A stretch of 60,800 bases of DNA from Haloprofundus halophilus (GTDB lineage: Archaea; Halobacteriota; Halobacteria; Halobacteriales; Haloferacaceae), in contig NZ_QQRR01000005.1 in the NCBI RefSeq assembly GCF_003439925.1, positions 1-60,800 of the forward strand. The letters are read 5' to 3'. Positions 1 through 60,800 of this stretch are shown here, in pieces. The translations under genes and the position numbers were made by a program. How positions within the stretch are numbered: the stretch's first letter is position 1; each line of letters begins with the position of its first letter. The notes beneath the pieces were generated by a model. The model did not search any database. It saw only the letters and a list, made by a program, of their open reading frames with translations, and was not told the origin of the DNA.

Positions 1-1106
1 TCCTCGATGACCGGCGCTGCGGGCGTCGCCCGCGTCTCCGCGACGCCTGCGCGGTAGGTGACGCCGAGGACGAGCACTTTCGCGTCCTCGATGTCGGTGT
101 GGCGACGCGAGAGCCCTTCGAGTAACTTCTCGACGCCGAATCCGGGCATCGAGTCGTTGACGTCGCGGGCGGTCTGTATCAGCGGCGTCTGTTCGGGGAC
201 CTGCTGCATCAAAAAGTACGGGTAGTACGGGATGCAGTGGCCGCCGACGCCGATACCGGGCGTGTGGATGTTGCAGTACGACTGCGTGTTCGCGGCCTCT
301 ATCGCCTCGGTCGTGTCGATACCGAGGCTGTCGGTGACGCGGGCGAGTTCGTTCGCCAGCCCGATGTTCACGTCGCGGTAGAGTCCCTCGAACACCTTGA
401 CCGCCTCCGCGGTGGTCGCGTCCGAGACAGGAATGACGTCGTTGTTCGTGATCTCGCCGTAGATCATCTCCGCGATGCGCGTGCTCTCGTCGTCGATGCC
501 GCCGACGATCTTCGGGTGCGCTTCGCGGAGTTTGTACAGCGCCTTCCCGCTGGACGTTCGCTCCGGGCAGAACGCGAGGCCGAACTCGCCGCGCGAGAGG
601 CCGCTCTCGCGTTCGAGAATGGGCATGACGACGTCCTCGCACGTGCGCGGCGGAACGGTACACTCGATGATGACGAGGTCGCCGGCGTCGAGTCCGCTGC
701 CGATGTCGGCGCAGACCGATTCGAGCGCACCGAGGTCCGCCTCGTGCTCGTCGGTGATGAGCGTCGGTACGATGACGACGTGAACCGACGACTCCTTCGC
801 GACCGCTCGGGAGTCCGAACTCGCCTCGAACCGGTCGCGTTCGACCTGTTCTGCGACGAGCTCCGGCAGACCCGGTTCGCCGTCGATGTGGCACTCCCCG
901 CGGTTGATTCCGCGGACGACGTCCTCGTCGATGTCGACGCCGGTGACGTTACCGCTCATCTCGGCGTAGACGCCGGCCAGCGGGAGCCCCATCTTGCCGA
1001 GTCCGTAGATGGCGATGGGAACCGCACCGCTCGTGAGTCCGATGCGCTGTGCTTGCGTCGAGTACTCCGACCCGTACAGGCCGATTCCACGCGGAATGCT
1101 ACTCAT
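1..1106 (-). CDS. Nucleotide-sugar dehydrogenase, cut by window start
   Basis: This is the N-terminal part (about 368 residues) of the 463-residue UDP-sugar dehydrogenase that is complete at 53304-54695; the C-terminus is missing only because the window opens inside the gene. The ATG at 1106 shares bases with the TGA of the upstream oxidoreductase (ATGA overlap), so the two are translated from one message. See the complete copy for motifs and function. Confidence 0.95.
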   Translation of the reverse strand, partial: MSSIPRGIGLYGSEYSTQAQRIGLTSGAVPIAIYGLGKMGLPLAGVYAEMSGNVTGVDIDEDVVRGINRGECHIDGEPGLPELVAEQVERDRFEASSDSRAVAKESSVHVVIVPTLITDEHEADLGALESVCADIGSGLDAGDLVIIECTVPPRTCEDVVMPILERESGLSRGEFGLAFCPERTSSGKALYKLREAHPKIVGGIDDESTRIAEMIYGEITNNDVIPVSDATTAEAVKVFEGLYRDVNIGLANELARVTDSLGIDTTEAIEAANTQSYCNIHTPGIGVGGHCIPYYPYFLMQQVPEQTPLIQTARDVNDSMPGFGVEKLLEGLSRRHTDIEDAKVLVLGVTYRAGVAETRATPAAPVIE

Positions 1107-2068
1107 TGGATCACCTCGTGACGTTCGACCTCGGAGGCCAGTTCGTCGATTTTCCGGGTCACTTCGATGGCTCGGAGGGCGTCTTCGCCGGTGACGCGCG
1201 GTTTCTCGCCGTTCTTCGCCGCCTCGACGAACGCCGTGAGTTCGTCGCGCAGCGGCTCGTTCTTCTCGACCATCGGCTGTTCGACGATGCTCTCGTGGCG
1301 GTAGCGCAGTTCGCCGTTCTGCTTGATGTACTCCGGCAGCGAGTTGCGGTGGATGTCGACCGACTGACTGATGTAGTCGACGTCGACGCGGCACTCGTCG
1401 GCGGTGACGCTGAGCGTGCGAACTTTCCGTTGCGTGAGTCGACTGGCCGTCAGCGAGACGACGGTGCCGTCGTCGAAGCGAATCTGGGCGTCCGCGTACT
1501 GCGTGTTCCGCGTACCCATGGCCGAGACCGACTCGACCTCCGCGTCGACGAGCGAGAGGACGATGTCCACGTCGTGGATCATCAGGTCCATCACCACGCT
1601 ATCCTCGAGGTCGCGGTTTATCGGCGGTCCGAGGCGGTGAGCCTCGATGGCGATGATGTCGAGGTCGGTGGTGATGTCGCTGAGCGCCGTGATGGCGGGG
1701 TTGAAACGCTCGATGTGGCCGACCTGCAGCGTCACGCCGGCCTCGTCGGCGCGGCGGACGAGTTCCCGGCCGACTTCGAGGTCGTCGACGAACGGCTTCT
1801 CGACGAGGAGGTCGACGCCGGCGTCGATGCAGTCTCGCGCGATGGACGCGTGGAAGCGCGTCGGCACCGCGACCGAAACCATGTCGACGGTGTCGAGCAG
1901 GCTCTCCATCGGGTACGCCGTCGTGCCGTACTCCTCGGCGATTCGGTCCGCCTGTTCGTCGTCCGCGTCGAAGACGCCCGCGAGGTCGACGCCGGGCATC
2001 TCGCTGTAGACTCGGACGTGGTTCTGTCCCATGTGACCGACGCCGATGACGCCGACTTTGGGATTCAC
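1103..2068 (-). CDS. Gfo/Idh/MocA oxidoreductase (WbpB/WlbA-like)
   Basis: A 321-residue NAD(P)-dependent oxidoreductase. The N-terminal Rossmann fold has the GVGHMGQNH dinucleotide motif at about residues 8-16, and a VEKPF motif, with the family's conserved lysine, follows at about 90-95. By family knowledge, WbpB/WlbA enzymes oxidise C3 of UDP-GlcNAc-uronic acid to a 3-keto sugar for the next aminotransferase. The gene lies between the DegT aminotransferase upstream and the UDP-sugar dehydrogenase downstream, with 4-base stop/start overlaps at both ends, which supports that substrate. The exact sugar is inferred from context; family membership is clear from the sequence. Confidence 0.9.
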   Translation of the reverse strand: MNPKVGVIGVGHMGQNHVRVYSEMPGVDLAGVFDADDEQADRIAEEYGTTAYPMESLLDTVDMVSVAVPTRFHASIARDCIDAGVDLLVEKPFVDDLEVGRELVRRADEAGVTLQVGHIERFNPAITALSDITTDLDIIAIEAHRLGPPINRDLEDSVVMDLMIHDVDIVLSLVDAEVESVSAMGTRNTQYADAQIRFDDGTVVSLTASRLTQRKVRTLSVTADECRVDVDYISQSVDIHRNSLPEYIKQNGELRYRHESIVEQPMVEKNEPLRDELTAFVEAAKNGEKPRVTGEDALRAIEVTRKIDELASEVERHEVIQ

Positions 2069-3171
2069 GCCATCACCTCCTCGCCGTGGGCGAGGACGGC
2101 GTCGGCGACGACCTCCAGGTCGTCGGCCGACAGCGCCGGGTGAACCGGCAGCGAGAGCGCTTCCGCGGCGGCCGCCTCCGCGTTCGGAGCCGCGTGACCG
2201 AGGTCCGCGTACGGTTTCTGCTGGTGAATCGGGACCGGGTAGTAGACACCGTACCCGACGCCGTGGTCGTCGAGCGTCTCCTGCAGTCCGTCCCGGTCGT
2301 CAGTTCTGACCGTGTACTGGTGGTAGGCGTGTTCGTAGCCCTCGGGCGTGTACGGCGTCGTCACCGACGACGCTTCGAGCAGGTCGTTCAGGCGAGCGGC
2401 GTTCTGCCGTCGGGCCTCGATGAACCGGGGCAGTTTCTCCAGTTGCGCTCGGCCGATGGCCGCACCGAGACTGGTCAGCCGGAAGTTGTGGCCGACGGAG
2501 ACGTGTTCGTAGGAGGAGCTCCCGCCGTAGGCGTTCGAGCGTCCGTGGTTGACGTACTCGGCGACGCCCTCCGCGACGTCGCGGCGGTTCGTAACGACCA
2601 TCCCACCTTCGCCCGTCGTCATGTTCTTCGTCGGGTAGAAGGAGAAGCAGGCGGCGTCGCCGAACGAGCCGACCGGTCGGCCGTCGATTTTCGCGCCGTG
2701 CGCCTGGGCTGCGTCCTCGACGAGCGCGAAGTCGTGCTCTTCTGCGAGTTCGACGAAGCGCGGCATCTCGGCCGGCAGTCCGTAGAGGTGGACCGCGAGC
2801 ACGGCATCTATCTGTTCGCCGTCTCGCAGCGCCGCCTCCAGCGCGTCGGGGTCGAGGTTGTACGTCTCGGGGTCGATGTCGAGAAACACCGGCTCCGCGC
2901 CGGCGAGTCGGACGGCGTTCGCGCTCGCGATGAAGGAGAACGGCGTCGTGGCGACGCGGTCTCCGGGGCCGATGTCCAGCGCCTCGAAGGCGGCGTGGAG
3001 CGCGGTCGTTCCGTTGGAGGTGGCGACGCCGTGGTCGGCGTCGCAGTAGGTCGCAAACTCCTCCTCGAAAGCGCGTACCTCGGGGCCGTCCGCGAGATAT
3101 CCGCTTTCGATGACGTCTTCGACGCGTTGCTGTTCCTCGGGGCCAAGTTCGGGGCTGGCGATTGGTATCAT
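2065..3171 (-). CDS. DegT/DnrJ/EryC1/StrS sugar aminotransferase (WbpE-like)
   Basis: A 368-residue PLP enzyme of the DegT/DnrJ/EryC1/StrS family, of normal length. The PLP-binding lysine is in SFYPTKNMTTGEGG (about residues 180-193), with the EDAAQAHGA segment before it. Such enzymes move an amino group from glutamate to a keto-sugar nucleotide. Between a 3-oxidising oxidoreductase and an N-acetyltransferase, the likely role is amination of C3 of a UDP-3-keto-GlcNAc-uronic acid. Its ATG overlaps the stop of the acetyltransferase and its stop overlaps the start of the oxidoreductase, so the set is an operon. The name wbpE is not assigned because the substrate is inferred. Confidence 0.92.
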   Translation of the reverse strand: MIPIASPELGPEEQQRVEDVIESGYLADGPEVRAFEEEFATYCDADHGVATSNGTTALHAAFEALDIGPGDRVATTPFSFIASANAVRLAGAEPVFLDIDPETYNLDPDALEAALRDGEQIDAVLAVHLYGLPAEMPRFVELAEEHDFALVEDAAQAHGAKIDGRPVGSFGDAACFSFYPTKNMTTGEGGMVVTNRRDVAEGVAEYVNHGRSNAYGGSSSYEHVSVGHNFRLTSLGAAIGRAQLEKLPRFIEARRQNAARLNDLLEASSVTTPYTPEGYEHAYHQYTVRTDDRDGLQETLDDHGVGYGVYYPVPIHQQKPYADLGHAAPNAEAAAAEALSLPVHPALSADDLEVVADAVLAHGEEVMA

Positions 3172-3809
3172 TCGAGTAAGTTACCTCCCTGAAGGTTCTC
3201 CGGCAGGGCCCGGTGTTTCGCGGGTGCGCCGACGGCGAGCGTTCGCGGCGGAACGTCTTCGGTAACGACCGCACCCGCGGCGACGAACGCTCCCTCGCCG
3301 ACGGTAACACCGGGGAGAATCGTCGCGTTCGCGCCGATGGAGACGTCGTCTTCGAGCGTCGGGCCGACGAGGTCGACATCCTTACGAATCGGGTAGGGGT
3401 CGTTCGTCAGCGTCGCCGCAGGACCGACGAAGACGCGGTCTCCGATGGTCGTCCCGGTCGGGATGTACACGTTCGTCTGGAGGCTCACGTTCGAGCCGAT
3501 CTCGGTCTGCCCGTCGATGACCGTGTTCGTCCCGACGAGCACGTCGTCGCCGAGCGTCGTGAGCTCCCGGATCAGCGCGTTGTGACCCGTGTTGAGCCCG
3601 TCGCCGGCGACGACGTCCTGATAGATGATGGTGCCCGCACGCACGGTCGCACCCTCGCCCAACACAGTCGGTTCCGACGCGTTACCGTGCGGATGACCCA
3701 GTACTGCGGTCTCGTGGACGTCTGTGTCGGAGCCGAGCTCGACGGGCGACTCTCCGGCCGCGTGGCGGCGTATCTCCTCTGTTTCGCCGTGATTGTCTCT
3801 TTGTGTCAT
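3168..3809 (-). CDS. Left-handed beta-helix sugar N-acetyltransferase (WbpD-like)
   Basis: A 213-residue hexapeptide-repeat acyltransferase. Isoleucine/valine-led repeats such as IGDRVF, IGSNVS and IGANATI run through most of the protein and predict a left-handed parallel beta-helix trimer using acetyl-CoA. It is the first gene of the overlapping acetyltransferase, aminotransferase, oxidoreductase and dehydrogenase operon, so the expected product is a diacetamido uronic acid. I chose the ATG at 3809; an in-frame GTG at 3872 would add 21 arginine-rich residues and would leave no room for a promoter after the ATAACAAAG element at 3888-3896. Confidence 0.88.
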   Translation of the reverse strand: MTQRDNHGETEEIRRHAAGESPVELGSDTDVHETAVLGHPHGNASEPTVLGEGATVRAGTIIYQDVVAGDGLNTGHNALIRELTTLGDDVLVGTNTVIDGQTEIGSNVSLQTNVYIPTGTTIGDRVFVGPAATLTNDPYPIRKDVDLVGPTLEDDVSIGANATILPGVTVGEGAFVAAGAVVTEDVPPRTLAVGAPAKHRALPENLQGGNLLE

Positions 3810-4134
3810 GAATGACGTAGTGTAACCTCGACCGGGCGTCGGTCTCCCAGTCCGTACAGTTGCAACCCACACCTGATGGTGTCGTAGCTTTGTTATTCAC
3901 AGCCTGATGGAGGAGTATGTGCCAGTTTACCATTTTCCGTAAGGTTTCGTAGTGTAATTATCCGCAAACGCCACGATAGAACGGGGCGGCAGCTACATTA
4001 CAACGAACGGTAACTACAGGCCCTCTGAACGTTAGTCGGCGGATAGTAAAGTGGAGATAGAGTGGATGAATAGGATATGTACTGCCAGCCTAGCCGAATC
4101 GTGGACGGAGTGAACTCATGGCCTCACGCGAGGG
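3810..4134. other. Divergent intergenic region, glycan operon / membrane wHTH gene
   Basis: These 325 bases separate the minus-strand glycan operon from the plus-strand membrane regulator. They hold the ATAACAAAG element for the operon and an A+T-rich centre (3940-4080). I see no canonical TATA box close to 4135 and no convincing small gene; an ATG at 4118 opens a six-codon frame ending just before the regulator start. Confidence 0.6.
3888..3896 (-). promoter_or_regulatory. ATAACAAAG promoter-like element, glycan operon
   Basis: An exact ATAACAAAG on the minus strand, 78 bases before the ATG at 3809. Its upstream flank (CAGGCTGTGA) closely resembles the flank of the copy at 41043-41051 (CAGGGTGTGG). 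It is one of five exact copies, all in intergenic DNA in front of genes. Confidence 0.6.
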
Positions 4135-4665
4135 ATGACTAACGCGCCGTCCAGTGGACTCACGCAGGGTGAGTTGTTCGACACGCTCTGCAACGAGCGT
4201 CGGCTCGGCATCATCCGTCACCTTCAGGCCAGCGATGGCACCTCGGAACTGAGTCCGCTCGTCGACCACGTCGCCGCCGCCGAAAACGACAAGCGACCGG
4301 GCGAACTCGCTCGCGCGGAACGCCGGCGCGTCTACATCTCGCTGTACCAGACGCATCTACCGATGCTCGAGGAGCGTGGCATCGTCGAGTGGGACCGTTC
4401 GGACAACGTCATCTCGCTCCGTCCCAGCAGCGACGTCGAGAAGTATCTCGGTCACGGCTCCGAGAGCAAACTTCCCTGGCACGTGGGGTATCTTCTCACG
4501 GGCGTCTGCGGAATCGGGCTGCTGCTGTTGCAGACACTCAGCGTCGCACCGTTCGATGGACTCTCTCTCTCGTGGACTCTCGCCGTAGTGAGTGCCACCG
4601 TTCTCGGCGTCGTCGTCGTCCGATACGTACTCGAACGGCCGTCACGGACACCAATAACACCCTGA
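4135..4665 (+). CDS. Membrane-tethered winged-helix protein (DUF7344-like), paralog A
   Basis: A 176-residue protein. Residues about 10-100 form a winged helix with the signatures FDTLCNERR and VYISLYQTHLPMLEERGI; two hydrophobic helices follow (about 116-136 and 145-164), so the DNA-binding part should sit in the cytoplasm on a membrane hairpin. Three paralogs with the same plan occur at 10266, 17005 and 25747. The family is typical of Halobacteria; the DUF7344 label is from memory. The ATP-grasp gene starts 62 bases downstream on the same strand, so the two may be co-transcribed. The signal sensed and the target promoters are unknown. Confidence 0.82.
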   Translation: MTNAPSSGLTQGELFDTLCNERRLGIIRHLQASDGTSELSPLVDHVAAAENDKRPGELARAERRRVYISLYQTHLPMLEERGIVEWDRSDNVISLRPSSDVEKYLGHGSESKLPWHVGYLLTGVCGIGLLLLQTLSVAPFDGLSLSWTLAVVSATVLGVVVVRYVLERPSRTPITP

Positions 4666-4727
4666 GGCAAGAAGTTGTGAAGACAGACGGTCGTGAAAAG
4701 ACGTCCCGCAGCGACGAGCAGCGTTCG

Positions 4728-5942
4728 ATGACCGACACGGAACGCGACGGGCGACTCGAATCGAAGCACCAGCCGACGGCCGACAGAGTGCTGGTTCTCG
4801 ACGCCCACTGTCGGTACGCGTTAACGGCGATTCGAAGTCTCGGGAGACGGGGCGTCGAGGTAGTTGCTGGCAGCCCCCTCCACCGGTCGGCGGGGGCGCT
4901 ATCCAAGTACGCCGCCGAGGCTCGACGGTACCCCTCGCCTCAACAACACCGAGAGGAGTTTCTCGCGTGGCTGGAGGCAGAGCTCCGAGAGGGCGACTAT
5001 CGGATGGTGCTTCCGGTCGCGGAGGCGACCGTTCGACCCGTCTCGGAAGCGCAGGAGCGACTCGAACCGTACGCTGTCGTCCCGTTGCTCCCGTACGAAC
5101 GGTTGCTCGTCGCCCTCGACAAGTCGAGAACGATTCGGGCCGCCCAAGCGGCGGGCGTGGCACATCCGAAAACGCTGTTTCTGGACTCTCCGGCGTACGA
5201 CCGCGCGGTCGAGGAGCTCGGTCGACCGCTCGTCGTCAAAGCGCGACAGGGCTCGTCTCGGGCGGGCGTGTACGTCTGTGAGAACCGGGCGACGTTCGAA
5301 GAAGCGTTCGAGGCCGCCTACACGCCGGCCGGCGCTCCGCTCGTTCAAGAGTACGTCCCTGACGGTGGGGAGCGCGGAGTGTACACGGTGTACGGCTGCG
5401 ACGGAGCGTTGCTCGGACTCACGATACAGCACCGCCTCCGCTCGAGCCACGACGACGGCGGTGCGAGCACGTACCGCGAGACCGTCGACGACCCGAAGCT
5501 GCAGCAGACGGCGAGACGACTGCTGGACCACCTGGAGTGGCGGGGTGTCGCGATGGTGGAGTTCCGCGTCGACGCGCGGACCGGCGAACCGAAGCTAATG
5601 GAGATAAATCCCCGTCTGTGGGGAAGCCTCGCGCTCACGGTCGAAGCCGGCGTCGACGTCCCGCATCTGCTGTATCGGACCGCGTGTTTCGGCGACGCGG
5701 AACCGACGCTGACGTACGACGCCGGCGTCCGGATGCGGTGGCTACTCGGTGACGTGATGCGACTCAGGAAGACGGACGACCGATGGCGAGTGATGACGGA
5801 GTTCGTCTCCGACAGCACGGACCGAACGGGGTACGACGTCCTGTCGTTCGACGACCCGCTCCCCTTCTTCGGCAGCGTCGAGACGGTGCTCAGAGACGCC
5901 TACTCGCAGGCGAGCGGCGTGCTACCGGTTTCGATTCGGTAG
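4728..5942 (+). CDS. ATP-grasp carboxylate-amine ligase family protein
   Basis: About 404 residues from the ATG at 4728. The N-terminal part has a pre-ATP-grasp fold (VLVLDAHCRYALTAIRSLG). The ATP-grasp core follows, with RPLVVKARQGSS for the nucleotide-binding lysine, VQEYVPDGG, and the magnesium-binding MEINPRLWGS near residues 286-295. Such enzymes activate a carboxylate as acyl phosphate and couple it to an amine. In a uronic-acid glycan neighbourhood it could attach an amino acid to a sugar carboxylate, but that is inference. An in-frame GTG at 4677 is an alternative start; longer versions are unlikely because they overlap the preceding gene. The 3' end overlaps the convergent gene at 5922 by 21 bases. 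Confidence 0.85.
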   Translation: MTDTERDGRLESKHQPTADRVLVLDAHCRYALTAIRSLGRRGVEVVAGSPLHRSAGALSKYAAEARRYPSPQQHREEFLAWLEAELREGDYRMVLPVAEATVRPVSEAQERLEPYAVVPLLPYERLLVALDKSRTIRAAQAAGVAHPKTLFLDSPAYDRAVEELGRPLVVKARQGSSRAGVYVCENRATFEEAFEAAYTPAGAPLVQEYVPDGGERGVYTVYGCDGALLGLTIQHRLRSSHDDGGASTYRETVDDPKLQQTARRLLDHLEWRGVAMVEFRVDARTGEPKLMEINPRLWGSLALTVEAGVDVPHLLYRTACFGDAEPTLTYDAGVRMRWLLGDVMRLRKTDDRWRVMTEFVSDSTDRTGYDVLSFDDPLPFFGSVETVLRDAYSQASGVLPVSIR

Positions 5943-6506
5943 TAGCGACGAACCGAACCGGAACCGCGGCAGACCGGGAGCGCCGTCCCACAGCCAGAGC
6001 AGAAACGCCGTCCCGAGAAGACCGAGTTCTAAGAGGATGTACACGACGCCTTCGGGACTGGCGAGCGTCTCCATGTAGTTTCCGAGATAGTAGAAGAAGT
6101 TGCTGAAGAGGCCGGCCCGCGACGGCGAAGACGTCTCGTACAGCGGCCAGAGCAGGAACGAAAACGACGGGCTGTCGCCGTAGGCGACGCCCGAGACGCC
6201 GTCGCCGACGAGGTGCGAGAGGTAGCCGACGAGGAACGGAATCCAGAGGCGTTTGAACCCCGTCACGCGGCCGACGAGATACGCCGCCAGCGTGACCGGC
6301 GGGACGAAGAACATCGAGTGAGCCAGCGAGACACCGCTCGGGAGGACCTCGAACGTCCACGCCAGCGGTTTGTCTATCAAGTCCGGCAGCTGCGTCGCGA
6401 ACGCGACAGCGAGTGCCGCGGGAGTAGTGACTCCTCGGCGTGCGGCGAGTCGATGCGCGACCGAGTACAGGATGTATCCGAACGCGAGATGTTCCCAGGG
6501 CCACAT
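5922..6506 (-). CDS. Membrane-bound metal-dependent hydrolase family (DUF457/YdjM-like)
   Basis: A 194-residue polytopic membrane protein with the polar signature of the YdjM/DUF457 group: His at residue 6 (WEHLAFGY), QLPDLID near 52-58, SLAHSMFF near 79-86 and YLSHLVGDGV near 115-124. Histidines and aspartates within hydrophobic segments suggest a metal site at the membrane. The family's substrate is not established. It converges on the ATP-grasp gene with a short 3' overlap and follows the DUF1616 gene on the same strand with an 87-base gap. Confidence 0.8.
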   Translation of the reverse strand: MWPWEHLAFGYILYSVAHRLAARRGVTTPAALAVAFATQLPDLIDKPLAWTFEVLPSGVSLAHSMFFVPPVTLAAYLVGRVTGFKRLWIPFLVGYLSHLVGDGVSGVAYGDSPSFSFLLWPLYETSSPSRAGLFSNFFYYLGNYMETLASPEGVVYILLELGLLGTAFLLWLWDGAPGLPRFRFGSSLLPNRNR

Positions 6507-6593
6507 CTCAACGACACCTCGTACCGGAGTTCGCGCACGGTCGAGAGCGTGCCACGGCGGGAGTCGTGCCGGAAGTTGTCGAGACGGATGCCG

Positions 6594-7595
6594 TCAGGGT
6601 GCGGTTACAGTGATCCATATGTGGAGGGTGTCGTCGGCGTTCTGAGTGCGGGGGTCGGCCGGTGGTTCTCCCTCGTACAGGAGATACTGGACTCTGAGGT
6701 CCTCGCCGGTCATCGAGGGGACGATAGAGTGTTTGTGCTGCCACGTTCCGCCGTCGCCGACGGTACGCGAAAAGCGGGTGAGTTCCTGTCGTTCGACGAC
6801 CTGTTCACCGTCCATCCGCTGCAGTTGGACGACGACCGAGTAGTTCGTCTGCTCGCCCTCGTTGTTCTCGATGCTCGTCGCCATCGGGATGGCCGTTCCC
6901 TGCGTCACCTCCGACGGGAACCCCGCCGACGAGAACGTCCCGTTCTCGTTCTGCGTGAGAAGCGAGAAGTCGGTGAACTCACCGCTGGCCGGCGGTGCGG
7001 CGAGTGCGAACGCCATGCTGCTGGCGGCGGCGAGGACGCCGAGGACCAGCAGGACGTTGACCGCCGTCACGGCGGTGCCGCCGTTCGAGAGGCGGCGGCG
7101 GAAGCGGGCGTATCCGACGGTGAACGACGGGTTGTACCGTTCCTCGACGGGGAGTCGGTAGCGACGGACGACGCTCACGAGCGAGAACAGCGTCACGAAG
7201 AGGCCGAACGCGCCGAGAACCGACTGGAGCGTGATACCCCAGACTGACGCACCGAGGCCGAGGACGAGCAGCGGTCCGATCACCAGGCTCAGGCCGAGCG
7301 AGAGCGCCAGACGTTCTCCGCCGCTGACGCCGTGGACGAGCGGTTCGCGTACGTTCGACCACGTCCGGTCGGTCTCTCCGGATACCTGGCGCGGGAACAG
7401 CGCCGCGACCAGCGCGTACCCGGGGAGGAACAACAGGAGCGGAAGTCCGAGGAGTAGGCGAACAAATCCCACGGATGGCGGGACGAACAGCGCCGCGAGT
7501 ACGCCCCCGCCGGCCAGCAGCAACACTGCAAAGATGTCGGTCGGGAGCAACTGTTCGGTAGAGAGCTGTGTCGATGTCTTAGTTTCTGATTTCAT
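6594..7595 (-). CDS. DUF1616-type membrane protein
   Basis: About 333 residues from the ATG at 7595. Two helices near the N-terminus (FAVLLLAGGGVLAALFV and LLGLPLLLFLPGYALVAALF) match the start of DUF1616 proteins, followed by two more helices, a cytoplasmic loop, another helix and a C-terminal beta-rich domain predicted to lie outside (SVVVQLQRMDGEQVV). Function in the family is unknown; members often sit beside archaeal surface-glycan genes, as here. An in-frame TTG at 7634 would add 13 residues. Confidence 0.8.
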   Translation of the reverse strand: MKSETKTSTQLSTEQLLPTDIFAVLLLAGGGVLAALFVPPSVGFVRLLLGLPLLLFLPGYALVAALFPRQVSGETDRTWSNVREPLVHGVSGGERLALSLGLSLVIGPLLVLGLGASVWGITLQSVLGAFGLFVTLFSLVSVVRRYRLPVEERYNPSFTVGYARFRRRLSNGGTAVTAVNVLLVLGVLAAASSMAFALAAPPASGEFTDFSLLTQNENGTFSSAGFPSEVTQGTAIPMATSIENNEGEQTNYSVVVQLQRMDGEQVVERQELTRFSRTVGDGGTWQHKHSIVPSMTGEDLRVQYLLYEGEPPADPRTQNADDTLHIWITVTAP

Positions 7596-7664
7596 ATTGC
7601 CCGTCGTGCGTTCAAACTCGTCCGTAGCTCGCAACTAGTCAGTCACACAGAGGCCCGCTTCGGG

Positions 7665-7673
7665 TTTTGTTAT
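7665..7673 (-). promoter_or_regulatory. ATAACAAAA promoter-like element, DUF1616 gene
   Basis: ATAACAAAA on the minus strand, one base from the ATAACAAAG motif, 69 bases before the ATG at 7595. The spacing implies a leader of some 35-45 bases or a start further upstream. Confidence 0.4.
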
Positions 7674-7711
7674 GCCGCGGTTACCTCTGGCTACGCGAAT
7701 CGCGTGCGAGT

Positions 7712-7993
7712 TCACTCCTGGAACGAGAAATGCTTCTCTTCCCACTCGCGGCGTTCTCGCATCGATTCCTCACCGCGTTCGGTGAGCGCGTAGTAGTTCG
7801 TCCGCCTGTCGAGCTGACCCTTCTCCACGAGTTCCTTGTTGACGAGCGTATCCAAGTTCGGATACAGCCGTCCGTGGTTGATCTCGGTGTCGTAGTACTG
7901 CTCGAGTTCGTCTTTCACTTGCTGTCCCGACGGTTTGTCGTACCCGCTGATGACGTACAGCAGGTCTCGCTGGAATCCGCTCAAGTAGTGCAT
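7712..7993 (-). CDS. PadR family transcriptional regulator
   Basis: A 93-residue PadR winged helix. The N-terminal FQRDLLYVISGYDKPSGQQVKDEL, the GRLYPNLDTLVNKELV recognition region and the RTNYYALTERG wing are all present. PadR proteins are usually homodimeric repressors released by small molecules or stress. The gene is monocistronic, between the DUF1616 gene and a second regulator on the same strand, and has its own promoter-like element at 8029-8037. Targets are not evident. Confidence 0.93.
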   Translation of the reverse strand: MHYLSGFQRDLLYVISGYDKPSGQQVKDELEQYYDTEINHGRLYPNLDTLVNKELVEKGQLDRRTNYYALTERGEESMRERREWEEKHFSFQE

Positions 7994-8028
7994 CTGTACA
8001 TTCTGGTAGACCGTTCACTGGACTGGGT

Positions 8029-8037
8029 ATTTGTTAT
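8029..8037 (-). promoter_or_regulatory. ATAACAAAT promoter-like element, padR-type gene
   Basis: ATAACAAAT on the minus strand, one base from ATAACAAAG, with 35 bases between it and the ATG at 7993. This is within the range of a TATA-box position for a short-leader transcript. Confidence 0.5.
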
Positions 8038-8094
8038 CCGTGTCATAAACGACAGTACCCTCCGATTTCTCCCGCTCGAACCGCTGAGACCGCG

Positions 8095-8574
8095 TTACTG
8101 GTGGTTCTGGCCCCAAATTTCGACGAACTGCTCGAACATCTCGTCGGAGAGGCCGATCTGGACGGTGAGTTCCCGGTCGACCGCGTCGGTGCGGACGTGT
8201 TCGAACGGCATCTCCGAGAGCAGTCGCATGAGGTGGTACGAACTGCCGTTCTGGTCGTGCGACGTGACCTCGAACCCCTCGTCGGAGAGGTCGATGTCGA
8301 CGTGCGAGAACGTCGTCCTGTACACCTTCTGTCGTCCCGAGTTCGTGCCGAACTCGATGGACTCCTCCAGGAGGCCGTGGTCGAGGAGCGTGTTGATTCG
8401 GCGATACACCGTCGCCGGCGAGACGTCGCAGGAGTTCGTCAGCTCCTTGGCGGTCATCGACTCTCGGCCGGCGGCGGCGAGGATCGAGCGCGAACACTCG
8501 TCACCCAGTACGTCGAGAAGGGCTGTACTCGCAACCGGACTGTCGGTTTTCGTTTCGGTGATATTCTCTGGCAT
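8095..8574 (-). CDS. Winged-helix transcriptional regulator (ArsR/TrmB-like)
   Basis: About 159 residues from the ATG at 8574 (MPENIT). Residues about 15-75 form a winged helix (STALLDVLGDECSRSILAAA, then SPATVYRRINTLLDHGLLEE). The acidic C-terminal half (VDIDLSDEGFEVTSHDQ) may be a dimerisation or sensor region, as in haloarchaeal regulators of this type. An in-frame start at 8637 would run into an inverted repeat, so the shorter form is preferred. The nested inverted repeat at 8600-8673, upstream of its start, could be its operator. Confidence 0.85.
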   Translation of the reverse strand: MPENITETKTDSPVASTALLDVLGDECSRSILAAAGRESMTAKELTNSCDVSPATVYRRINTLLDHGLLEESIEFGTNSGRQKVYRTTFSHVDIDLSDEGFEVTSHDQNGSSYHLMRLLSEMPFEHVRTDAVDRELTVQIGLSDEMFEQFVEIWGQNHQ

Positions 8575-9253
8575 GTGTGGACGTGGAGTGGAATCGCTAC
8601 TGACACACCGGGTGACCCGGGTCGTCGGTACTCCCACGAGCGGTCACATAAGCCCTCGTGGGAGGCGTGTCAGCAGCGAGTCGGGTTCGATCGATGTCGT
8701 GCCTGAAAGCGGGTCGACTCGGAGTCGGACGAACAGCGCTGCGTCCGATTCCGTAGCGACGAGCGCCGAGAGCCGTCGCCGGAGTGCCCGTTCGATGTGG
8801 AGTAGTGTCGGTCACCTGTACAGTTCTCCCTGCAGTCGATATACTCAGACGGATGTATGTCCAAGAGGCTGTAACATTATTACTTGCAGGTTAAAAATCG
8901 GCTACGGGCGGAAACCGGTCCGTGAGTTCGAATCAAGCACCGCTTTCGTCGTTCATCGCGTTTCCGAAACCGTTGAACGATACGGAACGAACTGCCTTAC
9001 CGGGTGGTTACGCGAAGATGCGGATTCGGGGGGTGTAACCCTCATTCGCGGAGAAATGTACATCTACCCGGCATGAACTCGAATAAACCCTAACAAACGG
9101 TGTTCCTCTTTTATCAGGTCTCTGCACTCACGAGAGTACTGAAGGCGGAGACACCCGGTCTGTGGCCGTTCGCGGCCACGAGCGGAGAACCAACGACCGT
9201 CGGTGGTGGTCGACGCCACCGAAGCAAAACGGACACACAGGGAGAATCCAACA
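8575..9253. other. Intergenic region with no clear gene
   Basis: About 680 bases between the regulator and the small zinc-finger gene. The left end carries a nested inverted repeat (8600-8673). An A+T-rich patch at 8868-8900 follows. Open frames here lack haloarchaeal protein composition and I support none of them. Confidence 0.5.
8600..8673. repeat. Nested inverted repeat upstream of regulator
   Basis: The inner arms CTCCCACGAG (8631-8640) and CTCGTGGGAG (8655-8664) are perfect 10-base complements around a 14-base spacer. The outer arms CTGACACACC (8600-8609) and GGCGTGTCAG (8664-8673) pair with one mismatch. The structure lies 26 bases before the ATG at 8574 and could be an operator or an RNA hairpin in a long leader. 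Confidence 0.6.
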
Positions 9254-9451
9254 ATGGCAGACCTGAACTGGAACGGAAGGGGAGCATCGAACACGAGTCC
9301 ACGCTGTAGCAACTGTGGTCGGCACGTAACACCGCAGTTCGCTCGGGTGTTCGGTGACAACATCGACGACGTACACGGCTGTCTCGACTGTACGACGTCC
9401 CGCGAGCGACAGACGGGTGAACACATTCCGCAACAGCGGATGAACGGTTGA
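9254..9451 (+). CDS. Small haloarchaeal zinc-finger protein (DUF7563-like)
   Basis: A 65-residue protein with CSNCGRHVT near residues 18-26 and CLDC near 47-50. The four cysteines form a probable zinc ribbon around the ARVFGDN segment. Similar small proteins are common in Halobacteria; the DUF7563 label is from memory. I chose the ATG at 9254 because the residues encoded upstream in frame are not part of the ribbon. No partner is evident. Confidence 0.75.
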   Translation: MADLNWNGRGASNTSPRCSNCGRHVTPQFARVFGDNIDDVHGCLDCTTSRERQTGEHIPQQRMNG

Positions 9452-9508
9452 GCGGCGGCGAACGAAGTTCGTTTTCGGATATCGTATTCACCGAACGGGG
9501 CCCAGAAA

Positions 9509-9518
9509 ATATATATAA
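9509..9518 (+). promoter_or_regulatory. TATA box, two-helix membrane protein gene
   Basis: A run ATATATATAA lies about 28 bases before the ATG at 9546. This is the position of a TATA box on a leaderless haloarchaeal transcript, and it stands out in G+C-rich surroundings. Confidence 0.75.
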
Positions 9519-9545
9519 TGCTATGCAGAGCGTGGACAGTGTACT

Positions 9546-10043
9546 ATGAGGATCTCCGGACTCCTGTCTACGTTCACCGACAGCCGCTCGGCAGGCGACG
9601 AAACGGGCGGACAGAGCGGGCGTAGCGACGCCGACGGGACTTCGGAGATAACCGACCGGCTCGTCGAGCGCCTCCCGCTCGACGGCGTGGAGACGACCGT
9701 CGCCCGCGAAAGTCTCAGGCTGATGCTCGAACGCGGAACGCTTCCGGTCGCCGTCGGGTCCAAGACGGTTACTGACCACGGCGAGACGACCGACGGTTCG
9801 CTGCGGCTCTCTATCGACTCCTTCCCCATCGAGGGGGTGTCGTGGAACAGTTACTACCTCAGCACTGCGAGCGTCGGCGTGTTGTTTCTCCTCGGAAAGC
9901 TACTCGGAGCGCCGTACATCCGGACGTTCAACGCGTTGCTTCCCATCGTCGTCGTCTTTACGCTCCTCGTCTGCGGGGCGCTCTACCAACTACATACGCG
10001 GACGAATCTCGTGTTGTTCGGACTCGTCAGAGACACGGAGTGA
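9546..10043 (+). CDS. Hypothetical protein with C-terminal membrane hairpin
   Basis: A 165-residue protein I do not recognise. The first 40 residues are polar and probably disordered. Residues 40-95 are a mixed cytoplasmic-type region (ITDRLVERLPLDGVETTVA, then SLRLMLERG). Two hydrophobic helices follow at about 105-122 and 128-148. The plan recalls the membrane-tethered winged-helix proteins nearby, but none of their signatures is present. A strong TATA box precedes it. It is followed in the same direction by winged-helix paralog B. Confidence 0.7.
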   Translation: MRISGLLSTFTDSRSAGDETGGQSGRSDADGTSEITDRLVERLPLDGVETTVARESLRLMLERGTLPVAVGSKTVTDHGETTDGSLRLSIDSFPIEGVSWNSYYLSTASVGVLFLLGKLLGAPYIRTFNALLPIVVVFTLLVCGALYQLHTRTNLVLFGLVRDTE

Positions 10044-10265
10044 CCGTTCCCACGACTGAAGCCGGGGAGCACCTCCTCGACTTCCGTAACGCGTTTGTCT
10101 GTTCGCTATCCATTATTTTAACACAGTATTTTAGTTGTAAATGTAATACTGAAAGCGAACGTGACAGTGCGAACTATTAAACCTGCCTGAAGACACAAGC
10201 AACATATTGAGCCGAGACTGGGACAGTGGGTCACACGACGCCGTGCGAGGACTGAAAGAGGGACA

Positions 10266-10787
10266 ATGAACTCGTTAGAGAGAATGACCGGCGAGGTAAA
10301 CACGGAAGGAGAGCTGGACGAGGCGGAGATATTCCACATCTTGGGGAACGACCGCCGGCGGGCCACGATCAACGGGTTGGCCGAAAGCGGAGGGAGCATC
10401 GCCGTCTCCGAGCTCGCAGAGCAGATCGCCGCGCAGGAGGCAGACGACGAGGAGGACGCACAGAAGCTCTACAAGAGCGTCTACGTTTCGCTTCGCCAGA
10501 CGCATCTTCCGAAGCTCGAAGAACAGGGAATCATCCGGTACGACGCGGACGACCAGCGTATCATGCCGGGCGCTCGTATGAACGAGATTCAGGTGTACAC
10601 CGACGGGACTACCGGCCTCGAAGCGATGCAACAGTCGGTGTATCTGATAGTGAGCGTCGTCGGACTGCTCACGATCATCGGCGCCCAACTCGGCGTTCCC
10701 GTTCTCGACGCGCTCGCCGTCGAGGTGTGGGCGGTCATCTTCCTCACGCTCATCATCGTTCTCGGCGTCTACCAGCAGTACCGCTGA
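10266..10787 (+). CDS. Membrane-tethered winged-helix protein (DUF7344-like), paralog B
   Basis: A 173-residue protein with the winged-helix signatures IFHILGNDRRR (22-32) and VYVSLRQTHLPKLEEQGII (72-90), then two helices at about 124-144 and 148-168. It is closest to the paralog at 17005: both have a long acidic insert before VYVSL and a similar second helix (EVWAVIF / EVWAVLF). The C-terminus meets the convergent small gene at 10797 after nine bases. An in-frame ATG seven codons in (10284) is an alternative start. Confidence 0.82.
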   Translation: MNSLERMTGEVNTEGELDEAEIFHILGNDRRRATINGLAESGGSIAVSELAEQIAAQEADDEEDAQKLYKSVYVSLRQTHLPKLEEQGIIRYDADDQRIMPGARMNEIQVYTDGTTGLEAMQQSVYLIVSVVGLLTIIGAQLGVPVLDALAVEVWAVIFLTLIIVLGVYQQYR

Positions 10788-10796
10788 GGGTCGTTT

Positions 10797-11024
10797 TTAG
10801 AGGTCGAGGTCTTCGAACGCCACCAGATCCGGGAGTTCCGCGACCGCCTGGTGAGTGCCCCGATACGCCGCGACTTCGGTCGCGCGGTTGAACGTCGGCA
10901 CGTCCGGATACTCGCGGAGCGTGAGGACTCGGCCGTCAGAGACTGCGAAGACGACCTCCACCGTTCCGTCCTCGTACTGGTACTGGTCGGCTTTGAGAGC
11001 GTCTCCGGGGGCAGTCGAATCCAT
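10797..11024 (-). CDS. Conserved-looking small acidic protein, function unknown
   Basis: A 75-residue protein. It begins with a polar stretch, then QYEDGTVEVVFAVSDGRVLTLREYP reads as a three-strand beta sheet, followed by a helix (TEVAAYRGTHQAVAELPDL). Composition and codon use are normal for the replicon. I recognise no named family. It converges on paralog B and lies between it and the large surface protein gene. Confidence 0.65.
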   Translation of the reverse strand: MDSTAPGDALKADQYQYEDGTVEVVFAVSDGRVLTLREYPDVPTFNRATEVAAYRGTHQAVAELPDLVAFEDLDL

Positions 11025-11082
11025 ACCTCACCGTCGTCTGCGACCGACTTATCCCTTCGGCAGGATAGCAGCGAGTGAGACC

Positions 11083-13362
11083 TCAGCGTCGGGATCGACG
11101 CGTGAGGCCGACCGCGAACAGCATCAACGAGAGGAACGCGACGACGGTTCCGAACCCGGGCGTCGTGGTCGAACTCGTCGTTTCGGACGCGCTCTGCTGG
11201 TTCTGAACCTCGTCGACGGAGATGTCTAACGTCTGTCTCGTCTCCGCGCCGAACTCGTCTCGAACGACGACGACGACAGACTGTTCTGTCGCGGACTGCG
11301 GCGTGTACTCGACCGTCGAACCGGTCTGGTTGCCGCCCGGCAGCAACCACGTGACCGTGGCGTTGCCGACATCGTTGTCGACTGTTGCACTCAGTTGCGC
11401 GGATTCACCGACCGACAACGACTGCGGGGCGTCGACGGTGACGGTCGGTTGGTCGTTTACCAGGACCGAAACCGTCCGTTCGTCGGTGAGACCGTGCGCG
11501 TTGGTCACCGTCGCGGTGACGTTGTGGTGACCGGGCTCGTCGAACTGGACGGTCGCAGATTCGCCTTCGGCGGTGCCGTCGGCGAACGACCACGAGACCG
11601 AGACGTTCTCGTCGGACCCGCCGGTCGAAGCGGACGCGTTCAGGTCGACGGACTCACCGGGGGCGACCGCTCCCTGCGGAACGCCGTCGACGACGGCGGT
11701 CGGGGTTTCGAGCGACGAGACGCCGTACGTGGCGTCAGCCGACGAGGGCAGCGTCGCGCGGACGACGACAGTTCCGTCGTCGACGGTCGTCTCGCTGTTC
11801 GCGAACTGCCACTGTCCGTCGGCGTAGTAACCGAGACGGAGCGACGTCGCGGAGACGTTCCGTTCCTGGAGCATCGCCTCGTCGAACCGCGCGCTGACCT
11901 GCGTCAGTGACGCTTCACCGTCGTCGGCGCTGTCGATGCTCGCCGCGTACATCGGGGTTCCCGGCATCGACCGGTCGAGGAACTGACGACGCGTGAGCGA
12001 CGGCGACGTGTCGCTCTCGTTTCGTTCCCCGTCGTAGCTGAGCTGCAGCGGTTCGTCGCCGAACGTCACCGTCGAGGTGCCGTTCTCGGTGGAGAGCGTC
12101 CCGTCGACGCGGCGGGAGATGCTGACGTACCAGCCCTCGTCGCCGGTGAACCCGGCGGCCGCGTAACCGCTGTCGGTGGCGACGATCGGCCAGAAGGCGT
12201 CACGGTCGGTCGTTCCGAGACGCTCTCTCCACTCGGAGTTGCCTTTCTCGTCCGTCCGGACCAGCCAACCGTCGAGGTCCCAGGAGGCGAACAGTCGATT
12301 GCCGCCGCTGAGGATGTACCCGTCGCCGGTGTAGGCGATACCCTCCAGCATGTCGTAGCCTCGGTCACCGTACGTTCGGCTGTTGCGGAACTCGCCGGTG
12401 TCGCTGAAGCGCGCGAACAAGCCGTCGGGTTTCTCGTTCGATTGCCCGCTGTCGACGCCGGCGATGGCGAACTCGCCGTCACCGGCGGCGACGGCGCGGT
12501 ACTCCACGTCGACGCCCGCGTTCTCGTGGGTCTGTTCCCAGAGGAGCGTCCCGTCGGTGTCGAGTTTCGCCACGTAACCGGCACTGTCACCGGTGGACGC
12601 CTCCGAGTCGCCGACGAACACGACGCCGTCGTCGGTCACGACGCTGTCACGGATGTACTCGTCCTGTGAACCGTCGGTGGTCCACTCCCAGTCGACTTCG
12701 CCGGTTTCGTCGACGGCGGTGACGTACCCGTCAGCACCGTCGTCCGTCGGCGTCCATCCGCTCAGCAGGTAAGTGTCGTCCGCTCGGCTGACAGACCAGA
12801 AAGCGTCGCCGCGGGCGTCGCCGTACTGCTTCTCCCAGTCGACGGTGCCGTCGTTCGAGAGCCCGACGGCCCACGCCTGCGACCAGCCCGTGTCGTCGTT
12901 CGAGCGGCCCACGGCGATGTAGCCGTCGTCGGATTCGACGATGTCGAACAGGCGGTCCGTGCCCTCGTCACCGAATCGCTTCACCCACTGGCGCTCGCCC
13001 GCGGCGTCGACTTTGACGACGGTCGCCTGCTCGCCGAGGTCGTCTTTCCCGCTGTCGACCCACCCGGCGAGGAGGAACCCACCGTCGTCGGTCTCTACCA
13101 TACTCGAGAAGACGACGCCGTCGGCGCCGTGGTACGTTTCGTTCGATTCGATCGGTGTAGAGTTCGAGGCGACCGTGTCGAGGTCCCCGACGGCGGCCTG
13201 GTCGGTCGCGTCCGGAGTCGCCGCGGCGACCGGACCTGCTATCGAACTCACGAGAAGCACCGCAGCGAGCACGATCGCGGCGGAGCGTCTCGATGCCGTC
13301 GAACCGGCTACAGACCGGCACAGACGGCGCGTCGTAACGAGAATTCCTGTTTGTAGACTCAT
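11083..13362 (-). CDS. Large PGF-CTERM surface protein with propeller-like repeats and PKD-type domain
   Basis: About 759 residues from the ATG at 13362. An N-terminal Sec signal peptide (AAIVLAAVLLVSSIAGPVAAA) is followed by about seven repeats resembling a beta-propeller (for example DDGYIAVGRSNDD and GDGYILSGGNRLF). A middle beta region and Ig/PKD-like repeats with GESVDLNASAS and WSFADG follow. The C-terminus (TTTPGFGTVVAFLSLMLF then RRSRR) is the tripartite PGF-CTERM sorting signal cut by an archaeosortase. The mature protein should be lipid-anchored in the S-layer. Ligand unknown. An in-frame GTG at 13368 is possible. Confidence 0.85.
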   Translation of the reverse strand: MSLQTGILVTTRRLCRSVAGSTASRRSAAIVLAAVLLVSSIAGPVAAATPDATDQAAVGDLDTVASNSTPIESNETYHGADGVVFSSMVETDDGGFLLAGWVDSGKDDLGEQATVVKVDAAGERQWVKRFGDEGTDRLFDIVESDDGYIAVGRSNDDTGWSQAWAVGLSNDGTVDWEKQYGDARGDAFWSVSRADDTYLLSGWTPTDDGADGYVTAVDETGEVDWEWTTDGSQDEYIRDSVVTDDGVVFVGDSEASTGDSAGYVAKLDTDGTLLWEQTHENAGVDVEYRAVAAGDGEFAIAGVDSGQSNEKPDGLFARFSDTGEFRNSRTYGDRGYDMLEGIAYTGDGYILSGGNRLFASWDLDGWLVRTDEKGNSEWRERLGTTDRDAFWPIVATDSGYAAAGFTGDEGWYVSISRRVDGTLSTENGTSTVTFGDEPLQLSYDGERNESDTSPSLTRRQFLDRSMPGTPMYAASIDSADDGEASLTQVSARFDEAMLQERNVSATSLRLGYYADGQWQFANSETTVDDGTVVVRATLPSSADATYGVSSLETPTAVVDGVPQGAVAPGESVDLNASASTGGSDENVSVSWSFADGTAEGESATVQFDEPGHHNVTATVTNAHGLTDERTVSVLVNDQPTVTVDAPQSLSVGESAQLSATVDNDVGNATVTWLLPGGNQTGSTVEYTPQSATEQSVVVVVRDEFGAETRQTLDISVDEVQNQQSASETTSSTTTPGFGTVVAFLSLMLFAVGLTRRSRR

Positions 13363-13475
13363 AATCACTCCCCACCCGCACCGGTAGATGCGGGCGTCGG
13401 TTCGGAAATTGACTGGTTGGGGAGATTGTTATTCGTCTGCTGAAACAGGTTAGGTGATAGTTACTACGCGGGGTC

Positions 13476-14333
13476 TCAGTTCTCCTGAGCGGCGGCGAAC
13501 GGAGAGCGGGACGCTTCTGGTTCGCAACCGCGGGTGCAGATGAGGTTCTCGCGGCCGAGGCGGAGTTTCGTTATCTCGCCGTCCTCGTCTAACTGCGAGA
13601 GCAGTCGGCTCACCTTGGCTTTCGACCACTCGACTTCCTCGACGATCTCGACCTGTCGCATCTGGCCGTCGTGCGCTTCGAGTAGTTGCAGGATGCGCTC
13701 CTCGTCGCTGAGCGTCGACTCCGGTTCCGCGAGCGACGGTTCGACCTCGCGTTCGATACCGTTCGGTGCGGAGAGTCGGCGGTACGCGACGAGACCGATG
13801 CTCACGAGTACCGTCGTGAGGCTCAGCATGAGCGCGAAGTAGTCGATTTCGGCGAGTTGTTCGTCCGGATTCGGATTCATCCACTCGATGGGCGGTGCGG
13901 CGTGCACGTCGTCGCTCGTCGCCGACGTCACATCGACTCGCTGCGTCGCCGCGGTCGACGCAGCGTCTAAACGACCCAAGAACATCGTCAACGCGAACCC
14001 GGGCGAGTGCTCTCGGAACAGCGAATCGTCGAGGACGGTGTCCACCAGTCTACTGCCGACGTCCGCCACGAACGACGGGAGGACAGCGGCCGAAAGGGAA
14101 TCGACGTCAAGATACGCGTCCGAGTCGCTCGCGGTGAACTGCCAGAGCGGATGGGCGAAGGGCGACGTACCGTCGGTGCTCCAGTCCGCGACGGCCGTCG
14201 AGACGTCGGTGGGTTCGGCGGCGGAGGCTGCCGATTCGCCAGTTGCGGCGACCGAACCGCACGCGACGCTCAGCAGGACGATGCAGAGTACGAGCAGTTT
14301 AGCGTACGCGCCAGTATCGCTGCCTCGAATCAT
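13476..14333 (-). CDS. Exported-domain, single-pass membrane protein with C-terminal winged helix
   Basis: A 285-residue protein with an unusual order of parts: a signal peptide (LLVLCIVLLSVACGSVA, residues 13-29), an outside domain of about 145 residues, one helix (YFALMLSLTTVLVSIGLVAYR, about 164-184), and a cytoplasmic MarR-like winged helix (ERILQLLEAHDGQMRQVEIVEEV to LICTRG). It looks like a one-component receptor that could read the cell surface and bind DNA. It lies next to the large PGF-CTERM protein gene on the same strand, 113 bases upstream of it, so that protein is a candidate target or ligand. Haloarchaea have similar proteins; DUF7343 is my recollection for the winged helix. Confidence 0.8.
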   Translation of the reverse strand: MIRGSDTGAYAKLLVLCIVLLSVACGSVAATGESAASAAEPTDVSTAVADWSTDGTSPFAHPLWQFTASDSDAYLDVDSLSAAVLPSFVADVGSRLVDTVLDDSLFREHSPGFALTMFLGRLDAASTAATQRVDVTSATSDDVHAAPPIEWMNPNPDEQLAEIDYFALMLSLTTVLVSIGLVAYRRLSAPNGIEREVEPSLAEPESTLSDEERILQLLEAHDGQMRQVEIVEEVEWSKAKVSRLLSQLDEDGEITKLRLGRENLICTRGCEPEASRSPFAAAQEN

Positions 14334-14654
14334 GTTCGAACGACGCTGATATCTTGTCTCATCTTTCCTTCAAAGTGATACGGGGTCAGCCGCGACGGCG
14401 TCGCTGTCTCCGGATTACTTATGCACAGACTGTTTCGGGGAATATAGCCTTTATCACGTTACAAACGTTCGAAAATAACTGCCGAATAGTCTGTCGCTCT
14501 CGTTGATGTGTGCGACAACGGGGCCATCGAACCGGAGCGAACCGAACCGGGACGAACCAAACCGGGGCGAACCGAGTCGGGGCGAACCGAGCCGGGGCGA
14601 ACCGGACGAGGCTACCGGAGATCCGATGTCGCGCACCCGTTCACTTATCGGGGG
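14334..14654. other. Intergenic region with 15-bp tandem repeats
   Basis: Contains the five 15-base repeats at 14532-14606 and an A+T-rich stretch at 14435-14490. Both flanking genes are on the minus strand, so this is the 3' side of the epimerase and the promoter side of the receptor-like gene. Frames through the repeat give low-complexity peptides only. Confidence 0.6.
14532..14606. repeat. Five tandem 15-bp repeats
   Basis: Five consecutive 15-base units with consensus CCGGGGCGAACCGAG; the third is exact and the others differ by one to three bases. It lies 49 bases beyond the stop of the epimerase gene and is not part of a supported coding sequence. Confidence 0.85.
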
Positions 14655-15569
14655 CTACTCGCACAACGACGCCAAGCCGTCGGCGAGCGTCACGGTCGGT
14701 TCGAAGTCGAGTGCATCGCGGATACGCGAGATATCCGCCCGACTGTCCCGAACGTCGCCGGGACGAGCGTCGACGTGCGTGATCTCCGACGAGGAGTCCG
14801 CGGCCTCTCGAATCTCCTCGGCGAGGTCGTTTATCGATATCGTGTCCCCGGTGCCGACGTTGTAAGCACGACCGACCGCATCGGTCGTCCCCGCCGCCAA
14901 GTTCGCCTGAACGACGTCGCGCACGTGGACGAAGTCCCTCGTCTGCCCTCCGTCGCCTTCGACGGTTATCGGTTGGTTCGACCTCGCCTGTTCGAGAAAG
15001 ATGCTGATGACGCCGCTGTAATCGCCGGCAGTCTGGCGCGGACCGTAGACGTTGAAGTATCGAAGCGCGACCGTCTCGAGTCCGTAGAGGTCGTGATACA
15101 GTCGCGCGTACGTGTCGAGCGCGAGTTTGTCCGCGCCGTACGGCGACTCCGGATTCTTCGGATGCGACTCCGGGACCGGAACCTCCTCGGGTTGCCCGTA
15201 GATAGCGGCGCTCGACGAGAGAACGACTCTCGCGCCCTCCGCTCGGGCGTGTTCGAGCAGCGAGACGGTCGCCGACGCGTTCGTGCTGTGGCTCAGCACC
15301 GGATCTTCGACTGACGCCGAGACGCTGACCAACGCCGCAGTGTGGTAGACGAGGTCGACGCCCGAGGTTGCGCGTCCGACGAGGTCGTCGTCTCGGATAT
15401 CCCCCTCGAAGACGGTGACGTCGTCGCGGAGGTTCTCCCGCCGTCCGGACGAGAAGTTGTCCAGCACTCTGACCTCGTTCTCCTCGACGAGGGCGTCGAC
15501 GAGATGACTGCCGATGAATCCTGCGCCGCCGGTTACGAGCACGGTCTGTCCCGTTGGTGATTCGCTCAT
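14655..15569 (-). CDS. NAD-dependent sugar-nucleotide epimerase/dehydratase (GalE-like)
   Basis: A 304-residue extended short-chain dehydrogenase. The dinucleotide motif GGAGFIGSH is at residues 14-22, the catalytic serine region is SSSAAIYG, and the catalytic pair is in PYGADK (tyrosine and lysine), followed by RYFNVYGPRQ. The family interconverts UDP-Glc/UDP-Gal, UDP-GlcNAc/UDP-GalNAc or uronic forms at C4; sequence alone does not settle the substrate. It stands apart from the main glycan operon and has a promoter-like element related to theirs at 15594-15602. Confidence 0.9.
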   Translation of the reverse strand: MSESPTGQTVLVTGGAGFIGSHLVDALVEENEVRVLDNFSSGRRENLRDDVTVFEGDIRDDDLVGRATSGVDLVYHTAALVSVSASVEDPVLSHSTNASATVSLLEHARAEGARVVLSSSAAIYGQPEEVPVPESHPKNPESPYGADKLALDTYARLYHDLYGLETVALRYFNVYGPRQTAGDYSGVISIFLEQARSNQPITVEGDGGQTRDFVHVRDVVQANLAAGTTDAVGRAYNVGTGDTISINDLAEEIREAADSSSEITHVDARPGDVRDSRADISRIRDALDFEPTVTLADGLASLCE

Positions 15570-15593
15570 TGTGTACTCGTTCGAGCGACGGCC

Positions 15594-15602
15594 CTTTGGT
15601 AT
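15594..15602 (-). promoter_or_regulatory. ATACCAAAG promoter-like element, epimerase gene
   Basis: ATACCAAAG on the minus strand, one base from ATAACAAAG, with 24 bases between it and the ATG at 15569, the classic TATA-box distance for a leaderless message. The following GGGCCG resembles the GGCCGG that follows the element at 41147. Confidence 0.5.
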
Positions 15603-15746
15603 GCGTCGGTTTCCGTCGGCGGTCGCGGACGATTCGACGCCGAAACCCGCTCGCCTCTTTACACGGGTATCCGTGTAATCCGAGCGAGCGCAGGCAGTTA
15701 GATTCGGGTGCGCTTCCGACGGGGAGGGCTGTGGAGAAAGACAAAA

Positions 15747-15765
15747 GAACGTGAATTACACGTTC
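15747..15765. promoter_or_regulatory. Perfect inverted repeat before the rdfA-like gene
   Basis: GAACGTG and CACGTTC are perfect 7-base arms around AATTA. The repeat ends seven bases before the TATA-like AGTTTAAC at 15773-15780 and would suit a dimeric regulator acting at the BRE/TATA region. Confidence 0.5.
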
Positions 15766-15772
15766 GACGAAA

Positions 15773-15780
15773 AGTTTAAC
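15773..15780 (+). promoter_or_regulatory. TATA-like element, rdfA-like gene
   Basis: AGTTTAAC ends 28 bases before the ATG at 15809, consistent with a short-leader or leaderless transcript. Confidence 0.5.
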
Positions 15781-15808
15781 TCGTCAATCGGATACGGGAG
15801 TAGCAGCC

Positions 15809-16474
15809 ATGAACCAGCAGCGGGACACGGCCGACGAGTCAGAGGACGGCTGCGGGTGCAAGGTCGAACGGGTCGCCGAGCAGTACGAACTGGACCGAAT
15901 CGACGAGGTTCTCGTCGCTCGATGGTTGGGCGAAAGCGGCGAGCGATACAGTCTCCGTCGCCTGGAGACGCACTTCAACGAACGGGTACTGGAGTCGGCG
16001 ATGGCTGAGACGCCGATAACGGTGTTAGACGGCGACGTCGCCCACCTCTACGAACGCCTGAGCGACGGATCGGTGAGCGCTGGACAGCGAGCGGAGACGG
16101 AGAACTATCTCAAACGCGCGGGAGTCAACGTAGAACGCGTACGCAACGATTTCGTCTCACATCAGACCGTCCACACGCACCTCCGGGAGTGTCTCGGCGC
16201 GACGCGGGACCGAATACACGACCCCGAGTCGCGCGTCGAGAAAGCCGACAAGACCGTCCTCTCGTTGCAAAACAGGATGCGATTAGTTACCGAAGAGACC
16301 ATCGAGCGGTTGGAACGCGCGGATATCGTATCCATCGACTCGTTCGACGTGTACGTGGATACGACGATCGTCTGTGGCGAGTGCGACCGGTCGCTGTCGT
16401 TTTCGGAGTTGCTCGACCGTGGGAACTGCCGCTGTCAGGTCGACGAACGGGGCGCCGACAATCCAGCAGTCTGA
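15809..16474 (+). CDS. rdfA: RdfA-type rod-determining factor
   Basis: A 221-residue protein that I recognise as resembling RdfA of Haloferax volcanii, which is needed for the rod cell form. Evidence: an N-terminal CGCKVERVAEQYEL (15-28), a central helical part with LDGDVAHLYERLSD and DFVSHQTVHTHLRECLG, a coiled segment (residues about 140-175), and a C-terminal zinc-binding pair CGEC and CRC. Its biochemical role is not known; the cysteines suggest a regulatory or scaffold protein. On this replicon it lies next to the divergent epimerase gene, linking shape control with surface-sugar synthesis. Confidence 0.82.
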   Translation: MNQQRDTADESEDGCGCKVERVAEQYELDRIDEVLVARWLGESGERYSLRRLETHFNERVLESAMAETPITVLDGDVAHLYERLSDGSVSAGQRAETENYLKRAGVNVERVRNDFVSHQTVHTHLRECLGATRDRIHDPESRVEKADKTVLSLQNRMRLVTEETIERLERADIVSIDSFDVYVDTTIVCGECDRSLSFSELLDRGNCRCQVDERGADNPAV

Positions 16475-16565
16475 CTACGGTTTACTCACCGCCTCGCCAG
16501 CGAAGTGGGTGTGTCCCGCCGTGCGTGGACGGAAATCGACCGAAATGTCGTGAGCAGCCGCCCGG

Positions 16566-16679
16566 TTACAGCGCGATTCCGGCGAGCAAAAGCACCAAAA
16601 ACGCGTACCAAAGGCCGACGAGGAGGTTGCGCTTTGGAGCGTGTGGACGCATTCCGGGTACGTGTCGTGTGGCTGTCAT
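16566..16679 (-). CDS. Very small single-pass membrane protein, putative
   Basis: A 37-codon frame (ATG at 16679, or the 28-codon form from 16652). It encodes a basic, proline-containing start (RPHAPKRN) and then one hydrophobic helix (LLVGLWYAFLVLLLAGIAL) running to the stop. The basic-then-hydrophobic order fits a C-terminally anchored peptide with the charged end inside. Tiny single-helix proteins of this type occur in haloarchaea, but I cannot name a family. It might be chance. Confidence 0.45.
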   Translation of the reverse strand: MTATRHVPGMRPHAPKRNLLVGLWYAFLVLLLAGIAL

Positions 16680-16923
16680 GGTGGTGGGCGCGACTTGCGT
16701 TTCGGGTACTCGCCGAGACGACTGTTCTCACGTACACGGGCTTCACAGATAGCTATGGACGGCGTTACCGAGAGTAACAGTAGCTTAGTCGGTCAGAGAA
16801 ACCGTCGCAACTGCCGAGCGAAACTCGGGGGCGCGGCGGCGAAAGCGGTGTTGTTCGAACAATCTGTCGATAATCAGGAGGAAACATCAGGCTGAATGAT
16901 AACTTCCACGGGTGCCAAAATCA

Positions 16924-16982
16924 CCGTATTCACAGTCATTAAACGCTATATTACTGGATTTTCTGAATAAGAATGAATACGG
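16924..16982. promoter_or_regulatory. Inverted repeat bracketing promoter of paralog C
   Basis: CCGTATTCA (16924-16932) and TGAATACGG (16974-16982) are perfect 9-base complements 41 bases apart. Between them lies CATTAAACGCTATATTACTG, which contains TATA-like sequence. The right arm ends 22 bases before the ATG at 17005. This suits looping or two-site binding, perhaps autoregulation by the winged-helix product. Confidence 0.5.
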
Positions 16983-17004
16983 ACTACACACTTGGTAAGG
17001 TGTG

Positions 17005-17535
17005 ATGTTCGCGGAACTGAGTCCTGTCGGTGAAAACGGGCGTGCCGAGACACCGAATCCGACGGCGAGAGAGGACATCGTCTTCGATCTCCTCAAAAAC
17101 GATCGCCGCCGGATGGTGATGTCACTGCTGGCCGAAGAGGCCGAATCGGTGACTATCGGCGATATCGCTCGGACGATCGCGACCGCCGAAGCGGATGAGA
17201 GCCCAGCGCCGGAAAAAGTGTACAAGAGCGTCTACGTCTCGCTCCAACAGACGCACCTCCCGAAGTTGGCGGAGAACGACGTCATCGAGTACAACCGGAG
17301 CACTGGGACGGTTGCACCGGGGCCGAACCTCGAAGACGTGCTCGTGTACGTCGAGCCTTCGAGTGCTCGTGACGTCTGGCAGTCCGAAGAGTTGATTCTC
17401 GGGTTCGTTGGACTCGTAGTGACGCTCGGCGCGGTCGTCGGCGTACCGATCGTGAGCGCTCTAGCGGCGGAGGTGTGGGCGGTGCTCTTCTTCACCGCTA
17501 TCATCTGTTTGAACGCCTATCGCCTCCTCGCGTAG
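17005..17535 (+). CDS. Membrane-tethered winged-helix protein (DUF7344-like), paralog C
   Basis: A 176-residue protein with VFDLLKNDRRR (about 26-36) and VYVSLQQTHLPKLAENDVIEY (about 75-95), then two hydrophobic helices (about 127-147 and 150-170). It shares its membrane half with paralog B (both have EVWAVxF). The start at 17005 (ATG) is preferred to the GTG just before it. The gene converges on orc1/cdc6-1, with 48 bases between. Confidence 0.82.
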   Translation: MFAELSPVGENGRAETPNPTAREDIVFDLLKNDRRRMVMSLLAEEAESVTIGDIARTIATAEADESPAPEKVYKSVYVSLQQTHLPKLAENDVIEYNRSTGTVAPGPNLEDVLVYVEPSSARDVWQSEELILGFVGLVVTLGAVVGVPIVSALAAEVWAVLFFTAIICLNAYRLLA

Positions 17536-17583
17536 CAGAGCTCACAGAACGACCGAACAGGACCCAAATCGGGCCGCGAACCG

Positions 17584-18828
17584 TTACGTCCCGCCGCCGT
17601 CGAACTCGTCGAATCGATCGTCGGCGGCGATCACTTTTCGCACGATATCGGCGTCCTCGAGCAGGCGGTGCGTACTGTACACACCGCGTCCGCGGCCGCG
17701 ACTCGTGCGAGTGGAGTTGATGACGTTCAAAAACGCCTGTTCTTGGAGGATTTCGTTGACTCGTCGTTCCGACAGCTGGTCCATCCCGATCTCGTTTACG
17801 ATAGACGTGTACGTGTCGTACACGCGTTTGGTGGAAAACTCCGTCTCGTCGGAGGCGAGCGTCAGCATCGCGAGGGCCAGGAGAATCGCCTTCCCCTGAA
17901 CCGGGGTTCCGGCGACGATTTCGTTGAATCGGTTCGCTTCGGTCCGCTCTTTCGCTTTGCGCACGTGGTCTACGACTACCTCCGTGAGCTCCTCTTCGGT
18001 AGCGATGCGGCCGGCGTTGCGGAGGATATCGATCGCTTTCCGGGCGTCACCGTGTTCCTGTGCCGCGAGCGCGGACGTGAGCGGGATGACGTCGTCACCG
18101 AGGACGCCGGGGCGGAACGCGTCGCAACGGTTGTCGAGGATGTCGCCGAGTTGGTCTGCCGTGTACGGTTTGAAGACGATTTCGTCGTGTTGGAAGCTGC
18201 TCTTGACTCGCTCCGTCAACTGGTCCGGATAGTCGATCTTGTTGCTGATGCCGATGACGCCGATACTGCAGCGGGAGACGCGGTTGTTCTCACCCGCTCG
18301 CGAAAGTTTTCGGAGAATCTCGTCGTCGTCGAGCATGTCGATCTCGTCGAGGAGAATCAGCGCGACATCGCATCGAGCGTCGAGAATCCGCCAGAGTCGC
18401 TTGTAGTAGTCGCCCGTGGCGAGCCCCCGTTCGGGAACCGAAACCCCGGTCTCAGTAGGTTCGTTCAGTTGACTCGCGATCGTCTTCACCGCGGACGTCT
18501 CCGTGTTCTCCTCGCCGCAGTCGACGAACGCGGTTCGGACGACGACCTCGTCTTTAGCCGCTTCGGCCGCGAGTCGCTCGGTCACGTGTCGGGAGACGAG
18601 CGATTTTCCCGTCCCGGTCTTGCCATATATCAGGAGATGTTTCGGCGGCCGGCCGAATATCGCCGGGTTGACCGCGTTTGCGACCCGCTGCATGTGGGTG
18701 TCCCGACCGACGATTCGGTCCGGGCCGGGGATGTGGCGGATGTCCAAAAGCTCCTCGCGCGCGAAAATCGGCTCCTCGTACCGGAAGAGTGAATCACGGT
18801 CCGCCTCGGAGGGATTTTCGTCGGTCAT
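17584..18828 (-). CDS. Orc1/Cdc6 replication initiator 1
   Basis: A 414-residue AAA+ initiator of normal length. Walker A is GKTGTGKS (69-76), Walker B LLDEID (159-164), sensor 1 IGISNKIDY, and a C-terminal winged helix (about 310-400) has LSERRVNEILQEQAFLN and RGRGRGVYSTHRLL. It binds origin repeats and loads the MCM helicase. Its G+C-rich codon use matches the bulk of the replicon, unlike the two other initiators. The long upstream region (18829-20280) holds repeats in both orientations and an A+T-rich core, so this is the best candidate for the resident origin. Confidence 0.95.
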   Translation of the reverse strand: MTDENPSEADRDSLFRYEEPIFAREELLDIRHIPGPDRIVGRDTHMQRVANAVNPAIFGRPPKHLLIYGKTGTGKSLVSRHVTERLAAEAAKDEVVVRTAFVDCGEENTETSAVKTIASQLNEPTETGVSVPERGLATGDYYKRLWRILDARCDVALILLDEIDMLDDDEILRKLSRAGENNRVSRCSIGVIGISNKIDYPDQLTERVKSSFQHDEIVFKPYTADQLGDILDNRCDAFRPGVLGDDVIPLTSALAAQEHGDARKAIDILRNAGRIATEEELTEVVVDHVRKAKERTEANRFNEIVAGTPVQGKAILLALAMLTLASDETEFSTKRVYDTYTSIVNEIGMDQLSERRVNEILQEQAFLNVINSTRTSRGRGRGVYSTHRLLEDADIVRKVIAADDRFDEFDGGGT

Positions 18829-19395
18829 CGGGTGAGCGAACGTTCCGAAGCGATGCCGATAAGTCTACCGCCGAAACGGGGGGTGCACCGCGAATGTAAC
18901 GCCGCGTTTTGGTGGGCTAATTTCGGCTAATACGGTAGAACTGCCGAGGAGAGGATTGAGAGTTGCGTCGCGGATGTAATCCGACTCGGAGTGGTCGACG
19001 ACGACGGAGACGAGAAACCGGACACACCACCGCCGCGAATGTATTCGACGGAAACCGACCTTGAGACACCAGTGCCGCGAGTCAACTGCCTCGGGGTCAA
19101 GCTCCGAGCACTCGCCTTGCTCATCTGTAGGTCCGTTCGAAAAGGTAAAATATCAGTCTAGTAACTGTGCTGTCGTTTCCTACTTTCACTGAGATATCGA
19201 CTGAACTGTAGCTGGTGTGTTTCCACCTGAAATTAGAAGTCGACAGGAAGCAGTCGAAGCAGTCGAAGCGGTCATTTTGGGGTGATTCGAAGGGGGTACC
19301 GTCGCTAATGTAAACGTGGTCTGAAACCAGATTGCGGGGTTTTGGCTCGTTTACAGGAGTTTTTCAGCGTTTGAGTGGGTACTAGGAGAGAGCGC

Positions 19396-19427
19396 CCCCA
19401 CACACACCATGTTCGCGAATGTAACGG
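19396..19427 (+). repeat. Origin recognition box-like repeat, forward arm of oriP1
   Basis: Reads CCCCACACACACC, then GTTCGCGAATGTAACGG. Its 17-base right half is matched in inverted orientation at 19781-19814. Confidence 0.7.
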
Positions 19428-19580
19428 CCACGAGAGAGGGGGGGTCCACGAGAAGAGGAGGTTATCGCCGGGAGTTGGGGAACACGCTCCGAGAGAACGA
19501 CGGTAGATCGAGTGGCTGCCGAGTTTATGCGCGGTTTGTGCTCGAGTATTCTATCCCCGACAAACCCACGTTTCACCTGT

Positions 19581-19650
19581 GAAAAGTCCATAAGCAACGA
19601 AGTATCGTTGCTTTTCTGTTTCGCAACGAAGTTAACTTAGTGGACTTTTC
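19581..19650. repeat. Nested inverted repeats in A+T-rich core of oriP1
   Basis: The outer arms GAAAAGTCCA (19581-19590) and TGGACTTTTC (19641-19650) are perfect complements. Inside is a perfect 9-base hairpin, AAGCAACGA / TCGTTGCTT with loop AGTA (19592-19613). GCAACGAAGT also recurs directly at 19594 and 19623. A+T-rich sequence continues to about 19710. This suits a duplex-unwinding element or an initiator-bound cruciform. Confidence 0.7.
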
Positions 19651-19780
19651 TCGTCACTAGGTAATAAACTAAACTATTTGTCTTCCTCGAGTAGGAAATT
19701 TGATATGACCGATTGGCGACTCTTCCTGCCGGGATACCGGCAACAAAACCCGGCTCATAGAGGCCGCCCCCACCTTCGAG

Positions 19781-19814
19781 ACCGTTACATTCGCGACGGT
19801 GGTGTGTGTGTCCG
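19781..19814 (-). repeat. Origin recognition box-like repeat, reverse arm of oriP1
   Basis: ACCGTTACATTCGCGACGG followed by TGGTGTGTGTGTCCG, the inverted partner of the copy at 19396-19427. Its GTGTGTGTC end resembles the repeats beside the other two initiator genes. Confidence 0.7.
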
Positions 19815-20280
19815 AACACCCGCAACGTTACCAACCGATCGTCGAGCACGTGGCAAAAACTCTCTGCACTATCACTTTCTAACCCGCGTTTCGACTCGAG
19901 TATCCGAAGCAGCGGACTCGCACCGATCCGGGTGTAGACTCGACAACTGTCGTCGGATACACCCTCCCCTGCTATAGCAACCGGTATCGAGATATTGCCG
20001 ACGGAGCTCCGTCTCACTCAACGAGACCTATTCGATGACAGTAACTCCGTGTCCTCTCTCTAATCACTGTGTACAACTCTTCTTGTACGAAGTGAATCTC
20101 CCATCCCACTTCGCCGACCTGCCAATCGACTACTGACGTCCGAATCCCGGTCGATGCTCGGCGAGTCGTTCGACACTCGGCTCGCCCTGTCGCTACTGCT
20201 CCAGGTGGAAGGGTCGACGATTCTCGTTTCTCCTACCTCCGTCTTTTCGTCATCTTCCTCGCGTCCTAGACCGTCTTTTA

Positions 20281-20432
20281 CTAATCCACTACAGTAAATG
20301 ATGTACTACATTATATAATGCACTACAGCAAATGATACACTACAGCAAATAATGTACCACATCAACTAATGCACTTCTGCAAACAGTGCAACACAGCAAA
20401 CGGTACGCTGCCGAGATAATGCACTACATTAT
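20281..20432. repeat. Nine 17-bp iterons, probable centromere/operator of the par locus
   Basis: Tandem units of 17 bases (one of 16) with consensus ATAATGCACTACAGCAA fill 20281-20432 without spacers. The last unit, ATAATGCACTACATTAT, recurs almost intact just after parA (21327-21343), and a degenerate copy (GCAGTGCATTATC) lies before the parA start. Iterons on both sides of a ParA gene are typical of partition sites bound by a small DNA-binding partner, which may also repress the operon. Confidence 0.85.
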
Positions 20433-20467
20433 CCTCCTCCCTCCCTCCCTCCCTCCTTCCCTCCCTT
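20433..20467. repeat. Polypyrimidine CCCT tract
   Basis: A pure C/T run, mainly repeats of CCCT, between the iterons and parA. The complementary strand is an all-purine tract able to form unusual DNA structure. It may have a promoter-spacing or unwinding role; only the composition is visible. Confidence 0.7.
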
Positions 20468-20545
20468 CTCAGGCAAAATGCAGTGCATTATCTAATTCAC
20501 TACACCCGCAACGTTATTGCATTACGCTATGAACTGCCGACAGTC

Positions 20546-21325
20546 GTGCATACGATTGCAGTTACGAATCAGAAAGGAGGGGTCGGCAAGACGACGATCA
20601 CCGCCCATCTCGCGGTTGGACTGGCGCGGCGCGGGCACCAGGTTCTAGCGGTCGATCTCGATCCGCAGGGGTATCTCACTCGCCATTTCGGCCTCAAGGA
20701 GAAACTGTACCGGCTAGACACGGACAACATCGCTCTTCATCTCACCGGCAGCGCTCGCGGCGATCCGGTCGACCTCGTGGTCGAAACCGACGAAAGCGTC
20801 GACCTCGTGCCGAGTAACTACGATATGCGCGGCGTCGCCGATGCGCTTTCGAACGCTCGAAACAGGGAGCGTCGACTGCAGAACGTCCTCTCGGCGCTTC
20901 CGGACGACGGTTACGACTACGTTCTCATCGATAGTCCGCCGAACTTGGGCGTCCTCACCGACAATGCGATTCTCGCGTCGCGTCGGCTACTCATCCCGAT
21001 ACAGGCCGAGGACTCGTCGCTCGACGCACTGGAGATGGCGCTCGACGAGATCGAGGAGATCGAAGCCGCGTTCGGTATCGACGTCGATATCCTCGGTATC
21101 GCACCGAACTTGGTCCCCCGAGACGGCGTTGCGAAGTCGACGCTCGAGACGATCCGTTCGACTCCGGGGCTGGAAGAGCTCGTTCTCCCGTACGAGATCA
21201 GAAAACGCGCCGACATCAAGTACGCGATGCGGAGGGGAGAGACGCTCTACGCATACAACGAGACGTCCGATATGGTTCCCGTTTTCGACCGTCTCGCGGC
21301 GGACGTCGAACAGGACGTAAATTAA
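20546..21325 (+). CDS. parA: ParA/Soj-type partition ATPase
   Basis: About 259 residues from the GTG at 20546 (an ATG at 20483 in frame would add 21 residues lying within the repeat region). The deviant Walker A KGGVGKTT is at residues 10-17, DLDPQGYLTRH at about 38-48, and YVLIDSPPNLG is the Walker B region. ParA ATPases segregate low-copy plasmids by binding the nucleoid and a centromere complex. The iterons upstream and the acidic DNA-binding protein downstream complete a par locus. The copy of the iteron after the stop suggests the whole unit moves or is regulated together. Confidence 0.92.
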   Translation: MHTIAVTNQKGGVGKTTITAHLAVGLARRGHQVLAVDLDPQGYLTRHFGLKEKLYRLDTDNIALHLTGSARGDPVDLVVETDESVDLVPSNYDMRGVADALSNARNRERRLQNVLSALPDDGYDYVLIDSPPNLGVLTDNAILASRRLLIPIQAEDSSLDALEMALDEIEEIEAAFGIDVDILGIAPNLVPRDGVAKSTLETIRSTPGLEELVLPYEIRKRADIKYAMRRGETLYAYNETSDMVPVFDRLAADVEQDVN

Positions 21326-21426
21326 ACAATGCACTACATTATATCTGTCCCGGTTCCGAAACGCACGCACGAACGCATGCGACAAACGCGACTGCAACTC
21401 CGACCCAGCAGTTCGAGGAACGTCCC

Positions 21427-21915
21427 ATGACGGCAGAAGACGACGAACTACAGCGCTCGACCCGTCGACTCGGGGACCGATTCGGTGCGGCGACGGAGGC
21501 GAACGACCGATCCGAGGACATCGATGGGGCGGCTACCGAAGCTAACGAAAGCCCGGAAGTCGATAACGAGGAACCGGAGGCCGACTCCGAGCCAAAATCG
21601 GCGTCGCCTGCTGGTTCGGGTTCGGGTGACGACTCCGACTCCGATGACGACTCCGACTCCGATGACGACTCCGACTCCGAGTCAGAATCCGAATCGACAC
21701 CCGAAGCGGAACCCGACTGGGTCCCGACGACGCTGTACCTCCCCGAAGAGACACGACGCGAGTTCCGTCGGTTCCTGAAACGACTCACGCTCGACCACCC
21801 GGAGATCGAGAGCGCGAAGAAACGCGAACTGCACACCGCGTTGATTCAGGTCGGCATGGAACAGTCGGAAGCGGTCGCCGAACGAACGAAGAGCCTCTCG
21901 AGCGACGATAGCTGA
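21427..21915 (+). CDS. Probable centromere-binding partner of ParA
   Basis: A 162-residue protein in two parts. Residues 1-98 are highly acidic and low in complexity, with a run of Ser-Asp pairs (DSDSDDDSDSDDDSDS). Residues 99-155 form a compact domain: WVPTTLYLPEETRREFRRFL, then two basic helices. A short strand followed by helices is the pattern of ribbon-helix-helix proteins, which commonly bind partition iterons. It starts 101 bases after parA, with an iteron between them. No clear ParB-family motif is present. The role is inferred from position and fold pattern. Confidence 0.68.
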   Translation: MTAEDDELQRSTRRLGDRFGAATEANDRSEDIDGAATEANESPEVDNEEPEADSEPKSASPAGSGSGDDSDSDDDSDSDDDSDSESESESTPEAEPDWVPTTLYLPEETRREFRRFLKRLTLDHPEIESAKKRELHTALIQVGMEQSEAVAERTKSLSSDDS

Positions 21916-22737
21916 AGAATCGACCGCCGATTTCGGTCCGTCGACTCGACCGCCGAACGGGTACCGCTTCCGAGAGACTCGTGCTCGACCGTCCGGAGAG
22001 CTACACTTCGAGAGGACACCCTCCGGTCAGAGTTTCGCTAAAAGGGTGCAGACCGACGCCTTCGTCTCGGCTCCACGGCCAGTAGCCGAGCAAGCGCAGA
22101 TGGCCTGCGAACCGACATCCGGGCAAGTGCCGGCTCAGCGCTCGAGGGAAGTCCACGTGCGCCACTGCATTCATAAAGAGCTACCCTCTTCGTTATATGC
22201 TAATTACCGCGCTGAAACCCTGGCCTAAGTAAAGTACCACGGGTCGGGTGACCCGTGGCGTTCGTCTCTGGCCACGTCCACGAAGCCCGTGGAACGGTGA
22301 CGGCACCGAACTTTAATTCCCTCCGCGCTCGCCGTAAGGCTCGCGTGGAACCAGTAACACCCGAACACGACCGTGAATCCTACCCTAATAGAGGTCGTCT
22401 ATCAGGCAATAGGAACCGTGTCCGTGGAGGTCAGCCGCTTTACGTCGACTCGACACCACCCGGCTCACCGAGTTTGTTGCAGTCGGTTTTTGCGAGGTCG
22501 TTAACGGTGAGTTCCACCCCAAGATACGTCATATTAGCACTTGAAACTATGGATTGTAGCGGAAGCGTACGCGATTCATCCACGGGTCAGGTGACCCGTG
22601 GAACTCTCGCTGTTCTCTTTAGAGAACGGGCCGCATTTCGGCCGAGCGGCGCGAAATCGGTTCGGCTCGCAGTCGGTCCGCCGAAAGTGAACTCGCTCCG
22701 ATTTCCCGAACTCGCCGGTACGCGATGGACTCCCTCG
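21916..22737. other. Intergenic region with two copies of one palindrome
   Basis: About 820 bases between the par locus and the TFB gene. Two 22-base palindromes (22237-22258 and 22580-22601) share CCACGGGTC...GACCCGTGG arms and bracket about 320 bases that code for nothing intact. Such hairpins are known at ends of haloarchaeal IS200/IS605-type elements, so this may be a decayed or non-autonomous element. Confidence 0.45.
22237..22601. mobile_element. Possible IS200/IS605-type remnant or MITE
   Basis: Delimited by two near-identical hairpins, CCACGGGTC-GGGT-GACCCGTGG and CCACGGGTC-AGGT-GACCCGTGG, in direct order. The interior lacks an intact transposase; a reading frame through 22330-22430 has the Arg-rich composition of the C-termini of haloarchaeal TnpB proteins, but this is weak. 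No target duplication is evident, as usual for this family. Confidence 0.4.
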
Positions 22738-23658
22738 CTACGTGACGACCTCGAGCTGCTCGCGGTAGCGATTTCGGATCGTGACGTCTGTCACTTGTGC
22801 TACCTCTGCGACTTCCCGCTGCGTCAGGTTCGTATCCGTGAGCACGGCGGCGGCGTAAATCGCCGCAGCAGCGTACCCAGGCGGCGACTTCCCGGAGTGA
22901 AGCCCCGTGGCGGTCGTCTTCTCCAGAATCTCGCGCGCCTGTGCCTGCACTTCGTGGCTGACACCGAGTTTCGAACAGAAGCGCGGAAGATACTGCGCGG
23001 GGTCGGTCGGCTCCAACTGGAGGTCGAGTTCGTCCGCGATATACCGGTACGACCGCCCGATTTCACGCTGTTCGACTCGCGAGACGTTCGACACTTCCTC
23101 CAAACTTCGCGGTACGTTGCCCTGACGGCACGCCGCGTACAACGCGCTCGTCGAGATTCCCTCGATGGAACGTCCCCGAATGAGGTCTTTGTTGAGCGCC
23201 TGCCGGTAGATGACCGCCGCCACCTCCCGGACGGAGTCCGGTATCCCCAGCGCGCTCGACATCCGGTCGATTTCGCTCAGCGCGTACTGCAGATTCCGTT
23301 CGTCCGCGTTTCGCGTCCGAATCCGCTCCTGCCACGTGCGCATACGCGACAGCTGTCGTCGCTTCTCGGAGTCGATCATCCGACCGTGCGCGTCGCGGTT
23401 GCCCGCGCCGATCTCGGTCGTCAACCCCTTGTCGTGTATCATCTGCGTGATCGGCGCTCCGACACGCGAGCGACTGTCCCGCTCCTGTTTGTTGAATGCA
23501 CGCCACTCTGCCCCTCGGTCGATAGCAGTCTCCTCTGCTACGAGACCACACGAGTCACAGACGACTTCCCCTCGCTCTGTGTCGGTGACGAGCGGCCCTC
23601 CGCAGTCCGGGCACTCGTCCCCTCTGTCTCCCGTGCGCTGCTCGACGGTCCGCGTCAT
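22738..23658 (-). CDS. tfb: Transcription initiation factor IIB (TFB)
   Basis: A 306-residue TFB of normal length. The N-terminal zinc ribbon has CPDC (16-19) and CDSC (34-37). The B-finger region follows (DRGAEWRAF and GAPITQMIHDKGL), then two cyclin-like repeats (about 115-205 and 210-300). The recognition helix region ends in VTIRNRYREQLEV. TFB recruits RNA polymerase and reads the BRE beside the TATA box. Haloarchaea keep several TFBs with different promoter preferences; a replicon-borne copy could favour the unusual ATAACAAAG promoters seen here, which is inference. Confidence 0.95.
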   Translation of the reverse strand: MTRTVEQRTGDRGDECPDCGGPLVTDTERGEVVCDSCGLVAEETAIDRGAEWRAFNKQERDSRSRVGAPITQMIHDKGLTTEIGAGNRDAHGRMIDSEKRRQLSRMRTWQERIRTRNADERNLQYALSEIDRMSSALGIPDSVREVAAVIYRQALNKDLIRGRSIEGISTSALYAACRQGNVPRSLEEVSNVSRVEQREIGRSYRYIADELDLQLEPTDPAQYLPRFCSKLGVSHEVQAQAREILEKTTATGLHSGKSPPGYAAAAIYAAAVLTDTNLTQREVAEVAQVTDVTIRNRYREQLEVVT

Positions 23659-23750
23659 CGAATGATAGCTCAGCCGGATTGCACGTAAGGACAGGAGTCG
23701 GTTTCACGCGAAACGAAAGCTTACGGCGCTGAACGTTGTGAAACGAGCGC

Positions 23751-25094
23751 TCAGTCGGAGGGGTTGACGCTCGGCGCCGTCTCTCTCGCCCCGTCGACAA
23801 TCTCACTCACCTCGGCGAGTATCGCCTCCGCTTCCTCCTCGGTCCGGGCTTCCGCGGTGAGACGAATGATCGGTTCGGTACCGCTCGCGCGGACGAGGAA
23901 CCAGCCGTCGTCGCGCTCGACGCGAACGCCGTCGGTCGTGTCGACGGCGGCGTACTGGGCTGTGAGCCGCTCTTGAACGGTTTCAATCGTGGACAACTCG
24001 TCGGTCACTCGAATCGACTTCCGTCGAATCGGATACCGTTCGATGCTCGACACGAGCGTCGACAGCGGACCTCGTCGGCTCACGAGCGACGCCAACTGAC
24101 AGGCGGCGAACGGACCGTCAGGGCAGAGCGTCTCGTCGGGCCAAATCCACGCTCCGCTCGGTTCGCCACCGAACACAACGTCGGGTTTTGCGGCCTCGGC
24201 AGCGACGTATACGTCGCCTACCTTCGTTCGGACGACGGACCCGCCGGCGTCGGCGACCACGTCGTCGACGAGCAGACTGGTGTCGACGGGGACGGCGACC
24301 TGCTTGCCGGGTTTCACTGCCTCGCGCGCGAACAGAGCTAACAACACGTCGCCGGAGACGAACTCGCCCGTCTCGGTGACGGCCATCGTCCGGTCGGCGT
24401 CACCGTCGTGAGCGATACCGAGATCGGCGTCCGTCGCGGCGACGAACTCGCAGAGCGACTTGCAGTTCTCCGCGGTCGGTTCGCTCGGACGACCCGGGAA
24501 TCGGCCGTTCGGTTGGCCGTTGAGCGTCTCGACCGAACAGCCGAGCCGTTCGAGCGCCTCGGCTACGACGCCGCCGGCTCCGTTTCCGACGTCGACGGCG
24601 ACGGTCAACCCCCGGATCGGGTCGAGCGCCGTCTCGATTCGGGTGGCGTGCGTCTCTATCGCCTGGTCCCACGACCACTCGCTGCCGTGTTGGTCCCAAT
24701 CGGCGAACTCGAACGCCTCGCTGTTGATTCGTCGAGTCACTTCCCGGCGTTTTGGCCGGTCGAACGCCTGTCCGCTCGGCGTCCAGAGCTTGAACCCGTT
24801 GTCGGTCGGCGGGTTGTGAGAGGCGGTGACGACGACACCCGCGTCCGCGCCGAGCCATCCGACGCTCCGCGCTATCGTCGGCGTCGAAGCGACTCCGAGG
24901 CGGACCACGTCCGCACCGCACTCACGTGCGCCGGCGCTCACCGCGTCGGCGAGCGCGGATCCGCTCTCCCGAGGGTCTCGCCCGACGACTACCGTTCGTG
25001 CACCCTGGGAGGCGAGGGCTCGCCCGACGTCGAGAGCGAGGTCCGCCGTTACGACTCTCCCGACGGGGCCGCGTATTCCACTGGTCCCGAACAT
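23751..25094 (-). CDS. glmM: Phosphoglucosamine mutase (GlmM-type phosphohexomutase)
   Basis: A 447-residue alpha-D-phosphohexomutase with all four family motifs: the phosphoserine loop TASHNP (90-95, Ser92), the metal loop DGDADR (230-235), the sugar-binding GGEPSG (309-314) and the phosphate-binding RASGTEP (401-407). The start MFGTSGIRG matches archaeal GlmM proteins, which convert glucosamine-6-phosphate to glucosamine-1-phosphate. A GlmS gene lies 1.6 kb away on the other strand, supporting the glucosamine assignment over phosphomannomutase. It follows the TFB gene region on the same strand. Confidence 0.88.
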   Translation of the reverse strand: MFGTSGIRGPVGRVVTADLALDVGRALASQGARTVVVGRDPRESGSALADAVSAGARECGADVVRLGVASTPTIARSVGWLGADAGVVVTASHNPPTDNGFKLWTPSGQAFDRPKRREVTRRINSEAFEFADWDQHGSEWSWDQAIETHATRIETALDPIRGLTVAVDVGNGAGGVVAEALERLGCSVETLNGQPNGRFPGRPSEPTAENCKSLCEFVAATDADLGIAHDGDADRTMAVTETGEFVSGDVLLALFAREAVKPGKQVAVPVDTSLLVDDVVADAGGSVVRTKVGDVYVAAEAAKPDVVFGGEPSGAWIWPDETLCPDGPFAACQLASLVSRRGPLSTLVSSIERYPIRRKSIRVTDELSTIETVQERLTAQYAAVDTTDGVRVERDDGWFLVRASGTEPIIRLTAEARTEEEAEAILAEVSEIVDGARETAPSVNPSD

Positions 25095-25746
25095 TGTACC
25101 TCCAAAGGCCGTGGAAACGGCATTAGTATACGTTTCCTAACGGCCACTCTCGAAACTGACCACTTCCTCAGCGTCCGAAATCCGCAGAAAAACGCCACCA
25201 ACGAGAGTCTCTGGTTAATCTCGCTTTGTCCACGGACACGACTCCGTTCCCCGGCCGTACGCTCTGCGTCACACCGACTGCGCGCGAGAGGGAACTCGCT
25301 TCGAGCCTCGTCCCCTCGAACGCGAGACCGGGGCCCGGTTCGACCGGTCGCTGTCTACTCGACGGGAGGAAAACCGAAGCTGGAAGGCGTCAAACGCCGT
25401 TCGAGCCGAAACCTGACGAGACGCCACGGGTGAGCAACATCGTCTTACGAGAAGCCCCGTCGCCGTAGGCTCTCACTGTATCTCGATGCCTCGTGGTTAT
25501 GCTCGGACGGATACGCAGTATGCACCGACAAACGTTAGTTTCAATTGATGCAAATTCGGGGTGTGGTTTTCTCGCCCTGTGAAATGGATGGGCGCGTTTA
25601 TGGCGTGATGAGTAGTGATTGACAACTGGTGTGTCAACCATGCAAGCACGGATGCAGTCTCTAGAGCGACGTCTCCACTCGACGAATACCTACGGTGACG
25701 ATACGAAACCGGCTGACAGCGACGAAAACGGAAGCGTGTTCTGTAG
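25095..25746. other. Intergenic region between glmM and paralog D
   Basis: About 650 bases. A small hairpin, TTGACA / TGTCAA with loop ACTGGTG, lies at 25619-25637. A CGTTTATGG element precedes it (25595-25603). I see no convincing gene; frames here have shadow-like composition. Confidence 0.5.
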
Positions 25747-26334
25747 ATGAGCGTCGCAGAAGGCCAGTTCAAACAGATCCAAGAGTCCCAACAGGACGAC
25801 GACGCCGAACAACTCTCGCTCGACGTCATCTTCGAGCTACTGAAAAACCGTCGTCGCCGGGACATTTTCCGATACCTGATGGAAGTCGAGCGGACGGTTA
25901 CGCTCTCGGAACTCGCCGAGCAGGTCGCCGCCTGGGAGAACGACATCGAAGTCCAGGAACTCAACTCCGACCAGCGAAAGCGCGTCTACGTCGCACTCTA
26001 TCAGACCCACCTTCCGAAGATGGACAAGGCGGGCATCATCGAGTACGAACAGGACCGCGGCAACATCACGCTCTCGGAGAACGCCGACCTGCTCAGTATG
26101 TACCTGAACGACGACACCGAAGCCGAAACCGAATGGGAGAAACGGTACCTCGGCCTCAGTCTCGTCGGCGGGTCGTTCGCCATCCTGTTCCAGCTCGCCG
26201 CCGTCGGTCAGCTGCTTCAGGTCCTCGTCACCGTCGCGTTCGTCGCGTCGGTTCTGGCCGTCTCGTTGGTTCACGCGCGCGACGTCCGTGAGACTCGCCG
26301 CGTCGCGGCCGAGAAGTTCTCTCGGATCAAGTAA
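25747..26334 (+). CDS. Membrane-tethered winged-helix protein (DUF7344-like), paralog D
   Basis: A 195-residue protein with VIFELLKNRRRRDIFRYL (about 27-44) and VYVALYQTHLPKMDKAGIIEYE (about 80-101), then two hydrophobic helices (about 135-155 and 160-177) and a basic tail. It has the longest linker of the four paralogs and the clearest family signature. It lies between divergent glmM and co-oriented glmS, so regulation of hexosamine synthesis is a reasonable but untested role. The start is the ATG at 25747. Confidence 0.85.
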   Translation: MSVAEGQFKQIQESQQDDDAEQLSLDVIFELLKNRRRRDIFRYLMEVERTVTLSELAEQVAAWENDIEVQELNSDQRKRVYVALYQTHLPKMDKAGIIEYEQDRGNITLSENADLLSMYLNDDTEAETEWEKRYLGLSLVGGSFAILFQLAAVGQLLQVLVTVAFVASVLAVSLVHARDVRETRRVAAEKFSRIK

Positions 26335-26720
26335 CCACACTCGCTATCGACGGTCCAGACACGATTTTCGCGGCCACAACCCGATCTGACCCGTCGGTCC
26401 GCCGTTCTCTCCCGACCGTCCCACTGACAGTCTGCAGTTCGTCTCAGTATCGAACAGCAGAACGACTCGTATCCCACCGTCTTCGGTATCGGTGCGCTAA
26501 ATCGCCCAACGCGGCCGTATGGACGGTCTCCTCGTTCGATTAGGGCAGGGTTGCCCGCCGTCAATTAGCGTATAACAATGATTGTACCACGTATAGGCTT
26601 GTTCGTTCACTCGACCCTCAAGTCGCAGAACGAAATTACCCATGACACTGGAACATTACACTCCGACGTATCCCGTCGAACGAGTGCCTGCTCCCGGTCG
26701 ACACGGAGGACACGGCTAAT
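26335..26720. other. Intergenic leader region before glmS
   Basis: About 385 bases. A GTATAACAATG sequence occurs at 26570-26580, about 140 bases before the glmS start, and resembles the ATAACAAAG elements loosely. I found no clear riboswitch or ribozyme fold by eye, and no gene. Confidence 0.45.
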
Positions 26721-28541
26721 ATGTGTGGAATAATCGCCCGTATCGGTGACGGGGACGGCGTTCAGGAACTGCTCCAAGGACTTTCGAATCTCGAGTACCG
26801 GGGGTACGACTCCGCGGGTCTCGCGGTCAAACAGCGGAACGGTTCGCAGCCGACCGTCGTCAAGCGACAGGGCAACGTCTCCGAACTCCGCGACCTCGCC
26901 GACGGTCAGGTCCTCGGTCCGGTCGGTATCGGTCACACCCGCTGGAGTACCCACGGGCCGCCGACCGACGACAACGCCCACCCGCACACCGACTGCGACG
27001 GCCGCGTCGCCGTCGTCCACAACGGCATCATCGACAACTACGGCGAACTTCGAGAGCGGCTCGCGGCCGACGGACACGAGTTCCGCAGCGACACCGACAC
27101 CGAAGTGGTCCCCCACCTCGTCGAGGAGTTCCTCGCCGACGGACACGACGCGGAGACCGCGTTCCGCAAGACGGTCGACCAGCTCTCCGGTAGCTACGCG
27201 ATCGCCATGATCGTCGAAGGCGACGACGCCGTGTACGCGACCCGCGAGGGGTCGCCGCTCGTGCTCGGCGTCGGCGACGACAGCTACTACCTCGCCAGCG
27301 ACGTCCCCGCGTTCCTCGAGTACACCGACCGCGTCGTCTACCTCGACGACGGAGACACGCTGGTCGTGCGGCCCGACGGCTACACGCTCACCGACGCGAG
27401 CGGTTCGGTCGCCGAGCCGGCCGTCGAGACGGTGAGTTGGAACCCCGAACAGGCCGGGAAGGGCGCGTACGACCACTACATGCTCAAAGAGATCTACGAG
27501 CAGCCTCACTCGCTCCGGCAGGCCATCGAGGGTCGGGTCAAGCCGGAGTCGAACGAGCTCGCGCTCGAGGAGTTCCCGCCGGGGACGTTCGAGGACGTCG
27601 ACTCCATCCAGTTCGTCGCCTGCGGGACCTCCTACCACGCCGCGAAGTACGCGGTCCAACTGTGTGCGAACAGACAGCTCTCCGCGCAGGCGTTCCTCGC
27701 CAGCGAGTACGCCACCGCGATTCCCCACGTCGACGAGAACACGCTCGTCGTCGGCGTCACGCAGAGCGGCGAAACCGCCGACACGCTCACGGCGCTCCGA
27801 AGGGCGAAGGACGCGGGCGCACAGACGCTCGCGGTGACGAACGTCGTCGGCAGCACCGCCGCCCGCGAGTGCGACGATGCGCTCTTCATCCGTGCCGGTC
27901 CCGAAATCGGCGTCGCGGCGACGAAGACGTTCTCTTCGCAGGTCGTCTGTCTCGCCCTGTTCGTCGAACAGTACTACCGCGACCGACACGACGGCGAACC
28001 GTCCGACGGTTCCGAGGAGATGCTCGCGGCGATTCGAGACCTCCCGGACGTCATCGAGTCCGTGCTCGAACAGAGCTCGGTCCAGTCGGTCGCCGAGGCG
28101 TACCGCGACGTGGATTCGTACTTCTTCATCGGCCGAAACACCGGGTACACGGTGGCGCTGGAAGGCGCGCTGAAGTTCAAGGAGATCACGTACGAGCACG
28201 CCGAAGGCTTCGCCGCCGGCGAGCTCAAACACGGACCGCTGGCGCTCGTCACCCCGTCGACGCCCATCATCGGTATCGTCGACGGTCTCGACAGCGACAA
28301 AACCATCCACAGTCTCGCCGAGGCGAAAACCCGCGGTGCGCCCATCGTCGCGGTGACGAGCGACCCCGAAGACGTGCGCGACCTCGCGGATATGGTGCTC
28401 GAAATCCCCGAGACGAACGTCGAACTCGCAGGCGTCGTCGCGAACGTCCAGCTCCAGCTGCTGTCGTACCACGCGGCGGCGATGCTGAGTCGACCTATCG
28501 ACAAACCGCGAAACCTCGCGAAGAGCGTCACCGTCGAATAA
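26721..28541 (+). CDS. glmS: Glutamine-fructose-6-phosphate aminotransferase (GlmS)
   Basis: A 606-residue enzyme of normal length making glucosamine-6-phosphate. Cys2 (MCGIIARIG) is the glutaminase nucleophile after removal of Met1; HTRWSTHG (about 73-80) and the HNGIIDNYGELR segment belong to the same domain. Two SIS sugar-isomerase domains follow, with CGTSYHAA and QSGETADT in the first and YEHAEGFAAGELKHGP in the second. The C-terminus ends KPRNLAKSVTVE, typical for the family. With GlmM nearby it supplies amino sugar for the glycan genes. No uridylyltransferase (GlmU) is in the window, so that step must come from the host chromosome. Confidence 0.97.
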   Translation: MCGIIARIGDGDGVQELLQGLSNLEYRGYDSAGLAVKQRNGSQPTVVKRQGNVSELRDLADGQVLGPVGIGHTRWSTHGPPTDDNAHPHTDCDGRVAVVHNGIIDNYGELRERLAADGHEFRSDTDTEVVPHLVEEFLADGHDAETAFRKTVDQLSGSYAIAMIVEGDDAVYATREGSPLVLGVGDDSYYLASDVPAFLEYTDRVVYLDDGDTLVVRPDGYTLTDASGSVAEPAVETVSWNPEQAGKGAYDHYMLKEIYEQPHSLRQAIEGRVKPESNELALEEFPPGTFEDVDSIQFVACGTSYHAAKYAVQLCANRQLSAQAFLASEYATAIPHVDENTLVVGVTQSGETADTLTALRRAKDAGAQTLAVTNVVGSTAARECDDALFIRAGPEIGVAATKTFSSQVVCLALFVEQYYRDRHDGEPSDGSEEMLAAIRDLPDVIESVLEQSSVQSVAEAYRDVDSYFFIGRNTGYTVALEGALKFKEITYEHAEGFAAGELKHGPLALVTPSTPIIGIVDGLDSDKTIHSLAEAKTRGAPIVAVTSDPEDVRDLADMVLEIPETNVELAGVVANVQLQLLSYHAAAMLSRPIDKPRNLAKSVTVE

Positions 28542-28802
28542 CCCCGCTTTCGCCGCGACCGGCGACGCTGCTGCTTTCAGACTCGATAGTCGCTCTCGAA
28601 GCCGACCGGCGACGCCGACGCTCTGGAGCGTCGAAACAGCCACCCGAAGAATGGTGTGTCGGTCGGGTGGCGTGAGGTTGCCCGCGGTGATGGTGGATGC
28701 CGAATCGACGGGACCTAACTGATGTCCGTCTGTGTGATGTGGAAGCGGAGGTGTCGGGCGGGCGCCGACGAACCGTGCCTGCGTATCAGGCGTTCGTGCG
28801 GT

Positions 28803-31229
28803 CTACTCCTGCTGGTAGTCCTTTTTGAGGTTGACGCTCGCGCTGCCACTCAGGTTGAACTGCGTGATGCTCCCCGAGAAGAGGTACGCGTCGATACCGC
28901 CAGCGACTGCGCCGCTGGCCTTGTTCCCGTTGACTTCGTCTTCGGGGTCGACGGTGCCGACGGTGTCGGTGTGCTTGATGTCGCCGGTCACTGCCACCGA
29001 GTAGTTGGTGACGCCCTCGTCCGGACCGTTGATGACGAGCAGGTGCGGGTAGTCCGAGTCGCGTTCGACCTCTTCCTCGCCACCGGTGTCGCCGCGGCCG
29101 TCGTCGGTACTGTCGTCGCCGGAGCTGTCGTCGGTGCTGTCGTCTTCGGAACCGTCGTCGGTGCTGTCGTCACCGGAGCCGTCGTCGGTGCTGTCGTCAT
29201 CGGAGCCGCCGTCGGTACCGTCGTCTTCGGAACCGAGCTCCGAGGGGTCGACTTCCTCACCGTTGACGAGCACCGTCGCGGTTCCTTCGGTGAAGCGGAA
29301 CTGCGTGATGCTCCCCGAGAACGAGTACGCGTCGGCGCCGCCGGCGACTGCGCCTTCGGCCGTTGCGCCGTGGATGTTGTCCTCCTCGTTGAACGTCCCC
29401 GACTCGGCGGGGCCGACGTCGAGTTCGCCGTCGACGGTGAACTCGTAGCTCGCGAGACCGTTCTCGCCGCTGATCACGACGACGTTCGGACGAGAGACCG
29501 ACGGGTAGTCGGCCGCGTCGACCGTCTCGCCGTTGACTCGCACGGTGACGCCGTCGTCGGCGTCGACGGCGTTGAGTTCTCCCTCGAACCCGTAGGAGTC
29601 GGTTCCGCCGCCGGCGACCTCGCCGCTGGCCGTCTGTGCGTCGATGGAGTCCTCCTTGTCGAGGTTCGCCTGACCGCCGTTGGCGATCTCACCGGAGGCC
29701 GCGAACGCGTACTCCCCGTCGCCGGTCGCTTCGAGGTAGTTCGAGAGACCGGACTCGCTGTCGCCGCCCGTGCTCCCGCGGGAGTCGTCGTAGTCGACGG
29801 GCTGGTTGTCGAAGTTCGGCGTCGGACAGCTCTCGCTGCCGGAGACGTTGGCCGTGTTCACGTCGGAGCTGTTGAACACGGTCGCCTGACCCGTCACGTT
29901 GATGGTCGAATCGCGGAGGGTGACGTTGCTCGACCCGTTGATTTTGATACCGTTCTGGTCGCTCCCGTTCTGTTCGACGCAGAGGTTACGAAGCTCAGAG
30001 CCGTCGCGGCCGTAGATGAGAATCGCTTCGTCGCCCGAAGCGGTGCCCGTGACGCTGACGTTCTCCATGATGAGACGCCGCGAGGAAGGCGCGGTGTCCA
30101 TCGAGACGGCGCGGAACGGCCAGTCTTTCGGCGAACGCGACTTCACGGCCTTGACGTCGTCGTCGACTCGGATGCGCGTGTTCCGAATCGTCATCTTGCC
30201 GCCTTCGGTTCCGTGAACGATGCCACCGGAGGAAGCGCCCACGTCGCTCATGACGATATCGCAGTCCTCGATGAGCATCTCGTTGCCTTCCTTCATCCAG
30301 ATGCCGCGGGCGTTCCGGTCGCGCGGCGTGTGGCTCTTGTCGTCGCAGACGACTTCCGCGCCCTTGACAACCGCCTTCGGTCCGCCGGTACGAATCTGCT
30401 GGATGTTGCTGTTCGCGTAGCGGCCACCGATGACGTTGATGGGGCCGGAGTGGGCGCTGACGTAGAGGCCCTCGTGGTCCCAGCGGCTGACGTTACAGTT
30501 GATAAAGTTGAGCGTGCCGGCGGGGTCGAGTTCCGGCACCTCGCCGACGTCGGGGTAGTCGCCGACGATAGTCGGCCGGGCCCAGACGCCCATGCCGAGA
30601 CCACCCTTCGAGAAGTCGACGTTCTCGAACGTGAGAACGGTGTCGGAGCCGGCACACTGGACGAACGCGCCGCCGACTTCGTCGTCTTCGTCCTGTCGGT
30701 CGAGAAGCCGCCAGTTCTTGAGGACGTTCGTGCCCGAGGTCGCTTTGAAAACGACGCGGGACGACGTGCTGCCCGGCTGTTCGACGTCGAACCCTTCGAT
30801 GTGAACGCCCTGCGCGTCCGAGATGCTGATGAGTGTCGTACCGCCCGAGTGGTCGGGAGCGATGGTGGCCCCGTTCGGGGCGACCATCGCGAAGTTCTTG
30901 AGTCCGTCTGCGCTGAACGGAGCGAGCTTGTACGTGCCCTGGGGGAACTTCACCAGCGTGTTGTCTTGGAGGTGGTTTTCGAGAACGCTGTTTATCGTCT
31001 GGCCGCCCGAGGTGTCCGCACCCGCTTCGGCGATGTTGACGACGGTGTTGTAGTTGTTCTCCGAGACTGCCGCGGACGCGACGCCGCTGGCACCGGCGCC
31101 CGTCGCTGCAGCCGCGGCGGCCGCGCCGGCCATCTGGAGATAGGACCGGCGGCCGAGGAGTAATCCGTCATTATCGCCATCAGTAGTCGACTCTTCTTCT
31201 GGTTCGTTGGTTGCCAGTTCGCGTGCCAT
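28803..31229 (-). CDS. Tat-exported right-handed beta-helix protein with C-terminal repeats
   Basis: An 808-residue secreted protein. A Tat signal (LGRRSYLQMAGAAAAAAATG, about 26-45) leads into a right-handed beta-helix of pectate-lyase type (about 60-470) with ladder turns such as MLIEDCDIVMSDVG and MTIRNTRIRV. Three related C-terminal modules follow; their shared core is SGEVAGGGTDSYGFEGELN, AEGAVAGGADAYSFSGSIT and ASGAVAGGIDAYLFSGSIT. The second and third are joined by an acidic linker of repeated DDSTDDGS. The family usually binds or cleaves polysaccharide. The protein is paralogous to the product at 31505, which lacks the modules. A normal TATA box lies at 31254-31263. Confidence 0.85.
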   Translation of the reverse strand: MARELATNEPEEESTTDGDNDGLLLGRRSYLQMAGAAAAAAATGAGASGVASAAVSENNYNTVVNIAEAGADTSGGQTINSVLENHLQDNTLVKFPQGTYKLAPFSADGLKNFAMVAPNGATIAPDHSGGTTLISISDAQGVHIEGFDVEQPGSTSSRVVFKATSGTNVLKNWRLLDRQDEDDEVGGAFVQCAGSDTVLTFENVDFSKGGLGMGVWARPTIVGDYPDVGEVPELDPAGTLNFINCNVSRWDHEGLYVSAHSGPINVIGGRYANSNIQQIRTGGPKAVVKGAEVVCDDKSHTPRDRNARGIWMKEGNEMLIEDCDIVMSDVGASSGGIVHGTEGGKMTIRNTRIRVDDDVKAVKSRSPKDWPFRAVSMDTAPSSRRLIMENVSVTGTASGDEAILIYGRDGSELRNLCVEQNGSDQNGIKINGSSNVTLRDSTINVTGQATVFNSSDVNTANVSGSESCPTPNFDNQPVDYDDSRGSTGGDSESGLSNYLEATGDGEYAFAASGEIANGGQANLDKEDSIDAQTASGEVAGGGTDSYGFEGELNAVDADDGVTVRVNGETVDAADYPSVSRPNVVVISGENGLASYEFTVDGELDVGPAESGTFNEEDNIHGATAEGAVAGGADAYSFSGSITQFRFTEGTATVLVNGEEVDPSELGSEDDGTDGGSDDDSTDDGSGDDSTDDGSEDDSTDDSSGDDSTDDGRGDTGGEEEVERDSDYPHLLVINGPDEGVTNYSVAVTGDIKHTDTVGTVDPEDEVNGNKASGAVAGGIDAYLFSGSITQFNLSGSASVNLKKDYQQE

Positions 31230-31253
31230 GCACTCGGTTAAGATAAGACTGCA

Positions 31254-31263
31254 CCTATAAATC
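31254..31263 (-). promoter_or_regulatory. TATA box, beta-helix protein gene
   Basis: GATTTATAGG on the minus strand with 24 bases to the ATG at 31229. This is a canonical haloarchaeal TATA position, useful as a contrast to the ATAACAAAG group. Confidence 0.7.
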
Positions 31264-31504
31264 TTTCCTAGTCCGGGTGATTATCCGATAATACATTCAC
31301 TAATTCATGAACGAAATCTCATAATCACATGAATATACAGAAATTTGATTGGTGGCAGTAGAACACCATTTTCAGGCGCTTGAAGGGTTGAGGCGCGTCG
31401 TAAACCGGTGGTTAACGGAGTATTAGCAGTCTCCACCCTCGGTTATTCCCACGCTTACAGCGGTCACCTGGCCGAGTCCGTAGGTTGTTCCGTAACGAAG
31501 CGTT

Positions 31505-33094
31505 TCAGGACAGGTCGACTAGCGTTCCCACCACGCCGCTGTTGTTGACACCGGTTATCGCGAAGCGACCGTTGTTGGTCCCCTCGCCGAAGAACTGCCT
31601 GTCGATGCAGAACGGCAGCGTCTCGTTGACGAGGTACCGGTCCGCGTCGTCGCTCGTCTGGTGGTTCCGGCTCTCGAGTCGAGAGCCCTCCCCGATGAGC
31701 ACGCCGCAGTCGTCGTCCCCCTGGCCGATGTCGACCAGCAGCGGATACCGACCGACGACGACGGAGAGATCCTTCAGTTCGGTTCCGGGCGAGTCGATGA
31801 TGTCGACCCCGTCGCGGTCTGTCCCGGACTGTTTGATGTCCACTCTGTCCAGCGCCGAGTCGTCGCGGCCCTCTATCTGTACTGCGCTCCACCCGGTTCC
31901 GTTCCCGTGAATCCGGACGCCTTCCAGATTGACGTCCCACCGTTCGGGTCTCGAGCGGAGACTCGGCGCGTAGAAGTTCCCCCGTTTCGGGTACCTGGCT
32001 TTGATTCCGTAGGTCGGTGCGTTGACGAGGATGTCCGTGTTCTTGATTGTCGTCTTCCCGTGCTCTTTGTCGACGACGATGCCGCCGGAGCTCAGCGTCC
32101 CTTCGAGGCTGGTTATCTCGATCTCGCAGTCCTCGATGATCGTGTCGTCTCCCTCCTTGAGCCAGATTCCGCGCATGTTCTTCATGTCGGGCCGCGGCTT
32201 GTCGATTCGGATCGTCGCTCCCTTCACCAACGCGGCCGTGTCGGCGTTTCCGCCGCCGACGCGAACCTGCGAGAGGCCGTTGTTCGCGTACTCGCCGCCG
32301 AGCACTTTCATCGGTCCGCCGTGGGCCGAGCCGTACAGGCCCTGCTCCTCCCACCCGATTATTCGACAGTCTTTGAACGTTATCGACCCCGGATCGCTCG
32401 TCGGGAAGACGAAAACCGCCTCCGTCACCGACGACCCGTCCGACATGTCGACGTTCTCGACGAGAAGGTCCGTCTCCGCCCCAGCGACCCGATAGACGAA
32501 CGCCTGCGTCTTCTGCGAGTGGGTGTGGACGCCCTTCAGGACGATGTCCCTGACGACGTTTGTCCCGCCACCCTCGCAGAGTACCTGCACCTGTGGACCG
32601 GTCTCTTTTCCCCGGAGGTCGATGGTCACGCCCTCGAACAGCAGCCCGTCGACGCCGTCGAACGCGAGCCACGACCCCCCGTGCCCGTCGGGCGGGTGAA
32701 ATACGGCCCCGTCTCCGACGACCCCGACGTTTCGGTAGCCCTGAGCAGCCCAGGTCGCGTCGATGCGGTACTCTCCTTCGGGGAAGTACAGCAGCGTATC
32801 GTCGCCCACGAGGCTGTCTAGTAGGTCGTTTATCGCCTCCGACCCGCTCGTATCGGCTCCCGACGCTGCGACGTCGACGACGTTCTGATACCGACCTGCG
32901 TACGGAATTCCCGAGTTCGACGCCGACTCGTCGGTGGACTCGTTCGACGACGAGGGTGGCTCGTCCGACGAGTCACCACAGCCGGCTACCCCGGTCGTCA
33001 GTCCCGTAGCAAGCCCCGCCAGGTACGTTCGTCTGCTTACTCCTGAACGAGACTGCTTCTCTGTCACGCGTAGTTCTCTCTTCGAGTGGGACAT
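31505..33094 (-). CDS. Tat-exported beta-helix lipoprotein
   Basis: A 529-residue protein. A twin-arginine motif (SRRTYLAGL, about 20-28) and a lipobox (TGVAGC) predict Tat export and lipid anchoring. A Ser/Glu-rich linker follows, then a right-handed beta-helix from about residue 70 to the end. Segments such as YANNGLSQVRVGG, MRGIWLKEGDDTIIEDCEIEI and SSGGIVVDKEHGKTTIKNTDI line up with the beta-helix protein at 28803, so the two are paralogs. A TATA-like element at 33095-33105 sits 27 bases before an in-frame GTG at 33067 but directly against the ATG at 33094, so the shorter start may be the real one. Confidence 0.85.
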   Translation of the reverse strand: MSHSKRELRVTEKQSRSGVSRRTYLAGLATGLTTGVAGCGDSSDEPPSSSNESTDESASNSGIPYAGRYQNVVDVAASGADTSGSEAINDLLDSLVGDDTLLYFPEGEYRIDATWAAQGYRNVGVVGDGAVFHPPDGHGGSWLAFDGVDGLLFEGVTIDLRGKETGPQVQVLCEGGGTNVVRDIVLKGVHTHSQKTQAFVYRVAGAETDLLVENVDMSDGSSVTEAVFVFPTSDPGSITFKDCRIIGWEEQGLYGSAHGGPMKVLGGEYANNGLSQVRVGGGNADTAALVKGATIRIDKPRPDMKNMRGIWLKEGDDTIIEDCEIEITSLEGTLSSGGIVVDKEHGKTTIKNTDILVNAPTYGIKARYPKRGNFYAPSLRSRPERWDVNLEGVRIHGNGTGWSAVQIEGRDDSALDRVDIKQSGTDRDGVDIIDSPGTELKDLSVVVGRYPLLVDIGQGDDDCGVLIGEGSRLESRNHQTSDDADRYLVNETLPFCIDRQFFGEGTNNGRFAITGVNNSGVVGTLVDLS

Positions 33095-33105
33095 TGTTAT
33101 ATTTC
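33095..33105 (-). promoter_or_regulatory. TATA-like element, beta-helix lipoprotein gene
   Basis: AAATATAACA on the minus strand. It touches the ATG at 33094 but lies at TATA distance from the GTG at 33067, which favours a leaderless start there. Confidence 0.5.
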
Positions 33106-33158
33106 ACCTACCTAACATCCAGCCGCCTCTCCGCCGCCTACGCTGGATTAGCCCCCTC

Positions 33159-33167
33159 ATTCCAAAG
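33159..33167 (+). promoter_or_regulatory. ATTCCAAAG promoter-like element, deacetylase-like gene
   Basis: ATTCCAAAG, two bases from ATAACAAAG, with 26 bases to the ATG at 33194. Flanks (CTC before, CCG after) fit the extended group. Listed because position and CAAAG core agree with the others. Confidence 0.4.
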
Positions 33168-33193
33168 CCGACTTCTACCGAACGACTACTCCG

Positions 33194-33892
33194 ATGGAGT
33201 TTACCTTCGACGAGTACGGGCGTCTCTTAGACTCGCTCATCGAGGCCGGCTACTCGTTCACCGATTACGAGCGGATGCCGTCACGCGGACAAGTTATCCT
33301 TCGACACGACGTCGACTGGTCGCCGGAGAACGCCCTCCGGATGGCCCGAATGGAGGCCGACCGCGACCTGCAGTCGACGTATTTCTTTCTCGTGACGACT
33401 CCGTTCTACAACGTCCACGCGAGAGATATTCGCGAGACTATCGCCGAGATCGAAGCGCTCGGACACAGCGTCGGCCTGCACTTCAGCACGCACGAGTACT
33501 GGCGCGAGGAGCCGCTCGAATCCGACCTGCTCCGCCGTATCGACGGCGAACGACAGGCCCTCGACGCCGTCGTCGACGACCTCACCGAGACGATCGCGTT
33601 TCACATCCCCCCCGAGTGGACGCTCGACCGGTCGTTCAACGGGTTCGTAAACAGCTACGAACCGCGCTTTTTCAGCGCCGTCACCTATCTCGGCGACTCC
33701 GGTCAGCGCTGGCGTAGCGGCCATCCGTTCGAGGACGGCATCCCCGAGCGGATGCAGTTGCTCACCCATCCCGGTCTCTGGGGCGACGGAGACGCGACCT
33801 TCGAAGAACGCCTCGAACAGCAGCAAGACCGCCGATTCGAGGCGATACGCGGCTTCTTGGCCTCGGAGTTCCTCTCCGAAGGAGGCGATTAA
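33194..33892 (+). CDS. Polysaccharide deacetylase-like protein (NodB fold), short
   Basis: A 232-residue protein with VILRHDVDWSPENAL (about 34-48) as the metal-binding first motif of the NodB fold and GHSVGLHFSTHEYW (about 95-108) as the second. The remaining deacetylase motifs are poorly preserved, so activity on N-acetyl sugars is likely but not certain. No signal peptide, so it should act inside on lipid-linked or nucleotide-linked sugars. The gene at 52398 is a second, longer member. The membrane protein gene follows 34 bases downstream. Confidence 0.75.
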   Translation: MEFTFDEYGRLLDSLIEAGYSFTDYERMPSRGQVILRHDVDWSPENALRMARMEADRDLQSTYFFLVTTPFYNVHARDIRETIAEIEALGHSVGLHFSTHEYWREEPLESDLLRRIDGERQALDAVVDDLTETIAFHIPPEWTLDRSFNGFVNSYEPRFFSAVTYLGDSGQRWRSGHPFEDGIPERMQLLTHPGLWGDGDATFEERLEQQQDRRFEAIRGFLASEFLSEGGD

Positions 33893-33926
33893 CAATGGCC
33901 GTTCCTCGCTACCTCTGTACCTGTTT

Positions 33927-35759
33927 ATGAGTTTCAGACAGGCCGGCGAGACGTCCGAGGGAGACGACCTCGTCGCGACCGGGCTTCTCGCCGTCGGGTT
34001 CTTCGCGCTCGCCGGGGCAATTCTCTACGCGCGAAGCGTCCCGGCGACCGGGTACGAGCTATCGATATACGCCGGAACGCCGGTTGCGGTTTGGGCTGCG
34101 ATCGGCGCTGCCGTTCTCATCGCGGCCGTGTACGCGTTGTTTCTCGCGCCGGGACGGACGCGCCTCTGGGCGCTCGTCCTCGGGGGGAGCGCGGTCACGA
34201 CGGTCGTCTCGATGCCGCTCATCCGCGGCTACTTCTTCGTCGGAATCGGCGACTCGCTGAGTCACCTGGGATGGGCGCGTTCGATTCAACGCGGGTCGAT
34301 TCTGCCGCAGCAGATGTTCTACCCGAGTCTCCACAGCCTCACCGACGCGATAGATTTGGTCACCGCGATGGGACTTCGGCGCTCGATGATGCTGGTCGTC
34401 GTCGTCACGCTCGTCGTGTTCCTCGTCTTCGCGCCGCTGACGGCGCGCGCGATAACCGGCAGCAACCGAGCGCTCGTGTTCGGCGCGCTCTCGGCGTGGT
34501 TGCTCCTGCCGATAAACCACATCGCGGTGCACCTGATGCCGCATCCGAGTACGCAGGCGATTTTCATCGCTACGCTCGCGGTGTACCTGCTCGTCCGCTA
34601 CGTCCAGAGCTCCTCGGACGACGCCGCCGGCGGTCCGTTCGCCTTCGGCGCGCTACTCTTCCTCACCGGCGCGGGTCTCGTGCTCTACCACCCGATGCAG
34701 GCACTGAACCTGTTCATCCTCGGCGGAACGGTCGGGTTCATCCAGTTCCTCGCGCGGCGGCGGGCGATGGACTCCATCGTCGCCAGCCACCAGCCGGTGT
34801 ACGCTCAGACCGGCCTCCTGGGGCTGTTCCTGTTCGCGTGGATGGTTCCGCGCGAACGATTCCAGGACGCGTTCGAGGGCGTGTACGTCGACATTCTCAC
34901 GTGGAACAACCAGGGCGTCGAACGGAGCGGCGACGTCAGTGAAGGCGCGGCGAGCGTCGGCGCGAGCCTCCCCGAACTGTTCGTCAAAATCTTCCTCGTC
35001 TCCTCGATTTTCGCCGCGCTCACGGCACTGTTCTTCCTGCTTACGTCGACTGGCCGCCTCGACGACGACGTGCGGAGCCAGTCGCTCGTGCTGTACCTCG
35101 GTGCGGCGCTCGTCCCGCTGGTCGGCCTGTTCGGCGCGTACTTCGTCGGGTCACCGACGCTCGGCTACCGACAGCTCGGCTTCATCTTCGTCGTGGCGAC
35201 TATCGTCGGCGCGGTGGCGCTGAGTAAACTCGTCGGCGGCGTACAGAGCCGTCTCACGTTCGACGCCGCCCGCTCGGTCGCGGCCGTGGTGATGGTCGCG
35301 ATGCTCGCCCTGTCGATGGTCGTCATCTTCCCGTCGCCGTACATCGTCAAGACGACCCAGCACGTCTCCGAACAGCAGTACTCCGGTTTCGAGACGACGT
35401 TCGAACACCGCAACGAGGAGGTGTTCTTCTCCTCGGCCGGCACCGGTCCCGAGCGGTTCTCCGACGCGGTGTACGGCTTCGAGAACGTCACCGAGCCGGC
35501 CGGCCCACCGGTCGCCGACACGCAGATCGAACCCGGAAACAGCACTAACGAGAGCAACTTGAGCAACGTCTCCGGGCAGTTCGACGGTCCGAGATACTTC
35601 GTCACGACGGAGACCGACTTCAGACGCGAGGTACTACTCTACAACGAGAAAGCGTACACCAGAGCAGACTACGAGTCGCTGTCGACACAGCGACAGATGA
35701 ACCTCGTCCAGTCGAATCCGGAGTACACGCTGTACGTCACCCGTGACGGCTTCGAGTAG
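33927..35759 (+). CDS. Polytopic membrane protein, possible GT-C glycosyltransferase or polymerase
   Basis: A 610-residue protein with about 12 hydrophobic helices up to residue 475, then a C-terminal outside domain of some 130 residues. The first large outside loop has GIGDSLSHLGWARSIQRG (about 106-123), where an aspartate after the second or third helix is common in GT-C transferases that use lipid-linked sugars. I cannot place it in a named family. It lies between a deacetylase-like gene and a phosphatase-fold gene on the same strand. Its start may be served by a TTAACAATG element at 33889-33897. Confidence 0.7.
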   Translation: MSFRQAGETSEGDDLVATGLLAVGFFALAGAILYARSVPATGYELSIYAGTPVAVWAAIGAAVLIAAVYALFLAPGRTRLWALVLGGSAVTTVVSMPLIRGYFFVGIGDSLSHLGWARSIQRGSILPQQMFYPSLHSLTDAIDLVTAMGLRRSMMLVVVVTLVVFLVFAPLTARAITGSNRALVFGALSAWLLLPINHIAVHLMPHPSTQAIFIATLAVYLLVRYVQSSSDDAAGGPFAFGALLFLTGAGLVLYHPMQALNLFILGGTVGFIQFLARRRAMDSIVASHQPVYAQTGLLGLFLFAWMVPRERFQDAFEGVYVDILTWNNQGVERSGDVSEGAASVGASLPELFVKIFLVSSIFAALTALFFLLTSTGRLDDDVRSQSLVLYLGAALVPLVGLFGAYFVGSPTLGYRQLGFIFVVATIVGAVALSKLVGGVQSRLTFDAARSVAAVVMVAMLALSMVVIFPSPYIVKTTQHVSEQQYSGFETTFEHRNEEVFFSSAGTGPERFSDAVYGFENVTEPAGPPVADTQIEPGNSTNESNLSNVSGQFDGPRYFVTTETDFRREVLLYNEKAYTRADYESLSTQRQMNLVQSNPEYTLYVTRDGFE

Positions 35760-35838
35760 CTAGCGCCTCTCACGATTTTCGGCTCACGACGCCTCTCAAC
35801 GCCGACCTACTCGGTTCGAGCGAGGGGATACGCGACGC

Positions 35839-35847
35839 ATAACAAAG
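35839..35847 (+). promoter_or_regulatory. ATAACAAAG promoter-like element, phosphatase-fold gene
   Basis: Exact ATAACAAAG with 31 bases to the ATG at 35879. The flanking GACGC and CGCG match the G+C-rich flanks of the others. Confidence 0.6.
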
Positions 35848-35878
35848 CGCGTATCCGGCATGTTTCCGTGTAGTAGCA

Positions 35879-37459
35879 ATGCATTCCGATTCATCGACGC
35901 GAGCGTTCGTGCTCGGTCTTGACGGCGTCCCGTGGGGGATGCTTCGGTCGTGGATAGACGACGGGCATCTGCCTAATTTCAAGCGTCTCGCGGACGAGGG
36001 CGCGTCCGGTTCGCTTCAGAGCACTCGCCCGGCGTCGACGCCGCTGGCGTGGCCTTCCATCGCGACGGGCGTCTGGCCGGACAAACACGGCCTCTACGAC
36101 TTCCAGCGACTCATGGAGGACTATCGCCGCGAGATGTACACGAGTTCGGACCTCTCGCGACCGGCGCTCTGGGAGATGCTGTCGCCGTCTGTCGTGGCGA
36201 ACGTACCGATGACTTACCCCGCAACCGACATCGACGGCAAGATGGTCACCGGGATGCTCACGCCCGGTTTCAACGACCGATTCACGAGTCCGGAGTCGCT
36301 CTCGGACGAGATACAGGAAGAGATTCCCGACTACGTCATCGGGATGCGGTACGCGGACTACCACAGCCGAAAAGACGAGTTCCCCGACGCTATCGAGAAT
36401 CTCGCCACTCAGCGCCGCAAACTGCTCTCGAAACTGATGACGGAGGAGGACTGGCGGCTGTTCTTCTTCGTCTTCACCGCGCCGGACAGACTCCAACACC
36501 TCGTCTGGGACGAGGAGACGCTGTTGACGCACTACCGACTGCTCGACACGGTTCTCGGCGACGTGCTTCGATACGTCGAGGAGCGGGAGGCGAATCTCTA
36601 CGTGGTCTCCGACCACGGCTTCGGCCCCATCGACCAGTACGCCTGCGCCAACACGCTGCTCGAACGGGAAGGGTTCCTCGTCCGAAAACAGGACAAGAAA
36701 CGCGGCGCGCTCCAGCGCTTCGGCTTGACGAAACAGCGCATCGAGGAGACGCTCGGGTCGGTCAACCTCGACATCGACACCGTCGCCCGACACCTCCCGG
36801 ACCGGTTCGTCGACTCCGTCGCCGACCAGGTTCCGGGCGACCACGCGCTCTACGACGCGGACTTTTCGAGGACAGAGGCGTTCGTCCACGGCTCCGGCCA
36901 CGTGTTCGTCAACGCCGCGGACCGGTTCGACGAGGGAATCGTCCCGCGCGAGCGCGTCCCCGAGGTCAAAGCCCGCCTGATGGAACTGTTCGAGAACTAC
37001 ACGGACCCCGAAACCGGCGAGCGCGTGTTCGAGGTGTTCGACGGCGACGACATCTACGACGACGACGAACGCTCCGCCGACATCGTCCTCGAGGGCCAAC
37101 CCGGCTACGAGGTCCGCGCGTCGCTCGCGGATGACGTCTGCATCGACAGCGGCCACCTCGAAGCGTCTCACCGCCCGGAAGGCATCTTCTTCGCCTGGGG
37201 CGACGACATCGCCCCCGGTTCGGCCGTCGACGGTGCGACGGTCGTCGACGTCGCCCCGACGCTGCTGCACGCACTCGGCGAGCCGGTTCCGGAGGACACG
37301 GACGGCCGCGTGCTGCTCGAAGCGTTCGAGGACGGTTCCGAACCCGCAACTCGGGACGTCGAGTACGGCCCCTACAGCGAGGTCGGCCGCGGCGAAGCCG
37401 AAGAAGAGGACTTCTCCGGCGTCGAGGACCGCCTGAAAGGCCTCGGCTACATGGAGTAG
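35879..37459 (+). CDS. Alkaline-phosphatase-superfamily phosphodiesterase-like protein 1
   Basis: A 526-residue member of the type I phosphodiesterase/nucleotide pyrophosphatase group. Asp15 in LGLDG and the nucleophile region STPLAWPSIATG supply the metal and catalytic centre; YVVSDHGFGP supplies further metal ligands. No signal peptide is present, so it may be cytoplasmic or exported otherwise. Family members hydrolyse or transfer phosphate or sulfate esters. A second gene of the same fold is at 47818. It converges on orc1/cdc6-2, and each gene of this fold lies beside glycan genes. Confidence 0.85.
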   Translation: MHSDSSTRAFVLGLDGVPWGMLRSWIDDGHLPNFKRLADEGASGSLQSTRPASTPLAWPSIATGVWPDKHGLYDFQRLMEDYRREMYTSSDLSRPALWEMLSPSVVANVPMTYPATDIDGKMVTGMLTPGFNDRFTSPESLSDEIQEEIPDYVIGMRYADYHSRKDEFPDAIENLATQRRKLLSKLMTEEDWRLFFFVFTAPDRLQHLVWDEETLLTHYRLLDTVLGDVLRYVEEREANLYVVSDHGFGPIDQYACANTLLEREGFLVRKQDKKRGALQRFGLTKQRIEETLGSVNLDIDTVARHLPDRFVDSVADQVPGDHALYDADFSRTEAFVHGSGHVFVNAADRFDEGIVPRERVPEVKARLMELFENYTDPETGERVFEVFDGDDIYDDDERSADIVLEGQPGYEVRASLADDVCIDSGHLEASHRPEGIFFAWGDDIAPGSAVDGATVVDVAPTLLHALGEPVPEDTDGRVLLEAFEDGSEPATRDVEYGPYSEVGRGEAEEEDFSGVEDRLKGLGYME

Positions 37460-37488
37460 CCCGAACGGGATTTTACGGTTATCGTGCT

Positions 37489-38742
37489 TTAGGCACGTTT
37501 TCTCAAGGATTCGGCGGTATCTCCTAACCGTTCGTTATTCTGGGGTAAATTCTCGAGGACAGTCTCGAGGTCGAGAGCGAGTTGGTACTTATTCTCGACG
37601 CCTCTGCCTCGCCCCTGAGTTTTTATCAGGATATTTGTATCAGCGAGGTCGTTAACCCGGTCACGAAATCTGCGGTTTGACAGAATATTAGCGGTCTCAT
37701 TCTCTGCAAATACCTTGTACTGCTTGTACAACGGCGTTGTTTCTACTGGGGTGTGGTTTTGAATAGCGTACCAACACACAGACATGACCGCGAGGTGTTT
37801 CTGAGCAGGGAGCGTTTGAATCCCGGTTTCAACTGCTTTCGTTGCCAAGAACTCGCGTGCTTGGTGGACGTGAGCGTTGGTCACTTTGTCGGCAGCATTG
37901 TCATCTGCGAACCGTGCAGCTCGGAAGAGGAGTTTGATTGCTTCGCGTGCGTCTCCAGTATCTTGTGCAGCGAGTGCCGCACAGTGAGGGATAACGTCGT
38001 CTTCGAGAATATCGCTCTCGAGGTGCTGGTAGGTTTGGATATCGTTTATGAAGTATGTATCATGAAGCGCACCGACAGCTCGTCTAGATAGGATATCACG
38101 CAGCTCGTTTGCGTCGTATGGAGTAAACGAAACCTCGTCTTCACCGAGGCTTGATCGGACATCGGAGGCGAGGCCATCTCTGAACTGGAGGTCATTGGTG
38201 ATGCCTATGATGCTAAGACGGACGCCTTCTGGATTCGATCTGGGAAGTTCATAGAGGACGTAGTCATCATCTCCGATGGCGTCAATTTCGTCGAGTACGA
38301 TGATAATTGTCCCACCGATTTTTTCAAGCTCATTGAGCACCATGTTGAGGAGGGTTTTGCGTTGGTATCCGCTTGGGAGTTCTTCACCGGGTCCGAGTCG
38401 TTGCTCTCGGAGAGCTTTGACGATGTTTGTGAGGACATGGTAGGATTTGTCGAGTCCTTTGCAGCGTACAGTGATCACGCTGAGGTCCATACCAGCGTTG
38501 TCGGCGTATGTGCGTAGCTGGTTCGTTTTTAATTCGATTCCGACGGTCTTGCCTTGCCCCGAATGCCCGTAAACCAGAACGTTGAGTGGGGTTGAGCCCA
38601 TGGTCGCTGGACGTAGGGCACTGTGGATCTGGTCGAGTTCTTCTTTTCGTTCGGGTAGATCGTTCGGAAGATAGGTCTTGGTGTTTGGATTGAGAACGTC
38701 GATTTCTCGGAAGATGGTTTCCTCGTCGCCGAAATCTCTCAT
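37489..38742 (-). CDS. Orc1/Cdc6 replication initiator 2
   Basis: A 417-residue AAA+ initiator: Walker A GHSGQGKT (59-66), Walker B VLDEID (149-154), sensor 1 IIGITNDLQF and a C-terminal winged helix with NRRFRDRVNDLADTNILIKT and GRGRGVENKYQL. The DNA is plainly richer in A+T, with many A/T third positions, compared with the genes on either side, suggesting import. The region upstream (38743-39184) has three repeats unlike those of oriP1, so this initiator probably has its own origin. Confidence 0.94.
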   Translation of the reverse strand: MRDFGDEETIFREIDVLNPNTKTYLPNDLPERKEELDQIHSALRPATMGSTPLNVLVYGHSGQGKTVGIELKTNQLRTYADNAGMDLSVITVRCKGLDKSYHVLTNIVKALREQRLGPGEELPSGYQRKTLLNMVLNELEKIGGTIIIVLDEIDAIGDDDYVLYELPRSNPEGVRLSIIGITNDLQFRDGLASDVRSSLGEDEVSFTPYDANELRDILSRRAVGALHDTYFINDIQTYQHLESDILEDDVIPHCAALAAQDTGDAREAIKLLFRAARFADDNAADKVTNAHVHQAREFLATKAVETGIQTLPAQKHLAVMSVCWYAIQNHTPVETTPLYKQYKVFAENETANILSNRRFRDRVNDLADTNILIKTQGRGRGVENKYQLALDLETVLENLPQNNERLGDTAESLRKRA

Positions 38743-38837
38743 TGGACGATGTGCGGATTTATGCTACATATACCCTTGTGTCTGAGACACGGGGGTGTGT
38801 CCGACAATAGCAATGACTCACGAGAGAGCAACGAAAA

Positions 38838-38867
38838 GGGAGGGGGAGGGGGGTGCGTCCGGCAAAT
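38838..38867 (+). repeat. Origin recognition box-like repeat, left arm of oriP2
   Basis: G-rich tract followed by GTGCGTCCGGCAAAT. Eighteen bases are matched exactly by the inverted partner at 39033-39062. Confidence 0.8.
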
Positions 38868-39032
38868 CGTCTACGAGGATACTTCCAGAGATTACCGCGC
38901 TAATTCTGCAACTACGCAAACTTTCACATGACCACCGGGAAAATTGGTCCGTAGTAGTAGAAAACCGGAATATATTCATTCTATATGGCGCTGGAAACAG
39001 CCAGTTGATTTGGGCGTGATGATTTGCGGTGC

Positions 39033-39062
39033 ATTTGCCGGACGCACCCCCCCCCCTCCCCC
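39033..39062 (-). repeat. Origin recognition box-like repeat, right arm of oriP2
   Basis: ATTTGCCGGACGCACCCC followed by a long C tract, the inverse of 38838-38867. Confidence 0.8.
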
Positions 39063-39184
39063 TGTTTCGGTAATCTGGCTATGGAGGCGTCGAAACCGAT
39101 GCGGAATCTTCACTCAACTGTTCTCACAGCTGACCTGCCCACAACCGAATCATTACAATACCCTTCCTCACCGACGTTCCGTTC

Positions 39185-40009
39185 GTGCCTACCGAACTAC
39201 GCGCCTCCGACATCGCATCGTTTCTCGGCGCGAGCCTCGACGGCGACGACGTTCCCATCTCCGGCGTCGAGTCGCTGTACGACGCCGGCCCGGGCGACTT
39301 CGCCTTCTCGCGCTACGACGACCCCGAGAAACTCGCCCGTTCCGACGCGGGGCTGCTCGTCTGCCCGGAGTCGACGCCCGAACTCGACCGCGCGCTCATC
39401 CGCCACTCGGACCCGAAACTCGGATTCGTGAAGGTCGCCCGCAAGTTCTTCGCCGACCCGATAGAAGAGACCACAATCCACCCCAGCGCCGTCGTCGAAG
39501 ACGGCGCGGAACTCGGCGAACGGTGCTACGTCGGCGCGCAGGCGTACGTCGGCGACGCCGTGACGCTCGGCGACGACTGCCGAATCCACGCCGGGACGAC
39601 GTTGGGCGAACCCGGATTCGGGTTCACCCGCGACGAGACCGACCGACCGCTCCGACAGCCTCACCTCGGCGAAGTCGTCGTCGGCGACAACGTCGAGATC
39701 GGCGCGAACAGCAGCGTCGACCGCGCCGCGTTCTCGGAGACGGTCATCGGCGACGGCTCCGTCCTCAGCGCACAGGTCCACGTCGCACATCAGGTCGTCG
39801 TCGGCGAGAACGTCTCCATGGCGTACGGCGTCGGTGTCTCCGGCAGCACCGAAATCGGTGACCGGGTGGTCGTCCACCCGCACGTCTCTGTCGCCGGCCA
39901 CCTCACCATCGGCGACGACGCCGAGTTGGGTATCGGCTCGACCGTCCTTGACGACGTCGACGCGGGGACGACCGTCGTCGGGTCGCCCGCCCGGCCGATA
40001 CGGCGATAG
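39185..40009 (+). CDS. LpxD-like hexapeptide acyltransferase
   Basis: A 274-residue protein with GTG start. Residues 1-95 resemble the small N-terminal domain of LpxD (ASDIASFLGASLDG, then GVESLYDAGPGDFAF). From about residue 96 hexapeptide repeats build a left-handed beta-helix: IHPSAVVEDGAELGERCYVGAQ, IGANSSVDRA, VHVAHQVVVGENV. The VHVAHQ segment holds the catalytic-type histidine of LpxA/LpxD proteins. Archaea make no lipid A, so the role is probably N- or O-acylation of an amino sugar in the surface glycan. Confidence 0.85.
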   Translation: MPTELRASDIASFLGASLDGDDVPISGVESLYDAGPGDFAFSRYDDPEKLARSDAGLLVCPESTPELDRALIRHSDPKLGFVKVARKFFADPIEETTIHPSAVVEDGAELGERCYVGAQAYVGDAVTLGDDCRIHAGTTLGEPGFGFTRDETDRPLRQPHLGEVVVGDNVEIGANSSVDRAAFSETVIGDGSVLSAQVHVAHQVVVGENVSMAYGVGVSGSTEIGDRVVVHPHVSVAGHLTIGDDAELGIGSTVLDDVDAGTTVVGSPARPIRR

Positions 40010-40049
40010 CTCTGCTCGCGGCGATTCGCATCAAAAAGTCGTTCCCCGC

Positions 40050-41003
40050 TCAGGCCGTCTGCGCGATCTTCCGTCCGTTCTCGGCGAGGACCTCCTCGTA
40101 CACCTCGTAGATGTGGTCCGCCATCTGCTCGATACCGATGCGTTTCGCCTCTTCGCGGCCGTTCGACCGCTCGTTCAGTTCGAGTACCCGGACCAGATTC
40201 TCGACGAGTTCGTCGTCGGAGTCGCAGACGAAGGACGGATCGACCTCCGCGAGTCGTTCGGGGACGTCACCGACGCGCGTCGAAACGACCGGGAGGTTGC
40301 ACGCCAACGACTCCTTGACCACGTTCGGCGAGCCCTCGCGTTTCGAGGTGAGAAGCAGCGAGTCGGACGCGTTCATGTACACCGCGACGCGGGGATGCGG
40401 GAGGCCGCTGATGGTGTGGAGTTCGACCGGTTTCTGTACCTGTTCGCGGGCGGCCTCGACGACGCGCTCGGCTCGCGGGTAATCCTTCACCGTTCGGTCG
40501 GGGGAGTACGGGAACAACACGTGGTACGTGTCGTCGCTCCACCCGAGTTCCGCCCGCGCTTCCGACTGCGGCGTCGGGCTGAACCGCTCTAAGTCGACGC
40601 CGTGCGGGATGACCGAACACTCCTGTCCGAGCGATTCCTTCATCTCCTCGGACATCACGATGACGGCGTCGCAGAACCGGGCGGATATCCTGCTCACCGG
40701 TCGATAGGAGCCTTCGAGGTCCGACCCCCACAGCGACAACACGACCGGGAGGCGGGGCTGCGAGAGCGCCATCGGCGCGGTGAGGCCGTAGTTCGCGTGG
40801 ATCAGGTCGTACTTCCCGAGCGAGCGGCGGATGACCTGCGGGAAGAATCGCAGATAGTCGGTCGCCGTTCGCGGGGACCCCGCGCGGTGTTTGCCCGGAA
40901 CGGAGAGCGTCGTACAGGTTACCCCGTGCGACTCTTCGAGAGCCCGGACCTGTAGTCGGTAGAATCTTGCGTCGGCGTTGGTAGTCAGGTTGAGAACGTG
41001 CAT
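40050..41003 (-). CDS. GT4-like glycosyltransferase
   Basis: About 317 residues from the ATG at 41003, a GT-B fold. The N-terminal half has DLIHANYGLTAPMA and VLSLWGSDLEG, and the linker VIPHGVDLERFSP is a clear family mark. The C-terminal nucleotide-sugar site has SPNVVKESLACNLPVVSTRVGDVPE with the EX7E-type glutamates. Likely adds one sugar to a lipid-linked glycan inside the cell. It diverges from the DUF354 gene, and both promoters in the shared region contain ATAACAAAG. Confidence 0.9.
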   Translation of the reverse strand: MHVLNLTTNADARFYRLQVRALEESHGVTCTTLSVPGKHRAGSPRTATDYLRFFPQVIRRSLGKYDLIHANYGLTAPMALSQPRLPVVLSLWGSDLEGSYRPVSRISARFCDAVIVMSEEMKESLGQECSVIPHGVDLERFSPTPQSEARAELGWSDDTYHVLFPYSPDRTVKDYPRAERVVEAAREQVQKPVELHTISGLPHPRVAVYMNASDSLLLTSKREGSPNVVKESLACNLPVVSTRVGDVPERLAEVDPSFVCDSDDELVENLVRVLELNERSNGREEAKRIGIEQMADHIYEVYEEVLAENGRKIAQTA

Positions 41004-41042
41004 GCGACGAGGTGCTACTAACGGGTGTACTCTCTCGTCGGG

Positions 41043-41051
41043 CTTTGTTAT
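41043..41051 (-). promoter_or_regulatory. ATAACAAAG promoter-like element, GT4 gene
   Basis: Exact motif on the minus strand, 39 bases before the ATG at 41003. Preceded by CAGGGTGTGG, a flank shared with the copy at 3888-3896. Confidence 0.6.
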
Positions 41052-41146
41052 CCACACCCTGATTGACCGCCTGTGGTGAGGGTTCGCTCACTCCCAAAAT
41101 CGGTAGACGGAACGGGGCTCTCCCCGAACGCACCGGTAGACGGGCC

Positions 41147-41155
41147 ATAACAAAG
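41147..41155 (+). promoter_or_regulatory. ATAACAAAG promoter-like element, DUF354 gene
   Basis: Exact motif with 27 bases to the ATG at 41183, within the same divergent region as the minus-strand copy at 41043-41051. Confidence 0.65.
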
Positions 41156-41182
41156 GCCGGAAGAGGGTATTCTACGAGCGGG

Positions 41183-42298
41183 ATGAGGTATCTAATATTC
41201 ACGAACACTCCGGCCCACGTTCACGTGTACAAGAACGTGGTTCGGCGACTGGAGGACCGCGGACACGAAGTCCGCATTCTGGCGCGTGATTACACGTGCA
41301 CGAAGGACCTCCTCGAGTACTACGACCTCCCGTTCGAGATATACGGTCACCACGACACGGCGGCGTACTCGAACGTCGGGATGGCTCGGGAACTGGCGAC
41401 GCAACTACTCACGATTCCGGTCTCTGCAAAGCGCTTCGACCCCGACGTCGTCGTCGGTCTCGGCGCGTACGCCGCCTACGCGGGGACGCTCCTCCGCGCG
41501 GAGACGATTCTCCTCCGCGACTCCGCTCCCGGAACGCTGCTGCCGAAACTGGCCAGCAAGTTCGCAGACGCAGTACTCACGCCCGACGTGTACGGTCTCG
41601 ACCTCGGACCGAACCACTACACGTTCCCCGGGCTGAAGGAGTGCGCGTACCTCCACCCCGACGTGTTCGAGTCGGACCCGAGCGTCCGCGAGGAGCTCGG
41701 CGTCGGCCCCGACGAGCGCTTCGTCATGCTTCGCTTCAACTCGTTCGACGCGATGCACGACGCCGGAAAGAAAGGGTTCTCGCTGGAGGACCGCCGCAAA
41801 CTCATCGAGCACCTCTCCGAACAGGCGACGGTGCTCGTCTCCGACGAGGGCGACAACATGGACTTCGACGACCTCCCGGCGCGACCGTACGACATCCACC
41901 CCGCGCGGATGCACGACGCGCTCGCGGAGGCGTCGCTTCTCGTCGCCGACACCGGGACGATGGTCACCGAAGCGTCGCTGCTCGGGACCCCCGCCATCCG
42001 GTCGAGCGCGTTCGTCGACCAGGAGTTCGGCGAGTTCGCCGAACTCGAACGATACGGCCTCATCGACAACATCACCGACTTCGACGCCGTCGTCGAGCGG
42101 GCGGACGAGCTGCTCGCAGACGAGAGCGTCCCCGCGCGCTGGCAGGAACGTCGTCGGACGTTCATGGACGAGCGGGTGAACCTCACCGAACTCGTCGTCG
42201 ACGTCGTGACCGACCCGCGAGCGGTCAGCAAGAACGCCTCGCTGACTCGCTACAGTGAACGAAAGGGCGTCGAACAGACCGACGCAACACCGCTGTAA
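41183..42298 (+). CDS. DUF354-type glycosyltransferase-like protein
   Basis: About 371 residues from the ATG at 41183. The start MRYLIFTNTPAHVHVYKNV, then RILARDYTCTKDLL and a late LVADTGTMVTEASLLGTPAIR, are the signature of archaeal DUF354 proteins. These have a GT-B fold like UDP-GlcNAc 2-epimerases and some glycosyltransferases. Its stop and the ATG of the GT2 gene are separated by one base, so the two are co-translated. Function is inferred as sugar transfer or sugar-nucleotide conversion in the same glycan. Confidence 0.88.
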   Translation: MRYLIFTNTPAHVHVYKNVVRRLEDRGHEVRILARDYTCTKDLLEYYDLPFEIYGHHDTAAYSNVGMARELATQLLTIPVSAKRFDPDVVVGLGAYAAYAGTLLRAETILLRDSAPGTLLPKLASKFADAVLTPDVYGLDLGPNHYTFPGLKECAYLHPDVFESDPSVREELGVGPDERFVMLRFNSFDAMHDAGKKGFSLEDRRKLIEHLSEQATVLVSDEGDNMDFDDLPARPYDIHPARMHDALAEASLLVADTGTMVTEASLLGTPAIRSSAFVDQEFGEFAELERYGLIDNITDFDAVVERADELLADESVPARWQERRRTFMDERVNLTELVVDVVTDPRAVSKNASLTRYSERKGVEQTDATPL

Positions 42299-42299
42299 G

Positions 42300-43301
42300 A
42301 TGTACGAAGGAAAGACAATCGGCGCCGTGATACCGGCGTACAACGAAGAGAAGTTCATCGGCGAGGTCATCGAGACGCTGCCGGAGTTCGTCGACAGAGC
42401 CTACGTCGTCGACGACGGGTCGAGCGACGACACCTGGGACGCCATCTGCCGTGCCGCCGACAGGGTCAACGAGGGCTGGGACGCGCCCGCGCCCCGCGCC
42501 GACGGCGGCATCGGCTTCGACCGCCGCGTCGTCCCCATTCAACACGAGGAGAACCGCGGCGTCGGCGGCGCCATCAAGACCGGCTACCAGCGCGCGTTGA
42601 CCGACCGCGTCGACGTGACGACGGTCATAAGCGGCGACGGGCAGACCGAACCCGACATCGTCGAGCGTATCATCCGACCCGTCGCGCTCGGCGACGCCGA
42701 CTACTCGAAGGGTAACCGCCTGCGCGGACGCGCACGTGAGGATATGCCCAAGTTCCGGCAGGTGGGCAACTTCGTGCTCTCGCTTCTGACGAAGATCGCC
42801 AGCGGTTACTGGAAACTGATGGACCCGCAGAACGGGTCGACGGCCATCTCCTACGCCGCTTTGGACGAAGTCGACCTCGACGAACTGTACGAGGACTACG
42901 GCTTCGCGAACGACCTGCTCGTCCGCCTCAACGTCCACGGGATGGTCGTCGCGGACGTCTCCCGTCGGGCGGTGTACAAAGACGAAGTCAGCCACATCAA
43001 GTACCAGGAGTTCATCCCGAAGGCCTCGGTGCTGCTGCTGCGCGACTTCCTCTGGCGACTCCGCGCGAAGTACCTCGTGAAGGATTTCCACCCGCTGCCG
43101 TTCTTCTACTACTTCGGCGCGGCCGCGACGGCGCTCGGTGCCGGGTCGGCGGTGAAGAAACTGTTCGAACACGAAGACAGCACGCCCTCGGTGCTCTTGT
43201 TCTTCGTCGGATGGCTGTTCATGCTGTTCGCGATGGTGTTCGACCTCACCGAGAACGACGACCTGCAGGTCATCGTCCACGACCCCCACGAGTTCGACTA
43301 G
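42300..43301 (+). CDS. GT2 family glycosyltransferase with membrane tail
   Basis: A 333-residue GT-A fold enzyme. VIPAYNEEKFIGEVIETL (about 10-27) begins the nucleotide-binding half, VVDDGSSDDT and ISGDGQTEPD carry the metal-binding aspartates. Two hydrophobic helices near the C-terminus (about 263-281 and 297-315) suggest anchoring, as for dolichyl-phosphate sugar synthases. It is coupled to the DUF354 gene and ends 540 bases before the third initiator. Confidence 0.9.
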   Translation: MYEGKTIGAVIPAYNEEKFIGEVIETLPEFVDRAYVVDDGSSDDTWDAICRAADRVNEGWDAPAPRADGGIGFDRRVVPIQHEENRGVGGAIKTGYQRALTDRVDVTTVISGDGQTEPDIVERIIRPVALGDADYSKGNRLRGRAREDMPKFRQVGNFVLSLLTKIASGYWKLMDPQNGSTAISYAALDEVDLDELYEDYGFANDLLVRLNVHGMVVADVSRRAVYKDEVSHIKYQEFIPKASVLLLRDFLWRLRAKYLVKDFHPLPFFYYFGAAATALGAGSAVKKLFEHEDSTPSVLLFFVGWLFMLFAMVFDLTENDDLQVIVHDPHEFD

Positions 43302-43361
43302 CTCCCTCGTCCCGATTTTCGATGGTGACTCGGTCTCTTCTCTGCTTTCTACATCAATTTC

Positions 43362-43400
43362 CGAGTGCAATCGAAGCGATATCCGATATTCTTCTTTTAG
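43362..43400 (+). pseudogene. 3'-end fragment of an orc1/cdc6 gene
   Basis: Thirty-nine bases match 44976-45014 in orc1/cdc6-3 with two differences; the peptides are SAIEAISDILLL and SAIEAMSDVLLL. The similarity fades on both sides. It looks like the scar of a former initiator gene cut by recombination between repeats. Confidence 0.7.
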
Positions 43401-43540
43401 CCGAAATCCCTGAAACAGTGGTGGGTGTGCCCTTCCAACTTACTGTACGATTCGTATGAGTTTGGCAGAGACAGCATTAGAATCACCGGTTACTCCCAGT
43501 AACCAGGTTTCGATATCCTCGATCGATACGGAGGGACAGA

Positions 43541-43566
43541 GACACACCACTGTTGCAAGTGAAGCC
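43541..43566 (-). repeat. Origin recognition box-like repeat, left arm of oriP3
   Basis: On the minus strand it reads CTTCACTTGCAACAGTGG then TGTGTCTC. It is inverted relative to 43753-43778. Confidence 0.7.
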
Positions 43567-43752
43567 GAGAAATCAAGGGCGGAAGAAAGCAAACAGAAGG
43601 CAAATAGGGGAAAGGAGAAGATTGAAACGCCGAGATCGGCTCGAAGTTGGCCTCTAGCTCGTGAATTAACACAAATAGCCTCAACACAGAAATGTCAGCG
43701 CTTTAGTTGTAACTGTGGACTGTTGCGCTAGTCACTACTCTTAGCCTAGTTC

Positions 43753-43778
43753 TTCACTTGTAACAGTGGGGTGTGTCT
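43753..43778 (+). repeat. Origin recognition box-like repeat, right arm of oriP3
   Basis: TTCACTTGTAACAGTGGG then GTGTGTCT, 63 bases before the initiator ATG. A half copy, TTCACTTGAAACAG, follows at 43784. Confidence 0.75.
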
Positions 43779-43840
43779 ATACCTTCACTTGAAACAGATG
43801 CAGAGGTGGTTTTATATAGAGTACGCGAGAAGGCGGTGAT

Positions 43841-45067
43841 ATGCGTCGATTCGAGCGGAAGAAGAACATTTTCCGCAACAAAGACGCCCTTGGCGAATCT
43901 TACCAACCCGACCAAATTGAGGAACGAGACGAGGAGATTGAGAAGTATATGGACGCACTCCAACCGGTCGTCGACGGTTGGGAACCAAACAACATCTTCC
44001 TCTATGGGAACACCGGTGTCGGGAAAACTGCGGTCACCGACTACCTCCTCAATAGACTCCAGGACGACGTGATAGATTATGACGATGTCACCCTCTCAGT
44101 TATTTCGTTGAATTGTAAGACGCTGAACTCCTCCTATCAGATTGCCGTAGAACTTGTGAACAAACTCCGACCTTCTGGTGGTGAAATCAGTTCGACCGGG
44201 TATCCTCAGCAAACCGTCTTTAAAAAACTGTACACGGAACTTGAGGCGATTGGCGGAACGATTTTAATCGTCTTGGACGAGGTCGACTCGATCGGCGATC
44301 GTGATGAGTTGTTATATGAACTCCCACGAGCACGAGCCAACAATAAACTTGATTCGACGAAGGTCGGAGTCATTGGGATCAGTAACGATTTCAAATTTCG
44401 CGAGAAACTCGACCCACGCGTTCAAGATACACTTTGTGAACGAGAACTTCAATTCCCACCGTATGACGCCCCGGAACTCGAGAATATCCTCGAATCCCGG
44501 GCAGAAAGCGCAATCACCGAGAATGCCGTTGAGGAGGGAGTCTTAAAATTCTGTGCTGCACTCGCTGCTCGTGATAGTGGAAGCGCTCGGCAGGCACTTG
44601 ACCTTCTCCGATTGGCCGGCGAGATCGCTGAAAATCGTGAAGCGGACCTCATCGAACGTGAACACGTCGAAGCCGCTCGTTCCCGACTTGACCAGGAACG
44701 AGTTGAGGAGGGAATGCGCGAACTGACCACGCACGGTCGCCTCGCCCTACTAGCGGTTATCTCGAAGGCTGCCAAGGAAGAGACACCATGCCGGTCCCGA
44801 GAAATTTACGAAGAATACACCATGCTCTGTGACTCCTCTGGAACTGACTCGCTCGTTCAACGGTCCGTACATAATCATCTGTCCGATCTCCGAATGCTCG
44901 GAATTCTGTCGGCTTACGAGAACCGGAGCGGATCCCGTGGTAACTACTACAGCTACGAATTGGATGTCCCCTTCACGAGTGCAATCGAAGCGATGTCCGA
45001 TGTTCTTCTTTTAGATGGCGAAATAGAGACAATCCGGGAAATCGCGTCGATGAACAACGTCACATAG
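43841..45067 (+). CDS. Orc1/Cdc6 replication initiator 3
   Basis: A 408-residue AAA+ initiator: Walker A GNTGVGKT (56-63), Walker B VLDEVD (144-149), sensor 1 VIGISNDFKF and a C-terminal winged helix with VQRSVHNHLSDLRMLGIL and RSGSRGNYYSYEL. Closer to initiator 2 than to initiator 1 (both share the NCKTLN/RCKGLD and GYPQQTVFKKL/GYQRKTLLNMV pattern). Coding DNA is relatively A+T-rich, which suggests import with its own origin. Repeats lie on both sides of the gene, and a fragment of its own 3' end lies upstream. Confidence 0.94.
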   Translation: MRRFERKKNIFRNKDALGESYQPDQIEERDEEIEKYMDALQPVVDGWEPNNIFLYGNTGVGKTAVTDYLLNRLQDDVIDYDDVTLSVISLNCKTLNSSYQIAVELVNKLRPSGGEISSTGYPQQTVFKKLYTELEAIGGTILIVLDEVDSIGDRDELLYELPRARANNKLDSTKVGVIGISNDFKFREKLDPRVQDTLCERELQFPPYDAPELENILESRAESAITENAVEEGVLKFCAALAARDSGSARQALDLLRLAGEIAENREADLIEREHVEAARSRLDQERVEEGMRELTTHGRLALLAVISKAAKEETPCRSREIYEEYTMLCDSSGTDSLVQRSVHNHLSDLRMLGILSAYENRSGSRGNYYSYELDVPFTSAIEAMSDVLLLDGEIETIREIASMNNVT

Positions 45068-45112
45068 GTACACTACGTTACAAATAGTGTCGATACGCAG
45101 CGATTTCTCGTG

Positions 45113-45161
45113 TTCACTTGTAATGGTGGTGTGGTTCACTTGTAACGACGGTGTGTGTCTA
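45113..45161 (+). repeat. Two tandem origin recognition box-like repeats after orc1/cdc6-3
   Basis: TTCACTTGTAATGGTGGTGTGG (45113-45134) followed directly by TTCACTTGTAACGACGGTG then TGTGTCTATC. These match the arms upstream of the gene, so the initiator is bracketed by its own binding sites. Confidence 0.75.
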
Positions 45162-45192
45162 TCGGACTCCGTTCTGTTTGGGCCGGAATCGA

Positions 45193-45448
45193 ATTTGTAT
45201 TCTCTGAAAAGAAGGGTGGGGACTCCCACACTCGGTCATAATCAGAATAACAATGAGGTTTGTTGCCAAATCATTGTGAAGCAGTCTCTCTAATGGTCTG
45301 CTTAGAGAATTATGCGGACACGGTGGGGGGTCCCTTTTCGTCATTCACGCCGAGGTGTCCTCAGATGAGCGCTCCTCCCTCAGTGTGGGATTTGTATTCT
45401 CTGAGAAGAAGGGAGGAGACCCTCATACTCAGTCATAATCGCAATAAC
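45193..45448. repeat. 59-bp imperfect direct repeat
   Basis: Copies at 45193-45251 and 45390-45448, equal in length and alike at roughly five of six positions. Both begin ATTTGTATTCTCTGA and end ATAATC..AATAAC. They are 197 bases apart in non-coding DNA next to an origin. Confidence 0.75.
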
Positions 45449-46300
45449 CTCCTCTACTACCGGGAGAGAATTTCGATTATGAAGTCAGCTTTTGGTGCCC
45501 GAGAACCCCGATACCTCCAAAAACAAGGCTGAATCGCATCTAGGAACTGCAGTTGCATCAAGCGTTGAAATACTGGTCGAAAACGGGCCTACGAATCCCA
45601 CAGGAACGAGTCATTGCCTGGATAGGTCGTGGATCCGAATTCTTGTGAGCTCATCTAATGGAGATTTGAAATTGGATGATACACCCCGATTCCCATGTCG
45701 AATTCATGGTTTTCGGGGCAGTTCCAAACTAGCCCTTGATAGATTTTGTGGCTGTACAGCAAGGTGTGTATCCGGAATAAACTGGTCATGCCAGTGTGTA
45801 CAGGACCGACTATCAACAGAGAGCCAAACATGAACTGAGCGAAGCTGTGAGGTGAGACCTGATTGTCGCAGAGAGGGTCTTAGAGCGGCATTCTCTGGGT
45901 TAGTTAATAATCGAAGACAGCACCAAACTCCACGGTGGAGCGTCGCACCGAATCGCTATACCTGACGGAGTTGTACATCGATAGAATAGCCGAAAAAGTG
46001 AACACAGTGAGAGTAGAAGTTCTGGTACCAAAAATACCGTTTTCCCGATTTAGAGGTTAGAGACTGTCTGCGGACGCCAATTTTAAGTTAATAATCGGTC
46101 GCTGTCGACGACGACATTAGAAACCCGTTCGTCCATGAAATCATGGGCGAGAGCCCGAGTGTATGGAAAATTCGAAGTCATCGTAACCTGTGGAGACTAC
46201 GCTCGCTGTGGATACACCGGTATCTGCAAACCGCGTCGTGGAAGCAGAAAGTCCTATCCTTGCCGAGCAAACGGCGTCAGTCGCGAGCGAGTAGGGTAGT

Positions 46301-47818
46301 TCACGCCGAAAAGTACCGACGAACGAGCGGGATACGGACACCAACTTGCTCCTCGACGAACTCGACAACGATGAGGTCCTCCTCCTGGAGCGCACCCCCG
46401 ACAGCCACGACGGCGATTCCGAGAAGGCCGGTAACGACGAGAAACGGCAGCAGTGTCAGCATCGAGAGCGAAACCCAGTTCGATAACACCAGCGCGGGCG
46501 GAATCAACGCGAGAGGTAGCAGCACGAACGTTCTCACGGACTCGCTCGACAATGGCGAGATATCGAACCGCAGCTTGAGTATCCCGCAGACGACCGCGTG
46601 CATGATCGCCATCGAGGCGGCCGAAGTGAACGCCGCGCCCTCCATCCCGTACTGCGGAATCAGCACGAGGTTCACGAGGAAGTTGAAGACGAACCCAGCG
46701 ACGTTACCGACGAGGATGTAGTTCGTCTCGCCGAGCGCCGACAGCGTCTCGCGGTTTCTCCCGACGGCGGCGCTGAGGAAGAACCCGACAGAAACGACGA
46801 TGAGCGCCAGAGCTGCCGGTTCGTACGACGCGCCGAAGATTATCCGAAGGACGTCTCGCGGGAACGCGACGAACGTCAGAAAGGCGGGGAACGTCACGAT
46901 GTACACCCACTTCGTCGTGGTCTGGTAGATGGTGCCGAGTTCGTCGCGCTGTCCGCCGGAGTCGAGCCGGGATGCGAGCGGCAAGTAGAGAAATCCGAAC
47001 GCCGAGAGCACGACCAGCATCCCGGTCCCGAGCGTGTACGCCGCGCTGTACAGTCCGGCTTCCTCGGACGCGCGGAAGTAACCCAGCATGAGCGTGTCCG
47101 TCTGCGTCAGCATCGTCGACATCACCGTGGAGATGACAAGCGGCGCGGAGAACCGTAGCATCTCGCGCGTGTGGGTCTCGAACGGCCCCCGAAGCGACAT
47201 CAACCGACTCAGCAGGACGTGCGACAGAACGAACGCGGCTATCGCCGCGGCTAGGTACGCGTATCCGACGACCACGATGCCGTAACCCGCCGAGAGCAGC
47301 GCGAATACGAGAACGATTCGTCCGACCGGGTAGAGGAGGTCCTGTACGTACGTCTTGTAGATGGTGTTCTCGTGTCCGCGAATCGCGCCAACGCCGATCT
47401 GCATCCCGACGACGAACGGGACGGCGACCGCGAACAGCTGAATCAGTCTGACCGAGTCCGCCTCGTCGAGTAGGTTCTCCGTGAGAAACCCCGCCGAAGC
47501 GAACACCGCAGCGCCCACGACGACCCCGATTAGACCGGCGAAGACGATACCGCTCACCCACACTCCGCGGCGTTCCTCGTCGCTCTCGTACCGCGAGAGA
47601 TACCGGGGGACGCCCTGCGTGAAGCCGACGAGCGACAGCGTCGTCACGAACGTCAACAGCGCGAGTCCGATGCTCACTTCGCCGTAGTCGGCCGGGGAGA
47701 GCTCCCGACCGATTATCACGCGCTCGGCCAACCGCCCCGTCGCGCCGACGAGCCCGCCGACGACGACGAGCGTCGCACTCGACAGTAGCGACTTCAGTTC
47801 CTCACCGGACGTGGCCAT
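46301..47818 (-). CDS. Polysaccharide flippase 1 (MATE/Wzx-like)
   Basis: A 505-residue polytopic protein with about 14 hydrophobic helices. The early LSSATLVVVGGLVGATGRLAERVIIGRELSPADYGEV is typical of oligosaccharide flippases, which move lipid-linked sugar units across the membrane. The C-terminus ends in a short cytoplasmic EEDLIVVEFVEEQVGVRIP segment that is shared with the second flippase at 49676, so the two are paralogs. Its ATG overlaps the stop of the upstream phosphatase-fold gene by one base. Confidence 0.92.
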   Translation of the reverse strand: MATSGEELKSLLSSATLVVVGGLVGATGRLAERVIIGRELSPADYGEVSIGLALLTFVTTLSLVGFTQGVPRYLSRYESDEERRGVWVSGIVFAGLIGVVVGAAVFASAGFLTENLLDEADSVRLIQLFAVAVPFVVGMQIGVGAIRGHENTIYKTYVQDLLYPVGRIVLVFALLSAGYGIVVVGYAYLAAAIAAFVLSHVLLSRLMSLRGPFETHTREMLRFSAPLVISTVMSTMLTQTDTLMLGYFRASEEAGLYSAAYTLGTGMLVVLSAFGFLYLPLASRLDSGGQRDELGTIYQTTTKWVYIVTFPAFLTFVAFPRDVLRIIFGASYEPAALALIVVSVGFFLSAAVGRNRETLSALGETNYILVGNVAGFVFNFLVNLVLIPQYGMEGAAFTSAASMAIMHAVVCGILKLRFDISPLSSESVRTFVLLPLALIPPALVLSNWVSLSMLTLLPFLVVTGLLGIAVVAVGGALQEEDLIVVEFVEEQVGVRIPLVRRYFSA

Positions 47819-49494
47819 CAGAGATATCCGAGGTCTTCGAGACGTTCGGTTACTTCCTCTTCACCGCCGGTGTCGATCCGCTCTGTCCCGTACGGAACGT
47901 CTCCGTACGCTCGAACCGACGGCGAAAACGAGAGCAGCCCCTCCGGAACCGACCCGGTCATCCGTTCGGGGACGTCGAATCCGGCGAGAGCCATACAGAC
48001 GGGTGCGACGTCGGTCAGCGACATCGTCTCCGGTGCCGGGCCCGCGAACGCGGGGCCCGCGCCGATGAAGACGCCGTTCTGTTTGTGGTCGTAGCTGTCG
48101 ATGGAGAGGAACGGCGGGTCGTACACCTTTACCGAGAGCTGGTGGTTCATGTCTCGCGGGCGAATCAGCACGTCGGGCGCTTTGTGGGCGTACTCCCCCT
48201 GATACACTTCCTCTCGTCGCTTCACGAAGTCGAATGCGGGCTCTCCGTCGGGCGTCTCCAGACCGGAGAGTAGTTCGACGAGTTCCGTCCGCACGTCTTC
48301 GTACTCCGACTCCGGAACGACGCCGTCGGGTTCTCTTCCTTCGAGGTTGATCCTGACCCCGAGGCGAGTCCCGCTCGGCAGGTACGCTTTCGAGGCGCGC
48401 CAGTCGACGTGTTTGCCCGCAGCGTCCCGGACTGCGTCCGGCGTGAGCGACACGAGCGCCGACTCGACTCCGAGCCGCTTCGCCGTCGTGTACACCTTCG
48501 TGGGCGAGAGACCGGCCTTCTGGAGCATCGTCCCGGCGGAACCGAACAAGCGAGTGCGCACCGATTTGTCGTCCCCAGCCTCCGCGTTCTCGTCCGCGGA
48601 CGACTCACCGGTGAGGTCGCCCTTGATGGTGCTGAGTGACTCCTTGTTCCCCTCGGTGGTCGTCTCGACGTAGCCGTGTCGACGGAGTATCTCGTTGAGG
48701 TAGATTCGGTACCCAGTCGTCTGCCCGATGCCGTGGTCCGAACAGACGACGACGTTCGTCGACTCGTCGACGGCGTCCAGAACCGCCCCCGCGAGTTCGT
48801 CGGCGGCGGCGTACACGTTCCGCTGGGCGGTCTCTTCGTCGAAGTTGTGAAACACGGCGTCGGTCTTCTGTACCTGTATCACGGCGACCTCCCAGTCGTA
48901 CGTCTCCATGAGCGAGAGCGCGGCGCGCTTTCGGAGGTCGACGAGTTCGAGATAGCCTGCGAGTTTCTTCTCTTTGTCCGACGAGGTCTCGCCGCGCGAG
49001 TAGATCGTGTACTCCTCGCCGAGCGACGCCGACAACGCTTCGCGGACGTCGCTCGGGAACCCGGTTGTGTCCTCTGTCGCGAGATAACCCGGGATGAGTG
49101 CGCCCCGAATCGGGTCTGCGGGATGTGTGACGGGGACGTTTAAAACGAGAGATGGAACACCTTCCGAATCGAGATAGTTCCACAGTGCCGGTGCCTGCAC
49201 GTCGTTTCGGGAGACGAGGGTGCCGTCGTCGGGATAGCCGTCGTAGTCGAAGAAGCCGTAGACGCCGTGGTGACTGGGGTCGGTCCCGGTGTACATCGAC
49301 GGCCACGCGCTCCCGGTCCACGGCGGGAACGTCGACGCGAGCGACGACTCGACGCCGCGTTCTCTGAGCGCCGAGAGGTTCGGCGTGTCGTCGGCGAACG
49401 CGTCTACGTAGCGAAAGTCGAGCGCGTCGAATCCGAGTACGACCGTCTTTCCGTCTCTCTCCGCGGTCTCCGGTTCGTAATGTGTCCGGTCCAT
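47818..49494 (-). CDS. Alkaline-phosphatase-superfamily phosphodiesterase-like protein 2
   Basis: About 558 residues from the ATG at 49494. GFDALD near residues 21-26, PPWTGSAWPSMYTG with the nucleophile, and VVCSDHGIGQTTG with metal ligands identify the fold. No signal peptide. Paired with a flippase through a 1-base overlap, so it probably acts on the same lipid-linked substrate or its phosphate-bearing precursor; that is inference. In-frame upstream starts would add a basic, non-family extension. Confidence 0.87.
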   Translation of the reverse strand: MDRTHYEPETAERDGKTVVLGFDALDFRYVDAFADDTPNLSALRERGVESSLASTFPPWTGSAWPSMYTGTDPSHHGVYGFFDYDGYPDDGTLVSRNDVQAPALWNYLDSEGVPSLVLNVPVTHPADPIRGALIPGYLATEDTTGFPSDVREALSASLGEEYTIYSRGETSSDKEKKLAGYLELVDLRKRAALSLMETYDWEVAVIQVQKTDAVFHNFDEETAQRNVYAAADELAGAVLDAVDESTNVVVCSDHGIGQTTGYRIYLNEILRRHGYVETTTEGNKESLSTIKGDLTGESSADENAEAGDDKSVRTRLFGSAGTMLQKAGLSPTKVYTTAKRLGVESALVSLTPDAVRDAAGKHVDWRASKAYLPSGTRLGVRINLEGREPDGVVPESEYEDVRTELVELLSGLETPDGEPAFDFVKRREEVYQGEYAHKAPDVLIRPRDMNHQLSVKVYDPPFLSIDSYDHKQNGVFIGAGPAFAGPAPETMSLTDVAPVCMALAGFDVPERMTGSVPEGLLSFSPSVRAYGDVPYGTERIDTGGEEEVTERLEDLGYL

Positions 49495-49675
49495 AGTAAT
49501 CGAGAGCCCTCGTCGCATTCGCTGCGACTGTCGTGAATGTCGTACGCAACGGGACAAGACGAGTACCACTTCGCGCTTTTTTACGTTTCTGTCGCGTGTG
49601 ATGGACACTCAAAATAACTGGACACTCGTCCGAATGCACGGGAACGGCGGAGAACTCGACCGCCGTCGACGCCGC

Positions 49676-51205
49676 TCAGGAGGCGAAGTAGCGGCGGACG
49701 AACGGAATCTGCCGTCCGAGTCGTTCCTCGATGAACTCGACGACGAACAGGTCCTCCTCCTGCAGCGCTCCGACCGCGACGACGACGGCGATACCGAGCA
49801 GTCCGACGACGACGAGGAACGGGAACAGCGTCACCAACGACGGAGAGAAGTTGGTGTACCGCTCGAACGCGAACCCCAGCGGCAGCAGCAGTAGCGGGAC
49901 GAAGACGAACGTCCGGACGTTCGCCGGAGACATCGGCGTGATGTCGAACTTCATCTTCAGCACCAGCACGACGATACCGTTCAGTACCGCCAGCGAGACG
50001 GCGGAGGCGACACCGGCGCCGACGAAGCCGTATCGCGGAATCAGGGTGACGTTGAGCAGGAAGTTCACCGCGAACGCGGCGGAGTTCGACACGAGGATGA
50101 ACCTCGTCTCGCCGAGCGCCGACAGCGTCTCGCGGTTGCGGCCGACCATCGCGCTCGTGAAGAAGCCGATCGCGAGAATCGGCAACACGGCCGCAGCGGG
50201 GAGGTAATCGCTGTTGAAGACGATCTGGAGCACGTCACCGGGGAAGATGACGAACGTGAAGAACGCCGGGAACGTGAGGATGTAGATCCACTTCGTCGTC
50301 GTCGAGTAGATGGTGTCTATCTCCTCGTGGTTACCGTCGGCGTCGAGCCGCGACGCCATCGGGAGCATGATGAACCCGAACCCCGAGAGCGCGACCAACA
50401 TCCCCGACGCGAGCGTGTACGCCGCCCCGTACTGTCCCGTCTGGAAGGAGGTCGTGAAGTAACCGAGCATGATGTTGTCCATCTGGATGATGAGGATGGA
50501 CATCACCGTCGAGACGATGAGCGGCGCGGAGAACGTGAGCATCTTCCTGTTGTGCGTTCTGAACGCTCCGCGAAGCGAGATCAGCCGGTTGAGGAGCACG
50601 TGAGCCACGACGAACGCCAGGGCGGCGGAGACCAGATACGCGTACCCGACGGTGAGGAGCCCGCCGCCGAGTCCGAAGAGGAACACGGCGATGAGTCCGA
50701 TGCGCGTCAACGGGTACGTCAGGTCCTGAACGTACGTCTTGTAGATGGTGTTCTCGTACCCGCGAATCGCGCCCACGGCGACCTGCATCCCGACGACGAA
50801 CGGGATGGTCAGGCCGAAGAGTCGCAGCAGCGTGACGGCCTGTTCCCCGCTGTCGAAGAACCACTCGGCCAGCTGCTCGGCGAAGACGGTGACGCCGACC
50901 GTCGCGAGGAGGGCGAGCGCACCCGTGAGCACCATCCCGCCGACCCAGAGCCCGCGCCGGTCGGCGTCGTCGTCGTATCGGGAGAGATACCGCGGAATCG
51001 CCTGCGTGAAACCGACGAGCGACAACGTCGTCGCGAACGTCATCACGGCGAATCCGATGTTCATCTCGCCGTAAGCGTCGGGCGTGAGCGCCCGACCGAC
51101 GATGATCCGCTCGAACAGTTTCCCGACCGACCCGATGAGCCCGCCGACGATGACGAGACTGGCGCTCGACAGCAGCGTCTTGAGTTCTCCACCTTCGTCT
51201 GCCAT
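49676..51205 (-). CDS. Polysaccharide flippase 2 (MATE/Wzx-like)
   Basis: About 509 residues from the ATG at 51205 (MADEGGELKTLLSS). About 14 hydrophobic helices; the N-terminal LVIVGGLIGSVGKLFERIIVGRAL and the C-terminal EEDLFVVEFIEERLGRQIP match flippase 1, pointing to a duplication inside the locus. An extension to 51328 is unlikely because it overlaps the FemAB-like gene. Two flippases may serve two repeat units, or one may be redundant. Confidence 0.92.
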   Translation of the reverse strand: MADEGGELKTLLSSASLVIVGGLIGSVGKLFERIIVGRALTPDAYGEMNIGFAVMTFATTLSLVGFTQAIPRYLSRYDDDADRRGLWVGGMVLTGALALLATVGVTVFAEQLAEWFFDSGEQAVTLLRLFGLTIPFVVGMQVAVGAIRGYENTIYKTYVQDLTYPLTRIGLIAVFLFGLGGGLLTVGYAYLVSAALAFVVAHVLLNRLISLRGAFRTHNRKMLTFSAPLIVSTVMSILIIQMDNIMLGYFTTSFQTGQYGAAYTLASGMLVALSGFGFIMLPMASRLDADGNHEEIDTIYSTTTKWIYILTFPAFFTFVIFPGDVLQIVFNSDYLPAAAVLPILAIGFFTSAMVGRNRETLSALGETRFILVSNSAAFAVNFLLNVTLIPRYGFVGAGVASAVSLAVLNGIVVLVLKMKFDITPMSPANVRTFVFVPLLLLPLGFAFERYTNFSPSLVTLFPFLVVVGLLGIAVVVAVGALQEEDLFVVEFIEERLGRQIPFVRRYFAS

Positions 51206-51278
51206 TACGGCTGCCTCGTGTTCGACTCGCGGTGTTGTACCGCACTGTTCGGCCGTAAACCGCACCCGTTGGAGACCA

Positions 51279-52295
51279 TTATCCGTTGATGAGACTGTAT
51301 GCTTTCTTCGCCATCTCCATGCTCGCACCCGACGATTCGACCGTGTAGTACGGGACGAGTTCGGCGCCGAACTTCGCTTTGTACCGGCAGAGTCGTTCGG
51401 TGTTCGCCCCCATGAGGTCGTAGGCGGTGACCGAGTCGATGGGCGCGTCGCCCTCGGCGATGTCCTGGATGATACGCCAGTGGATCAGGCTGTTGACCGT
51501 CGTGCCGTCGTACTCGCTTATCGTTCCGCCCTGCCAGAAGTACGCCATGTCGTTGGAGTACAGCGCGGTGATACCGCTGAGGTACTCACCGTCGGGGGTC
51601 CGAGCGAGGTACACCCGACACCGGTCGGTCTCGGAGAGCGCGTTCGTGAGGTCGCGGACGTACGGCCACGACAGCTGGTACTTTTCGCCCTGTTCCTCGT
51701 AGCGAGACTTCGCGTCCTCGTACACAAGCTTCGCGCCCTCGGATGCGGGAACCGCCTCGATGACCACGTCGGTGTCCTCGGCGTCTCGAATCTCGCGCCG
51801 GAGGCTCTTGCTGAACGAACTCAGCAGGTCGTCCGTACTCGTCCCCTCCGTTTCGAGCACGTAGGTGAAGTAGGGGTTGACGCGCATCTCGTTCCACGAG
51901 TACGGCCGCGGGTCGGGGTAGTCGGTGCCGCAGACCATCCGGAAGAGGCTGAGAGACGCATCGAGACCCAGGTCGTCGAGCACCTCCTTGGTGAACTCGC
52001 GGTTGACGCGTTCGCGCTTCCGTCGTTTCGGACTCGGCGACATCATGATCGGACCGAGTCGGGGGACTCCCATCGAAGGAGGCGGTGAGAACACGGCCGT
52101 CCCGACGGACCGACGGCGGACGACGAGGGGGAGGAGCGCGATCGCCTGCTCTCCTTTGAACCCACCGTAGAGCCGAAGTTCGCCGGGTGCGTGCTCGCGG
52201 AGGACTTTCAGCGCTTCCGACGTGTGGAAGACCTCGAAACCAGAAGACGGCAGCGCGTTGTCCCACGCTGTCAAGTCGAGCCGTTCAACTCTCAT
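51279..52295 (-). CDS. FemAB/GNAT-like transferase
   Basis: A 338-residue protein with two GNAT-like halves. FEVFHTSEALKVL (about 20-32) and YGGFKGEQAIALLPLVV begin the first; SFSKSLRREIRDAEDTDVVIEA and AYFWQGGTISEYDGTTVNSLIHW with DLMGANTERLCRYKAKFGAEL mark the second. FemAB proteins in bacteria add amino acids to peptidoglycan stems from aminoacyl-tRNA. Archaea lack peptidoglycan; related archaeal proteins are thought to modify surface glycans. It has its own ATAACAAAG element. Confidence 0.85.
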   Translation of the reverse strand: MRVERLDLTAWDNALPSSGFEVFHTSEALKVLREHAPGELRLYGGFKGEQAIALLPLVVRRRSVGTAVFSPPPSMGVPRLGPIMMSPSPKRRKRERVNREFTKEVLDDLGLDASLSLFRMVCGTDYPDPRPYSWNEMRVNPYFTYVLETEGTSTDDLLSSFSKSLRREIRDAEDTDVVIEAVPASEGAKLVYEDAKSRYEEQGEKYQLSWPYVRDLTNALSETDRCRVYLARTPDGEYLSGITALYSNDMAYFWQGGTISEYDGTTVNSLIHWRIIQDIAEGDAPIDSVTAYDLMGANTERLCRYKAKFGAELVPYYTVESSGASMEMAKKAYSLING

Positions 52296-52323
52296 TGTTG
52301 GCGACGAAAAGGGGCGTTCAACC

Positions 52324-52332
52324 CTTTGTTAT
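52324..52332 (-). promoter_or_regulatory. ATAACAAAG promoter-like element, FemAB-like gene
   Basis: Exact motif on the minus strand with 28 bases to the ATG at 52295. Confidence 0.65.
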
Positions 52333-52397
52333 CCGCCGCATACCCCGACGCAGTACCGTGGTTGTCGTCAACTACCGACGCGCCACAGAGAGGAGAG

Positions 52398-53282
52398 TTA
52401 CCGCTCTGCGTCGACCGCGACCGGATGTTCGAGCGACTGGTAGATCTCGGCGAGCGGACCGACGTAGCCGCCGAGCTCCCGGGCGCGCTCGATGAGCCGC
52501 CGATACAGTCGGCGGTAGCCGGGGCGTTCCTCCTCGTCGTAGTAAGTAGGGTGCCACAACACGGTCATGACAGCCTCGTTCTCCGCGGCTTCCTGAAGCA
52601 GCCGTTCGCACTCGGCCCACGCCTCGTCGACGTCCTCGGAGACGTTCGGTAGCGTCCGCTCCATGATGGTGAGCGGGAAGACGACGAACTCGTCGTCGAA
52701 CGGCCGAATCGGGTCGTAGCCGTGGTCGAACCCGTACGTCGAACTCGACCCGAGCGACGAGTCGTACCGAAGCCCGATGTCTGCGTGGTGTCGCCACGTG
52801 TCGGGAACGGTCATGTTGAGACAGTGCTGTCTCCCGCCGACGACGGTGTCGCCGACGACGCGTTCGAGCGTCGCCTTCTGTTCGGAGAGCAGCTCGGGGT
52901 CGTCGTAGGAGCTGTACGACCCGTGGAGACCGACCTCCCACCCGCCGTCGTCGAGGCGGCGAACGAGTTCGTGTACGTCCGGCGAGTGGATGTCGTATCG
53001 CCCGAGGTGCTCGACCCAGTGTTTGGGGTCTCGCCACTCCTCGAGCGGGCGCTGGAGCATCGACTGCTCCTGCAGAAAGTAAAACGAAGACCGAACGCCG
53101 AGTTCGTCTTCGAGCTCCATGATGTCGTCGAACAGCCAGTAGGGGTTCGAACCAGGTCGGAGTCCCCGGAGGCGGCTCGGATTTCGCTCTCGGAGCGCGT
53201 AGTACACCGCGTGAATCGGGCTCTGGTACGGTCGATCTACGTCGTGGGTGAGTCCGAGTGCGAAATCGTATCCGGGTATCAT
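52398..53282 (-). CDS. Polysaccharide deacetylase-like protein (NodB fold), long
   Basis: A 294-residue protein with LGLTHDVDRPYQSP (about 9-22) as the first metal motif and GGWEVGLHGSYSSYDD (about 112-127) as the second; LWHPTYYDEEERPGY near the C-terminus holds a late histidine. No signal peptide. It starts 21 bases after the stop of the sugar dehydrogenase on the same strand and so looks like the last gene of the uronic-acid operon, suggesting N-deacetylation of a diacetamido sugar or of lipid-linked glycan. Confidence 0.82.
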   Translation of the reverse strand: MIPGYDFALGLTHDVDRPYQSPIHAVYYALRERNPSRLRGLRPGSNPYWLFDDIMELEDELGVRSSFYFLQEQSMLQRPLEEWRDPKHWVEHLGRYDIHSPDVHELVRRLDDGGWEVGLHGSYSSYDDPELLSEQKATLERVVGDTVVGGRQHCLNMTVPDTWRHHADIGLRYDSSLGSSSTYGFDHGYDPIRPFDDEFVVFPLTIMERTLPNVSEDVDEAWAECERLLQEAAENEAVMTVLWHPTYYDEEERPGYRRLYRRLIERARELGGYVGPLAEIYQSLEHPVAVDAER

Positions 53283-53303
53283 GTCGTGTATCTGGTTGGT
53301 GAA

Positions 53304-54695
53304 CTACTGTTCGAGGCGTTCTTTCGTCCGCATCTCACCGGGGCCGACGCCGATGGTGTAAACGTAGTGGTCGGTGTCGGAGAGGTCGAGCGCCTGCCGA
53401 CCGTCGACGACGATCATGTCGGCGAACTCGTTCCAGTCGATCTCCTGGAACTGCTCGTGGGCGGTGACGAGCACCGCGGCGTCGTACTCGTCGTCGGTGA
53501 TGTTCTCGAGGTCGACCGGCGTCGCCCCGAACTCGGCGACGTCGACGAGCGGGTCGGTCGCGTACACATCGGCGCCGAGTCCCTGCAGTTCCTCGATGAC
53601 CGGCGCTGCGGGCGTCGCCCGCGTCTCCGCGACGCCTGCGCGGTAGGTGACGCCGAGGACGAGCACTTTCGCGTCCTCGATGTCGGTGTGGCGACGCGAG
53701 AGCCCTTCGAGTAACTTCTCGACGCCGAATCCGGGCATCGAGTCGTTGACGTCGCGGGCGGTCTGTATCAGCGGCGTCTGTTCGGGGACCTGCTGCATCA
53801 AAAAGTACGGGTAGTACGGGATGCAGTGGCCGCCGACGCCGATACCGGGCGTGTGGATGTTGCAGTACGACTGCGTGTTCGCGGCCTCTATCGCCTCGGT
53901 CGTGTCGATACCGAGGCTGTCGGTGACGCGGGCGAGTTCGTTCGCCAGCCCGATGTTCACGTCGCGGTAGAGTCCCTCGAACACCTTGACCGCCTCCGCG
54001 GTGGTCGCGTCCGAGACAGGAATGACGTCGTTGTTCGTGATCTCGCCGTAGATCATCTCCGCGATGCGCGTGCTCTCGTCGTCGATGCCGCCGACGATCT
54101 TCGGGTGCGCTTCGCGGAGTTTGTACAGCGCCTTCCCGCTGGACGTTCGCTCCGGGCAGAACGCGAGGCCGAACTCGCCGCGCGAGAGGCCGCTCTCGCG
54201 TTCGAGAATGGGCATGACGACGTCCTCGCACGTGCGCGGCGGAACGGTACACTCGATGATGACGAGGTCGCCGGCGTCGAGTCCGCTGCCGATGTCGGCG
54301 CAGACCGATTCGAGCGCACCGAGGTCCGCCTCGTGCTCGTCGGTGATGAGCGTCGGTACGATGACGACGTGAACCGACGACTCCTTCGCGACCGCTCGGG
54401 AGTCCGAACTCGCCTCGAACCGGTCGCGTTCGACCTGTTCTGCGACGAGCTCCGGCAGACCCGGTTCGCCGTCGATGTGGCACTCCCCGCGGTTGATTCC
54501 GCGGACGACGTCCTCGTCGATGTCGACGCCGGTGACGTTACCGCTCATCTCGGCGTAGACGCCGGCCAGCGGGAGCCCCATCTTGCCGAGTCCGTAGATG
54601 GCGATGGGAACCGCACCGCTCGTGAGTCCGATGCGCTGTGCTTGCGTCGAGTACTCCGACCCGTACAGGCCGATTCCACGCGGAATGCTACTCAT
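53304..54695 (-). CDS. UDP-N-acetyl-hexosamine 6-dehydrogenase (WbpA-like), complete
   Basis: A complete 463-residue UDP-sugar dehydrogenase. The NAD site is YGLGKMGLP (34-42), the central domain has FCPERTSSGKALYKL and the catalytic cysteine is in GVGGHCIPYYPYF. It oxidises C6 of a UDP-N-acetylhexosamine to a uronic acid in two steps. A 25-residue leader before the Rossmann motif is usual for haloarchaeal members, so the ATG at 54695 is preferred to the start at 54983, which would overlap the oxidoreductase. It is coupled to the oxidoreductase by an ATGA overlap. UDP-GlcNAc or UDP-ManNAc as substrate cannot be told from sequence alone. Confidence 0.93.
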   Translation of the reverse strand: MSSIPRGIGLYGSEYSTQAQRIGLTSGAVPIAIYGLGKMGLPLAGVYAEMSGNVTGVDIDEDVVRGINRGECHIDGEPGLPELVAEQVERDRFEASSDSRAVAKESSVHVVIVPTLITDEHEADLGALESVCADIGSGLDAGDLVIIECTVPPRTCEDVVMPILERESGLSRGEFGLAFCPERTSSGKALYKLREAHPKIVGGIDDESTRIAEMIYGEITNNDVIPVSDATTAEAVKVFEGLYRDVNIGLANELARVTDSLGIDTTEAIEAANTQSYCNIHTPGIGVGGHCIPYYPYFLMQQVPEQTPLIQTARDVNDSMPGFGVEKLLEGLSRRHTDIEDAKVLVLGVTYRAGVAETRATPAAPVIEELQGLGADVYATDPLVDVAEFGATPVDLENITDDEYDAAVLVTAHEQFQEIDWNEFADMIVVDGRQALDLSDTDHYVYTIGVGPGEMRTKERLEQ

Positions 54696-55657
54696 TGGAT
54701 CACCTCGTGACGTTCGACCTCGGAGGCCAGTTCGTCGATTTTCCGGGTCACTTCGATGGCTCGGAGGGCGTCTTCGCCGGTGACGCGCGGTTTCTCGCCG
54801 TTCTTCGCCGCCTCGACGAACGCCGTGAGTTCGTCGCGCAGCGGCTCGTTCTTCTCGACCATCGGCTGTTCGACGATGCTCTCGTGGCGGTAGCGCAGTT
54901 CGCCGTTCTGCTTGATGTACTCCGGCAGCGAGTTGCGGTGGATGTCGACCGACTGACTGATGTAGTCGACGTCGACGCGGCACTCGTCGGCGGTGACGCT
55001 GAGCGTGCGAACTTTCCGTTGCGTGAGTCGACTGGCCGTCAGCGAGACGACGGTGCCGTCGTCGAAGCGAATCTGGGCGTCCGCGTACTGCGTGTTCCGC
55101 GTACCCATGGCCGAGACCGACTCGACCTCCGCGTCGACGAGCGAGAGGACGATGTCCACGTCGTGGATCATCAGGTCCATCACCACGCTATCCTCGAGGT
55201 CGCGGTTTATCGGCGGTCCGAGGCGGTGAGCCTCGATGGCGATGATGTCGAGGTCGGTGGTGATGTCGCTGAGCGCCGTGATGGCGGGGTTGAAACGCTC
55301 GATGTGGCCGACCTGCAGCGTCACGCCGGCCTCGTCGGCGCGGCGGACGAGTTCCCGGCCGACTTCGAGGTCGTCGACGAACGGCTTCTCGACGAGGAGG
55401 TCGACGCCGGCGTCGATGCAGTCTCGCGCGATGGACGCGTGGAAGCGCGTCGGCACCGCGACCGAAACCATGTCGACGGTGTCGAGCAGGCTCTCCATCG
55501 GGTACGCCGTCGTGCCGTACTCCTCGGCGATTCGGTCCGCCTGTTCGTCGTCCGCGTCGAAGACGCCCGCGAGGTCGACGCCGGGCATCTCGCTGTAGAC
55601 TCGGACGTGGTTCTGTCCCATGTGACCGACGCCGATGACGCCGACTTTGGGATTCAC
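54692..55657 (-). CDS. Gfo/Idh/MocA oxidoreductase (second reading)
   Basis: Same protein as at 1103-2068, here seen beside the complete sugar dehydrogenase it overlaps. Confidence 0.9.
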   Translation of the reverse strand: MNPKVGVIGVGHMGQNHVRVYSEMPGVDLAGVFDADDEQADRIAEEYGTTAYPMESLLDTVDMVSVAVPTRFHASIARDCIDAGVDLLVEKPFVDDLEVGRELVRRADEAGVTLQVGHIERFNPAITALSDITTDLDIIAIEAHRLGPPINRDLEDSVVMDLMIHDVDIVLSLVDAEVESVSAMGTRNTQYADAQIRFDDGTVVSLTASRLTQRKVRTLSVTADECRVDVDYISQSVDIHRNSLPEYIKQNGELRYRHESIVEQPMVEKNEPLRDELTAFVEAAKNGEKPRVTGEDALRAIEVTRKIDELASEVERHEVIQ

Positions 55658-56760
55658 GCCATCACCTCCTCGCCGTGGGCGAGGACGGCGTCGGCGACGA
55701 CCTCCAGGTCGTCGGCCGACAGCGCCGGGTGAACCGGCAGCGAGAGCGCTTCCGCGGCGGCCGCCTCCGCGTTCGGAGCCGCGTGACCGAGGTCCGCGTA
55801 CGGTTTCTGCTGGTGAATCGGGACCGGGTAGTAGACACCGTACCCGACGCCGTGGTCGTCGAGCGTCTCCTGCAGTCCGTCCCGGTCGTCAGTTCTGACC
55901 GTGTACTGGTGGTAGGCGTGTTCGTAGCCCTCGGGCGTGTACGGCGTCGTCACCGACGACGCTTCGAGCAGGTCGTTCAGGCGAGCGGCGTTCTGCCGTC
56001 GGGCCTCGATGAACCGGGGCAGTTTCTCCAGTTGCGCTCGGCCGATGGCCGCACCGAGACTGGTCAGCCGGAAGTTGTGGCCGACGGAGACGTGTTCGTA
56101 GGAGGAGCTCCCGCCGTAGGCGTTCGAGCGTCCGTGGTTGACGTACTCGGCGACGCCCTCCGCGACGTCGCGGCGGTTCGTAACGACCATCCCACCTTCG
56201 CCCGTCGTCATGTTCTTCGTCGGGTAGAAGGAGAAGCAGGCGGCGTCGCCGAACGAGCCGACCGGTCGGCCGTCGATTTTCGCGCCGTGCGCCTGGGCTG
56301 CGTCCTCGACGAGCGCGAAGTCGTGCTCTTCTGCGAGTTCGACGAAGCGCGGCATCTCGGCCGGCAGTCCGTAGAGGTGGACCGCGAGCACGGCATCTAT
56401 CTGTTCGCCGTCTCGCAGCGCCGCCTCCAGCGCGTCGGGGTCGAGGTTGTACGTCTCGGGGTCGATGTCGAGAAACACCGGCTCCGCGCCGGCGAGTCGG
56501 ACGGCGTTCGCGCTCGCGATGAAGGAGAACGGCGTCGTGGCGACGCGGTCTCCGGGGCCGATGTCCAGCGCCTCGAAGGCGGCGTGGAGCGCGGTCGTTC
56601 CGTTGGAGGTGGCGACGCCGTGGTCGGCGTCGCAGTAGGTCGCAAACTCCTCCTCGAAAGCGCGTACCTCGGGGCCGTCCGCGAGATATCCGCTTTCGAT
56701 GACGTCTTCGACGCGTTGCTGTTCCTCGGGGCCAAGTTCGGGGCTGGCGATTGGTATCAT
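55654..56760 (-). CDS. DegT/DnrJ/EryC1/StrS aminotransferase (second reading)
   Basis: Same protein as at 2065-3171. Confidence 0.92.
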   Translation of the reverse strand: MIPIASPELGPEEQQRVEDVIESGYLADGPEVRAFEEEFATYCDADHGVATSNGTTALHAAFEALDIGPGDRVATTPFSFIASANAVRLAGAEPVFLDIDPETYNLDPDALEAALRDGEQIDAVLAVHLYGLPAEMPRFVELAEEHDFALVEDAAQAHGAKIDGRPVGSFGDAACFSFYPTKNMTTGEGGMVVTNRRDVAEGVAEYVNHGRSNAYGGSSSYEHVSVGHNFRLTSLGAAIGRAQLEKLPRFIEARRQNAARLNDLLEASSVTTPYTPEGYEHAYHQYTVRTDDRDGLQETLDDHGVGYGVYYPVPIHQQKPYADLGHAAPNAEAAAAEALSLPVHPALSADDLEVVADAVLAHGEEVMA

Positions 56761-57398
56761 TCGAGTAAGTTACCTCCCTGAAGGTTCTCCGGCAGGGCCC
56801 GGTGTTTCGCGGGTGCGCCGACGGCGAGCGTTCGCGGCGGAACGTCTTCGGTAACGACCGCACCCGCGGCGACGAACGCTCCCTCGCCGACGGTAACACC
56901 GGGGAGAATCGTCGCGTTCGCGCCGATGGAGACGTCGTCTTCGAGCGTCGGGCCGACGAGGTCGACATCCTTACGAATCGGGTAGGGGTCGTTCGTCAGC
57001 GTCGCCGCAGGACCGACGAAGACGCGGTCTCCGATGGTCGTCCCGGTCGGGATGTACACGTTCGTCTGGAGGCTCACGTTCGAGCCGATCTCGGTCTGCC
57101 CGTCGATGACCGTGTTCGTCCCGACGAGCACGTCGTCGCCGAGCGTCGTGAGCTCCCGGATCAGCGCGTTGTGACCCGTGTTGAGCCCGTCGCCGGCGAC
57201 GACGTCCTGATAGATGATGGTGCCCGCACGCACGGTCGCACCCTCGCCCAACACAGTCGGTTCCGACGCGTTACCGTGCGGATGACCCAGTACTGCGGTC
57301 TCGTGGACGTCTGTGTCGGAGCCGAGCTCGACGGGCGACTCTCCGGCCGCGTGGCGGCGTATCTCCTCTGTTTCGCCGTGATTGTCTCTTTGTGTCAT
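56757..57398 (-). CDS. Beta-helix sugar N-acetyltransferase (second reading)
   Basis: Same protein as at 3168-3809, with the ATG at 57398. Confidence 0.88.
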   Translation of the reverse strand: MTQRDNHGETEEIRRHAAGESPVELGSDTDVHETAVLGHPHGNASEPTVLGEGATVRAGTIIYQDVVAGDGLNTGHNALIRELTTLGDDVLVGTNTVIDGQTEIGSNVSLQTNVYIPTGTTIGDRVFVGPAATLTNDPYPIRKDVDLVGPTLEDDVSIGANATILPGVTVGEGAFVAAGAVVTEDVPPRTLAVGAPAKHRALPENLQGGNLLE

Positions 57399-57723
57399 GA
57401 ATGACGTAGTGTAACCTCGACCGGGCGTCGGTCTCCCAGTCCGTACAGTTGCAACCCACACCTGATGGTGTCGTAGCTTTGTTATTCACAGCCTGATGGA
57501 GGAGTATGTGCCAGTTTACCATTTTCCGTAAGGTTTCGTAGTGTAATTATCCGCAAACGCCACGATAGAACGGGGCGGCAGCTACATTACAACGAACGGT
57601 AACTACAGGCCCTCTGAACGTTAGTCGGCGGATAGTAAAGTGGAGATAGAGTGGATGAATAGGATATGTACTGCCAGCCTAGCCGAATCGTGGACGGAGT
57701 GAACTCATGGCCTCACGCGAGGG
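57399..57723. other. Divergent intergenic region (second reading)
   Basis: Same as 3810-4134, holding the ATAACAAAG element. Confidence 0.6.
57477..57485 (-). promoter_or_regulatory. ATAACAAAG element, glycan operon (second reading)
   Basis: Same site as 3888-3896. Confidence 0.6.
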
Positions 57724-58254
57724 ATGACTAACGCGCCGTCCAGTGGACTCACGCAGGGTGAGTTGTTCGACACGCTCTGCAACGAGCGTCGGCTCGGCAT
57801 CATCCGTCACCTTCAGGCCAGCGATGGCACCTCGGAACTGAGTCCGCTCGTCGACCACGTCGCCGCCGCCGAAAACGACAAGCGACCGGGCGAACTCGCT
57901 CGCGCGGAACGCCGGCGCGTCTACATCTCGCTGTACCAGACGCATCTACCGATGCTCGAGGAGCGTGGCATCGTCGAGTGGGACCGTTCGGACAACGTCA
58001 TCTCGCTCCGTCCCAGCAGCGACGTCGAGAAGTATCTCGGTCACGGCTCCGAGAGCAAACTTCCCTGGCACGTGGGGTATCTTCTCACGGGCGTCTGCGG
58101 AATCGGGCTGCTGCTGTTGCAGACACTCAGCGTCGCACCGTTCGATGGACTCTCTCTCTCGTGGACTCTCGCCGTAGTGAGTGCCACCGTTCTCGGCGTC
58201 GTCGTCGTCCGATACGTACTCGAACGGCCGTCACGGACACCAATAACACCCTGA
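57724..58254 (+). CDS. Membrane-tethered winged-helix paralog A (second reading)
   Basis: Same protein as at 4135-4665. Confidence 0.82.
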   Translation: MTNAPSSGLTQGELFDTLCNERRLGIIRHLQASDGTSELSPLVDHVAAAENDKRPGELARAERRRVYISLYQTHLPMLEERGIVEWDRSDNVISLRPSSDVEKYLGHGSESKLPWHVGYLLTGVCGIGLLLLQTLSVAPFDGLSLSWTLAVVSATVLGVVVVRYVLERPSRTPITP

Positions 58255-58316
58255 GGCAAGAAGTTGTGAAGACAGACGGTCGTGAAAAGACGTCCCGCAG
58301 CGACGAGCAGCGTTCG

Positions 58317-59531
58317 ATGACCGACACGGAACGCGACGGGCGACTCGAATCGAAGCACCAGCCGACGGCCGACAGAGTGCTGGTTCTCGACGCCCACTGT
58401 CGGTACGCGTTAACGGCGATTCGAAGTCTCGGGAGACGGGGCGTCGAGGTAGTTGCTGGCAGCCCCCTCCACCGGTCGGCGGGGGCGCTATCCAAGTACG
58501 CCGCCGAGGCTCGACGGTACCCCTCGCCTCAACAACACCGAGAGGAGTTTCTCGCGTGGCTGGAGGCAGAGCTCCGAGAGGGCGACTATCGGATGGTGCT
58601 TCCGGTCGCGGAGGCGACCGTTCGACCCGTCTCGGAAGCGCAGGAGCGACTCGAACCGTACGCTGTCGTCCCGTTGCTCCCGTACGAACGGTTGCTCGTC
58701 GCCCTCGACAAGTCGAGAACGATTCGGGCCGCCCAAGCGGCGGGCGTGGCACATCCGAAAACGCTGTTTCTGGACTCTCCGGCGTACGACCGCGCGGTCG
58801 AGGAGCTCGGTCGACCGCTCGTCGTCAAAGCGCGACAGGGCTCGTCTCGGGCGGGCGTGTACGTCTGTGAGAACCGGGCGACGTTCGAAGAAGCGTTCGA
58901 GGCCGCCTACACGCCGGCCGGCGCTCCGCTCGTTCAAGAGTACGTCCCTGACGGTGGGGAGCGCGGAGTGTACACGGTGTACGGCTGCGACGGAGCGTTG
59001 CTCGGACTCACGATACAGCACCGCCTCCGCTCGAGCCACGACGACGGCGGTGCGAGCACGTACCGCGAGACCGTCGACGACCCGAAGCTGCAGCAGACGG
59101 CGAGACGACTGCTGGACCACCTGGAGTGGCGGGGTGTCGCGATGGTGGAGTTCCGCGTCGACGCGCGGACCGGCGAACCGAAGCTAATGGAGATAAATCC
59201 CCGTCTGTGGGGAAGCCTCGCGCTCACGGTCGAAGCCGGCGTCGACGTCCCGCATCTGCTGTATCGGACCGCGTGTTTCGGCGACGCGGAACCGACGCTG
59301 ACGTACGACGCCGGCGTCCGGATGCGGTGGCTACTCGGTGACGTGATGCGACTCAGGAAGACGGACGACCGATGGCGAGTGATGACGGAGTTCGTCTCCG
59401 ACAGCACGGACCGAACGGGGTACGACGTCCTGTCGTTCGACGACCCGCTCCCCTTCTTCGGCAGCGTCGAGACGGTGCTCAGAGACGCCTACTCGCAGGC
59501 GAGCGGCGTGCTACCGGTTTCGATTCGGTAG
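58317..59531 (+). CDS. ATP-grasp ligase family protein (second reading)
   Basis: Same protein as at 4728-5942. Confidence 0.85.
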   Translation: MTDTERDGRLESKHQPTADRVLVLDAHCRYALTAIRSLGRRGVEVVAGSPLHRSAGALSKYAAEARRYPSPQQHREEFLAWLEAELREGDYRMVLPVAEATVRPVSEAQERLEPYAVVPLLPYERLLVALDKSRTIRAAQAAGVAHPKTLFLDSPAYDRAVEELGRPLVVKARQGSSRAGVYVCENRATFEEAFEAAYTPAGAPLVQEYVPDGGERGVYTVYGCDGALLGLTIQHRLRSSHDDGGASTYRETVDDPKLQQTARRLLDHLEWRGVAMVEFRVDARTGEPKLMEINPRLWGSLALTVEAGVDVPHLLYRTACFGDAEPTLTYDAGVRMRWLLGDVMRLRKTDDRWRVMTEFVSDSTDRTGYDVLSFDDPLPFFGSVETVLRDAYSQASGVLPVSIR

Positions 59532-60095
59532 TAGCGACGAACCGAACCGGAACCGCGGCAGACCGGGAGCGCCGTCCCACAGCCAGAGCAGAAACGCCGT
59601 CCCGAGAAGACCGAGTTCTAAGAGGATGTACACGACGCCTTCGGGACTGGCGAGCGTCTCCATGTAGTTTCCGAGATAGTAGAAGAAGTTGCTGAAGAGG
59701 CCGGCCCGCGACGGCGAAGACGTCTCGTACAGCGGCCAGAGCAGGAACGAAAACGACGGGCTGTCGCCGTAGGCGACGCCCGAGACGCCGTCGCCGACGA
59801 GGTGCGAGAGGTAGCCGACGAGGAACGGAATCCAGAGGCGTTTGAACCCCGTCACGCGGCCGACGAGATACGCCGCCAGCGTGACCGGCGGGACGAAGAA
59901 CATCGAGTGAGCCAGCGAGACACCGCTCGGGAGGACCTCGAACGTCCACGCCAGCGGTTTGTCTATCAAGTCCGGCAGCTGCGTCGCGAACGCGACAGCG
60001 AGTGCCGCGGGAGTAGTGACTCCTCGGCGTGCGGCGAGTCGATGCGCGACCGAGTACAGGATGTATCCGAACGCGAGATGTTCCCAGGGCCACAT
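59511..60095 (-). CDS. DUF457/YdjM-like membrane hydrolase (second reading)
   Basis: Same protein as at 5922-6506. Confidence 0.8.
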   Translation of the reverse strand: MWPWEHLAFGYILYSVAHRLAARRGVTTPAALAVAFATQLPDLIDKPLAWTFEVLPSGVSLAHSMFFVPPVTLAAYLVGRVTGFKRLWIPFLVGYLSHLVGDGVSGVAYGDSPSFSFLLWPLYETSSPSRAGLFSNFFYYLGNYMETLASPEGVVYILLELGLLGTAFLLWLWDGAPGLPRFRFGSSLLPNRNR

Positions 60096-60182
60096 CTCAA
60101 CGACACCTCGTACCGGAGTTCGCGCACGGTCGAGAGCGTGCCACGGCGGGAGTCGTGCCGGAAGTTGTCGAGACGGATGCCG

Positions 60183-60800
60183 TCAGGGTGCGGTTACAGT
60201 GATCCATATGTGGAGGGTGTCGTCGGCGTTCTGAGTGCGGGGGTCGGCCGGTGGTTCTCCCTCGTACAGGAGATACTGGACTCTGAGGTCCTCGCCGGTC
60301 ATCGAGGGGACGATAGAGTGTTTGTGCTGCCACGTTCCGCCGTCGCCGACGGTACGCGAAAAGCGGGTGAGTTCCTGTCGTTCGACGACCTGTTCACCGT
60401 CCATCCGCTGCAGTTGGACGACGACCGAGTAGTTCGTCTGCTCGCCCTCGTTGTTCTCGATGCTCGTCGCCATCGGGATGGCCGTTCCCTGCGTCACCTC
60501 CGACGGGAACCCCGCCGACGAGAACGTCCCGTTCTCGTTCTGCGTGAGAAGCGAGAAGTCGGTGAACTCACCGCTGGCCGGCGGTGCGGCGAGTGCGAAC
60601 GCCATGCTGCTGGCGGCGGCGAGGACGCCGAGGACCAGCAGGACGTTGACCGCCGTCACGGCGGTGCCGCCGTTCGAGAGGCGGCGGCGGAAGCGGGCGT
60701 ATCCGACGGTGAACGACGGGTTGTACCGTTCCTCGACGGGGAGTCGGTAGCGACGGACGACGCTCACGAGCGAGAACAGCGTCACGAAGAGGCCGAACGC
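60183..60800 (-). CDS. DUF1616-type membrane protein, cut by window end
   Basis: C-terminal part of the protein complete at 6594-7595. The N-terminal helices are missing only because the window ends. Confidence 0.85.
   Translation of the reverse strand, partial: AFGLFVTLFSLVSVVRRYRLPVEERYNPSFTVGYARFRRRLSNGGTAVTAVNVLLVLGVLAAASSMAFALAAPPASGEFTDFSLLTQNENGTFSSAGFPSEVTQGTAIPMATSIENNEGEQTNYSVVVQLQRMDGEQVVERQELTRFSRTVGDGGTWQHKHSIVPSMTGEDLRVQYLLYEGEPPADPRTQNADDTLHIWITVTAP

Follow-up and report, generated by a model that had tools for sequence, protein, structure and literature searches.

A conserved nine-base element at the TATA position of surface-glycan genes in haloarchaea: a putative dedicated core-promoter class on a Haloprofundus plasmid and in its relatives

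The bop promoter of Halobacterium has a non-canonical TATA box (GTTACA), no recognisable BRE and an upstream activator sequence, and its activation involves Bat, Brz and Brb (PMC2121645, PMC3184054). Non-canonical TBP-TFB pairs have also been proposed for it (PMC2121645). The ordinary haloarchaeal promoter has a BRE (CGAAA), a TATA box (TTWT) and a WW at -10 in front of a leaderless start, and most Haloferax transcripts are leaderless (PMC4983044). A third arrangement is that of EarA / TFB-RF1 in Euryarchaeota, where a sequence-specific factor near a weak core promoter recruits TFB for one set of genes. The repeated sites to which EarA binds lie 5' of the BRE in a promoter that has an ordinary TATA box (PMC5512572).

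The DNA analysed here, termed the window, is the whole of a 60,800-bp contig (C5) of Haloprofundus halophilus. Its last 7,211 bases (53590-60800) are identical to its first 7,211 (1-7211) at 7211 of 7211 positions, and with such a terminal overlap in a contig of exactly 60,800 bp, the best reading of C5 is a circular plasmid of 53,589 bp whose ends overlap in the assembly, features within the last 7.2 kb of the contig thus being counted twice. Pfam scans show that the plasmid carries a set of genes for a sugar coat, including Gfo/Idh, DegT, hexapeptide acyltransferases, UDP-sugar dehydrogenase, epimerase, PGM and GlmS, as well as three glycosyltransferases, two Wzx-type flippases, two type I phosphodiesterases and a FemAB/GNAT protein. 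Proteins with beta-helix and PKD domains are also encoded, and the other genes include those for one TFB, RdfA, PadR, a DUF7343 protein, four DUF7344 proteins, three Cdc6 and ParA.

A first-pass annotation of the window had listed five exact copies of the 9-mer ATAACAAAG. The window holds six (Table 1), of which that at 57477 is the overlap copy of the one at 3888, because the terminal 7,211 bp are repeated; five independent copies are left. Every copy on the plasmid is intergenic and points toward a gene, as had been claimed. Fewer than one copy had been thought likely by chance, and the expectation is indeed 0.03-0.06: 0.03 copies for the window after shuffling, 0.03 for the intergenic DNA of the plasmid alone (5 seen) and 0.06 for the circle under a third-order Markov model (5 seen). 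Under this model no 9-mer of the circle is more over-represented than CTTTGTTAT/ATAACAAAG, which has the lowest p of all plasmid 9-mers (7e-9, or ~9e-4 when corrected for ~131,000 nine-mers). By pattern search, the 3.47-Mb genome has only four further exact copies, all on the large replicons C1 and C2. The distances reported earlier, 24-39 bases to the start codon at seven of nine sites and about 70-80 at 3888 and 7665, agree with those measured here. As the 3888 and 7665 sites lie 69-78 nt from the ATG, a core promoter at these two would need leaders.

Table 1. Positions of the element, its variants and associated genes in the window.
Feature	Position	Strand	Gap to start codon (nt)	Gene served, Pfam model or remark
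ATAACAAAG element	41147..41155	+	27	DUF354-type glycosyltransferase gene (ATG 41183); conserved from Haloprofundus plasmids to Natrinema (ATTACAAAG)
Upstream half GTA	41136..41138	+		11 bp 5' of the 41147 9-mer
ATAACAAAG element	41043..41051	-	39	GT4 glycosyltransferase gene; divergent from 41147
ATAACAAAG element	35839..35847	+	31	phosphodiesterase gene PDE1
ATAACAAAG element	52324..52332	-	28	FemAB/GNAT-type acyltransferase gene; GTA at 52341-52343
ATAACAAAG element	3888..3896	-	78	hexapeptide acyltransferase / DegT / Gfo-Idh / UDP-sugar dehydrogenase gene run
ATAACAAAG overlap copy	57477..57485	-		duplicate of 3888, not independent
Variant ATAACAAAA	7665..7673	-	~69 to ATG (TTG at 30 not conserved)	DUF1616 membrane-protein gene; GTA 11 bp upstream
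Variant ATAACAAAT	8029..8037	-	35	PadR regulator gene; same variant in Natrinema
Variant ATACCAAAG	15594..15602	-	24	sugar-nucleotide epimerase gene
Variant ATTCCAAAG	33159..33167	+	26	unknown 232-aa gene; kept in three sister plasmids
DUF354-type glycosyltransferase	41183..42298	+		PF04007
GT4-family glycosyltransferase	40050..41003	-		PF13439, PF00534
Type I phosphodiesterase (PDE1)	35879..37459	+		PF01663
FemAB/GNAT-type acyltransferase	51279..52295	-		PF13480
DegT aminotransferase in motif-led gene run	2065..3171	-		PF01041
DUF7344 winged-helix protein	4135..4665	+		divergent from the 3888 operon; leading regulator candidate
Second island-linked DUF7344 protein	25747..26334	+
Divergent TFB paralogue	22738..23658	-		on plasmid; rival reader candidate

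Within the genus, ATAACAAAG recurs in four congeners. In the five Haloprofundus genomes, 31 of 34 distinct exact sites have a same-strand coding-like ORF start no more than 150 nt downstream, and at 21 of the 34 the gap is 20-34 nt. With the reversed word, used as control in the same genomes, 3 of 26 sites were upstream of genes and none of the 26 had a gap of 20-34 nt. Motif frequency in coding regions had been named earlier as a test, and none of the 34 sites lies inside coding-like DNA. The near variants pointed out at 7665, 8029, 15594 and 33159 are present. All nine named sites are conserved in three sister plasmids, the spellings of the near variants being kept letter for letter, and neighbouring bases turn over there while the 9-mer stays. 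The 3888 site keeps its position in the three sister plasmids, and the motif is found before the same genes in Natrinema and in two further genomes (G120 and G026).

Chromosomal islands of Natrinema are collinear with the plasmid, and six of the nine named sites are kept there, the box standing before the same genes (PadR, DUF1616, the hexapeptide operon, the GT4/DUF354 pair and PDE1). The variant at 15594 (ATACCAAAG), although kept in the three sister plasmids, was not seen in Natrinema. The island has moved between replicons. A wider sample of 80 loci (1.0 Mb), taken from Natrialbaceae, Halorussus, Halegenticoccus and others and anchored on the DUF354-type glycosyltransferase, has 89 exact copies as against 4 for the reversed controls; because these loci are anchored on one glycosyltransferase, related sequences are counted repeatedly in much of the evidence from relatives. 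In many Natrialbaceae the promoter of this glycosyltransferase has GTA-N8-ATTACAAAG about 25-27 nt before the ATG, and a gap of ~26 nt is common to unrelated genes. Alignment of sites gives the full element as GWA-N8-AT(A/T)ACAAAG, with A at -9 in 95% of 81 ATAACAAAG contexts. The 9-mer of the first-pass annotation is therefore real, but the element is longer, with the GWA half 11 bp upstream, and is spread beyond this plasmid. On the plasmid itself the GWA half is absent at three of the five exact sites. Among 194 Halobacteria genomes, 403 extended elements were counted as against 43 for the reversed controls, and the element was found in 119 of these genomes.

The genes served by the element are mostly surface-glycan or secreted-protein genes. 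Downstream of it are found genes for glycosyltransferases, FemAB/GNAT acyltransferases, alkaline-phosphatase-type phosphodiesterases, sugar-nucleotide enzymes and polysaccharide deacetylase, and it also precedes genes for secreted or Thr/Pro-rich surface proteins. Occurrence before non-glycan genes had been another test put forward; the element is not spread over unrelated promoters, and other genes served, such as those for an MscS-like channel, an M28 peptidase and an MBL-fold protein, form a minority.

In 148 motif promoters the 9-mer mostly starts at -34/-35 from the ATG. AT content is highest from -35 to -27 in 421 other promoters from the same loci, and the most enriched hexamer in that slot is TTTATA. 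The element fills this TATA slot, about -34 to -27 from the ATG, and since Haloferax transcripts are mostly leaderless, this is where TBP and TFB should bind, judging by position. The position is that of a canonical TATA box while the sequence is not, the slot holding AT(A/T)ACAAAG instead of a TTTATA/TTWT box. A separate AT-rich 7-mer between -42 and -20 was found in 0 of 101 slot promoters as against 144 of 421 other promoters; the masking of 7 nt around the motif reduces the space in which a second box could lie, so that the comparison lends support without being exact. No consensus of the CGAAA type of BRE is seen in bases -7 to -1 before the 9-mer, which are GC-rich. The ATTACAAAG group has TA about 12-11 nt before the ATG, which would fit a -10 element. 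The element is real, conserved and specific to a class of genes, and it stands in the TATA slot of haloarchaeal surface-glycan promoters. The earlier proposal, that polysaccharide genes have a promoter class or a set of operators of their own, is supported.

It is proposed that GWA-N8-AT(A/T)ACAAAG is the core-promoter element of a haloarchaeal surface-glycan regulon, that is, a dedicated promoter class gated by a sequence-specific factor for which DUF7344 is the leading candidate. We give this reading a probability of roughly two in three. The 9-mer would replace the TATA box ~27 nt before a largely leaderless start and would be the sole AT-rich anchor for TBP and TFB. As the box is unlike the normal TTTATA type, the basal machinery alone probably reads it poorly, and a factor touching GWA and the 9-mer, one helical turn apart, could switch the whole class on or off together. 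The sequence itself shows the element, where it stands, how it is conserved, which genes it serves and that no other box is present. That the element acts as a core promoter is likely; its use as a TBP/TFB site and the co-regulation of the motif genes are what we infer from this.

By analogy, the class resembles the non-canonical bop promoter, which is the nearest known case. A TATA-slot box that is off the archaeal consensus and contains C, together with the lack of a normal BRE, marks the bop type of promoter, and both features are found here, along with an element just upstream; the letters TTACA are common to bop GTTACA and ATTACAAAG. However, surface-glycan genes are served here, the 9-mer is a different and much more strictly conserved one, and it occurs in many families; where bop has an upstream activator sequence, only the short GWA half was seen 11 bp upstream. 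With the ordinary haloarchaeal promoter the element shares its distance to the start codon and, in one group, the TA near -12/-11, but it differs in the sequence of the box, its restricted gene set and its nine near-invariant letters. A factor rescuing a weak core for one gene set, as in the EarA/TFB-RF1 system, is what is proposed for this element, with the difference that conservation here falls on the TATA slot itself.

TBP usually demands fewer than nine nearly invariant letters. The nearly invariant 9-mer and the narrow gene set would also suit a repressor or activator operator that overlaps the TATA slot and hides a degenerate TATA function, with PadR or DUF7344 as binder, so that the conserved letters would serve a regulator and not TBP/TFB. 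The PadR of the Natrinema islands is 76% identical, and its promoter has the same variant ATAACAAAT. However, the stretches of G120 and G026 that bear the motif and were examined gave no PadR. The element also has a direction and lacks symmetry, whereas a homodimer usually binds a palindromic operator, and no other TATA-like box is left for the basal machinery. An operator of this kind keeps an appreciable but minority chance of being the correct explanation. A perfect 9-bp inverted repeat (GGATACGCG/CGCGTATCC; 35826-35856) surrounds the PDE1 motif at 35839. It was rejected as an operator, as it is not kept in genome G001, is only partly kept in the sister plasmids and has no counterpart at other sites.

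For the dedicated core promoter proposed above, the candidate factor comes from the DUF7344 family (PF24035), which is present in several copies on the plasmid and in related islands and has a winged-helix core followed by two C-terminal hydrophobic helices. The plasmid encodes four paralogues (4135, 10284, 17002 and 25747), each with the winged-helix domain and two hydrophobic helices; in the predicted model the core has a pLDDT of about 85-90 and the two helices are of low confidence. On this model the paralogues are possible membrane-anchored regulators, which may be able to sense the envelope. A search of solved structures by sequence with DUF7344 gave no match, and by fold it matched winged-helix structures only weakly. 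Across genomes, DUF7344 copy number correlates with motif number (rho 0.70, and 0.69 over 65 genera, as against -0.07 for a control word), glycan-gene content not being held constant and per-genome counts near 27 standing for at least that number. Within family f4, in which these counts are saturated, rho is 0.07, and the overall correlation is largely one between families. Neighbourhood points the same way: a DUF7344 gene is divergent from the motif-led hexapeptide/DegT operon in four lineages (the plasmids, Natrinema, G120 and G026); in 14 of 18 Natrialbaceae genomes, motif sites occur no more than 20 kb from the best DUF7344 relative; and in family f6 the motif is upstream of a DUF7344 gene. 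Autoregulation as a general rule failed, as the motif is close to the gene itself for just one of the 30 best DUF7344 relatives, and in family f8 some DUF7344-poor genomes still carry 2-3 motifs. The tie between DUF7344 and the element is one of guilt by association, through co-occurrence, neighbourhood and fold, and binding by DUF7344 is presumed from it; as the factor that reads the element, DUF7344 is a speculative and somewhat doubtful choice. A broader version, in which this would be a second haloarchaeal core-promoter type for the cell surface, usable by basal TBP/TFB only with a membrane-tethered DUF7344, so that the state of the envelope gates transcription for the glycan coat and glycoproteins while the class moves between chromosomes and plasmids with its regulators, is improbable as a whole.

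An alternative TFB, such as the divergent one of the plasmid, could also be the reader and act much as an alternative sigma factor does, with the element as its cognate core promoter, and the position of the motif fits core-promoter recognition. The plasmid TFB is 98-99% conserved between sister plasmids, a ~65% identical TFB adjoins a DUF7344 gene in the Natrinema islands and in all sampled Natrialbaceae, and the plasmid and island TFBs stand on long branches apart from the main TFBs, although such branches could be falsely joined. However, genome G003 has neither the plasmid nor a close relative of its TFB (best 65%), yet has six chromosomal sites, most at the same positions, so the plasmid TFB is not required for chromosomal sites; TFB number is also only weakly correlated with motif number (rho 0.35). 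This makes an alternative TFB an unlikely reader. As for arrangement, the TFB at 22738-23658 lies near the DUF7344 gene at 25747-26334 on the plasmid, and the TFB and the best DUF7344 relative form a directly divergent, conserved pair in the sampled Natrialbaceae.

A variant TBP recognising the altered box could be imagined, as haloarchaea often have several TBPs and non-canonical pairs were proposed for bop, but 39 genomes with a single TBP gene carry at least two extended motifs and 19 carry at least five, and TBP count does not follow motif count (rho -0.10). Such heavy use of the element in single-TBP genomes refutes a variant TBP as the general reader, unless divergent TBPs were missed at the E 1e-6 used for counting, and the idea is very improbable. 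Chance, or one promoter copied by gene duplication or plasmid recombination, is less probable still, and the data refute it unless non-orthologous motif promoters share alignable homology outside the element: several of the genes served are paralogous (phosphodiesterases) and the island is mobile, but the flanks of different sites have no obvious likeness beyond the element, the 9-mer outlasts its neighbouring bases, and both expected copies and reversed controls are low. Two other readings were dropped, an invertible promoter under site-specific recombination because the sites of relatives have a fixed orientation and a fixed distance to the gene, and a plasmid origin or partition repeat because ATAACAAAG recurs on chromosomes, where the sites stand at promoters.

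Literature searches with the 9-mer and with glycosylation and promoter terms, made mostly without subscription journals, found no description of the element, the 9-mer search giving only unrelated papers among the matches listed; under the same coverage no paper naming DUF7344 was found. To our knowledge, few archaeal gene classes are defined by a core-promoter sequence of their own, and except for bop they are mostly unproven. The present results point to a promoter type, so far undescribed, that is dedicated to the making of the archaeal cell surface. As the element is conserved across many genera, it supplies a list of surface-glycan and surface-protein genes to annotate. With it, one can test directly how the glycan coat of haloarchaea is co-ordinated, and whether promoter classes are defined by the many TFBs and orphan winged-helix proteins of these organisms.

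Some further sequences of the plasmid may be mentioned. The one-mismatch words ATAACAATG at 33092, which overlaps the downstream gene's start codon, and ATAACAATG at 45247 were set aside, as were ATAACAATG at 26572 and ATAACGAAG at 22188, which lie inside a longer shared repeat. This repeat (22188-22196 on the minus strand and 26572-26580 on the plus strand) has the common conserved block GGcaGGGTT...AATTAGCrTATAACrAwG and is apparently separate from the 9-mer element. The word TAATGCACT has four copies on the plasmid as against 0.03 expected, lies at least in part just 5' of the ParA start at ~20.4 kb (ParA at 20483) and looks like an origin or partition repeat. The RdfA-family gene of the plasmid (15809-16474; PF21811) encodes a rod-determining factor, and in haloarchaea an SMC-like partner usually adjoins RdfA (PMC10869688).
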